Both the position numbers and the translations under genes were made by a program. A stretch of 64,000 nt of DNA, taken from NCBI GenBank assembly GCA_019054805.1, contig JAHQIY010000030.1:496001-560000 (forward strand), read 5' to 3'. The stretch comes from Brachionus manjavacas. Taxonomy: Eukaryota > Rotifera > Eurotatoria > Ploima > Brachionidae. The notes below the pieces were generated by a model. It was given only the letters and a program-made list of their open reading frames with translations, had not been told where the DNA came from and did not search any database. Of this stretch, positions 1-64,000 are shown one piece after another (positions within the stretch are counted from its first letter, which is position 1; the number at the start of each line of letters is the position of its first letter).

Positions 1-3000
1 GATTTTCGAGGCTTTAATTTACTTACCTCTTTAGTAATGGACAACTTGAGTGACAAAGTGTCGCTTTTTTACCTTATTTTCTAATGCACAACTTGATTTT
101 CGAGGCTTTAATTTACTTACCTTTTTAGTAATGGACAACTTGAATGACAAAGTGTCGCTTTTTTTCCTTTTTTCTAATGCACAACTTGATTTTCGAGGCT
201 TTAATTTACTTACCTTTTTAGTAATGGACAACTTGAGTGACAAAGTGTCGCTTTTTTACCTTATTTTCTAATGCACAACTTGATTTTCAAGGCTTTAATT
301 TACTTACCTCTTTAGGAATGGACAACTTGAGTGACAAAGTGTCGCTTTTTTACCTTATTTATTAATGCACAACTTGATTTTCAAGGCTTTAATTTACTTA
401 CCTCTTTAGTAATGGACAACTTGAATGACAAAGTGTCGCTTTTTTTCCTTTTTTCTAATGCACAACTTGATTTTCAAGGCTTTAATTTACTTACCTCTTT
501 AGTAAGGGACAACTTGAGTGACAATCTGTCCATTTTTTTCCTTTTTTCTAATGCACAACTTGATTTTCAAGGCTTTAATTTACTTACCTCTTTAGTAATG
601 GACAACTTGAGTGACAAAGTGTCGCTTTTTTACCTTATTTTCTAATGCACAACTTGATTTTCGAGGCTTTAATTTACTTACCTCTTTAGTAATGGACAAC
701 TTGAGTGACAAAGTGTCGCTTTTTTACCTTATTTTCTAATGCACAACTTGATTTTCAAGGCTTTAATTTACTTACCTCTTTAGTAATGGACAACTTGAGT
801 GACAAAGTGTCGCTTTTTTACCTTATTTTCTAATGCACAACTTGTTTTTCGAGGCGCTAATTTTCTTATTTCTTTACTTTGGGACAACTTGAGTGACAAA
901 GCGTTCATTTTTTACCTTAATTTCTAATAGACAACATAATTGAGGAGACCTCTATTTACTTTTTTCAGCCCTAATGAACTCCTTGATTAATGAGTAGGTA
1001 ATTTACTTACTTCTTTACTAATGGACAACTTGAGTGATAAAGTTTCCAATTTTTACCTTATTTTTAATGCACAACTTGATTTTGGAGGCTTTAATTTACT
1101 AACCTCTTTAGTAAGGGACAACTTGAGTGACAATCTGTCCATTTTTTTCCTTTTTTCTAATAGACAACATAATTGACGAGACCTCTATTTACTTTTTTAA
1201 ATCCTAATGAACTCCTTGATTAATGAGTAGGTAATCTACTTACCTCTTTAGTAATGGACAACTTGAGTGACAAAGTGTCGCTTTTTTACCTTATTTTCTA
1301 ATGCACAACTTGATTTTCAAGGCTTTAATTTACTGACCTCTTTAGTAATGGACAACTTGAGTGACAAAGTGTCGCTTTTTTACCTTATTTTCTAATGCAC
1401 AACTTGATTTTCGAGGCTTTAATTTACTTACCTTTTTAGTAATGGACAACTTGAATGACAAAGTGTCGCTTTTTTTCCTTTTTTCTAATGCACAACTTGA
1501 TTTTCGAGGCTATAATTTACTTACCTCTTTAGTAATGGACAACTTGAGTGACAAAGTGTCGCTTTTTTTCCTTTTTTCTAATGCACAACTTGATTTTCAA
1601 GGCTTTAATTTACTTACCTCTTTAGTAAGGGACAACTTGAGTGACAATCTGTCCATTTTTTCCTTTTTCTAATGCACAACTTGATTTTCAAGGCTTTAAT
1701 TTACTTACCTCTTTAGTAATGGACAACTTGAGTGACAAAGTGTCGCTTTTTTACCTTATTTTCTAATGCACAACTTGATTTTCGAGGCTTTAATTTACTT
1801 ACCTCTTTAGTAATGGACAACTTGAGTGACAAAGTGTCGCTTTTTTACCTTATTTTCTAATGCACAACTTGATTTTCAAGGCTTTAATTTACTTACCTCT
1901 TTAGTAATGGACAACTTGAGTGACAAAGTGTCGCTTTTTTACCTTATTTTCTAATGCACAACTTGATTTTCAAGGCTTTAATTTACTTACCTCTTTAGGA
2001 ATGGACAACATGAGTGACAAAGTGTCGCTTTTTACCTTATTTATTAATGCACAACTTGATTTTCAAGGCTTTAATTTACTTACCTCTTTAGTAATGGACA
2101 ACTTGAATGACAAAGTGTCGCTTTTTTTCCTTTTTCTAATGCACAACTTGATTTTCAAGGCTTTAATTTACTTACCTCTTTAGTAAGGGACAACTTGAGT
2201 GACAATCTGTCCATTTTTTTCCTTTTTTCTAATGCACAACTTGATTTTCAAGGCTTTAATTTACTTACCTCTTTAGTAATGGACAACTTGAGTGACAAAG
2301 TGTCGCTTTTTTACCTTATTTTCTAATGCACAACTTGATTTTCAAGGCTTTAATTTACTTACCTCTTTAGTATTGGACAACTTGAGTGACAAAGTGTCGC
2401 TTTTTTACCTTATTTTCTAATGCACAACTTGATTTTCGAGGCTTTAATTTACTTACCTCTTTAGAAATGGACAACTTGAGTGATAAAGTTTCCAATTTTT
2501 ACCTTATTTTCTAATGCACAACTTGATTTTCGAGGCTTTAATTTACTAACCTCTTTAGTAAGGGACAACTTGAGTGACAATCTGTCCATTTTTTTCCTTT
2601 TTTCTAATAGACAACATAATTGACGAGACCTCTATTTACTTTTTTAAATCCTAATGAACTCCTTGATTAATGAGTAGGTAATTTACTTACCTCTTTTGTA
2701 ATGGACAACTTGAGTGACAAAGTGTCGCTTTTTTACCTTATTTTCTAATGCACAACTTGATTTTCAAGGCTTTAATTTACTTACCTCTTTAGTATTGGAC
2801 AACTTGAGTGACAAAGTGTCGCTTTTTTACCTTATTTTTAATGCACAACTTGATTTTCAAGGCTTTAATTTACTTACCTCTTTAGTAATGGACAATTTGA
2901 GTGACAAAGTGTCGCTTTTTTACCTTATTTTCTAATGCACAACTTGATTTTCGAGGCTTTAATTTACTTACCTCTTTAGTAATGGACAACTTGAATGACA

Positions 3001-6000
3001 AAGTGTCGCTTTTTTTCCTTTTTTCTAATGCACAACTTGATTTTCAAGGCTTTAATTTACTTACCTCTTTAGTAATGGACAACTTGAGTGACAAAGTGTC
3101 GCTTTTTTACCTTATTTATTAATGCACAACTTGATTTTCAAGGCTTTAATTTACTTACCTCTTTAGTAATGGACAACTTGAGTGACAAAGTGTCGCTTTT
3201 TTACCTTATTTTCTAATGCACAACTTGATTTTGGAGGCTTTAATTTACTAACCTCTTTAGTAAGGGACAACTTGAGTGACAATCTGTCCATTTTTTTCCT
3301 TTTTTCTAATAGACAACATAATTGACGAGACCTCTATTTACTTTTTTAAATCCTAATGAACTCCTTGATTAATGAGTAGGTAATTTACTTACCTCTTTAG
3401 TAATGGACAACTTGAGTGACAAAGTGTCGCTTTTTTACCTTATTTTCTAATGCACAACTTGATTTTCAAGGCTTTAATTTACTTACCTCTTTAGTATTGG
3501 ACAACTTGAGTGACAAAGTGTCGCTTTTTTACCTTATTTTCTAATGCACAACTTGATTTTCGAGGCTTTAATTTACTTACCTCTTTAGAAATGGACAACT
3601 TGAGTGATAAAGTTTCTAATTTTTATCTTATTTTCTAATGCACAACTTGATTTTCAAGGCTTTAATTTACTTACCTCTTTAGTAATGGACAACTTGAGTG
3701 ACAAAGTGTCGCTTTTTTACCTTATTTTCTAATGCACAACTTGATTTTCGAGGCTTTAATTTACTTACCTCTTTAGTAATGGACAACTTGAGTGAAAAAG
3801 TGTCGCTTTTTTACCTTATTTTCTAATGCACAACTTGATTTTCGAGGCTTTAATTTACTTACCTTTTTAGTAATGGACAACTTGAGTGAAAAAGTGTCGC
3901 TTTTTTACCTTAATTTCTAATGCACAACTTGATTTTCGAGGCTTTAATTTACTTACCTTTTTAGTAAGGGACAACTTGAGTGACAAAGTGTCCATTTTTT
4001 TCCTTAATTTCTAATAGACAACATAATTGACGAGACCTCTATTTACTTTTTTAAATCCTAATGAACTCCTTGATTAATGAGTAGGTAATTTACTTACCTC
4101 TTTAGTAATGGACAACTTGAGTGACAAAGTGTCGCTTTTTTACCTTATTTTCTAATGGACAACTTGATTTTCAAGGCTTTAATTTACTTACCTCTTTAGT
4201 AATGGACAACTTGAGTGACAAAGTGTCGCTTTTTTACCTTATTTTCTAATGGACAACTTGATTTTCGAGGCTTTAATTTACTTACCTTTTTAGTAAGGGA
4301 CAACTTGAGTGACAAAGTGTCGCTTTTTTACCTTAATTTCTAATGCACAACTTGATTTTCGAGGCTTTAATTTACTTTTTTAAATCCTAATGAACTCCTT
4401 GATTAATGAGTAGGTAATTTACTTACCTCTTTAGTAATGGACAACTTGAGTGACAAAGTGTCGCTTTTTTACCTTATTTTCTAATGGACAACTTGATTTT
4501 CAAGGCTTTAATTTACTTACCTCTTTAGTAATGGACAACTTGAGTGACAAAGTGTCGCTTTTACCTTATTTTCTAATGCACAACTTGATTTTCGAGGCTT
4601 TAATTTACTTACCTTTTTAGTAAGGGACAACTTGAGTGACAAAGTGTCGCTTTTTACCTTATTTTCTAATGCACAACTTGATTTTCGAGGCTTTAATTTA
4701 CTTTTTTAAATCCTAATGAACTCCTTGATTAATGAGTAGGTAATTTACTTACCTCTTTAGTAATGGACAACTTGAGTGACAAAGTGTCGCTTTTTTACCT
4801 TATTTTCTAATGGACAACTTGATTTTCGAGGCTTTAATTTACTTACCTCTTTAGTAATGGACAACTTGAGTGACAAAGTGTCGCTTTTTTACCTTATTTT
4901 CTAATGGACAACTTGATTTTCGAGGCTTTAATTTACTTACCTCTTTAGTAATGGACAACTTGAGTGACAAAGTGTCGCTTTTTTACCTTATTTTCTAATG
5001 CACAACTTGATTTTCGAGGCTTTAATTTACTTACCTCTTTAGTAATGGACAACTTGAGTGACAAAGTGTCGCTTTTTTACCTTATTTTCTAATGCACAAC
5101 TTGATTTTCGAGGCTTTAATTTACTTACCTCTTTAGTAATGGACAACTTGAGTGACAAAGTGTCGCTTTTTTACCTTAATTTCTAATGCACAACTTGATT
5201 TTCGAGGCTTTAATTTACTTACCTTTTTAGTAAGGGACAACTTGAGTGACAAAGTGTCGCTTTTTTACCTTATTTTCTAATGCACAACTTGATTTTCGAG
5301 GCTTTAATTTACTTACCCTTTAGTAATGGACAACTTGTGTGAGAAAGCGTCCATTTTTTACCTTATTTTCTAATGCACAACTTGATTTTCGAGGCTTTAA
5401 TTTACTTACCTATTTAGTAATGGACAACTTGAGTGACAAAGTGTCGCTTTTTTACCTTATTTTCTAATGGACAACTTGATTTTCGAGGCTTTAATTTACT
5501 TACCTCTTTAGTAATGGACAACTTGTGTGAGAAAGTGTCGCTTTTTTACCTTATTTTCTAATGCACAACTTGATTTTCGAGGCTTTAATTTACTTACCTC
5601 TTTAGTAATGGACAATTTGAGTGACAAAGTGTCGCTTTTTTACCTTATTTTCTAATGCACAACTTGATTTTCGAGGCTTTAATTTACTTACCTCTTTAGT
5701 AATGGACAACTTGAGTGACAAAGTGTCGCTTTTTTACCTTATTTTCTAATGCACAACTTGATTTTCGAGGCTTTAATTTACTTACCTCTTTAGTAATGGA
5801 CAACTTGAGTGACAAAGTGTCGCTTTTTTACCTTAATTTCTAATGCACAACTTGATTTTCGAGGCTTTAATTTACTTACCTTTTTAGTAAGGGACAACTT
5901 GAGTGACAAAGTGTCGCTTTTTTACCTTATTTTCTAATGCACAACTTGATTTTCAAGGCTTTAATTTACTTACCTATTTAGTAATGGACAACTTGAGTGA

Positions 6001-9000
6001 CAAAGTGTCGCTTTATTACCTTATTTTCTAATGGACAACTTGATTTTCGAGGCTTTAATTTACTTACCTCTTTAGTAATGGACAACTTGTGTGAGAAAGC
6101 GTCCATTTTTTACCTTATTTTCTAATGCACAACTTGATTTTCGAGGCTTTAATTTACTTACCTCTTTAGTAATGGACAATTTGAGTGACAAAGTGTCGCT
6201 TTTTTACCTTATTTTCTAATGCACAACTTGATTTTCGAGGCTTTAATTTACTTACCTCTTTAGTAATGGACAACTTGAGTGACAAAGTGTCGCTTTTTTA
6301 CCTTATTTTCTAATGCACAACTTGATTTTCGAGGCTTTAATTTACTTACCTCTTTAGTAATGGACAACTTGAGTGACAAAGTGTCGCTTTTTTACCTTAA
6401 TTTCTAATGCACAACTTGATTTTCGAGGCTTTAATTTACTTACCTTTTTAGTAAGGGACAACTTGAGTGACAAAGTGTCGCTTTTTTACCTTATTTTCTA
6501 ATGCACAACTTGATTTTCAAGGCTTTAATTTACTTACCTATTTAGTAATGGACAACTTGAGTGACAAAGTGTCGCTTTATTACCTTATTTTCTAATGGAC
6601 AACTTGATTTTCGAGGCTTTAATTTACTTACCTCTTTAGTAATGGACAACTTGTGTGAGAAAGCGTCCATTTTTTACCTTATTTTCTAATGCACAACTTG
6701 ATTTTCGAGGCTATAATTTACTAACCTCTTTAGTAAGGGACAACTTGAGTGACAAAGTGTCCATTTTTTCCTTAATTTCTAATAGACAACATAATTGACG
6801 AGACCTCTATTTACTTTTTTTAAATCCTAATGAACTCCTTGATTAATGAGTAGGTAATTTACTTACCTCTTTAGTAATGGACAACTTGAGTGACAAAGTG
6901 TCGCTTTTTTACCTTATTTTCTAATGGACAACTTGATTTTCAAGGCTTTAATTTACTTACCTATTTAGTAATGGACAACTTGAGTGACAAAGTGTCGCTT
7001 TTTTACCTTATTTTCTAATGGACAACTTGATTTTCGAGGCTTTAATTTACTTACCTCTTTAGTAAGGGACAACTTGAGTGACAAAGTGTCGCTTTTTTAC
7101 CTTATTTTCTAATGCACAACTTGATTTTCAAGGCTTTAATTTACTTACCTCTTTAGTAATGGACAACTTGAGTGACAAAGTGTCGCTTTATTACCTTATT
7201 TTCTAATGGACAACTTGATTTTCGAGGCTTTAATTTACTTACCTTTTTAGTAAGGGACAACTTGAGTGACAAAGTGTCGCTTTTTTACCTTATTTTCTAA
7301 TGCACAACTTGATTTTCGAGGCTTTAATTTACTTACCTCTTTAGTAATGGACAACTTGAGTGACAAAGTGTCGCTTTTTTACCTTATTTTCTAATGCACA
7401 ACTTGATTTTCGAGGCTTTAATTTACTTACCTCTTTAGTAATGGACAACTTGAGTGACAAAGTGTCGCTTTTTTACCTTATTTTCTAATGCACAACTTGA
7501 TTTTCGAGGCTTTAATTTACTTACCTCTTTAGTAATGGACAACTTGAGTGACAAAGTGTCGCTTTTTTACCTTAATTTCTAATGCACAACTTGATTTTCG
7601 AGGCTTTAATTTACTTACCTTTTTAGTAAGGGACAACTTGAGTGACAAAGTGTCGCTTTTTTACCTTATTTTCTAATGCACAACTTGATTTTCGAGGCTT
7701 TAATTTACTTACCTCTTTAGTAATGGACAACTTGAGTGACAAAGTGTCGCTTTTTTACCTTATTTTCTAATGCACAACTTGATTTTCGAGGCTTTAATTT
7801 ACTTACCTCTTTAGTAATGGACAACTTGAGTGACAAAGTGTCGCTTTTTTACCTTAATTTCTAATGCACAACTTGATTTTCGAGGCTTTAATTTACTTAC
7901 CTTTTTAGTAAGGGACAACTTGAGTGACAAAGTGTCGCTTTTTTACCTTATTTTCTAATGCACAACTTGATTTTCGAGGCTTTAATTTACTTACCTCTTT
8001 AGTAATGGACAACTTGTGTGAGAAAGCTTCCATTTTTTACCTTATTTTCTAATGCACAACTTGATTTTCGAGGCTATAATTTACTAACCTCTTTAGTGAG
8101 GGACAACTTGAGTGACAAAGTGTCCATTTTTTTCCTTAATTTCTAATAGACAACATAATTGACGAGACCTCTATTTACTTTTTTTAAATCCTAATGAACT
8201 CCTTGATTAATGAGTAGGTAATTTACTTACCTCTTTAGTAATGGACAACTTGAGTGACAAAGTGTCGCTTTTTTACCTTATTTTCTAATGCACAACTTGA
8301 TTTTCGAGGCTTTAATTTACTTACCTTTTTAGTAATGGACAACTTGAGAGACAAAGTGTCGCTTTTTTACCTTATTTATTAATGCACAACTTGATTTTCG
8401 AGGCTTTAATTTACTTACCTTTTTAGTAATGGACAACTTGAGTGACAAAGTGTCGCTTTTTTACCTAATTTTCTAATGCACAACTTGATTTTCGAGGCTT
8501 TAATTTACTTACCTCTTTAGTAATGGATAACTTGAGTGACAAAGTGTCGCTCTTTTACCTTATTTTCTAATGCACAACTTGATTTTCAAGGCTTTAATTT
8601 ACTTACCTCTTTAGGAATGGACAACTTGAGTGACAAAGTGTCGCTTTTTTACCTTAATTTCTAATGCACAACTTGATTTTCGCGGCTTTAATTTACTTAA
8701 CTATTTAGTAATGGACAACTTGAGTGACAAAGTGTCGCTTTTTTACCTTATTTTCTAATGCACAACTTGATTTTCGAGGCTTTAATTTACTTACCTCTTT
8801 AGGAATGGACAACTTGAGAGACAAAGTGTGGCTTTTTTACCTTATTTATTAATGCACAACTTGATTTTCAAGGCTTTAATTTACTTACCTCTTTAGGAAT
8901 GGATAACTTGAGTGACAAAGTGTCGCTTTTTTACCTTATTTTCTAATGCACAACTTGATTTTCGAGGCTTTAATTTACTTACCTCTTTAGTAATGGACAA

Positions 9001-9522
9001 CTTGAGTGACAAAGTGTCGCTTTTTTACCTTATTTTCTAATGCACAACTTGATTTTCAAGGCTTTAATTTACTTTCCTCTTTAGTAATGGACAACTTGAG
9101 TGACAAAGTGTGGCTTTTTTACCTTATTTATTAATGCACAACTTGATTTTCAAGGCTTTAATTTACTTACCTCTTTAGGAATGGATAACTTGAGTGACAA
9201 AGTGTCGCTTTTTTACCTTATTTTCTAATGCACAACTTGATTTTCGAGGCTTTAATTTACTTACCTCTTTAGTAATGGACAACTTGAGTGACAAAGTGTC
9301 GCTTTTTTACCTTATTTTCTAATGCACAACTTGATTTTCAAGGCTTTAATTTACTTTCCTCTTTAGTAATGGACAACTTGAGTGACAAAGTGTCGCTTTT
9401 TTACCTTATTTTCTAATGCACAACTTGATTTTCAAGGCTTTAATTTACTTTCCTCTTTAGTAATGGACAACTTGAGTGACAAAGTGTCGCTTTTTTACCT
9501 TATTTTCTAATGCACAACTTGT
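1..9522. repeat. Satellite domain 1: 94-bp dimers of a 47-bp monomer
   Basis: Tandem array with no gene. The unit is ~94 bp and splits into two 47-bp halves. One half begins CAACTTGATTTTCGAGGC and ends TAATGGA; the other begins CAACTTGAGTGACAAAGTG and ends TAATGCA. Both share the CAACTTGA start and the TAATG end, so they are diverged copies of one ancestral monomer. About 100 dimers fit in the block. Units are very similar (CGAGG/CAAGG and GCA/GGA are the commonest variants), which points to recent homogenisation. Nine cassettes with a third monomer type, recognisable by GAGTAGGTAA, lie near 991, 1226, 2671, 3374, 4079, 4408, 4731, 6848 and 8210. The array is cut by the window start. Short open frames here are a by-product of the repeat. 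The + strand is strongly T-rich. Confidence 0.95.
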
Positions 9523-11154
9523 TTTTCGATGCGCCAATTTACTTTTTTCTTTACTTATGGATAATTTAAGTTACAAAGCGTATATTTTTTACTTTATTTT
9601 CTATTGGACGACATGATTGACGAGTCCTCTATTTACTGTTTTCTTTCCTTATGAACAGCTTGATTTACGAGGCATCATTTACTTATTTTAACTTATTGAC
9701 AACTTAAGTGACAAAGCCTCCATTTTTTACCTTAATTTCTAATAGCAAAACATGATTAACGAGACTTCCATTTACTTTTTTCTTTCCTTTTGAACTAATT
9801 GCTTAACGAAGCGTGAATTTACCTATTTCCTTACTTATTGAGAATTTGAGTGACAAGGCGTCCATTTTTTAACTATTTTTCTAATGGACAATTTGATTTA
9901 CGAGGCTTTAATTGATTAATTACTTTACTAATGGACAATTAGATTAACGATGCGTATATTTACTTATTTCTTTACTTATTGAGAACTTGAGTGACAATGC
10001 GTCAATTTTTTAACTCATTTTCTAATGTTCAACATGATTAACGAGACCTCCATTTAATGTTTTCTTTCCTCATTAACGAATTGATTAACGATGCGTCAAT
10101 TTACTTATATTTTATTTTATTGACAACTTGAGTGACAAAGCGTCCATTTTTTACCTTATTTTCTAATAGACAACATGATTGACGGGACTTCCATTTACTT
10201 TTTTCTTTCCTTTTGAGCTAATTGCTTAACGAAGCGGGAATTTACCTATTTCCTTACTTATTGACAACTTGAGTGACAAAGCGTCCATTTTTTACCTAAT
10301 TTTCTAATGGACAACATGATTAACGAGACCTCCATTTACTTTTTTCTTTCCTTATGATTTAATTGATTAACAAGGCGGTAATTTACTTATTTTTTTACTT
10401 ATTGACACCTTGATTGACAAAGCGTCCATTTTTTAACTATTTTTCAAATGGACAACTTGATTTACGAGGCTTTAATTGATTAATTACATTACTAATGGAC
10501 AATTTGATTAACGATGCGCCAATTTACTTTTTTCTTTACTTATGGATAATTTAAGTGACAAAGCGTCTATTTTTTACTTTATTTTCTGATGGACGACATA
10601 ATAGACGAGTCCTCGAATTACTTTTTTCTTTCCTTATTAATTTATTGATTAACGAGGCGTCAATTTAATTATTTCTTTACTTATGGACAATTTGAGTGAC
10701 AAAGCGTCCATTTTTTACCTTATTTTCTAATGGACAACATGATTTAGGAGGCTTTAATTGACTAATAACTTTTCTTACGGACAATTTGAATAACGATGCG
10801 TCAATTTACTTATGTCTTCACTAATGGACAATTTAAGTGACAAAGCGTCTATTTTTTACTTTATTTTCTAATGGACGACATGATTGAAGAGTCCTCCATT
10901 TACTTTTTTTTTTCTATATGAACAGCTTGATTTACGAGGCATCATTTACATTTTCTAATGGACAACATGATTAACGAGACCTCCATTTACTTATTTTTTA
11001 ATTTATTGACAACTTGAGTGACAAAGCGTTTATTTTTTACCTTATTTACTAAAAGACAACATGATTGACAAGAACTTCATTTAATTTTTTCTTTCCTTAT
11101 GAACTAATTGATTAACGAAGCGGGAATTTACCTATTTCCTTACTTATTGACAAC

Positions 11155-12080
11155 TTGTGTGACAAAGCGTCCATTTTTTACCTAATTTCCCAATGGACAA
11201 CATGATTAACGAGTCTTCCATTTACTTTTTTCTTTCCTTATGATTTAATTGATTAACAAGGCGGTAATTTACTTATTTCTTTACTTATTGACAACTTGAG
11301 TGACAAAGCGTCTATTTTTTACCACATTTTCTAAAAGACAACATGATTAACGAGACCTCCATTTAATTTTTTTCTTTCCTTATGAACTAATTGATTAACA
11401 AGGCGGTAATTTACTTATTTCTTTACTTATTGACAACTTGAATGACAAAGCGTCCATTTTTTACCACATTTTCTAAAAGACAACATGATTAACGAGACCT
11501 CCATTTAATTTTTTTCTTTCCTTATGATTTAATTGATTAACAAGGCGGTAATTAACTTATTTCTTTACTTATTGACAACTTAAGTGACAAAGCGTCCATT
11601 TTTTACCACATTTTCTAATGGGCAACATGATTAACGAGACCTCCACTTACTTATTTTTTAACTTATTGACAACTTGAGCGACAAAGCGTCCATTTTTTAC
11701 CTAATTTCCCAATGGACAACATGATTAACGAGTCTTCCATTTACTTTTTCTTTCCTTATGATTTAATTGATTAACAAGGCGGTAATTTACTTATTTCTTT
11801 ACTTATTGACAACTTGAGTGACAAAGCGTCCATTTTTTACCACATTTTCTAATAGACAACATGATTGACGAGACCTTCATTTAATTTTTTCTTTCCTAAT
11901 GATTTAATTGATTAACGAAGCGGGAATTTACCTATTTCCTTACTTATTGACAACTTGTGTGACAAAGCGTCCATTTTTTACCAAATTTCCCAATGGACAA
12001 CATGATTAACGAGTCTTCCATTTACTTTTTTCTTTCCTTATTATTTAATTGATTAACAAGGCGGTAATTTACTTATTTCT
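11155..12080 (+). repeat. Segmental duplication within the satellite, copy 1 (offset ~1320 bp)
   Basis: This ~925-bp stretch recurs almost unchanged at 12,475-13,400. The offset is 1320 bp, about 28 monomers of 47 bp. Monomer variants such as the AATGGGCAACATG and AATTTCCCAATGG joins occur in the same order in both copies. The copies part at ~12,080/13,400, where the second continues with a TATGAATAATTTAAG variant. Confidence 0.8.
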
Positions 12081-12474
12081 TTACTTATTGACAACTTGAG
12101 TAACAAAGCGTCCATTTTTTACCACATTTTCTAAAAGACAACATGATTAACGAGACCTCCATTTAATTTTTTTCTTTCCTTATGAACTAATTGATTAACA
12201 AGGCGGTAATTTACTTATTTCTTTACTTATTGACAACTTGAATGACAAAGCGTCCATTTTTTACCACATTTTCTAAAAGACAACATGATTATCGAGACCT
12301 CCATTTAATTTTTTTTTAACTAATTGACAACCTGAGTGACAAAGCGTCCATTTTTTACCACATTTTCTATTAGATAACATGATTAACGAGACCACCATTT
12401 AATTTTTTTTTTTCCTTATGAACTAATTGATTAACGAAGCGGGAATTAATCTATTTCCTTACTTATTGACAACT

Positions 12475-13400
12475 TTAGCGACAAAGCGTCCATTTTTTTA
12501 CCTAATTTCCCAATGTACAACATGATTAACGAGTCTTCCATTTACTTTTTTCTTTCCTTATGATTTAATTGATTAACAAGGCGGTAATTTACTTATTTCT
12601 TTACTTATTGACAACTTGAGTGACAAAGCGTCTATTTTTTACCACATTTTCTAAAAGACAACATGATTAACGAGACCTCCATTTAATTTTTTTCTTTCCT
12701 TATGAACTAATTGATTAACAAGGCGGTAATTTACTTATTTCTTTACTTATTGACAACTTGAATGACAAAGCGTCCATTTTTTACCACATTTTCTAAAAGA
12801 CAACATGATTAACGAGACCTCCATTTAATTTTTTTCTTTCCTTATGATTTAATTGATTAACAAGGCGGTAATTAACTTATTTCTTTACTTATTGACAACT
12901 TAAGTGACAAAGCGTCCATTTTTTACCACATTTTCTAATGGGCAACATGATTAACGAGACCTCCACTTACTTATTTTTTAACTTATTGACAACTTGAGCC
13001 ACAAAGCGTCCATTTTTTACCTAATTTCCCAATGGACAACATGATTAACGAGTCTTCCATTTACTTTTTTCTTTCCTTATGATTTAATTGATTAACAAGG
13101 CGGTAATTTACTTATTTCTTTACTTATTGACAACTTGAGTGACAAAGCGTCCATTTTTTACCACATTTTCTAATAGACAACATGATTGACGAGACCTTCA
13201 TTTAATTTTTTCTTTCCTAATGATTTAATTGATTAACGAAGCGGGAATTTACCTATTTCCTTACTTATTGACAACTTGTGTGACAAAGCGTCCATTTTTT
13301 ACCAAATTTCCAAATGGACAACATGATTAACGAGTCTTCCATTTACTTTTTTCTTTCCTTATGATTTAATTGATTAACAAGGCGGTAATTTACTTATATC
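12475..13400 (+). repeat. Segmental duplication within the satellite, copy 2
   Basis: Second copy of 11,155-12,080 at an offset of 1320 bp, with only scattered single-base changes, for example one T lost from a T-run in copy 1 at ~11,750. Confidence 0.8.
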
Positions 13401-16273
13401 TTTACTTATGAATAATTTAAGTGACAAAGCGTCCATTTTTTACCACATTTTCTAAAAGACAACATGATTAACGAGACTTCCATTTAATTTTTTCTTTCCT
13501 TATGAACTAATTGATTAACGAAGCGGGAATTAACCTATTTCATTACTTATTGACAACTTGAGCGGCAAAGCGTCCATTTTTTACCTAATTTCCCAATGGA
13601 CAACATGATTGACGAGACCTTCATTTAATTTTTTCTTTCCTTATGAACTAATTGATTAACGAAGCGGGAATTTACCTATTTCCTTACTTATTGACAACTT
13701 GTGTGACAAAGCGTCCATTTTTTACCAAATTTCCCAATGGACAACATGATTAACGAGTCTTCCATTTACTTTTTTCTTTCCTTTTGATTTAATTGATTAA
13801 CAAGGCGGTAATTTACTTATTTCTTTACTTATTGACAACTTGAGTGACAAAGCGTCCATTTTTTACCACATTTTCTAAAAGACAACATGATTAACGAGAC
13901 TTCCATTTAATTTTTTTCTTTCCTTATGAACTAATTGATTAACGAAGCGGGAATTTACCTATTTCCTTACTTATTGACAACTTGAGCGACAAAGCGTCCA
14001 TTTTTTACCTAATTTCCCAATGGACAACATGATTAACGAGTCTTCGATTTTCTTTTTTCTTTCCTTATGAACTAATTGATTAACGAAGCGGGAATTTACC
14101 TATTTCCTTACTTATTGACAACTTGTGTGACAAAGCGTCCATTTTTTACCAAATTTACGAATAGACAACATGATTAACGAGTCTTCCATTTACTTTTTCT
14201 TTCCTTATGATTAAATTGATTAACAAGGCGGTAATTTACTTATTTCTTTACTTATTGACAACTTGAGTGACAAAGCGTCCATTTTTTACCACATTTTCTA
14301 AAAGACAACATGATTAACGAGACCTCCATTTAATTTTTTTCTTTCCTTATGAACTAATTGATTAACGAAGCGGGAATTTACCTATTTCCTTACTTATTGA
14401 CAACTTGAGCGACAAAGCGTCCATTTTTTACCTAATTTCCCAATGGACAACATGATTAACGAGTCTTCGATTTTCTTTTTTCTTTCCTTATGATTTAATT
14501 GATTAACAAGGCGGTAATTTACTTATTTCTTTACTTATTGACAACTTGAGTGACAAAGCGTCCATTTTTTACCACATTTTCTAAAAGACAACATGATTAA
14601 CGAGACTTCCATTTAATTTTTTTCTTTCCTTATGATTTAATTGATTAACAAGGCGGTAATTAACTTATTTCTTTACTTATTGACAACTTGAGTGACAAAG
14701 CGTCCATTTTTTACCTTATTTTCTAATAGACAACATGATTGACGAGACCTTCATTTAATTTTTTCTTTCCTTATGAACTAATTGATTAACGAAGCGGGAA
14801 TTTACCTATTTCCTTACTTATTGACAACTTGTGTGACAAAGCGTCCATTTTTTACCAAATTTCCCAATGGACAACATGATTAACGAGTCTTCCATTTACT
14901 TTTTTCTTTCCTTATGATTTAATTGATTAACAAGGCGGTAATTTACTTATTTCTTTACTTATTGACAACTTGAGTGACAAAGCGTCCATTTTTTACCACA
15001 TTTTCTAAAAGACAACATGATTAACGAGACCTCCATTTAATTTTTTTCTTTCCTTATGAACTAATTGATTAACGAAGCGGGAATTTACCTATTTCCTTAC
15101 TTATTGACAACTTGAGCGACAAAGCGTCCATTTTTTACCTAATTTCCCAATGGACAACATGATTAACGAGTCTTCGATTTTCTTTTTTCTTTCCTTATGA
15201 TTTAATTGATAAACAAGGCGGTAATTTACTTATTTCTTTACTTATTGACAACTTGAGTGACAAAGCGTCCATTTTTTACCACATTTTCTAAAAGACAACA
15301 TGATTAACGAGACCTCCATTTAATTTTTTTCTTTCCTTATGATTTAATTGATTAACAAGGCGGTAATTTACTTATTTCTTTACTTATTGACAACTTGAGT
15401 GACAAAGCGTCCATTTTTTACCTTATTTTCAAATAGACAACATGATTAACGAGACCTCCATTTAATTTTTTTCTTTCCTTATGATTTAATTGATTAACAA
15501 GGCGGTAATTTACCTATTTCCTTACTTATTGACAACTTGAGCGACAAAGCGTCCATTTTTTACCACATTTTCTAAAAGACAACATGATTAACGAGACCTC
15601 CATTTAATTTTTTTCTTTCCTTATGATTTAATTGATTAACAAGGCGGTAATTAACTTATTTCTTTACTTTTGAATAATTTAAGTGACAAAGCGTCTATTT
15701 TTTACTTTATTTTCTAATAGACGACATGATTGAAGAGACCTCCATTTAATTTTTTATTTCCTCATGATCTAATTGATTAACGAAGCGGGAATTTACCTAT
15801 TTCCTTATTTTTTGACAACTTGAGTGACAAAGCGTTTATTTTTTACCTAATTTCCCTATGGACAACATGATTAACGAGTCTTCCATTTACTTTTTTCTTT
15901 CCTTATGAACTAATTGATTAACGAAGCGGGAATTAACCTATTTCATTACTTATTGACAACTTGAGCGGCAAAGCGTCCATTTTTTACCTAATTTCCCAAT
16001 GGACAACATGATTAACGAGTCTTCCATTTACATTTTTCTTTCCTTATGATTTAATTGATTAACAAGGCGGTAATTTACTTATTTCTTTACTTATTGACAA
16101 CTTGAGTGACAAAGCGTCCATTTTTTACCTTATTTTCTAATAGACAACATGATTGACGAGACCTTCATTTAATTTTTTTCTTTCCTTATGAACTAATTGA
16201 TTAACGAAGCGGGAATTTACCTATTTCCTTACTTATTGACAACTTGAGCGGCAAAGCGTCCATTTTTTACCTA

Positions 16274-16283
16274 ATTTCCCAAT
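16274..16283 (+). repeat. Left target-site duplication of element 1
   Basis: The 10 bases ATTTCCCAAT lie immediately left of the element and recur at 17,111-17,120. Up to 12 identical bases (ATTTCCCAATGG) could be assigned. Ten is preferred because the element then starts with GG and the two terminal inverted repeats align without a gap. Removing the element plus one copy restores a normal satellite monomer. Confidence 0.75.
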
Positions 16284-16353
16284 GGCATAGTTTTTCGTTA
16301 GTAGATAATTGTTTTTTTCAGAAGATAATTTTATTTTAAAAAAAAGATAATTT
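16284..16353 (+). repeat. Left terminal inverted repeat of element 1
   Basis: Aligned by eye without gaps to the reverse complement of 17,041-17,110, about 50 of 70 bases match. The best shared blocks are AGTAGATA and CAGAAGATA, followed by T-runs. Confidence 0.75.
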
Positions 16354-16454
16354 AATGAAAAGATAAATGTTTTTGTTAGTAGATTTTCACCTTTTTCGGT
16401 AGATAATTATTTTGTTACGAAGATAATTGTTTTGTTAAGTAGATAATTTTTTTT

Positions 16455-16916
16455 ATGTTTTTCATTCTGAAATTGAATGAATTTCCAGGGTTAGATTTGG
16501 CAATTGAAGGTAATGCTAAACGTGGACGTAAAAAGAAAGCTAATCCATCTCTAGAAAGAAATTCAATAGCTCCAATTAACAATCAATTTATTAATCAAAG
16601 TTCGGCTACAAATTTGATTGATAACGAAAATCTACAAAGACCGGTTCTTAGTTCAATATCAATCCAAAACGAACAAATAAATGAAAATCATTCTATATTT
16701 GTTTCAAATGGTATAGCATCATCAAATAACGATCAAGTTATAGTTACACAAGCTCCTGTTGAATCCACTTCAAATAATTTTAGAGCCCCTGAAAAACGTG
16801 GACGTGGAAGACCTAAAAAAAACAAGGAAAATGATGCCAATTTAATTACAGAAAATCAAACAAATGATGAAAATTCAAATCAAAGTGCTAGATTATCAAA
16901 GAGAAGAAAACCGTAA
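16455..16916 (+). CDS. AT-hook/basic tail protein within element 1 (transposase C-terminal remnant)
   Basis: A 153-residue open frame inside the transposon. A basic cluster KRGRKKK lies at residues 22-28. A canonical AT-hook KRGRGRPKK lies at 114-122 and would bind the minor groove of AT-rich DNA. The C-terminus SKRRKP resembles a nuclear localisation signal. The middle is Asn/Ser/Gln-rich and probably disordered. The segment GLDLAIEGNAKRGRKKKANP resembles what follows the SWIM zinc finger in MULE transposases, and a similar stretch occurs in element 2. No SWIM or DDE domain is present. ATTTCCAG ending at 16,488 could be a splice acceptor, so the first ~11 residues may be intron and the true start elsewhere. 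The frame ends in TAATAA. Whether it is expressed is unknown. Confidence 0.5.
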   Translation: MFFILKLNEFPGLDLAIEGNAKRGRKKKANPSLERNSIAPINNQFINQSSATNLIDNENLQRPVLSSISIQNEQINENHSIFVSNGIASSNNDQVIVTQAPVESTSNNFRAPEKRGRGRPKKNKENDANLITENQTNDENSNQSARLSKRRKP

Positions 16917-17040
16917 TAAACGGAATTAATTTTTTTTATTTTTTTCTTAATTAATTTTTTTTTCTTAATCAATTTTTTTTTTATCTATTATAAAAAAATT
17001 ATTATATATGATAAAAAACATTTATCTTTTTCTTTGTATT

Positions 17041-17110
17041 TTTTTATCTTTTAAAAAAAAATAAAATATCTTCTGGAAAAAATAAATATCTACTGACTAA
17101 AAATAGTCTC
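17041..17110 (-). repeat. Right terminal inverted repeat of element 1
   Basis: Reverse-complement partner of 16,284-16,353. Read inward it begins GAGACTATTTTTAG and contains AGTAGATA and CAGAAGATA at the same offsets as the left end. Confidence 0.75.
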
Positions 17111-17120
17111 ATTTCCCAAT
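17111..17120 (+). repeat. Right target-site duplication of element 1
   Basis: Second copy of ATTTCCCAAT. It continues directly into GGACAACATGATTAACG, a normal satellite monomer. Confidence 0.75.
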
Positions 17121-17962
17121 GGACAACATGATTAACGAGTCTTCCATTTACTTTTTTCTTTCCTTATGAACTAATTGATTAACGAAGCGGGAATTAACCT
17201 ATTTCATTACTTATTGACAACTTGAGCGGCAAAGCGTCCATTTTTTACCTAATTTCCCAATGGACAACATGATTAACGAGTCTTCCATTTACTTTTTCTT
17301 TCCTTATGAACTAATTGATTAACGAAGCGGGAATTAACCTATTTCATTACTTATTGACAACTTGAGCGGCAAAGCGTCCATTTTTTACCTAATTTCCCAA
17401 TGGACAACATGATTAACGAGTCTTCCATTTACTTTTTTCTTTCCTTATGAACTAATTGATTAACGAAGCGGGAATTAACCTATTTCATTACTTATTGACA
17501 ACTTGAGCGGCAAAGCGTCCATTTTTTACCTAATTTCCCAATGGACAACATGATTAACGAGTCTTCCATTTACTTTTTCTTTCCTTATGAACTAATTGAT
17601 TAACGAAGCGGGAATTAACCTATTTCATTACTTATTGACAACTTGAGCGGCAAAGCGTCCATTTTTTACCTAATTTCCCAATGGACAACATGATTAACGA
17701 GTCTTCAATTTACTTTTTTCTTTCCTTATGAACTAATTGATTAACGAAGCGGGAATTAACATATTTCATTACTTATTGACAACTTGAGCGGCAAAGCGTC
17801 CATTTTTTACCTAATTTCCCAATGGACAACATGATTAACGAGTCTTCCATTTACTTTTTCTTTCCTTATGAACTAATTGATTAACGAAGCGGGAATTAAC
17901 CTATTTCATTACTTATTGACAACTTGAGCGGCAAAGCGTCCATTTTTACCTAATTTACCAAT
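17121..17962 (+). repeat. Highly uniform 141-bp tandem run (about 6 copies)
   Basis: GGACAACATG starts fall at 17,121, 17,262, 17,402, 17,543, 17,683, 17,824 and 17,963, with spacing 139-141 bp. The copies differ mainly by one or two T in a T-run and a few substitutions. The unit carries the variants GAGTCTTCC, GGGAATTAACC, TTTCATTAC and TTGAGCGGC. The same variant unit sits left of element 1 (about 15,905-16,020), so the element landed inside or beside this sub-array. No gene. Confidence 0.88.
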
Positions 17963-20900
17963 GGACAACATGATTAACGAGTCTTCCATTTACTTTTTTC
18001 TTTCCTTATGATTTAATTGATTAACAAGGCGGTAATTTACTTATTTCTTTACTTATTGACAACTTGAGTGACAAAGCGTCCATTTTTTACCTTATTTTCT
18101 AATAGACAACATGATTGACGAGACCTTCATTTAATTTTTTTCTTTCCTTATGAACTAATTGATTAACGAAGCGGGAATTTACCTATTTCCTTACTTATTG
18201 ACAACTTGAGCGACAAAGCGTCCATTTTTTACCTAATTTCCCAATGGACAACATGATTAACGAGTCTTCCATTTACTTTTTTCTTTCCTTATGATTTAAT
18301 TGATTAACAAGGCGGTAATTTACTTATTTCTTTACTTATTGACAACTTGAGTGACAAAGCGTCCATTTTTTACCACATTTTCTAATGGGCAACATGATTA
18401 ACGAGACCTACACTTACTTATTTTTTAACTTATTGACAACTTGAGTGACAAAGCGTCCATTTTTTACCTAATATTCTAATGGACAACATGATTAACGAGA
18501 CCTCCATTTACTTTTTTCTTTCCTTATGATTTAATTGATTAACAAGGCGGTAATTTACTTATTTTTTAACTTATTGACAACCTGAGTGACAAATCGTCCA
18601 TTTTTTACCTTATTTTCTAATAGACAAAATGATTAACGAGTCTTCCATTTACTTTTTTCTTTCCTTATGAACTAATTGATTAACGAAGCGGGAATTAACC
18701 TATTTCATTACTTATTGACAACTTGAGCGGCAAAGCGTCCATTTTTTACCTAATTTCCCAATGGACAACATGATTAACGAGTCTTCCATTTACTTTTTTC
18801 TTTCCTTATGATTTAATTGATTAAGAAGGCGGTAACTTACTTATTTCTTTACTTATGAATAATTAAAGTGACTAAGCGTCTATTTTTTACTTTATTTTCT
18901 AATAGACAACATGATTGAAGAGACCTCCATTTAATTTTTTTTATTCCTTATGAACTAATTGATTAACGAAGCGGGAATTTACCTATTTCCTTACTTATTG
19001 ACAACTTGTGTGACAAAGCGTCCATTTTTTACCTAATTTCCCAATGGACAACATGATTAACGAGTGTTCCATTTACTTTTTTCTTTCCTTATGAATTAGT
19101 TGATTAACAAGGCGGTAACTTACTTATTTCTTTACTTATGAATAATTTAAGTGACTAAGCGTCTATTTTTTACTTTATTTTCTAATAGACAACATGATTG
19201 AAGAGACCTCCATTTAATTTTTTCTTTCCTCATGATCTAATTGATTAATGAGGCAGGAATTTACTTATTTCTTTACTTATTGACAACTTGAGTGACAAAG
19301 CGTCCATTTTTTACCTAATTTTCTAATGGACAACATGATTAACGAGACCTCCGTTTACTTTTTTCTTTCCTTATTATTTAATTGATTAACAAGGCGGTAA
19401 TTTACTTATTTGTTTACTTATTGACAATTTGAGTGACAAAGCGTCCAATTTTTATCACATTTTCTAAAAGACAACATGATTAACGAGACCTCCATTTAAT
19501 TCTTTTCTATCCTTATGAACTAATTGATTAACGAAGCGGGAATTTACCTATTTCCTTACTTATTGACAACTTGTGTGACAAAGCGTCCATTTTTTACCTA
19601 ATTTCCCAATGGACAACATGATTAACGAGTGTTCCATTTACTTTTTTCTTTCCTTATGAATTAGTTGATTAACAAGGCGGTAATTTACTTATTTCTTTAC
19701 TTATTGACAACTTGAGTGACAAAGCGTCCATTTTTTACCACATTTTCTAAAAGACAACATGATTTACGTGACCTCCATTTAATTTTTTTCTTTCCTTATG
19801 ATTTAATTGATTAACAAGGCGGTAATTAACTTATTTCTTTACTTATTGACAACTTGAGTGACAAAGCGTTTATTTTTTACCTTATTTTCAAATAGACAAC
19901 ATGATTGACGAGAACTTCATTTAATTTTTTCTTTCTTTATGAACTAATTGATTAACGAAGCGGGAGTTTACCTATTTCCTTACTTATTAAAAACTTGAGT
20001 GACAAAGCGTCCATTTTTTACCTAATTTTCTAATGGACAACATGATTAACGAGACCTCCATTTACATTTTTCTTTCCTTATGATTTAATTGATTAACAAG
20101 GCGATAATTTAACTAATTTCTTTACTTATAAACAATTTGAGTGACAAAGCGTCCATTTTTTCCTAATTTCCCAATGGACAACATGATTAACGAGTCTTTC
20201 AACTACTTTTTTTTACCTTATGAATTAGTTGATTAACAAGGCGGTAATTTACTTATTTCTTTACTTATGAATAATTTAAGTGACAAAGCGTCTATTTTTT
20301 ACTTTATTTTCTAATAGACAACATGATTGAAGAGACCTCCATTTAATTTTTTCTTTCCTCATGATCTAATTGATTAATGAGGCAGGAATTTACTTATTTC
20401 TTTACTTATTGACAACTTGAGTGACAAAGCGTCCATTTTTTACCTAATTTTCTAATGGACAACATGATTAACGAGACCTCCGTTTACTTTTTTCTTTCCT
20501 TATTATTTAATTGATTAACAAGGCGGTAATTTACTTATTTGTTTACTTATTGACAATTTGAGTGACAAAGCGTCCAATTTTTATCACATTTTCTAATGGA
20601 CAACATGATTTAGGAGGCTTTAACTGACTAATAACTTTTCTTACGGACAATTTGAATAACGATGCGGTAATTTACTTATTTCTTCACTAATGGACAATTT
20701 AAGTGACAAAGCGTCCATTTTTTACCTAATTTCCCAATGGACAACATGATTAACGAGTCTTCCATTTACTTTTTTCTTTCCTTATGATTTAATTGATTAA
20801 CAAGGCGGTAATTTACTTATTTCTTTACTTATTGACAACTTGAGTGACAAAGCGTCCATTTTTTACCACATTTTCTAAAAGACAACATGATTAACGTGAC

Positions 20901-23900
20901 CTCCATTTAATTTTTTTCTTTCCTTATTATTTAATTGATTAACAAGGCGGTAATTTACTTATTTCTTAACTTCTTGACAACTTGAGTGACAAAGCGTCCA
21001 TTTTTTACCACATTTTCTAAAAGACAACATGATTAACGAGACCTCCATTTAATTCTTTTCTATCCTTATGAACTAATTGATTAACGAAGCGGGAGTTTAC
21101 CTATTTCCTGACTTATTAAAAACTTGAGTGACAAAGCGTCCATTTTTTACCTAATTTTCTAATGGACAACATGATTAACGAGACCTCCATTTAATTTTTT
21201 TCTTTCCTTATGATTTAATTGATTAACAAGGCGGTAATTTACTCATTTCTTTACTTATTGACAACTTGAGTGACAAAGCGTCCATTTTTTACCACATTTT
21301 CTAAAAGACAACATGATTAACGTGACCTCCATTTAATTTTTTTCTTTCCTTATGATTTAATTGATTAACAAGGCGGTAATTAACTTATTTCTTTACTTAT
21401 TGACAACTTGAGTGACAAAGCGTTTATTTTTTACCTTATTTTCAAAAAGACAACATGATTGACGAGAACTTCATTTAATTTTTTCTTTCTTTATGAACTA
21501 ATTGATTAACGAAGCGGGAGTTTACCTATTTCCTGACTTATTAAAAACTTGAGTGACAAAGCGTCCATTTTTTACCTAATTTTCTAATGGACAACATGAT
21601 TAACGAGACCTCCATTTAATTTTTTTCTTTCCTTATGATTTAATTGATTAACAAGGCGGTAATTTACTTATTTCTTTGCTTATTGAAAACTTGAGTGACA
21701 AAGCGTCCAATTTTTATCACATTTTCTAATGGACAACATGATTAACGAGACCTCCATTTAATTTTTTTCTATCTTTATGAACTAATTGATTAACGAAGCG
21801 GGAATTTACCTATTTCCTTACTTATTGACAACTTGAGCGACAAAGCGTCCATTTTTTACCACATTTTCTAATGGGCAACATGATTAACGAGACCTCCATT
21901 TACTTATTTTTAACTTTTTGACAACTTGAGTGACAAAGCTATTATTTTTTACCTTATTTTCTAATAGACAACATGATTGACGAGAACTTCTTTTAATTTT
22001 TTCTTTCCTTATGAACTAATTGATTAACGAAGCGGGAGTTTATCTATTTCCTTACTTATTGACAACTTGAGTGACAAAGCGTCCATTTTTTACCTAATTT
22101 TCTAATGGACAACATGATTAACGAGACCTCCATTTAATTTTTTTCTTTCCTTATGATTTAATTGATTAACAAGGCGGTAATTTACTTATTTCTTTGCTTA
22201 TTGAAAACTTGAGTGACAAAGCGTCCAATTTTTATCACATTTTCTAATGGACAACATGATTAACGAGACCTCCATTTAATTTTTTTCTATCCTTATGAAC
22301 TAATTGATTAACGAAGCGGGAATTTACCTATTTCCTTACTTATTGACAACTTGAGCGACAAAGCGTCCATTTTTTACCACATTTTCTAATGGGCAACATG
22401 ATTAACGAGACCTCCATTTACTTATTTTTAACTTTTTGACAACTTGAGTGACAAAGCTATTATTTTTTACCTTATTTTCTAATAGACAACATGATTGACG
22501 AGAACTTCTTTTAATTTTTTCTTTCCTTATGAACTAATTGATTAACGAAGCGGGAATTTACCTATTTCCTTACTTATTGACAACTTGAGTGACAAAGCGT
22601 CCATTTTTTACCTAATTTTCTAATGGACAACATGATTAACGAGACCTCCATTTACATTTTTCTTTCCTTATGATTTAATTGATTAACAAGGCGATAATTT
22701 AAACTAATTTCTTTACTTATAAACAATTTGAGTGACAAAGCGTCCTTTTTTTACCCAATTTCCCAATGGATAACATGATTAACAAGTCATTCATTTACTT
22801 TTTTCTTTCCTTATGAACTAATTGATTAACGAAGCGGGAATTTACCTATTTCCTTACTTATTGACAACTTGAGTGACAAAGCGTCCATTTTTTACCTAAT
22901 TTTCCAATAGACAACATGATTAACTTGACCTCCATTTACATTTTTCTTTCCTTATGATTTAATTGATTAACAAGGCGATAATTAACTAATTTCTTTAATT
23001 ATAAACAATTTGAGTGACAAAGCGTCCATTTTTTACCCAATTTCCCAATGGACAACATGATTAACGAGACCTCCATTTAATTTTTTTCTATCCTTACGAA
23101 CTAATTGATTAACGAAGCGGGAATTTACTTATTTCTTTACTTATTGACAACTTGAGTGACAAAGCGTCCATTTTTTACCACATTTTCTAATGGGCAACAT
23201 GATTAACGAGACCTCCATTTACTTATTTTTTACTTTTTGACAACTTGAGTGACAAAGCTTTTATTTTTTACCTTATTTTCTAATAGACAACATGATTGAC
23301 GAGAACTTCTTTTAATTTTTTCTTTCCTTATGAACTAATTGATTAACGAAGCGGGAGTTTTCCTATTTCCTTACTTATTGACAACTTGAGTGACAAAGCG
23401 TCCATTTTTTACCTAATTTTCTAATGGACAACATGATTAACGAGACCTCCATTTACATTTTTCTTTCCTTATGATTTAATTGATTAACAAGGCGATAATT
23501 TAACTAATTTCTTTACTTATAAACAATTTGAGTGACAAAGCGTCCATTTTTTACCCAATTTCCCAATGGACAACATGATTAACGAGTCATTCATTTACTT
23601 TTTTCTTTCCTTATGAACTAATTGATTAACGAAGCGGGAATTTACCTATTTCCTTACTTATTGACAACTTGAGTGACAAAGCGTCCATTTTTTACCTAAT
23701 TTTCTAATAGACAACATGATTAACGAGACCTCCATTTACATTTTTCTTTCCTTATGATTTAATTGATTAACAAGGCGATAATTAACTAATTTCTTTAATT
23801 ATAAACAATTTGAGTGACAAAGCGTCCATTTTTTACCCAATTACCCAATGGACAACATGATTAACGAGTCTTCCATTTACTTTTTTCCTTCCTTATGATT

Positions 23901-26599
23901 TAATTGATTAACAAGGCGGTAATTTACTTATTTCTTTACTTATTGACAACTTGAGTGACAAAGCGTCCATTTTTTACCACATTTTCTAAAAGACAACATG
24001 ATTAACGAGACCTCCATTTAATTTTTTCTTTCCTTATGATTTAATTGATTAACAATGCGGTAATTTACTTATTTCTTTACTTCTTGACAACTTGAGTGAC
24101 AAAGCGTCCATTTTTTACCACATTTTCTAAAAGACAACATGATTAACGAGACCTCCATTTAATTTTTTTCTATCCTTATGAACTAATTGATTAACGAAGC
24201 GGGAATTTACCTATTTCCTTACTTATCGACAACTTGAGTGACAAAGCGTCCATTTTTTACCTAATTTTCTAATAGACAACATGATTAACGAGACCTCCAT
24301 TTACATTTTTCTTTCCTTATGATTTAATTGATTAACAAGGCGATAATTAACTAATTTCTTTAATTATAAACAATTTGAGTGACAAAGCGTCCATTTTTTA
24401 CCCAATTACCCAATGGACAACATGATTAACGAGTCTTCCATTTACTTTTTCCTTCCTTATGATTTAATTGATTAACAAGGCGGTAATTTACTTATTTCTT
24501 TACTTATTGACAACTTGAGTGACAAAGCGTCCATTTTTTACCACATTTTCTAAAAGACAACATGATTAACGAGACCTCCATTTAATTTTTTTCTTTCCTT
24601 ATGATATAATTGATTAACAATGCGGTAATTTACTTATTTCTTTACTTCTTGACAACTTGAGTGACAAAGCGTCCATTTTTTACCACATTTTCTAAAAGAC
24701 AACATGATTAACGAGACCTCCATTTAATTTTTTTCTATCCTTATGAACTAATTGATTAACGAAGCGGGAATTTACCTATTTCCTTACTTATCGACAACTT
24801 GAGCGACAAAGCGTCCATTTTTTACCTAATTTCCCAATGGACTACATGATTAACGAGTCTTCCATTTACTTTTTTCTTTCCTTATGATTTAATTGATTAA
24901 CAAGGCGGTAATTTACTTATTTCTTTACTTTTTGACAACTTGAGTGACAAAGCGTCTATTTTTTACCACATTTTCTAAAAGACAACATGATTAACGTGAC
25001 CTCCATTTAATTTTTTTCTTTCCTTATGATTTAATTGATTAACAAGGCGGTAATTAACTTATTTCTTTATTTATTGACAACTTGAGTGACAAAGCGTTTA
25101 TTTTTTACCTTATTTTCAAATAGACAACATGATTGACGAGAACTTCATTTAATTTTTTCTTTCTTTATGAACTAATTGATTAACGAAGCGGGAGTTTACC
25201 TATTTCCTTACTTATTGACAACTTGAGTGACAAAGCGTCCATTTTTTACCTAATTTTCTAATGGACAACATGATTAACGAGACCTCCATTTACATTTTTC
25301 TTTCCTTATGATTTAATTGATTAACAATGCGGTAATTTACTTATTTCTTTACTTCTTGACAACTTGAGTGACAAAGCGTCCATTTTTTCCTAATTTCCCA
25401 ATGGACAACATGATTAACGAGTCTTTCAATTCCTTTTTTTTACCTTATGATTTAATTGATTAACAAGGCGGTAATTTACTTATTTCTTTACTTATTGACA
25501 ACTTGAGTGACAAAGCGTCCATTTTTTACCACGTTTTCTAAAAGACAACATGATTAAGGAGACCTGTATTAATTTTTTTCTTTCCTTATGATTTAATTGA
25601 TTAACAAGGCGGTAATTTACTTATTTCTTTGCATATTGAAAACTTGAGTGACAAAGCGTCCAATTTTTATCACATTTTCTAATGGACAACATGATTAACG
25701 AGACCTCCATTTAATTTTTTTCTATCCTTATGAACTAATTGATTAACGAAGCGGGAATTTACCTATTTCCTTACTTATTGACAACTTGAGCGACAAAGCG
25801 TCCATTTTTTACCTAATTTCCCAATGGACAACATGATTAACGAGTCTTCCATTTACTTTTTCTTTCCTTATGATTTAATTGATTAACAAGGCGATAATTT
25901 ACTTATTTCTTTACTTATTGACAACTTGAGTGACAAAGCGTCCATTTTTTACCACATTTTCTAATGGGCAACATGATTAACGAGACCTCCATTTACTTAT
26001 TTTTAACTTTTTGACAACTTGAGTGACAAAGCTTTTATTTTTTACCTTATTTTCTAATAGACAACATGATTGACGAGAACTTCTTTTAATTTTTTCTTTC
26101 CTTATGAACTAATTGATTAACGAAGCGGGAGTTTACCTATTTCCTTACTTATTGACAACTTGAGTGACAAAGCGTCCTTTTTTTACCCAATTTCCCAATG
26201 GACAACATGATTAACGAGTCATTCATTTACTTTTTTCTTTCCTTATGAACTAATTGATTAACGAAGCGGGAATTTACCTATTTCCTTACTTATTGACAAC
26301 TTGAGTGACAAAGCGTCCATTTTTTACCTAATTTTCTAATAGACAACATGATTAACGAGACCTCCATTTACATTTTTCTTTCCTTATGATTTAATTGATT
26401 AACAAGGCGATAATTTACTAATTTCTTTAATTATAAACAATTTGAGTGACAAAGCGTCCATTTTTTACCCAATTTCCCAATGGACAACATGATTAACGAG
26501 TCTTCCATTTTCTTTTTTCCTTCCTTATGATTTAATTGATTAACAAGGCGGTAATTTACTTATTTCTTTACTTATTGACAACTTGAGTGACAAAGCGTC
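17963..26599. repeat. Satellite domain 3: mixed trimer array
   Basis: Same 47-bp monomers, mostly in trimer order, but more heterogeneous. No gene. A large internal repeat is visible: the TTTCTTTGCT variant at 21,671 recurs at 22,189, an offset of 518 bp (11 monomers), with the surrounding ~500 bp nearly identical. Variants such as TTATTAAAAACTTGAG and GGCGATAATTTAACTAATTTC recur several times. A diverged cassette at ~20,600-20,700 (GATTTAGGAGGCTTTAACTG) matches older monomers found at ~10,740 and after 44,000. Confidence 0.9.
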
Positions 26600-29500
26600 C
26601 ATTTTTTACCACATTTTCTTATGGGCAACATGATTAACGAGACCTCCACTTACTTATTTTTTAACTTATTTACAACTTGAGTGACAAAGCGTCCATTTTT
26701 TACCACATTTACTAAAAGACAACATGATTAACGAGTCTTCCATTTACTTTTTCCTTCCTTATGATTTAATTGATTAACAAGGCGGTAATTTACTTATTTC
26801 TTTACTTATTGACAACTTGAGTGACAAAGCGTCCATTTTTTACCACATTTTCTAATGGACAACATGATTAACGAGACCTCCAATTACATTTTCCTTTCTT
26901 ATGATTTAATTGATTAACAAGGCGATAATTTACTAATTTCTTTAATTATAAACAACTTGAGTGACAAAGCGTCCATTTTTTACCACATTTACTAAAAGAC
27001 AACATGATTAACGAGTCTTCCATTTACTTTTTTCCTTCCTTATGATTTAATTGATTAACAAGGCGGTAATTTACTTATTTCTTTACTTATAAACAATTTG
27101 AGTGACAAAGCGTCCCATTTTTACCACATTTTCTTATGGGCAACATGATTAACGAGACCTCCACTTACTTATTTTTTAACTTATTTACAACTTGAGTGAC
27201 AAAGCGTCCATTTTTTACCACATTTACTAAAAGACAACATGATTAACGAGTCTTCCATTTACTTTTTTCCTTCCTTATGATTTAATTGATTAACAAGGCG
27301 GTAATTTACTTATTTCTTTACTTATTGACAACTTGAGTGACAAAGCGTCCATTTTTTACCACATTTTCTAATGGACAACATGATTAACGAGACCTCCACT
27401 TACTTATTTTTTAACTTATTTACAACTTGAGTGACAAAGCGTCCATTTTTTACCACATTTACTAAAAGACAACATGATTAACGAGTCTTCCATTTACTTT
27501 TTTCCTTCCTTATGATTTAATTGATTAACAAGGCGGTAATTTACTTATTTCTTTACTTATTGACAACTTGAGTGACAAAGCGTCCATTTTTTACCACATT
27601 TTCTAATGGACAACATGATTAACGAGACCTCCAATTACATTTTCCTTTCTTATGATTTAATTGATTAACAAGGCGATAATTTACTAATTTCTTTAATTAT
27701 AAACAACTTGAGTGACAAAGCGTCCATTTTTTACCACATTTACTAAAAGACAACATGATTAACGAGTCTTCCATTTACTTTTTTCCTTCCTTATGATTTA
27801 ATTGATTAACAAGGCGGTAATTTACTTATTTCTTTACTTATAAACAATTTGAGTGACAAAGCGTCCATTTTTTACCACATTTTCTTATGGGCAACATGAT
27901 TAACGAGACCTCCACTTACTTATTTTTTAACTTATTTACAACTTGAGTGACAAAGCGTCCATTTTTTACCACATTTACTAAAAGACAACATGATTAACGA
28001 GTCTTCCATTTACTTTTTTCCTTCCTTATGATTTAATTGATTAACAAGGCGGTAATTTACTTATTTCTTTACTTATTGACAACTTGAGTGACAAAGCGTC
28101 CATTTTTTATTTTTTCTAATGGACAACATGATTAACGAGACCTCCAATTACATTTTTCTTTCTTATGATTTAATTGATTAACAAGGCGATAATTTACTAA
28201 TTTCTTTAATTATAAACAATTTGAGTGACAAAGCGTCCATTTTTTACCCAATTTCCCAATGGACAACATGATTAACGAGTCATCCATTTACTTTTTCCTT
28301 CCTTATGATTTAATTGATTAACAAGGCGGTAATTTACTTATTTCTTTACTTATTGACAACTTGAGTGACAAAGCGTCCATTCTTTACCACATTTTCTTAT
28401 GGGCAACATGATTAACGAGACCTCCACTTACTTATTTTTTAACTTATTTACAACTTGAGTGACAAAGCGTCCATTTTATACCACATTTTCTAAAAGACAA
28501 CATGATAAATGAGACCTCCATTTAATTTTTTTCTTTCCTTATGATTTAATTGATTAACAAGGCGGTAATTTACTAATTTCTTTACTTATTGAAAACTTGA
28601 GTGACAAAGCGTCCAATTTTTATCACATTTTCTAATGGACAACATGATTAACGAGTCTTCCATTTACTTTTTTCCTTCCTTATGATTTAATTGATTAACA
28701 AGGCGGTTATTTACTTATTTCTTTACTTATTGACAACTTGAGTGACAAAGCGTCCATTTTTTACCACATTTTCTTATGGGCAACATGATTAACGAGACCT
28801 CCACTTACTTATTTTTTAACTTATTTACAACTTGAGTGACAAAGCGTCCATTTTTTACCACATTTACTAAAAGACAACATGATTAACGAGTCTTCCATTT
28901 ACTTTTTTCTTTCCTTATGAACTAATTGATTAACGAAGCGGGAGTTTACCTATTTCCTTACTTATTGACAACTTGAGTGACAAAGCGTCCTTTTTTTACC
29001 CAATTTCCCAATGGACAACATGATTAACGAGTCATTCATTTACTTTTTTCTTTCCTTATGAACTAATTGATTAACGAAGCGGGAATTTACCTATTTCCTT
29101 ACTTATTGACAACTTGAGTGACAAAGCGTCCATTTTTTACCACATTTTCTAATGGACAACATGATTAACGAGACCTCCATTTACATTTTTCTTTCCTTAT
29201 GATTTAATTGATTAACAAGGCGATAATTTACTAATTTCTTTAATTATAAACAATTTGAGTGACAAAGTTTCCATTTTTCACCTAATTTCCCAATGGACAA
29301 CATGATTAACGAGTCATTCATTTACTTTTTTCTTTCCTTATGAACTAATTGATTAACGAAGCGGTAATTTACTTATTTCTTTACTTATTGACAATTTGAG
29401 TGACAAAGCGTCCATTTTTTACCACATTTTCTTATGGGCAACATGATTAACGAGACCTCCACTTACTTATTTTTTAACTTATTTACAACTTGAGTGACAA

Positions 29501-32500
29501 AGCGTCCATTTTTTACCACATTTACTAAAAGACAACATGATTAACGAGTCTTCCATTTACTTTTTTCCTTCCTTATGATTTAATTGATTAACAAGGCGGT
29601 AATTTACTTATTTCTTTACTTATTGACAACTTGAGTGACAAAGCGTCCATTTTTTACCACATTTTCTAATGGACAACATGATTAACGAGACCTCCAATTA
29701 CATTTTTCTTTCTTATGATTTAATTGATTAACAAGGCGATAATTTACTAATTTCTTTAATTATAAACAATTTGAGTGACAAAGCGTCCATTTTTTACCCA
29801 ATTTCCCAATGGACAACATGATTAACGAGTCTTCCATTTACTTTTTTCCTTCCTTATGATTTAATTGATTAACAAGGCGGTAATTTACTTATTTCTTTAC
29901 TTATTGACAACTTGAGTGACAAAGCGTCCATTCTTTACCACATTTTCTTATGGGCAACATGATTAACGAGACCTCCACTTACTTATTTTTTAACTTATTT
30001 ACAACTTGAGTGACAAAGCGTCCATTTTATACCACATTTTCTAAAAGACAACACGATAAATGAGACCTCCATTTACTTTTTTCTTTCCTTATGATTTAAT
30101 TGATTAACAAGGCGGTAATTTACTAATTTCTTTACTTATTGAAAACTTGAGTGACAAAGCGTCCAATTTTTATCACATTTTCTAATGGACAACATGATTA
30201 ACGAGTCTTCCATTTACTTTTTCCTTCCTTATGATTTAATTGATTAACAAGGCGGTTATTTACTTATTTCTTTACTTATTGACAACTTGAGTGACAAAGC
30301 GTCCATTTTTTACCACATTTTCTTATGGGCAACATGATTAACGAGACCTCCACTTACTTATTTTTTAACTTATTTACAACTTGAGTGAAAAAGCGTCCAT
30401 TTTTTACCACATTTTCTTATGGGCAACATGATTATCGAGACCTCCACTTACTTATTTTTTAACTTATTTACAACTTGAGTGACAAAGCGTCCATTTTTTA
30501 CCACTATTTCTAAAAGACAACATGATAAACGAGACCTCCATTTAATTTTTTTCTTTCCTTATGATTTAATTGATTAACAAGGCGGTAATTTACTTATTTC
30601 TTTACTTATTGAAAACTTGAGTGACAAAGCGTCCAATTTTTATCACATTTTCTAATGGACAACATGATTAACGAGTCTTCCATTTACTTTTTTCCTTCCT
30701 TATGATTTAATTGATTAACAAGGCGGTAATTTACTTATTTCTTTACTTATTGACAACTTGAGTGACAAAGCGTCCATTTTTTACCACATTTTCTTATGGG
30801 CAACATGATTAACGAGACCTCCACTTACTTATTTTTTAACTTATTTACAACTTGAGTGACAAAGCGTCCATTTTTTACCACATTTTCTTATGGGCAACAT
30901 GATTAACGAGACCTCCACTTACTTATTTTTTAACTTATTTACAACTTGAGTGACAAAGCGTCCATTTTTTACCACATTTTCTAAAAGACAACATGATAAA
31001 CGAGACCTCCATTTAATTTTTTTCTTTCCTTATGATTTAATTGATTAACAAGGCGGTAATTTACTTATTTCTTTACTTATTGACAACTTGAGTGACAAAG
31101 CGTCCATTTTTTACCACATTTTCTTATGGGCAACATGATTAACGAGACCTCCACTTACTTATTTTTTAACTTTTTTACAACTTGAGTGAAAACGCGTCCA
31201 TTTTTTACCACATTTTCTAAAAGACAACATGATTAACGAGACCTCCATTTACATTTTTCTTTCCTTATGATTTAATTGATTAACAAGGCGATAATTTACT
31301 AATTTCTTTAACTATAAATAATTTGAGTGACAAAGCGTCCATTTTTTCCTAATTTCCCAATGGACAACATGATTAACGAGTCTTTCAATTACTTTTTTCT
31401 TACCTTATGATTTAATTGATTAAAAAGGCGGTAATTTACTTATTTCTTTACTTATTGACAACTTGAGTGACAAAGCGTCCAATTTTTATCACATTTTCTA
31501 ATGGACAACATGATTAACGAGACCTCCATTTAATTTTTTTCTATCCTTATGAACTAATTGATTAACGAAGCGGGAATTTACCTATTTCCTTACTTATTGA
31601 CAACTTGAGCGACAAAGCGTCCATTTTTTACCTAATTTCCCAATGGACAACATGATTAACGAGTCTTCCATTTACTTTTTTCTTTCCTTATGATTTAATT
31701 GATTAACAAGGCGATAATTTACTTATTTCTTTACTTATTGACAACTTGGGTGACAAAGCGTCCATTTTTTACCACATTTTCTAATGGGCAATATGATTAA
31801 CGAGACCTCCATTTACTTATTTTTAACTTTTTGACAACTTGAGTGACAAAGCTTTTATTTTTTACCTTATTTCCTAATAGACAACATGATTGACGAGAAC
31901 TTCTTTTAATTTTTTCTTTCCTTATGAACTAATTGATTAACGAAGCGGGAGTTTACCTATTTCCTTACTTATTGACAACTTGAGTGACAAAGCGTCCTTT
32001 TTTTACCCAATTTCCCAATGGACAACATGATTAACGAGTCATTCATTTACTTTTTTCTTTCCTTATGAACTAATTGATTAACGAAGCGGGAATTTACCTA
32101 TTTCCTTACTTATTGACAACTTGAGTGACAAAGCGTCCATTTTTTACCTAATTTTCTAATAGACAACATGATTAACGAGACCTCCATTTACATTTTTCTT
32201 TCCTTTTGATTTAATTGATTAACAAGGCGATAATTTACTAATTTCTTTAATTATAAACAATTTGAGTGACAAAGCGTCCATTTTTTACCCAATTTCCCAA
32301 TGGACAACATGATTAACGAGTCTTCCATTTACTTTTTTCCTTCCTTATGATTTAATTGATTAACAAGGCGGTAATTTACTTATTTCTTTACTTATTGACA
32401 ACTTGAGTGACAAAGCGTCCATTTTTTACCACATTTTCTTATGGGCAATATGATTAACGAGACCTCCACTTTCTTATTTTTTAACTTATTTACAACTTGA

Positions 32501-34600
32501 GTGACAAAGCGTCCATTTTTTACCACATTTACTAAAAGACAACATGATTAACGAGTCTTCCATTTACTTTTTTCCTTCCTTATGATTTAATTGATTAACA
32601 AGGCGGTAATTTACTTATTTCTTTACTTATTGACAACTTGAGTGACAAAGCGTCCATTTTTTACCACATTTTCTAATGGACAACATGATTAACGAGACCT
32701 CCAATTACATTTTTCTTTCTTATGATTTAATTGATTAACAAGGCGATAATTTACTAATTTCTTTGATTATAAACAATTTGAGTGACAAAGCGTCCATTTT
32801 TTACCCAATTTCCCAATGGACAACATGATTAACGAGTCTTCCATTTACTTTTTTCCTTCCTTATGATTTAATTGATAAACAAGGCGGTAATTTACTTATT
32901 TCTTTACTTATTGACAACTTGAGTGACAAAGCGTCCATTCTTTACCACATTTTCTTATGGGCAACATGATTAACGAGACCTCCACTTACTTATTTTTTAA
33001 CTTATTTACAACTTGAGTGACAAAGCGTCCATTTTTTACCACATTTTCTAATGGACAATTTGGTTAATGAGACGGTAATTTACTTATTTCTTTCCTTATG
33101 ATTTAATTGATTAACAAGGCGGTAATTTACTAATTTCTTTACTTATTGAAAACTTGAGTGACAAAGCGTCCAATTTTTATCACATTTTCTAATGGACAAC
33201 ATGATTAACGAGTCTTCCATTTACTTTTTTCCTTCCTTATGATTTAATTGATTAACAAGGCGGTAATTTACTTATTTCTTTACTTATTGACAACTTGAGT
33301 GACAAAGCGTCCATTTTTTACCACATTTTCTTATGGGCAACATGATTAACGAGACCTCCACTTACTTATTTTTTAACTAATTTACAACTTGAGTGAAAAA
33401 GCGTCCATTTTTTTACCACATTTTTTTATGGGCAACATGATTAACGAGACCTCCACTTACTTATTTTTTAACTTATTTACAACTTGAGTGACAAAGCGTC
33501 CATTTTTTACCACATTTTCTTATGGGCAACATGATTAACGAGACCTCCACTTACTTATTTTTTAACTTATTTACAACTTGAGTGACAAAGCGTCCATTTT
33601 TTACCTTATTTTCTAATGGACAACATGATTGACGAGACCTCCAATTACTTTATTCTTTCCTTATTAACTAATTGATTAACGAAGCGGGAATTTACCTATT
33701 TCCTTACTTTTTGACAACTTGAGTGACAAAGCGTCCATTTTTTACCTAATTTTCTCATGGGCAACATGATAAACGAGACCTCCACTTACTTATTTTTTAA
33801 CTTATTTATAACTTGAGTGAGAAAGTGTCCATTTTTTACCACATTTTCTAAAAGACAACATGATAGAAGAGACCTCCATTTAATTTTTTCTTTCCTCATG
33901 AACTAATTGATTAATGAGGCGGGAATTTACCTATTTTCTTATTTATTGACAACTTGAGTGACAAAGCGTTTATTTTTTACCACATTTTCTAATGGACAAC
34001 ATGATTAACGAGACCTTCATTTAGTTTTTTCTTTCCTTATGAACTAATTGATTAACGAAGCGGGAATTTACCTATTTCCTTACTTATTGACAACTTGAGT
34101 GAAAACGCGTCCATTTTTTACCACATTTTCTAAAAGACAACATGATTAACGAGACCTCCATTTACATTTTTCTTTCCTTATGATTTAATTGATTAACAAG
34201 GCGATAATTTACTAATTTCTTTAATTATAAATAATTTGAGTGACAAAGCGTCCATTTTTTCCTAATTTCCCAATGGACAACATGATTAACGAGTCTTTCA
34301 ATTACTTTTTTCTTACCTTATGATTTAATTGATTAAAAAGGCGGTAATTTACTTATTTCTTTACTTATTGACAACTTGAGTGACAAAGCGTCCATTTTTT
34401 ACCACATTTTCTTATGGGCAATATGATTAACGAGACCTCCACTTACTTATTTTTTAACTTATTTACAACTTGAGTGACAAAGCGTCCATTTTTTACCACT
34501 ATTTCTAAAAGACAACATGATTAACGAGACCTCCATTTACTTTTTTCTTTCCTTATGATTTAATTGATTAACAAGGCGGTAATTTACTTATTTCTTTACT
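26600..34600. repeat. Satellite domain 4: TTATGGGCAACATG higher-order block
   Basis: No gene. The block is marked by the monomer joins TTATGGGCAACATG and AACTTATTTACAACTTGAG and by ACATTTACTAAAAGACAAC, which are absent or rare elsewhere. They recur in a fixed order with TTCCTTCCTTATGATTTAATT monomers, indicating multi-monomer higher-order units copied repeatedly. Edges are approximate. At ~31,300-32,400 the order seen around 25,390-26,500 returns. Confidence 0.85.
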
Positions 34601-37600
34601 TATGGATAATTTAAGTGACAAAGCGTCTTTTTTTTACTTTATTTTCTAATGGACGATATGATTGACGAGTCCTCTTTTTATTTTTACCTTTCTTAATGAA
34701 CAGCTTGATTTACAAGGCATCATTTACTTATTTTTTAACTTGTTGACAACTTTAGTGACAAAGCGTCCATTTTTTACCTTATTTCCTAATGGACAACATG
34801 ATATACGAGACCTCCATTTAATTTTTTTCTTTCCTTATGATTTAATTGATTAACAAGGCGGTAATTTACTTATTTCTTTACTTATTGAAAACTTGAGTGA
34901 CAAAGCGTCCAATTTTTATCACATTTTCTAATGGACAACATGATTAACGAGACCTCCATTTACTTATTTCCTTACTTATTTACAACTTGAGTGACAAAAC
35001 GTCCATTTTTTACCTAATTTTCTAATGGACAACATGATTTACGAGACCTCCAATTATTTTTTTCTTTCCTCATGAACTAATTGATAAATGAGGCGGGAAT
35101 TTACTAATTTCTTTACTAATGGATAATTTAAGTGACAAAGCGTCTTTTTTTTACTTTATTTTCTAATGGACTACATGATTGACGAGTCCTCTTTTTACTT
35201 TTTTCTTTCTTTATGATTTAATTGATTAACAAGGCGGTATTTCACTTATTTCTTTACATTTTGACAACTTGAGTGACAAAACGTCCATTTTTTACCTTAT
35301 TTTCTAAAAGACAATATCATTGACGAGACCTCCATTTACTTTTTTCTTTCCTCATGAACAGCTTGATTTACGAGGCATCATTTACTTATTTTTTAACTTA
35401 TTGACAACTTGAGTGACAAAGAGTCCATTTTTTACCTTATTTCCTAATGGACAACATGATATACGAGACCTTCATTTAGTTTTTTCTTTCCTTATGAACT
35501 AATTGATTAAGGAAGCGGGAATTTACCTATTTCCTTAATGATTGACAACTTGAGTGATAAAGCTTCCATTTTTTACCTAATTTTCTAATGGACAACATGA
35601 TTAACGAGACCTCCATTTACTTTTTTCTTTCCTCATGAACTAATTGATAAATGAGGCGGGAATTTACTAATTTCTTTACTTATAAACAATTTGAGTGACA
35701 AAGCGTCCATTTTTTACCTTATTTCCTAATGGACAACATGATTAACGAGACCTTCATTTACTTTTTTCTTTCCTTATGATTTAATTGATTAACAAGGCGG
35801 TAATTTACTTATTTCTTTACATTTTGACAATTTGAGTGACAAAACGTCCATTTTTTACCTTATTTTCTAATAGACAATATCATTGACGAGACCTCCATTT
35901 ACTTTTTTCTTTCCTCATGAACTAATTGATTAATGAGGCGGGAATTTACTAATTTCTGTACTAATGGATAATTTAAGTGACAAAGCGTCTTTTTTTTACT
36001 TTATTTTCTAATGGACTACATGATTGACGAGTCCTCTTTTTACTCTTTTCTTTCTTTATGATTTAATTGATTAACAAGGCGGTATTTCACTTATTTCTTT
36101 ACATTTTGACAACTTGAGTGACAAAACGTCCATTTTCTACCTTATTTTCTAAAAGACAATATCATTGACGAGACCTCCATTTACTTTTTTCTTTCCTCAT
36201 GAACAGCTTGATTTACGAGGCATCATTTACTTATTTTTTAACTTATTGACAACTTGAGTGACAAAGAGTCCATTTTTTACCTTATTTCCTAATGGACAAC
36301 ATGATATACGAGACCTTCATTTAGTTTTTTCTTTCCTTATGAACTAATTGATTAAGGAAGCGGGAATTTACCTATATCCTTACTGATTGACAACTTGAGT
36401 GATAAAGCTTCCATTTTTTACCTAATTTTCTAATGGACAACATGATTAACGAGACCTCCATTTACTTTTTTCTTTCCTCATGAACTAATTGATTAATGAG
36501 GCGGGAATTTACTAATTTCTGTACTTATAAACAATTTGAGTGACAAAACGTCCATTTTTTACCTTATTTTCTAATAGACAATATCATTGACGAGACCTCC
36601 ATTTACTTTTTTCTTTCCTCATGAACAGCTTGATTTACGAGGCATCATTTACTTATTTTTAACTTATTGACAACTTGAGTGACAAAGCGTCCATTTTTTA
36701 CCTTATTTCCTAATGGACAACATGATATACGAGACCTTCATTTAGTTTTTTCTTTCCTTATGAACTAATTGATTAAGGAAGCGGGAATTTACCTATTTCC
36801 TTACTGATTGACAACTTGAGTGATAAAGCTTCCATTTTTACCTAATTTTCTAATGGACAACATGATTAACGAGACCTCCATTTACTTTTTTCTTTCCTCA
36901 TGAACTAATTGATATATGAGGCGGGAATTTACTAATTTCTTTACTTATAAACAATTTGAGTGACAAAGCGTCCATTTGTTACCTTATTTCCTAATGGACA
37001 ACATGATTAACGAGACCTTCATTTACTTTTTCTTTCCTTATGATTTAATTGATTAACAAGGCGGTAATTTACTTATTTCTTTACATTTTGACAATTTGAG
37101 TGACAAAACGTCCATTTTTTACCTTATTTTCTAATAGACAATATCATTGACGAGACCTCCATTTACTTTTTCTTTCCTCATGAACTAATTGATTAATGAG
37201 GCGGGAATTTACTAATTTCTGTACTTATAAACAATTTGAGTGACAAAACGTCCATTTTTTACCTTATTTTCTAATAGACAATATCATTGACGAGACCTCC
37301 ATTTACTTTTTTCTTTCCTCATGAACAGCTTGATTTACGAGGCATCATTTACTTATTTTTTAACTTATTGACAACTTGAGTGACAAAGCGTCCATTTTTT
37401 ACCTTATTTCCTAATGGACAACATGATATACGAGACCTTCATTTAGTTTTTTCTTTCCTTATGAACTAATTGATTAAGGAAGCGGGAATTTACCTATTTC
37501 CTTACTGATTGACAACTTGAGTGATAAAGCTTCCATTTTTTACCTTATTTTCTAATGGACAACATGATTGACGAGACCTCAAATTACTTTATTCTTTCCT

Positions 37601-40600
37601 TATTAACTAATTGATTAACGAGTCGTCAATTTACTAATTTCTTTAATTATAAACAATTTGAGTGACAAAGCGTCCATTTTTTACCTTATTTTCTAATGGA
37701 CAACATGATTGACGAGACCTCCAATTACTTTTTTATTTCCACATGAACTAATTGATAAATGAGGCGGGAATTTACTAATTTCTTTACTTATAAACAATTT
37801 GAGTGACAAAGCGTCCATTTTTTACCTTATTTCCTAATGGACAACATGATTAACGAGACCTTCATTTACTTTTTTCTTTCCTTATGATTTAATTGATTAA
37901 CAAGGCGGTAATTTACTTATTTCTTTACATTTTGACAATTTGAGTGACAAAACGTCCATTTTTTACCTTATTTTCTAATAGACAATATCATTGACGAGAC
38001 CTCCATTTACTTTTTCTTTCCTCATGAACAGCTTGATTTTCGTGGCATCATTTACTTATTTTATAACTTATTGACAACTTGAGTGACAAAGCGTCCATTT
38101 TTTACCTTATTTCCTAATGGACAACATGATATACGAGACCTTCATTTAGTTTTTTCTTTCCTCATGAACTAATTGATTAATGAGGCGGGAATTTACTAAT
38201 TTCTGTACTTATAAACAATTTGAGTGACAAAACGTCCATTTTTTACCTTATTTTCTAATAGACAATATCATTGACGAGACCTCCATTTACTTTTTTCTTT
38301 CCTCATGAACTAATTGATTAATGAGGCATCATTTACTTATTTTTTAACTTATTGACAACTTGAGTGACAAAGCGTCCATTTTTTACCTTATTTCCTAATG
38401 GACAACATGATATACGAGACCTTCATTTAGTTTTTTCTTTCCTTATGAACTAATTGATTAAGGAAGCGGGAATTTACCTATTTCCTTACTGATTGACAAC
38501 TTGAGTGATAAAGCTTCCATTTTTTACCTAATTTTCTAATGGACAACATGATTAACGAGACCTCCATTTACTTTTTTCTTTCCTCATGAACTAATTGATT
38601 AATGAGGCGGGAATTTACTAATTTCTGTACTTATAAACAATTTGAGTGACAAAACGTCCATTTTTTACCTTATTTTCTAATAGACAATATCATTGACGAG
38701 ACCTCCATTTACTTTTTTCTTTCCTCATGAACAGCTTGATTTACGAGGCATCATTTACTTATTTTTTAACTTATTGACAACTTGAGTGACAAAGCGTCCA
38801 TTTTTTACCTTATTTCCTAATGGACAACATGATTAACGAGACCTACATTTACTTTTTTCTTACCTTATGAACTAATTGATTAACGAAGCAGGAATTTACC
38901 TATTTCCTTACTTATTGACAACTTGAGTGATAAAACTTCCATTTTTTACCTAATTTTCTAATGGACAACATGATTTACGAGACCTCCAATTACTTTTTTC
39001 TTTCCTCATGAACTAATTGATAAATGAGGCGGGAATTTACTAATTTCTTTACTTATAAACAATTTGAGTGACAAAGCGTCCATTTTTTACCTTATTTCCT
39101 AATGGACAACATGATTAACGAGACCTTCATTTACTTTTTTCTTTCCTTATGATTTAATTGATTAACAAGGCGGTAATTTACTTATTTCTTTACATTTTGA
39201 CAATTTGAGTGACAAAACGTCCATTTTTTACCTTATTTTCTAATAGACAATATCATTGACGAGACCTCCATTTACTTTTTTCTTTCCTCATGAACTAATT
39301 GATTAATGAGGCGGGAATTTACTAATTTCTGTACTTAAAAACAATTTGAGTGACAAAACGTCCATTTTTTACCTTATTTTCTAATAGACAATATCATTGA
39401 CGAGACCTCCATTTACTTTTTTCTTTCCTCATGAACAGCTTGATTTACGAGGCATCATTTACTTATTTTTTAACTTATTGACAACTTGAGTGACAAAGCG
39501 TCCATTTTTTACCTTATTTCCTAATGGACAACATGATATACGAGACCTTCATTTAGTTTTTTCTTTCCTTATGAACTAATTGATTAAGGAAGCGGGAATT
39601 TACCTATTTCCTTACTGATTGACAACTTGAGTGATAAAGCTTCCATTTTTTACCTAATTTTCTAATGGACAACATGATTAACGAGACCTCCATTTACTTT
39701 TTTCTTTCCTCATGAACTAATTGATAAATGAGGCGGGAATTTACTAATTTCTTTACTTATAAACAATTTGAGTGACAAAGCGTCCATTTTTTACCTTATT
39801 TCCTAATGGACAACATGATTAACGAGACCTTCATTTACTTTTTCTTTCCTTATGATTTAATTGATTAACAAGGCGGTAATTTACTTATTTCTTTACATTT
39901 TGACAATTTGAGTGACAAAACGTCCATTTTTTACCTTATTTTCTAATAGACAATATCATTGACGAGACCTCCATTTACTTTTTTCTTTCCTCATGAACAG
40001 CTTGATTTACGAGGCATCATTTACTTATTTTTTAACTTATTGACAACTTGAGTGACAAAGCGTCCATTTTTTACCTTATTTCCTAATGGACAACATGATA
40101 TACGAGACCTTCATTTAGTTTTTTCTTTCCTTATGAACTAATTGATTAAGGAAGCGGGAATTTACCTATTTCCTTACTGATTGACAACTTGAGTGATAAA
40201 GCTTCCATTTTTTACCTAATTTTCTAATGGACAACATGATTAACGAGACCTCCATTTACTTTTTTCTTTCCTCATGAACTAATTGATTAATGAGGCGGGA
40301 ATTTACTAATTTCTGTACTTATAAACAATTTGAGTGACAAAACGTCCATTTTTTACCTTATTTTCTAATAGACAATATCATTGACGAGACCTCCATTTAC
40401 TTTTTTCTTTCCTCATGAACTAATTGATTAATGAGGCGGGAATTTACTAATTTCCTTACTGATTGACAACTTGAGTGATAAAGCTTCCATTTTTTACCTA
40501 ATTTTCTAATGGACAACATGATTAACGAGACCTTCATTTACTTTTTTCTTTCCTTATGATTTAATTGATTAACAAGGCGGTAATTTACTTATTTCTTTAC

Positions 40601-41510
40601 ATTTTGACAATTTGAGTGACAAAACGTCCATTTTTTACCTTATTTCCTAATGGACAACATGATTAACGAGACCTTCATTTACTTTTTTCTTTCCTTATGA
40701 TTTAATTGATTAACAAGGCGGTAATTTACTTATTTCTTTACATTTTGACAATTTGAGTGACAAAACGTCCATTTTTTACCTTATTTTCTAATAGACAATA
40801 TCATTGACGAGACCTCCATTTACTTTTTTCTTTCCTCATGAACAGCTTGATTTACGAGGCATCATTTACTTATTTTTTAACTTATTGACAACTTGAGTGA
40901 CAAAGCGTCCATTTTTTACCTTATTTCCTAATGGACAACATGATATACGAGACCTTCATTTAGTTTTTTCTTTCCTTATGAACTAATTGATTAAGGAAGC
41001 GGGAATTTACCTATTTCCTTACTGATTGACAACTTGAGTGATAAAGCTTCCATTTTTTACCTAATTTTCTAATGGACAACATGATTAACGAGACCTCCAT
41101 TTACTTTTTTCTTTCCTCATGAACTAATTGATTTATGAGGCGGGAATTTACTAATTTCTGTATTTATAAACAATTTGAGTGACAAAACGTCCATTTTTTA
41201 CCTTATTTTCTAATAGACAATATCATTGACGAGACCTCCATTTACTTTTTTCTTTCCTCATGAACAGCTTGATTTACGAGGCATCATTTACTTATTTTTT
41301 AACTTATTGACAACTTGAGTGACAAAGCGTCCATTTTTTACCTTATTTCCTAATGGACAACATGATATACGAGACCTTCATTTAGTTTTTTCTTTCCTCA
41401 TGAACTAATTGATTAATGAGGCGGGAATTTACTAATTTCTTTACTTATAAACAATTTGAGTGACAAAACGTCCATTTTTTACCTTATTTTCTAATAGACA
41501 ATATCATTAC
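34601..41510. repeat. Satellite domain 5: GATATACGAG higher-order block
   Basis: No gene. Diagnostic monomers are GATATACGAGACCTTCATT, GACAATATCATTGACGAG and CAGCTTGATTTACGAGGC. GATATACGAG occurs at 34,800, 35,458, 36,303, 36,724, 37,425, 38,128, 38,409, 39,535, 40,097, 40,942 and 41,364. After the first interval every spacing is close to a multiple of 141 bp. The block stops abruptly at ~41,505-41,512, where GACAATATCATT is joined out of phase to ACCTACTTCTTTCCC. Confidence 0.88.
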
Positions 41511-43848
41511 CTACTTCTTTCCCTATGAAATAATTGATTTACGAGGCGGGAATTTACTTATTTCCTTGGGTATTGACAACTTGAGTGACAAAGCGTTTAT
41601 TTTTTTCCTTTTTTTCTAACAGACAACATGATTTACGAGGCTTAAATTTACTAATCACTTTTCTTTTGGACAATTTGATTAACGATGCGTCAATTTAATA
41701 ATTTCGTTACTTGTAATGGACAAAGTGACAAAGCGTCCATTTTTTACCTTATTTTCTAATAGACAACATGATTAACGAGAGCTACATTTACTTTTTTCTT
41801 ACCTTATGTACTAATTGATTAACGAAGCGGGAATTTACCTATTTCCTTACTTATTGACAACTTGAGTGATAAAGCGTCAATTTTTTACCACATTTTCTAA
41901 TGGACAAAATGATTTACGAGGCTTTAATTGACTAATAACTTTTCCTTTGGACAATTTGATTAACGATGCGCCAATTTACTCTCTTCTTTACTTAAGGATA
42001 ATTTAAGTGACAAAGCGTCTATTTTTTACCTTATTTTCTAATGGACGACATGATTGACAAGTCCTCTATTTACTTTTTTCTTTCCTCTTGAACAAATTGA
42101 TTAATGAGGCGGGAATTTACTTATTCCTAATTATCCTTAAGAATTTACCTATTTCCTTACTGATTGACAACTTGAGTGACAAAGCTTCCATTTTTTACCT
42201 AATTTTCTAATGGACAACATGATTTACGAGACCTCCAATTACTTTTTTCTTTCCTTATTATTTAATTGATTAACAAGGCGGTAATTTACTTATTTCTTTA
42301 CATTTTGACAACTTGAGTGACAAAACGTCCATTTTTTACCTAATTTTCTAATAGACAATATCATTGACGAGACCTCCATTTATTTTTTTCTTTCCTCATG
42401 AACTAATTAATTAATGAGGCGGGAATTTACTAATTTCTTTACTTATAAACAATTTGAGTGACAAAGCGTCCATTTTTTAACACATTTTCTAATGGAAAAC
42501 TTTATTAACGATGCGTAAATTAACTGATTACTTTTCTTTTGGACAATTTGATTAACGATGCGTCATTTCACTTATTTCTTTACTTATGGACAATTTGAGT
42601 GACAAAGCAAACATTTTTTACCTCATTTTCTAATAGACAACATGATTGACGAGACCTCCATTTACTTTGTTCTTTCCTTGTGAACTAAATGATTGACTAG
42701 TCCTCCAATTACTTTTTTATTTACTAATGAACAACTTGAGTGACAAAGCGTCTTTTTGCCATTTTTTCTAATAAACAACTTGATTTACGAGGGGGTTATT
42801 TACTTATTTCTTTACAATTAAACAACTTGAGTGACAAAGCGTCCATTTTTTACCTTATTTTCTAATTGACAACATGATTGACGAGACCTCCAATTACTTT
42901 ATTCTTTCATTATTAACTAATTGATTAACGAGTCGTCAATTAACTTATTTCTTAACATTTTGATTACTTGAGTGACAAAGCGTCCTTTTTTTACCTTATT
43001 TTCTAATGGACAATTTGGTTAACGATTCGTCAATTTAATAATTTCGTTACTTGTAATTGACAAAGTGACAAAGCGTCCATTTTTTACCTTATTTTCTAAT
43101 AGACAACATGATTGACGAGACCTCCATTTACTTTGTTCTTTCCTTGTGAACTAAATGATTGACTAGTCCTCCAATTACTTTTTTATTTACTAATGAACAA
43201 CTTGAGTGACAAAGCGTCTTTTTTTTGCCATTTTTTCTAATTAACAACTTGATTTACGAGGGGGTTATTTACTTATTTCTTTACAATTAAACAACTTTGG
43301 TGACAAAGCGTCCATTTTTTACCTTATTTCTTAAAAGACAACATGATAGACGAGACCTCCATTTACTTTATTCTTTCCTTATTAACTAATTGATTAACGA
43401 GTCGTCAATTAACTTATTTCTTAACATGAGGCGGAAATTTACTTATTTCCTAACTTATTGACAAATTGAGTGACAAGGCGTCAATTTTTTTCCTTATTTT
43501 CTAATGGACGACGTGATTGACGAGTCCTCATATTATCTACTTCTTTCCCTATGAAATAATTTATTTACGAGGCGGGAATTTACTAATTACTTTACTTATA
43601 AACAATTTTAGTGACAAAGCGTCCATTTTTTACCTTATTTCCTAATGGACAACAAGATTAACGAGACCTTCATTTACTTTTTTCTTCCCTCATGATTAAA
43701 TTGATAAAAAAGGCGGTAATTTACTTATTTTTTAACTAATGAACAACTTAGGTGACAAAGCGTCCTTTTTTTACCTTATTTTCTAATGGGCAATTTGGTT
43801 AATGAGGCGGAAATTTACTTATTTCCTAACTTATTGACAAATTGAGTG

Positions 43849-44917
43849 ACAAGGCGTCAATTTTTTTCCTTATTTTTTAATGGACGACGTGATTGACGAG
43901 TCCTCAAATTACCTACTTCTTTCCCTATGATTTAGTTGATTTACGAGGCGGGAATTTACTTATTTCCTTCTTTATTGACAACTTGAGTGACAAAGCGTTT
44001 ATTTTTTACCTTATTTTCTAATGTACAAAATGATTGACGAGACTTCTATTTACTTTGTTCTTTCCTTGTGAACTAAATGATTAATGAGGCGGTAATTTAC
44101 TTATTTCTTTACTTATTGACAAATTGAGTGACAAAGCGCCCATTTTTTACCACATTTTCTAATGGACAACATGATTTAGGAGGCTTTAATTGACTAATAA
44201 CTTTTCTTATGGACAATTTGAATAACGATGCGTCAATTTACTTATTTCTTCACTTAAGGACAATTCTAGTGAAAAAGCGTCTATTTTTTACCTTATTTTG
44301 CAAATGGACGACATGATTGACGAGTCCTCCAATTACTTTTTTCTTTCCTTATTAACTAATTGATTAACGAGGCGTCAATTTACTTATTTCCTTACTTATT
44401 GGCATTTTGAGTACAAAGCGTCTATTTTTTACCTTATTTTCTAATGTACGACGTGATTGACGAGTCCTCAAATTACCTTCTTCTTTCCCTATGATTTAAT
44501 TGATTTACGAGGCTGGAATTTACTTATTTCCTTCTTTTTTGACAACTTGAGTGACAAAGCGTTTATTTTTTACCTTATTTTCTAATGTACAAAATGATTG
44601 ACGAGACCTCCATTTACTTTTTTCTTTCCTAATGAATTAATTGATTTACGAAGCGTCAATTTACTTATTTCTTTAATTTTTGAAAACTTGAGTGACAAAG
44701 CAAACATTTTTTACCTCATTTTCTAATAGAAAACATGATTGACGAGACCTCCATTTAAATTGTTCTTTCCTTGTGAACTAAATGATTAATGAGGCGGGAA
44801 TTTACTTATTTTTTAACTAATTGACAACTTGAGTTACAAAGCGTCCATTTTTTACCTTATTTTCTAATAGACAATATCATTGACGAGACCTCCATTTACT
44901 TTTTTCTTTCCTCATGA
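43849..44917 (+). repeat. ~1.07-kb segmental duplication, copy 1
   Basis: Matches 46,101-47,169 at a constant offset of 2252 bp, about 48 monomers or 16 trimers. The offset was checked at ACAAGGCGTCAA near the start and at TGACGAGACC near the end. Confidence 0.8.
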
Positions 44918-46100
44918 ACTAATTGATTAATGAGGCGGGAATTTACTAATTTCTTTACTTATAAACAAATTGAGTGACAAAGCGTCCATTTTTTATCACA
45001 TTTTCTAATGAACAACATGATTTAGGAGGCTTTAATTGACTGATAACTTTTCTTATGGACAATTTGAATAACGATGCGTCAATTTACTTATTTCTTCACT
45101 TAAGGACAATTTAAGTGACAAAGCGTCTATTTTTTACCTTATTTTCAAATGGACAACATGATTAACGAGACCTTCATTTACTTTTTTCTTTCCTTATGAT
45201 TTAATTGATTAACAAGGCGGTATTTCACTTATTTCTTTACATTTTGACAACTTGAGTGACAAAACGTCCATTTTCTACCTTATTTTCTAAAAGACAATAT
45301 CATTGACGAGACCTCCATTTACTTTTTCTTTCCTCATGAACAGCTTGATTTACGAGGCATCATTTACTTATTTTTTAACTTATTGACAACTTGAGTGACA
45401 AAGAGTCCATTTTTTACCTTATTTCCTAATGGACAACATGATATACGAGACCTTCATTTAGTTTTTTCTTTCCTTATGAACTAATTGATTAAGGAAGCGG
45501 GAATTTACCTATTTCCTTACTGATTGACAACTTGAGTGATAAAGCTTCCATTTTTTACCTAATTTTCTAATGGACAACATGATTAACGAGACCTCCATTT
45601 ACTTTTTTCTTTCCACATGAACTAATTGATAAATGAGGCGGGAATTTACTAATTTCTTTACTTATAAACAATTTGAGTGACAAAGCGTCCATTTTTTACC
45701 TTATTTCCTAATGGACAACATGATTAACGAGACCTTCATTTACTTTTTCTTTCCTTATGATTTAATTGATTAACAAGGCGGTAATTTACTTATTTCTTTA
45801 CATTTTGACAATTTGAGTGACAAAACGTCCATTTTTTACCTTATTTTCTAATAGACAATATCATTGACGAGACCTCCATTTACTTTTTCTTTCCTCATGA
45901 ACTAATTGATTAATGAGGCGGGAATTTACTAATTTCTGTACTAATGGATAATTTAAGTGACAAAGCGTCTTTTTTTTACTTTATTTTCTAATGGACTACA
46001 TGATTGACGAGTCCTCTTTTTACTCTTTTCTTTCTTTATGATTTAATTGATTAACAAGGCGGTATTTCACTTATTTCTTTACATTTTGACAACTTGAGTG

Positions 46101-47169
46101 ACAAGGCGTCAATTTTTTTCCTTATTTTTTAATGGACGACGTGATTGACGAGTCCTCAAATTACCTACTTCTTTCCCTATGATTTAGTTGATTTACGAGG
46201 CGGGAATTTACTTATTTCCTTCTTTATTGACAACTTGAGTGACAAAGCGTTTATTTTTTACCTTATTTTCTAATGTACAAAATGATTGACGAGACTTCTA
46301 TTTACTTTGTTCTTTCCTTGTGAACTAAATGATTAATGAGGCGGTAATTTACTTATTTCTTTACTTATTGACAAATTGAGTGACAAAGCGCCCATTTTTT
46401 ACCACATTTTCTAATGGACAACATGATTTAGGAGGCTTTAATTGACTTATAACTTTTCTTATGGACAATTTGAATAACGATGCATCAATTTACTTATTTC
46501 TTCACTTAAGGACAATTCAAGTGAAAAAGCGTCTATTTTTTACCTTATTTTGCAAATGGACGACATGATTGACGAGTCCTCCAATTACTTTTTTCTTTCC
46601 TTATTAACTAATTGATTAACGAGGCGTCAATTTACTTATTTCCTTACTTATTGGCATTTTGAGTACAAAGCGTCTATTTTTTACCTTATTTTCTAATGTA
46701 CGACGTGATTGACGAGTCCTCAAATTACCTTCTTCTTTCCCTATGATTTAATTGATTTACGAGGCTGGAATTTACTTATTTCCTTCTTTTTTGACAACTT
46801 GAGTGACAAAGCGTTTATTTTTTACCTTATTTTCTAATGTACAAAATGATTGACGAGACCTCCATTTACTTTTTTCTTTCCTAATGAATTAATTGATTTA
46901 CGAAGCGTCAATTTACTTATTTCTTTAATTTTTGAAAACTTGAGTGACAAAGCAAACATTTTTTACCTCATTTTCTAATAGAAAACATGATTGACGAGAC
47001 CTCCATTTACTTTGTTCTTTCCTTGTGAACTAAATGATTAATGAGGCGGGAATTTACTTATTTTTTAACTAATTGACAACTTGAGTTACAAAGCGTCCAT
47101 TTTTTACCTTATTTTCTAATAGACAATATCATTGACGAGACCTCCATTTACTTTTTTCTTTCCTCATGA
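46101..47169 (+). repeat. ~1.07-kb segmental duplication, copy 2
   Basis: Second copy of 43,849-44,917. It diverges just after CCTCATGAA, where this copy reads ATAATTG and the other CTAATTG. Confidence 0.8.
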
Positions 47170-48150
47170 AATAATTGATTTACAAGGCGGTAATTTACTT
47201 ATTTCTTTACTTATTGACAAATTGAGTGATAAAGCGTACATTTTTTATCACATTTTCTAATGAACAACATGATTTAGGAGGCTTTAATTGACTGATAACT
47301 TTTCTTATGGACAATTTGAATAACGATGCGTCAATTTACTTATTTCTTCACTTAAGGACAATTTAAGTGACAAAGCGTCTATTTTTTACCTTATTTTCAA
47401 ATGGACGACATGATTGACGAGTCCTCCAATTACTTTTTTCTTTCCTTATTAACTAATTGATTAACGAGGCGTCAATTTACTTATTTCCTTACTTGTTGGC
47501 ATTTTGAGTGACAAAGCCTCCATTTTTTAACACATTTTCTAATGGACAACTTTATTAACGATGCGTAAATTAACTGATTACTTTTCTTTTGGACAATTTG
47601 ATTAACGATCAGTCATTTTACTTATTTCTTTACTTATGGACAATTTGAGTGACAAAGCGTCTATTTTTTACCTTATTTTCTAATGTACGACGTGATTGAC
47701 GAGTCCTCCAATTACCTACTTCTTTCCCTATGATTTAATTGATTTACGAGGCGGGAATTTACTTATTTCCTTCTTTTTTGACAACTTGAGCGACAAAGCG
47801 TTTATTTTTTACCTTATTTTCTAATGTAAAAAATGATTGACGAGACCTCCATTTACTTTTTTCTTTCCTAATGAATTAATTGATTTACGAAGCGTCAATT
47901 TACTTATTTCTTTAATTTTTGAAAACTTGAGTGACAAAGCAAACATTTTTTACCTCATTTTCTAATAGACAACATGATTGACGAGACCTCCATTTAAATT
48001 GTTTTTTCCTTGTGAACTAAATGATTAATGAGGCGGGAATTTACTTATTTTTTAACTAATTGACAACTTGAGTGACAAAGCGTCCATTTTTTACCTTATT
48101 TTCTAATAGACAATATCATTGACGAGACCTCCATTTACTTTTTTCTTTCC
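47164..48150 (+). repeat. 987-bp higher-order repeat, copy 1
   Basis: Directly followed by a second copy at an exact offset of 987 bp = 21 x 47 (7 trimers). The offset was checked at TATTTCTTCA (47,341/48,328), CAATTTGAGT (47,641/48,628) and AAACATTTTT (47,941/48,928). Shorter or extended copies begin near 49,280, 50,945 and 52,070. Marker spacings are 987, 1128, 1663 and 1128 bp, of which 1128 = 24 x 47. Confidence 0.85.
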
Positions 48151-49137
48151 TCATGAAATAATTGATTTACAAGGCGGTAATTTACTTATTTCTTTACTTA
48201 TTGACAAATTGAGTGATAAAGCGTACATTTTTTATCACATTTTCTAATGAACAACATGATTTAGGAGGCTTTAATTGACTGATAACTTTTCTTATGGACA
48301 ATTTGAATAACGATGCGTCAATTTACTTATTTCTTCACTTAAGGACAATTTAAGTGACAAAGCGTCTATTTTTTACCTTATTTTCAAATGGACGACATGA
48401 TTGACGAGTCCTCCAATTACTTTTTTCTTTCCTTATTAACTAATTGATTAACGAGGCGTCAATTTACTTATTTCCTTACTTGTTGGCATTTTGAGTAACA
48501 AAGCCTCCATTTTTTAACACATTTTCTAATGGACAACTTTATTAACGATGCGTAAATTAACTGATTACTTTTCTTTTGGACAATTTGATTAACGATCAGT
48601 CATTTTACTTATTTCTTTACTTATGGGCAATTTGAGTGACAAAGCGTCTATTTTCTACCTTATTTTCTAATGTACGACGTGATTGACGAGTCCTCCAATT
48701 ACCTACTTCTTTCCCTATGATTTAATTGATTTACGAGGCGGGAATTTATTTATTTCCTTCTTTTTTGACAACTTGAGTGACAAAGCATTTATTTTTTACC
48801 TTATTTTCTAATGTAAAAAATGATTGACGAGACCTCCATTTACTTTTTTCTTTCCTAATGAATTAATTGATTTACGAAGCGTCAATTTACTTATTTCTTT
48901 AATTTTTGAAAACTTGAGTGACAAAGCAAACATTTTTTACCTCATTTTCTAATAGACAACATGATTGACGAGACCTCCATTTAAATTGTTTTTTCCTTGT
49001 GAACTAAATGATTAATGAGGCGGGAATTTACTTATTTTTTAACTAATTGACAACTTGAGTGACAAAGCGTCCATTTTTTACCTTATTTTCTAATAGACAA
49101 TATCATTGACGAGACCTCCATTTACTTTTTTCTTTCC
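48151..49137 (+). repeat. 987-bp higher-order repeat, copy 2
   Basis: Near-identical tandem copy of 47,164-48,150, with a few substitutions such as TATGGACAATT to TATGGGCAATT. Confidence 0.85.
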
Positions 49138-52100
49138 TCATGAACTAATTGATTAATGAGGCGGGAATTTACTAATTTCTTTACTTATAAACAAATTGAG
49201 TGACAAAGCGTCCATTTTTTACCTTATTTCCTAATGGACAACATGATTAACGAGACCTTCATTTACTTTTTTCTTTCCTAATGAACTAATTGATTTACAA
49301 GGCGGTAATTTACTTATTTCTTTACTTATTGACAAATTGAGTGATAAAGCGTACATTTTTTATCACATTTTCTAATGAACAACATGATTTAGGAGGCTTT
49401 AATTGACTGATAACTTTTCTTATGGACAATTTGAATAACGATGCGTCAATTTACTTATTTCTTCACTTAAGGACAATTTAAGTGACAAGGCGTCTATTTT
49501 TTACCTTATTTTCAAATGGACGACATGATTGACGAGTCCTCCAATTACTTTTTTCTTTCCTTATTAACTAATTGATTAACGAGGCGTCAATTTACTTATT
49601 TCCTTACTTGTTGGCATTTTGAGTGACAAAGCCTCCATTTTTTAACACATTTTCTAATGGACAACTTTATTAACGATGCGTAAATTAACTGATTACTTTT
49701 CTTTTGGACAATTTGATTAACGATGCGTCATTTTACTTATTTCTTTACTTATGGACAATTTATAATTAATAAAGACAACATGATTGACGAGACCTCCATT
49801 TACTTTGTTCTTTCCTTGTGAACTAAATGATTGACTAGTCCTCCAATTACTTTTTTATTTACTAATGAACAACTTGAGTGACAAAGCGTCTTTTTTTGCC
49901 ATTTTTTCTAATAAACAACTTGATTTACGAGGGGGTTATTTACTTATTTCTTTACAATTAAACAACTTTGGTGACAAAGCGTCCATTTTTTACCTTATTT
50001 CTTAAAAGACAACTTGATAGACGAGACCTCCATTTACTTTATTCTTTCCTTATTAACTAATTGATTAACGAGTCGTCAATTAACTTATTTCTTAACATTT
50101 TGATTACTTGAGTGACAAAGCGTCCTTTTTTTACCTTATTTTCTAGTGGACAATTCGGTTAATGAGGCGGAAATTTACTTATTTCCTAACTTATTGACAA
50201 ATTGAGTGACAAGGCGTCAATTTTTTTCCTTATTTTCTAATGGACGACGTGATTGACGAGTCCTCATATTACCTACTTCTTTCCCTATGAAATAATTTAT
50301 TTACGAGGCGGGAATTTACTAATTACTTTACTTATAAACAATTTTAGTGACAAAGCGTCCATTTTTTACCTTATTTCCTAATGAACAACAAGATTAACGA
50401 GACCTTCATTTACTTTTTTCTTCCCTTATGATAAAATTGATTAAAAAGGCGGTAATTTACTTATTTTTTAACTAATGAACAACTTGAGTGACAAAGCGTC
50501 CTTTTTTTACCTTATTTTCTAATGGACAATTTGGTTAATGAGGCGGAAATTTACTTATTTCCTAACTTATTGACAAATTGAGTGACAAGGCGTCAATTTT
50601 TTTCCTTATTTTTTAATATACGACGTGATTGACGAGTCCTCAAATTACCTACTTCTTTCCCTATGATTTAGTTGATTTACGAGGCGGGAATTTACTTATT
50701 TCCTTCTTTATTGACAACTTGAGTGACAAAGCGTTTATTTTTTACCTTATTTTCTAATGTACAAAATGATTGACGAGACTTCTATTTACTTTGTTCTTTC
50801 CTTGTGAACTAAATGATTAATGAGGCGGGAATTTACTAATTTCTTTACTTATAAACAAATTGAGTGACAAAGCGTCCATTTTTTACCTTATTTCCTAATG
50901 GACAACATGATTAACGAGACCTTCATTTACTTTTTTCTTTCCTAATGAACTAATTGATTTACAAGGCGGTAATTTACTTATTTCTTTACTTATTGACAAA
51001 TTGAGTGATAAAGCGTACATTTTTTATCACATTTTCTAATGGACAACATGATTTAGGAGGCTTTAATTGACTGATAACTTTTCTTATGGACAATTTGAAT
51101 AACGATGCGTCAATTTACTTATTTCTTCACTTATGGACAATTTAAGTGACAAAGTGTCTATTTTTTACCTTATTTTCAAATGGACGACATGATTGACGAG
51201 TCCTCCAATTACTTTTTTCTTTCCTTATTAACTAATTGATTAACGAGGCGTCAATTTACTTATTTCCTTACTTATTGGCATTTTGAGTACAAAGCGTCCA
51301 TTTTTTAAACACATTTTCTAATGGACAACTTTATTAACGATGCGTAAATTAACTGATTACTTTTCTTTTGGACAATTTGATTAACGATCAGTCATTTTAC
51401 TTATTTCTTTACTTATGGGCAATTTGAGTGACAAAGCGTCTATTTTTTACCTTATTTTCTAATGTACGACGTGATTGACGAGTCCTCCAATTACCTACTT
51501 CTTTCCCTATGATTTAATTGATTTACGAGGCGGGAATTTACTTAGTTCCTTCTTTTTTGACAACTTGAGTGACAAAGCGTTTATTTTTTACCTTATTTTC
51601 TAATGTAAAAAATGATTGACGAGACCTCCATTTACTTTTTTCTTTCCTAATGAATTAATTGATTTACGAAGCGTCAATTTACTTATTTCTTTAATTTTTG
51701 AAAACTTGAGTGACAAAGCAAAATTTTTTACCTCATTTTCTAATAGACAACATGATTGACGAGACCTCCATTTAAATTGTTCTTTCCTTGTGAACTAAAT
51801 GATTAATGAGGCGGGAATTTACTTATTTTTTAACTAATTGACAACTTGAGTGACAAAGCGTCCATTTTTTACCTTATTTTCTAATAGACAATATCATTGA
51901 CGAGACCTCCATTTACTTTTTTCTTTCCTCATGAACTAATTGATTAATGAGGCGGGAATTTACTAATTTCTTTACTTATAAACAAATTGAGTGACAAAGC
52001 GTCCATTTTTTACCTTATTTCCTAATGGACAACATGATTAACGAGACCTTCATTTACTTTTTTCTTTCCTAATGAAATAATTGATTTACAAGGCGGTAAT

Positions 52101-53100
52101 TTACTTATTTCTTTACTTATTGACAAATTGAGTGATAAAGCGTACATTTTTTATCACATTTTCTAATGAACAACATGATTTAGGAGGCTTTAATTGACTG
52201 ATAACTTTTCTTATGGACAATTTGAATAACGATGCGTCAATTTACTTATTTCTTCACTTAAGGACAATTTAAGTGACAAAGCGTCTATTTTTTACCTTAT
52301 TTTCAAATGGACGACATGATTGACGAGTCCTCCAATTACTTTTTTCTTTCCTTATTAACTAATTGATTAACGAGGCGTCAATTTACTTATTTCCTTACTT
52401 GTTGGCATTTTGAGTGACAAAGCCTCCATTTTTTAACACATTTTCTAATGGACAACTTTATTAACGATCCGTAAATTAACTGATTACTTTTCTTTTGGAC
52501 AATTTGATTAACGATGCGTCATTTTACTTATTTCTTTACTTATGGACAATTTATAATTAATAAAGACAACATGATTGACGAGACCTCCATTTACTTTGTT
52601 CTTTCCTTGTGAACTAAATGATTGACTAGTCCTCCAATTACTTTTTTATTTACTAATGAACAACTTGAGTGACAAAGCGTCTTTTTTTTGCCATTTTTTC
52701 TAATAAACAACTTGATTTACGAGGGGGTTATTTACTTATTTCTTTACAATTAAACAACTTTGGTGACAAAGCGTCCATTTTTTACCTTATTTCTTAAAAG
52801 ACAACTTGATAGACGAGACCTCCATTTACTTTATTCTTTCCTTTTTAACTAATTGATTAACGAGTCGTCAATTAACTTATTTCTTAACATTTTAATAACT
52901 TGAGTGACAATGCGAACATTTTTTACCTTATTTTCTAATAAACAACATGATTGACGAGACCTCCATTTACTTTTTTATTTACTAATGAACAACTTGAGTG
53001 ACAAAGCGTCCTTTTTTTACCTTATTTTCTAATGGACAATTTGGTTAATGAGGCGGTAATTTTCTTATTTCCTAACTTATTGACAAATTGAGTGACAAGG

Positions 53101-56100
53101 CGTCAATTTTTTTCCTCATTTTCTAATGGACGACGTGATTGACGAGTCCTCATATTACCTACTTCTTTCCCTTTGAAATAATTTATTTACGAGGCGGGAA
53201 TTTACTAATTACTTTACTTATAAACAATTTAAGTGACAAAGCGTCCATTTTTTACCACATTTTCTATTGGACAACTTTATTAACGATGCGTAAATTAACT
53301 GATTACTTTTCTTTTGGACAATTTGATTAACGATGCGTCATTTTACTTATTTCTTTACTTATGGACAATTTGAGTGACAAAGCGTCTATTTTTTACCTTA
53401 TTTTCTAATGGACACCTTTATTTACGATGCGTAAATTAACTGATTACTTTTCTTTTGGACAATTTGATTAACGATGCGTCATTTTACATATTTCTTTACT
53501 TATGGACAATTTGAGTGACAAAGCGTCCATTTTTTACCTTATTTTCTAATGAACGACGTGATTGACGAGTCCTCAAATTACCTTCTACTTTCCCTATGAA
53601 ATAATTGATTTACGAGGCGAGAATTTACTTATTTCCTTACTTATTGACAACTTAAGTGACAAAGCGTTTATTTATTACCTTTTTTTCTAACAGACAACAT
53701 GATTTACGAAGCTTTAATTTACTAATCACTTATCTTATGGACAATTTGATTAACGATGCGTCAATTTACTAATTTCTTTACTTATTTACAACTTGAGTGA
53801 CAAAGCGTCCATTCTTACCACATTTTCTAATGGACAACTTTATTAACGATTCGTAAATTAACTGATTACTTTTCTTTTGGACAATTTGATTAACGATGCG
53901 TCATTTTACTTATTTCTTTACTTATGGACAATTTGAGTGACAAAGCCTCCATTTTTTAACACATTTTCTAATGGACAACTTTATTAACGATGCGTAAATT
54001 AACTGATTACTTTTCTTTTGGACAATTTGATTAACGATGCGTCATTTTACATATTTCCTTACTTATTGACTACTTGAGTGACAAAGCGTCCATTTTTTAC
54101 CTTATTTTCTAATAGACAATATCATTGACGAGACCTCCATTTACTTTTTTCTTTCCTCATGAACTAATTGATTAACAAGGTGGTAATTTACTTATTTCTT
54201 TACTTATTGACAAATTGAGTGAAAAAGCGTCTATTTTTTACCTTATTTTCAAATGGACGACATGATTGGCGAGTCCTCCAATTATTTTTTTCTTTCCTTA
54301 TTAACTAATTGATTAACGAGGCGTCAATTTACTTATTTCCTTACTTATTGACAACTTAAGTGACAAAGCGTTTATTTTTTACCTTTTTTTCTAAAAGACA
54401 ACATGATTTACGAAGCTTAAATTTACTAATCACTTATCTTATGGACAATTTGATTAACGATGCGTCAATTTACTAATTTCTTTACTTATTTACAACTTGA
54501 GTGACAAAGCGTCCATTCTTACCACATTTTCTAATGGACAACTTTATTAACGATTCGTAAATTAACTGATTACTTTTCTTTTGGACAATTTGATTAACGA
54601 TGCGTCATTTTACTTATTTCTTTACTTATGGACAATTTGAGTGACAAAGCGTCTATTTTTTACCTTATTTTCTAATGGACACCTTTATTAACGATGCGTA
54701 AATTAACTGATTACTTTTCTTTTGGACAATTTGATTAACGATGCGTCATTTTACATATTTCTTTACTTATGGACAATTTGAGTGACAAAGCGTCTATTTT
54801 TTACCTTATTTTCTAATAGACGACGTGATTGACGAGTCCTCAAATTACCTTCTTCTTTCCCTATGATTTAATTAATTAACGAGGCGTGAATTTACTTATT
54901 TCCTTACTTATTGACAACTTGAGTGACAAAGCGTCCATTTTTTACCTTATTTTCTAAAAGACAACATGATTAACGAGACCTTCATTTACTTTTTTCTTTC
55001 CTTATGAACTAATTGATTAACAAGGCGGTAATTTACTTATTTCTTTACTTATGGACAATTTGAGTGACAAAGCGTCTATTTTTTACCTTATTTTCTAATG
55101 GACACCTTTATTTACGATGCGTAAATTAACTGATTACTTTTCTTTTGGACAATTTGATTAACGATGCGTCATTTTACATATTTCTTTACTTATGGACAAT
55201 TTGAGTGACAAAGCGTCTATTTTTTACCTTATTTTCTAATGGACACCTTTATTTACGATGCGTAAATTAACTGATTACTTTTCTTTTGGACAATTTGATT
55301 AACGATGCGTCATTTTACATATTTCTTTACTTATGGACAATTTGAGTGACAAAGCGTCTATTTTTTACCTTATTTTCTAATAGACGACGTGATTGACGAG
55401 TCCTCAAATTACCTACTTCTTTCCCTATGATTTAATTAATTAACGAGGCGTGAATTTACTTATTTCCTTACTTATTGACAACTTGAGTGACAAAGCGTCC
55501 ATTTTTTACCTTATTTTCTAATAGACAATATCATTGACCTCCATCAACTTTTTTTTCTTTCCTCATGAACTAATTGATTAATGAGGCGGGAATTTACTAA
55601 TTTCTTTACTTATAAACAAATTGAGTGACAAAGCAAACATTTTTTACCTCATTTTCTAATAGACAACATGATTGACGAGACCTGCATTTACTTTGTTCTT
55701 TCCTTGTGAACTAAATGATTGACTAGTCCTCCAATTACTTTTTTATTTACTAATGAACAACTTGAGTGACAAAGCGTCTTTTTTTTGCCATTTTTTCTAA
55801 TAAACAACTTGATTTACGAGGGGGTTATTTTCTTATTTCTTTACAATTAAACAACTTTGGTGACAAAGCGTCTATTTTTTACCTTATTTCATAAAAGACA
55901 ACATGATAGACGAGACCTCCATTTACTTTATTCTTTCCTTATTAACTAATTGATAAACGAGTCGTCAATTAACTTATTTCTTCACTTATGGACAATTTAA
56001 GTGACAAAGCGTCCATTTTTTACCTTATTTTCTAATCGACAACATGTTTTACGATGCTTTAATTATCTAATAACTTTTCTTATGGACAATTTGATTAACG

Positions 56101-56340
56101 ATGCGTCAATTCACTTATTTCTTCACTTATGGACAATTTAAGTGACAAAGCGTCTATTTTTTACTTTTATTTCTAATGGAGGACAAAATTGATGAGTCCT
56201 CCGATTACTTTTTTCTTTCCTTATTAATTAATTGATTAACGAGGCGTCAATTTACTTATTTCCTTACTTATGGACAATTTAAGTGACAAAGCGTCTATTT
56301 TTTACTTTATTTTCTAAAAGACAACATGATTTACGAGGCT
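53101..56340. repeat. Satellite domain 7: ATTAACGATGCGTAAATTAAC block
   Basis: No gene. Dominated by the monomers GGACAACTTTATTAACGATG, ATTAACTGATTACTTTTC and GGACAATTTGATTAACGATG. Their order repeats several times, for example around 53,260, 53,410, 53,835, 53,970, 54,530, 54,675, 55,100 and 55,240. An out-of-phase join lies at ~55,535. It ends where element 2 is inserted. Confidence 0.88.
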
Positions 56341-56349
56341 TTAATTAAC
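56341..56349 (+). repeat. Left target-site duplication of element 2
   Basis: TTAATTAAC at the end of the satellite recurs exactly at 57,477-57,485, where the satellite resumes. Nine bases is the usual MULE target duplication length. Confidence 0.85.
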
Positions 56350-56364
56350 GGCCGCATGAGAAAA

Positions 56365-56532
56365 TGTCAAATTTTTAATAATAATGTCAAATTTTAATTA
56401 TGTCAAATTTGTAATTGTCAAATACCAAACATCAAATTAATTAAATTAATGTCAAATTTTTCTTAAACGTGTCAAATAATCTATATATCTGTCAAATTTG
56501 ATGAGTAAGTTTCAAATAAATTCGTCAAATTT
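56365..56532 (+). repeat. Left arm of element 2: array of GTCAAAT motifs
   Basis: Eight GTCAAAT copies, mostly in the context TGTCAAATTT, at about 56,366, 56,386, 56,402, 56,417, 56,451, 56,471, 56,491 and 56,524, plus weaker variants such as TTCAAAT. Spacing is irregular at ~15-35 bp. This looks like a multimeric transposase-binding region. Confidence 0.8.
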
Positions 56533-56761
56533 TAATAACTCTTATTATCATTTATCTAATTTTTATTCCAGGTTATTAACTCTTACAAACTTTATTCATA
56601 TTTTTATTTTTATTTTTTGATTTTATTTTACTTAACTTTTTTAATTTTTAATTTTACTTAACTTAATTTTTTATTTTTATTCTGAAGGAGCTTTAGCTCG
56701 GTCCTGTTAACAAATAAATAAATATATAAAATAAATAACAATTTTGATAATTTTAACAACA

Positions 56762-57172
56762 ACAACACAAGAAGACGACGTTAAAAAAAAAAGAGGCAGA
56801 CCACGTAAAAGACCTTTAGAACAACTGGAACCAAGCAACGCATAAATAAACGAACTATTACCAAATGTTTTCGACAGAGATCGCTGTAAAAAATTTCTTC
56901 AATTAGTAAATAAATGCGAATGGGACAATTTCTAGCAATTTTTTGAAACTTTTCAACAACTATGCATCGTACAATTAAACCAAGATAATTGGAAGCTTAG
57001 CACATGTACATGTCCATCATGGTTCAAACATTACATGTGCAAGCACATAATCGGGATTGCTTATCGTGAACGTCTATTTGACGAGTTTCCTAAAGAATCT
57101 TGGTGTCTGACTTTGGGTCAAGTCGCAAGTGCTGGGAGACCCAAAAAAATGGCTAAAGCATTGGCAAAGTAA
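56762..57172 (+). pseudogene. MULE transposase C-terminal remnant with SWIM zinc finger
   Basis: One reading frame carries recognisable protein but has an in-frame TAA at 56,843 and TAG at 56,933, and no start codon. In order it shows an AT-hook (KKKRGRPRKRP, ~56,785-56,815), a polar linker, and a SWIM zinc finger with the spacing CxCx8CxH: Cys codons at 57,005, 57,011 and 57,038 and His at 57,044. It then has a DEFPKE segment and a second basic AGRPKK motif, ending in a TAA at 57,170. The terminal CAAAGTAAGT could be a splice donor, so the ORF end may not be the protein end. SWIM domains bind DNA or mediate protein contacts and follow the DDE core in MULE transposases. The core is absent. 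Both stops fall beside Gln-rich sequence, but a reassigned code is not favoured. Confidence 0.75.
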
Positions 57173-57250
57173 GTTTAAACTTTTACATATAAATAAAAAA
57201 TAAGAACGTAAATTTTTTTTTTTTTTATGAATATTTTTCTCTTTTTTTTG

Positions 57251-57461
57251 GTGAATATTTGACTTTTTTTTGGACGAAAATTTGACTGTTATCAAAAAAA
57301 TTTGATACTTTCTAATTTGACATTTCTTTAATAAATTTGACAAAAAAACATAATATTTGACGTTCTTATTTTTAATTTGACATATTGAAATTTGACAAAT
57401 GATCGAATAAAATTTGACAAAATAATTTTTTTGAATTTGACATTCCTTTGAAAAATTTGAC
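57251..57461 (-). repeat. Right arm of element 2: array of ATTTGAC motifs
   Basis: About ten copies of ATTTGAC(A), the reverse complement of the left-arm motif, between ~57,256 and 57,461. The outermost ~45 bp, read inward, shares the block GTCAAATTTTT followed later by ATGTCAAATT with the left end. Confidence 0.8.
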
Positions 57462-57476
57462 TAAAATAATATACCC

Positions 57477-57485
57477 TTAATTAAC
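57477..57485 (+). repeat. Right target-site duplication of element 2
   Basis: Second copy of TTAATTAAC. The satellite resumes directly with TACTCACTTTTCTTATGGAC. Confidence 0.85.
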
Positions 57486-59335
57486 TACTCACTTTTCTTA
57501 TGGACAATTTGATTAACGATGCGTCTAATAAATAACATTTATTTTCTAATAAATAACATGATTGACGAGACCTCCATTTACTTTTTTATTTACTAATGAA
57601 CAATTTGAGTGACAAAGCGTCCTTTTTTTACCTTATTTTCTAATAGACAACATGTTTTACGATGCTTTAATTGACTAATAACTTTTCTTATGGACAATTT
57701 GATTAACGATGCGTCAATTTACTTATTTCTTCACTTATGGACAATTTAAGTGACAAAGCGTCCATTTTTTACCTTATCTTCTAATGGACAACATGATTAA
57801 CGAGACCTCCATTTACTTTTTTCTTTCCTCATGAACTAATTGAATAATGAGGCGGATTTACTAATTTCTTTACTTTTAAACAACTTGAGTAACAAAGCGT
57901 CCATTTTTTTCCTTATTTTCTAAAAGAAAACATGATTTACGAGGCTTTAATTAACTAATTACTTTTCTTTTGGACAATTTGATTAACGATGGGTCAATTT
58001 ACATATTTCTTTACTTATTGACAACTTGAGTGAGAAAGCGTCCATTTTTTACCACATTTTCTAGTGCACAACTTTTTTAACGGGGCTTTAATTAATTAAT
58101 TTCTTTACTTATTGACAATTTGAGTGACAAAGCGTCCATTTTTTACCCTTATTTTCTAATGAATAGTTTGATTTACGAGGCGTCAATTTACTTATTTCTT
58201 TACTAATGAACAATTTAAGTGACAAAGCGTCCATTTTTTACCTTATTTTCTAATGAATAGCTTGATTTACGAGGCGTCAATTTACTTATTTCTTTACTAA
58301 TGAACAATTTAAGTGACAAAGCGTCCATTTTTTACCTTATTTTCTAATGAATAGCTTGATTTACGAGGCGTCAATTAACTTATTTCTTAACATTTTGATA
58401 ACTTGAGTGACAATGCGAACATTTTTTACCTTATTTTCTAATAAATAACATGATTGACGAGACCTCCATTTACTTTTTTATTTACTAATGAACAACTTGA
58501 GTGACAAAGCGTCCTTTTTTTACCTCATATTCTTATGTTCAACATGATTGACGAGACCTCCATTTACTTCTTTCTTTCCTAATGAATGATTTGATTAACG
58601 AAGCGGGAATTTAATTATTTCCTTACTTATTGAGAACTTGAGTGACAAGGCGTCCATTTTTTAACTATTTTTCTTATGGACAACATGATTTACGAGGCTT
58701 TAATAAACTAATTACTTTTCTTATGGACAATTTGATTAACGATGCGTCAATTTACTAATTTCTTTACTTATTGACAACTTGAGTGACAAAGCGTCAATTT
58801 TTTACCTAATTTTCTAATAGACAACATGATTAACGAGACCTCCATTTACTTTTTTCTTTCCTTATGAACGAATTGCTTAAAGAAGCGGGAATTTACCTAT
58901 TTCTTTACTTATTGAGAACTTGAGTGACAAAGCGTCCAATTTTTAACTATTTTTCTAATGGACAACTTAATTTACGAGACAACTTTATTTACGAATTAAC
59001 TGATTACTTTTTTAATGGACAATTTGATTTACGAGGCGTAAATTTACTCATTTCTTTCCTTAGGGACATTTTGAGTAAACCAGCGTCTATTTTTTAGCTT
59101 ATTTTCTAATGGACCACATGAGACCTCCAATTGTTTTTCCTTTACTAATGAACAACTTCAGTGACAAAGCGTCCCTTTTTTCCTTATTTTTTAAAAGCAA
59201 CTTGTTTTACGAGGCGACAATTTACTTATTATTTTACTAAGGGACAACGTGAGTGACAAAGCGTCAATTTTTTACCTTATTTCTTTATGGAAAATTTTAT
59301 TTACGAGGCGGTAATTTACTTATTTCTTTACTTAA

Positions 59336-59797
59336 GGACAACTTGAGTGACAAAGCGTCAATTTTTGACTTATTTTATAATTGACAACATGATTGACGAG
59401 ACCTCCATTTACTTTTTTCTTTCCTTGTGTACAGCTTGATTTACGATGCGGGAATTTACTTATTTCTTTACATATTGATAACTTGAGTGACAAAGCGTCA
59501 ATTTTTTACCTTATTTTTTTATTGGACAATTTGATTGACGAGACCTCCATTTACTTTATTCTTTCCTTATGGAAAACTTGATTAACGAGGAGGTAATTAA
59601 CTTATTTCTTTACTTAGCGACAACTTGAGTGACAAAGCGTCAATTTTTTACCTTATTTCTAAATGGAAAATTTTATTTACGAGGCGGTAATTTACTTATT
59701 TCTTTACTTAAGGACAACTTGAGTGACAAAGCGTCTATTTTTGACTTACTTTATAATTGACAACATGATCGACGAGACCTCCATTTACTTTTTTCTT
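59336..59797 (+). repeat. 462-bp duplication next to the junction, copy 1
   Basis: Nearly identical to 59,852-60,313 at an offset of 516 bp (11 monomers less one base). Very few differences are seen, one being A/T near 59,672/60,188. Because the surrounding satellite is diverged, this duplication is recent. Confidence 0.85.
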
Positions 59798-59851
59798 GCC
59801 TAATGAACAACTTGATTAACGAGGCGGTAATTTACTTTTTTCTTTACTTAG

Positions 59852-60313
59852 GGACAACTTGAGTGACAAAGCGTCAATTTTTGACTTATTTTATAATTGA
59901 CAACATGATTGACGAGACCTCCATTTACTTTTTTCTTTCCTTGTGTACAGCTTGATTTACGATGCGGGAATTTACTTATTTCTTTACATATTGATAACTT
60001 GAGTGACAAAGCGTCAATTTTTTACCTTATTTTTTTATTGGACAATTTGATTGACGAGACCTCCATTTACTTTATTCTTTCCTTATGGAAAACTTGATTA
60101 ACGAGGAGGTAATTAACTTATTTCTTTACTTAGCGACAACTTGAGTGACAAAGCGTCAATTTTTTACCTTATTTCTTAATGGAAAATTTTATTTACGAGG
60201 CGGTAATTTACTTATTTCTTTACTTAAGGACAACTTGAGTGACAAAGCGTCTATTTTTGACTTACTTTATAATTGACAACATGATCGACGAGACCTCCAT
60301 TTACTTTTTTCTT
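59852..60313 (+). repeat. 462-bp duplication next to the junction, copy 2
   Basis: Second copy of 59,336-59,797. It ends only ~25 bp before the satellite-plasmid junction. Confidence 0.85.
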
Positions 60314-60336
60314 TACCTATGTGCAGCTTGATTTAG

Positions 60337-60840
60337 GAGACGTTATCGAAAGAAATTGAGCTTATAAATACCTTTAAATCACTCATTGTAACTGAGAAAG
60401 GTGAATTAAAGTGAGGATTTAAGCCTATTTCCGACTTCAAAGCGTCATCAACATACATATTATCTGAGCTTAAGGAAATTAAGTTCAATTTCATAGGAAT
60501 CCAAACACATACAACGTATAAAGTATCGTCAAATAATCCAGACACACAAAAAATCCGCACTGCAGCCTTTGTTAATATAATTCACTCGTTAGATGCATTA
60601 AATCTTATACTATTAGTTAATCATTGAAACGATTTTAATATATTAACAATTCACGATGCATTATTAGTTAGTTGAAAAGAGAGATTCTCTACAGTAAAAC
60701 AAACTATAGCATCGCATTTCAAAGCAATTCACAACTCACAACCATTATACTCAAACCTTGAAAAGGATCTGTTATCAAGTAGGGCAGGATTCAAGGCTGA
60801 CAAGCACATCAAAGTTACTGGAGAGATAATGTCTCTTTAG
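60337..60840 (+). CDS. rpo: C-terminal fragment of a plasmid single-subunit RNA polymerase (TGA = Trp)
   Basis: Read with TGA as Trp, this frame is open for 167 codons to a TAG at 60,838. With the standard code it is broken by TGA at 60,412, 60,625 and 60,673. It contains FVNIIHSLDALNL and, ~15 residues on, LTIHDALL. These match the C-terminal motifs of T7-like RNA polymerases, including the His-Asp pair whose Asp binds a catalytic metal. About 60 residues follow the HD motif, the normal distance to the end of the enzyme. The family is encoded by linear mitochondrial plasmids and transcribes them. The N-terminal ~80% is missing: coding begins at the satellite junction with no start. It faces the polymerase gene on the other strand, which carries the N-terminal half of the same kind of enzyme. 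Confidence 0.85.
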
Positions 60841-60886
60841 TGACACAGGATACTTCTTTTTTGGCCTTTTAAGAGGGGGGATCCGT
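60841..60886. other. 46-bp spacer between the convergent polymerase reading frames
   Basis: Lies between the TAG of the RNA polymerase fragment and the TAG of the minus-strand polymerase. It contains a T-run and AAGAGGGGGGATCC. No clear hairpin terminator is visible. It probably contains or adjoins the rearrangement point that inverted the RNA polymerase end. Confidence 0.6.
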
Positions 60887-63800
60887 CTAGTACGGGTCTT
60901 TAATTAATATGAAATACTTCGCATTTTCGAATGGGAACATCGCGTCCTTGTTAAATAGAGGGAATCACTGTTTAAATACTATTCTATTAGTTGTATTGAA
61001 AAGAGGACGCATTCATTTTGAACCTATATGAGAAACATTCGTTAACAATGGATATACACGACCACGAGAATCAATTATATGAATGTTATGGTAATAACGT
61101 TGATTAACTGTTCCTGCTAGTTTAGAGATTAATGCTATAGTTTCTCTAAATGTTTCGTATTCCATTAATCCTGATTGGATTTCTTCCTTAGTATATCACC
61201 CTATATAACGAGCAAACTCATCTTGACCTAGTTTATTAAACAATCCTCTCAGTATCTCATAATACCCAATATTAAGAACTACTTTAACAGCATTTATCTT
61301 ATTTAATTGATCACATTTATCTTTAGATGATAATACTGGGTCATTTGAGTTACGATCGTAAACGTTAACTACAGGTGTGAATGAAATTTTACTAAGAATA
61401 TGTAGTATATCTGCAACTTTTGTTCAAGATTCGAATTGATCAGTGAATTTAATAGACGCTTGGGTGAAGTAGAATTGTCCAGTCTCCTTATCAAACGCTT
61501 TTGTCCCTGCGGAATAAACAGTTATAATGCCAGCTCCTTTGCAAATCACTAGCCCACGTCATGCTAATAGTAATATTAGCTTAATACCACGCTCGTCATC
61601 CTTACGAATTCCTATAAGCTCAATTAATTGATCTTTTCAAGTATGAATATTAATGAATCCATGCTTAACGATTCTCTTTCATAGAGCTTTAGTAATAATA
61701 TTAGCTAAAGAGATTTTAATTCTATCTTTTAGTTCATCTAGCTGTATCTTATTTTGATGCTCAACTTTAGTTGATTCAATTAGATAATCGAAGTCAATGT
61801 CTTCGAATGCACCATGTTGTAACAATACTTTAGGAATGAACTTAAGTGCTTCTTCTACAATACTTTTCTCAGTTTGTGTTAAGGCATTAAGCGTTGCATT
61901 TAATTGTTCACCAACCATTTCAGCCATTTCTAGAGCCTTTTGTGACTTTTCTAACTCCTCCTTAATATGAATATAAGTGGGTTTGGCATTAATAGTAGTA
62001 ATCTCTGCTTTCATTTGATCAATTGTGGCATTTTCTGTATCGATAATCAGTTTTGGAAGAGTTTTGAAATAAACTGTGAACTTTACTAGGTCTATCTCAT
62101 ATACTTTATCGTATCCGTCTTCGATTTTCGTAATAATTTTGAATAGAGTATCCTTCAGAATCGTAGTATTTGTACCAATTCATTTATAACCATGCACATG
62201 CATAATAGTGAAGTATTTGTTAACGTCTCTATCCTTACCAACTACAATTAAACGCTTAATATTATCAAGGAATTCCCCATTATTTGTGTTGAATTTCATA
62301 TTTGCAATTAGATTACCTCACATTGTCTCGAAGTTATCCATCTCGTCTAAACGAATAGAGAATGTCACACTATTATTATCACTATTAACGTGTTGTGTAA
62401 CACCTTTGGCAACCTCTGTAAGATTTCCTGATCTTAATACTTTGAATTCAGTTAAAGGAATAGAAATAATATTATTTAGTAACTGCTCATCAGTATTAAG
62501 ATTATAGTCGATTGCATTAATTGATTTATTACCGTCTAACACAAAGGGAATTGTCCTTGCAATATTGTTCTCGAATACTCATTGACGTTTTGAATCGATA
62601 ATGTTATATGATTTAGTTAAATTCTCTTTAATTAGAATACCAGATCCCTCTTTAAGTGGAAGATTCATAAATCTAATTTGATTAGTGAAAGTTAACTTCC
62701 CTTTAGTATAGAGAATATCTACTAGTATTGGAAGAGTTAATTCATGACCCTTAGTAGAAACCCCTTTAACCTTGAACTTTAATTCGCCATCTTTGTTCTT
62801 GAAGTAGTACATTTTAGGAGCCATGAAAATACATTCTTCAGATGACTCTTTCAAGGGGTTCCCGGTTCATGTAAATGGTCCGAATGGCTTTCCGAAAGGA
62901 CATTCGGGCATTCATGCGAATACTGAATCAGTATCAGAATAACACAGAATTCCACCACGTTTCTCAACTTCCATGTAGAGATTATATAAGACGATACGAG
63001 CGTGAGCAGTAATAGCGGCAGCTAAAGGCACATTAATAGATTTTGATTCTAATGCTTTATGGCATTTCTTATAGGCGAAACGCAGAGTATCTTTATCAAC
63101 TCTAGCATCTTTATTAGGATTTACGTTGTAATTTACGACTTTTAGATCTCCATCAACTTCTAAAATAGAATTGATTTTAAACAGCTTTTCCATAACAGAA
63201 AGGGTATCAGCATCCATAACAACTTGCGTTGCATTAATAAAATAATTAGAAGCAAATTTACCATATAGAGAATTTAAGAATAACTTTGCAATTGTTCGAG
63301 TAGCTTTATCCCCTTTCCTTTCGGCTTCGTTTTTAATAGCAGTAAAAGCTTCAGAATAAGCTTTAAGTGGAGTACCAGTTTTAAACACATATCCTTGTAC
63401 CATTTCAATTGTATAGCCTTTTTCCATAGCTAATTCCAACTCATGTGATGATCAAGTTCCTGAAAACCTTCCTAAAGGGAAAATTAGTTTGCCGTTGTCA
63501 GCTTTGATCCCAAGGACAGGAATGTTTAGATCCTTAGGCGTCTTGACTTCACACTCAATAAAAGCTATTAAATTATTACCATGAAGACTGCGTAAAAACT
63601 CTATAGCGTTGGCTTCTTTAAGGAAATCAGACACAAAAACAGGATTTCCATACGGCAGAGCCTTTGTCATACATAAAGCATACATTCCAGGTACATCAAA
63701 ATGATTAACTGTTCCGAGGTTGATACCTGAGTTAAACACTTCTACACGACCTCCTATATAAGCCTTACGGATAAACGAAGATGCAGCAGAATTTAAACCT

Positions 63801-64000
63801 ATAGATAATAGTGGTGTTTCACTAATGTTATTGAATTTACGGGTGAAGACATACATAGCCATAGAGGAAATCGTAATACATTCCTTAATCGCAATAGGAA
63901 ATCCCACTGACGCCTCAATCGATGCTCCAAATTTAAGTAATGCGTTAGCAATTACTACACAATCATTAACACAATATGCATTAATATAAGCAGCAGCAGA
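60887..64000 (-). CDS. dpo: Plasmid B-family DNA polymerase fused to the N-terminal half of an RNA polymerase (TGA = Trp; 5' end outside window)
   Basis: One frame of 1037 residues, open to the window edge and ending in TAG at 60,887, if TGA is Trp. There are 13 TGA and no TGG. Residues, counted from the first in the window: Exo III YCVND at 9-13; YxGGR linker at 81-85; motif A FDVPGMYA at 101-108 (Asp102; usual form DxxSLYP); TPR1-like PLGRFSGTWSSHEL before 190; motif B KxxxNSLYG at 239-247; motif C YSDTDS at 354-359; KxY at 393-395 (KMY). This is a protein-primed DNA polymerase of the linear mitochondrial plasmid type; Exo I/II and any terminal protein lie outside. The polymerase should end near residue 490, yet the frame runs on for ~550 residues: a Glu/Lys-rich helical stretch (~663-770), then features of T7-like RNA polymerases, notably DSRGRVYP at 977-984 followed by GSKWMRPLF. 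It stops ~55 residues later, before the RNA polymerase palm. Confidence 0.88.

Follow-up and report, generated by a model that had tools for sequence, protein, structure and literature searches.

Chromosomal setting of the locus

The window analysed here, i.e., the whole 64,000-nucleotide stretch C30:496001-560000, belongs to a contig (C30) of 749,555 bases in a Brachionus manjavacas assembly of 114,169,980 bases and 61 contigs. Most of the window is satellite DNA, and its right end is occupied by polymerase-coding sequence that continues beyond the edge. The following features were recognized (window positions, unless given on C30):

1..60335, no strand: satellite array built of 47/94-bp and larger units, in which two unique islands lie (k-mer and repeat analysis)
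16455..16916, plus: AT-hook-like open frame of 153 aa in a unique island (AT_hook match under the cut-off)
56846..57172, plus: stop-interrupted SWIM zinc-finger remnant in a unique island (PF04434, 2.3e-6 for 56936-57169)
60335..60348, no strand: left junction from satellite to insert (placed by eye)
60337..60840, plus: RNA polymerase C-terminal part with FVNIIHSLDA and TIHDA, ending in TAG (RNA_pol PF00940, phrog_414, translation)
60887..64000 and on to C30:560825, minus: open frame with DNA polymerase B core, linker and RNA polymerase N-terminal half (code 4)
60971..60990, no strand: approximate breakpoint in the RNA polymerase gene, residues ~1004-1010 (codon-position bias, codon score)
61013..61312, minus: RNA polymerase N-terminal half, residues 897-996 (N4-like RNA polymerase phrog_2166)
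61049..61072, minus: DSRGRVYP motif (sequence motif)
61867..62530, minus: approximate linker and possible RNA polymerase start, residues ~490-712 (same-frame coding signal, no family assigned)
62531..64000, minus: polymerase part of a family-B DNA polymerase, to about residue 490 (DNA_pol_B_2, phi29, phrog_1907, alignment)
C30:560616-560630 and 560367-560387, beyond the window: exonuclease motifs DLETL and HNAGKFD (sequence motifs)

The satellite array, with unit sizes of 47, 94, 141 and ~280 bp and its unique islands, exceeds 70 kb; the same satellite also fills the 10 kb to the left of the window, and none of its frequent 12-mers was found reversed within the window. Satellite k-mer cover drops to 0 in the 60501-61000 bin, and satellite restarts to the right at C30:561024 in the same orientation as on the left, a border that was read from word density and sequence, with two stray satellite 10-mers also lying within the polymerase gene. 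A plasmid-derived insert of about 4.7 kb is thus bounded by satellite on each side, and further to the right the contig carries a LINE-type endonuclease (3.6e-7) and a DUF268 protein (2.4e-24). A terminal inverted repeat shared by the two insert ends was looked for and not found, their longest inverted match being of 17 bases (E 7.8), and 60300-64000 likewise gave none, although the ends of the source need not be included. No tRNA or Rfam match was found within the 64-kb window.

The unique islands have features of their own. The island at 16300-17110 holds the 153-aa frame, which closes with two TAA codons and adjoins short repeats, and the island at 56345-57560 combines the SWIM zinc finger with an AT-hook-like remnant, adjoins short TCAAATTT-type repeats and looks like a decayed transposon.

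The assembly as a whole contains Wnt matches at three places, and Wnt genes are not known from outside the animals. Searches of it for arthropod cuticle (Chitin_bind_4), fungal zinc-cluster (Zn_clus) and nematode cuticle (Col_cuticle_N) families gave no match, but the controls of these searches were positive in no genome, so these negatives carry little weight. Host mitochondrial DNA seems to be absent from it, because no cytochrome b match was found in the assembly despite a control that was positive in 8 of 14 genomes; a COX1 match was rejected as mitochondrial after it turned out to be a bacterial CyoB. One contig of this animal assembly (C21, 1,221,242 bases) is bacterial, with a CyoB ubiquinol oxidase that scores 1020.1 bits, marginally under the model cut-off of 1020.35, and in a 6-kb sample open frames of at least 120 residues account for 96% of the sequence. 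The contig may represent the genome of a symbiont, about 1.2 Mb in size.

An open frame with a family-B DNA polymerase

The preliminary description had claimed a single minus-strand frame, and we likewise found 60887-64000 open under code 4 over 1037 codons, with the terminal TAG as its sole TAA or TAG. The other two minus frames contain 68 and 100 such codons, and the chance of an open frame of 1037 codons is about 1e-27 from base composition. The frame overruns the window by ~825 bp and ends at C30:560825, with the onset of coding signal near C30:560780, and from C30:560825 to the breakpoint in the RNA polymerase gene it runs for 1280 codons free of TAA and TAG. NSLYG, YSDTDS, KMY and DSRGRVYP are all present in the window's part of the frame, and the distance from YSDTDS to the start of DSRGRVYP (residue 977) is 623 residues, in agreement with the ~620 reported before.

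Judged by similarity, the DNA polymerase part is a family-B enzyme of the organellar/viral kind, possibly a protein-primed one. DNA_pol_B_2 matched residues 8-270 (Pfam, 1e-55) and also the portion outside the window (6.8e-8), with each score passing the cut-off; phrog_1907 matched up to residue 466 (5.7e-43); and the PDB match was phi29 polymerase, a protein-primed enzyme (1.3e-10, spanning residues 8-255 only). The two exonuclease motifs lie in the stretch beyond the window. The motif A aspartate was found by alignment, and motif A reads DVPGMY here, as compared with the usual family-B form DxxSLYP described in PMC2746187.

Among bacterial sequences, the polymerase of a 13-kb Bacillus velezensis plasmid (NZ_CP025940.1) matched the DNA polymerase part with 30.5% identity (6e-26), outranking the best 20 of 105 phage records, and two IMG/VR contigs matched about as well. 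No RNA polymerase is among the 21 annotated features of this plasmid with its related polymerase.

Genetic code of the insert

All in-frame tryptophan codons of the insert are TGA, with 14 TGA and no TGG in the long frame up to the breakpoint and 3 TGA and no TGG in the inverted piece (17 to 0 for both pieces together). On the same contig, the SWIM island has 0 TGA and 4 TGG. TGA is a stop in the standard nuclear code, and code 4 and code 5 alike read it as tryptophan, so the usage here fits either. Residue 183, encoded by TGA, was aligned to tryptophan in one of three homologues, namely a Bacillus plasmid polymerase. We infer that the source of the insert was a mitochondrion.

A split and inverted RNA polymerase

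The RNA polymerase homology of the minus strand consists of one profile and one motif. The profile, phrog_2166 (N4-like RNA polymerase), matched at 1.1e-4 with the whole frame and at 1.5e-5 with the last 237 residues, and the motif, in the form D.RGR.Y, is expected by composition about 1e-4 times per frame. Two PHROGs without functional annotation, phrog_19095 (1.2e-4) and phrog_13303 (0.0099), also matched this N-terminal part weakly. Searches of Pfam, NCBIfam, PDB (phmmer) and phage records (tblastn) with this part gave no RNA polymerase match, and its hhalign comparisons with three phage RNA polymerases were no better than those of 20 shuffles.

A further part of the enzyme lies on the plus strand, opposite in orientation to the polymerase frame. 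Translated with code 4, 60337-60840 matched RNA_pol PF00940 (8.5e-7, profile positions 264-375 of 448) and phrog_414 (2.5e-9), and all seven phage records that matched this inverted piece at E 0.09-1 are annotated as RNA polymerases. An SsnA match (NCBIfam) to the piece, at 0.0028 and far under the cut-off, and myosin light chain matches of 0.009 or weaker were treated as chance. Of the two Pfam families expected on the minus frame by the preliminary description, DNA_pol_B_2 was therefore recovered there and RNA_pol was not; RNA_pol matched the inverted plus-strand piece.

Both the DxxGRxY region and the C-terminal HD-motif region of a single-subunit (T7-like) RNA polymerase are accordingly present, on opposite strands, and the complete catalytic core (motifs A and B) was not found. 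Since the spacing from DxRGR to HD is 354-404 residues in three phage RNA polymerases and the insert retains ~33 residues after DxRGR and 105 ahead of the HD motif, we estimate a gap of 216-266 residues that would include the catalytic centre.

The codon signal locates the break. On the minus strand, codon-position bias persists to about residue 1000 and then collapses, and the cumulative codon score reaches its maximum at residue 1005, which together place the break near 60970-60990. In the final ~30 codons of the frame the coding signal fades, and for the tail 1010-1037 alone the score was reached by 96 of 1000 shuffles. Because this fading precedes it and the C-terminal part is inverted, the natural gene probably did not terminate with the TAG at 60887. 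Both the inversion of the C-terminal part at 60337-60840 and the loss of coding signal in the last ~30 codons are new relative to the preliminary description. Between the stop of the C-terminal part and the breakpoint lie ~130 bp (60841-60970) with a G run and GGATCC; they have no good match elsewhere in the 64-kb window and may be flank of the source plasmid.

Used as protein queries, the window frame and the inverted piece each matched one place in the assembly at E <= 0.01. An RNA_pol family search of the assembly listed only a nuclear enzyme on another contig (C19) and missed the window's own inverted piece, so its silence elsewhere says little. The nuclear enzyme is of mitochondrial type and is closer to apparently human PDB chains (5e-157) than to an apparently yeast one (6.4e-115), which, like the Wnt matches, points to an animal genome.

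The joint between the two polymerases

Having delimited the two enzymes, we evaluated the sequence between them by codon usage, taking residues 1-450 and 901-1000 as the training set. From residue 451 onward the frame itself outscored the five other frames in 18 of 19 windows and failed to do so only in the final one. Residues 490-640, which lie outside the training set, scored 19.6, whereas none of 1000 shuffles exceeded -29.5. The linker was therefore coding, and the fusion is thus more than an accidental open frame. Homology to DNA polymerases stops near residue 466-490, and the RNA polymerase start predicted from three phage RNA polymerases falls at residue 567-712, so that the joint does not require a truncation of either enzyme. 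A coding linker and no needed trimming together favour a native fusion, and from these features of the sequence the fusion was probably native to the source plasmid. The argument is short of proof, as there are plasmids with the two genes on the same strand and other parts of this copy are rearranged, so that the joint itself may be a rearrangement too.

The replicase-transcriptase fusion that had been proposed for this locus holds insofar as both polymerases share one frame with a coding linker between them; a plasmid with a working fusion is not supported, the locus being a rearranged insert in a satellite array in which the RNA polymerase is truncated and its C-terminal part inverted. Likewise, the earlier concern that the copy might be a recombinant is borne out for the RNA polymerase end, but the joint between DNA polymerase and RNA polymerase is without sign of recombination.

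We searched for relatives with the same arrangement and found no second copy or homologue carrying the fusion. No relative was confirmed when viral contigs were scanned with the window proteins, and one phage RNA polymerase used as a query returned only that phage. We also examined 102 polymerase loci with flanks of up to 6 kb, namely the best 80 of 286 from viral contigs and 22 of 22 from prokaryote genomes, and none had a frame with D.RGR.[YF].

Origin and age of the insert

Taking the observations together, we consider it reasonably probable that the locus goes back to a recent insertion of a mitochondrial-type plasmid into the nuclear genome, now rearranged, and that in the source plasmid the gene was a true DNA polymerase-RNA polymerase fusion. 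The source plasmid would have encoded a single long protein composed of an exonuclease and DNA polymerase B, a coding linker and a T7-like RNA polymerase, and this fused protein might replicate and transcribe the plasmid itself or be cut into two enzymes. A fragment of the plasmid would then have entered the nucleus and been joined into the satellite array, and during or after the transfer the middle of the RNA polymerase would have been lost and its 3' part rejoined in inverted orientation. A donor in the host's own mitochondria and one in a foreign organism would both be compatible with this scenario. Several points count against it, among them the failure to find a second copy of the fusion, the single profile and single motif behind the minus-strand RNA polymerase homology, and the failure to find a terminal inverted repeat joining the insert ends. 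In addition, the exonuclease motif stands at residue 66 of the extended frame with little sequence ahead of it, whereas eukaryotic polymerases of this kind have, according to PMC11071308, an extended N-terminal region, for which scant room is left here.

With respect to age, TAA or TAG would arise from about 3.7% of the single changes that the frame can undergo, and 1.43 stops are expected per 1% of neutral divergence. As no stop is present, the divergence since insertion would be less than about 2% if neutral, and we infer that the insertion is young.

The alternative that deserves most attention concerns the fusion itself, namely that it is accidental in the present copy and that two tandem same-strand genes were joined in frame by a deletion upon rearrangement or insertion. 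The RNA polymerase gene of this copy is already broken and inverted, plasmids with both polymerase genes on one strand are described (pCGr and pCC2; PMC9925561), and no homologue with the fusion was found, all of which agree with such an accident; however, the linker keeps its coding signal in the same frame and neither protein appears trimmed, and a random deletion seldom spares both ends as well as the frame. We thus hold this origin to be rather unlikely, though worth keeping in view. It is improbable that the contig is an assembly chimera, in which a plasmid or mitochondrial read was wrongly joined to satellite: long satellites are difficult to assemble, but the same satellite in the same orientation flanks the insert within a 750-kb contig, no other place was found for the sequence in the assembly, as a free plasmid might give, and the fusion itself would be left unaffected by an error of this kind.

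Two other readings differ in the genome to which they assign the DNA. If the whole contig came from an organelle or a plasmid, with the satellite belonging to some huge mitochondrial element, the TGA codons in place of TGG and the undecayed state of the polymerase frame would follow; yet the contig also holds the SWIM zinc finger with TGG, the LINE-type endonuclease and the DUF268 protein. Its length of 750 kb, and the 114-Mb size and Wnt genes of the assembly, likewise make this reading very improbable. For a domesticated nuclear gene in host use, the 1280 codons intact under code 4 would be suitable, but 14 of them are TGA, i.e., stops in the standard nuclear code, and the RNA polymerase is without its catalytic middle, so that we give this reading hardly any credence.

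Relation to known elements

NUMTs are nuclear inserts of mitochondrial DNA, that is, organelle-coded and rearranged sequence in nuclear DNA, and the present locus resembles them in that a sequence in an organellar code is bounded on both sides by nuclear-type DNA. It differs in its donor, which resembles a plasmid more than a mitochondrial chromosome and may have belonged to an organism other than the host.

The closest likeness in gene content is to the invertron-type linear mitochondrial plasmids of fungi and Marophrys, which likewise combine an organellar-type DNA polymerase B with a phage-type RNA polymerase. TGA is stated to be tryptophan for the Marophrys plasmid (PMC6425028), and the mould code is given for fungal mitochondrial plasmids (PMC9925561). 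As noted in the preliminary description, linear mitochondrial plasmids normally have separate genes for the two polymerases, and this is how the fungal (PMC9925561), Marophrys (PMC6425028) and Physarum (PMC10048350) plasmids are described. Unlike in the invertrons, both polymerases are here in one frame, in a broken copy on a chromosome contig and with no terminal inverted repeat detected. The view of the locus as a resident linear plasmid is contradicted by a rearranged insert of ~4.7 kb in the satellite array of a 750-kb contig; the sequence in the assembly is not a free linear molecule, and a free form could exist outside the assembly. The plasmids pCGr and pCC2, of non-invertron order, come nearer in that their polymerase genes on the same strand are one step from a fusion, but these genes, which we compare by description, are described as separate (PMC9925561), and pMR1 is in that account only termed non-invertron.

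Plasmid-like DNA polymerase B has a precedent in an animal, as the mitochondrial DNA of clade V placozoans carries a fungal-like polB (PMC1781491, PMC7813641), which indicates that plasmid-like polymerases reach animal mitochondria. The nuclear or mitochondrial location of some of the copies is left open by one of these two papers (PMC1781491/PMC7813641). The placozoan gene is, unlike the present frame, a 491-residue ORF, and the term "RNA polymerase" is absent from the main text of PMC1781491. Fusions of a polymerase of related family with another replication enzyme are described in polinton-like viruses (pPolB-helicase; PMC12721341), where the partner is instead a helicase and "RNA polymerase" is absent from the main text. 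In a literature search by title and abstract start, mainly of papers outside subscription journals, no DNA polymerase-RNA polymerase fusion was found; one published for the Oxytricha mitochondrial plasmid may have been missed.

With a single copy to go by, and a broken one, the case amounts to a lead and not a demonstration. The broadest statement that we would make from it is that a mitochondrial-type plasmid in or near an animal had its replicase and transcriptase as one protein of ~1,700 residues, and that a piece of it, possibly crossing between species, moved to an animal nuclear chromosome no longer ago than about 2% of neutral divergence; we regard the prospects of this statement as evenly balanced. 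If such a plasmid did reach an animal nucleus, the range of these elements would be wider and a dated fossil of one would be available.
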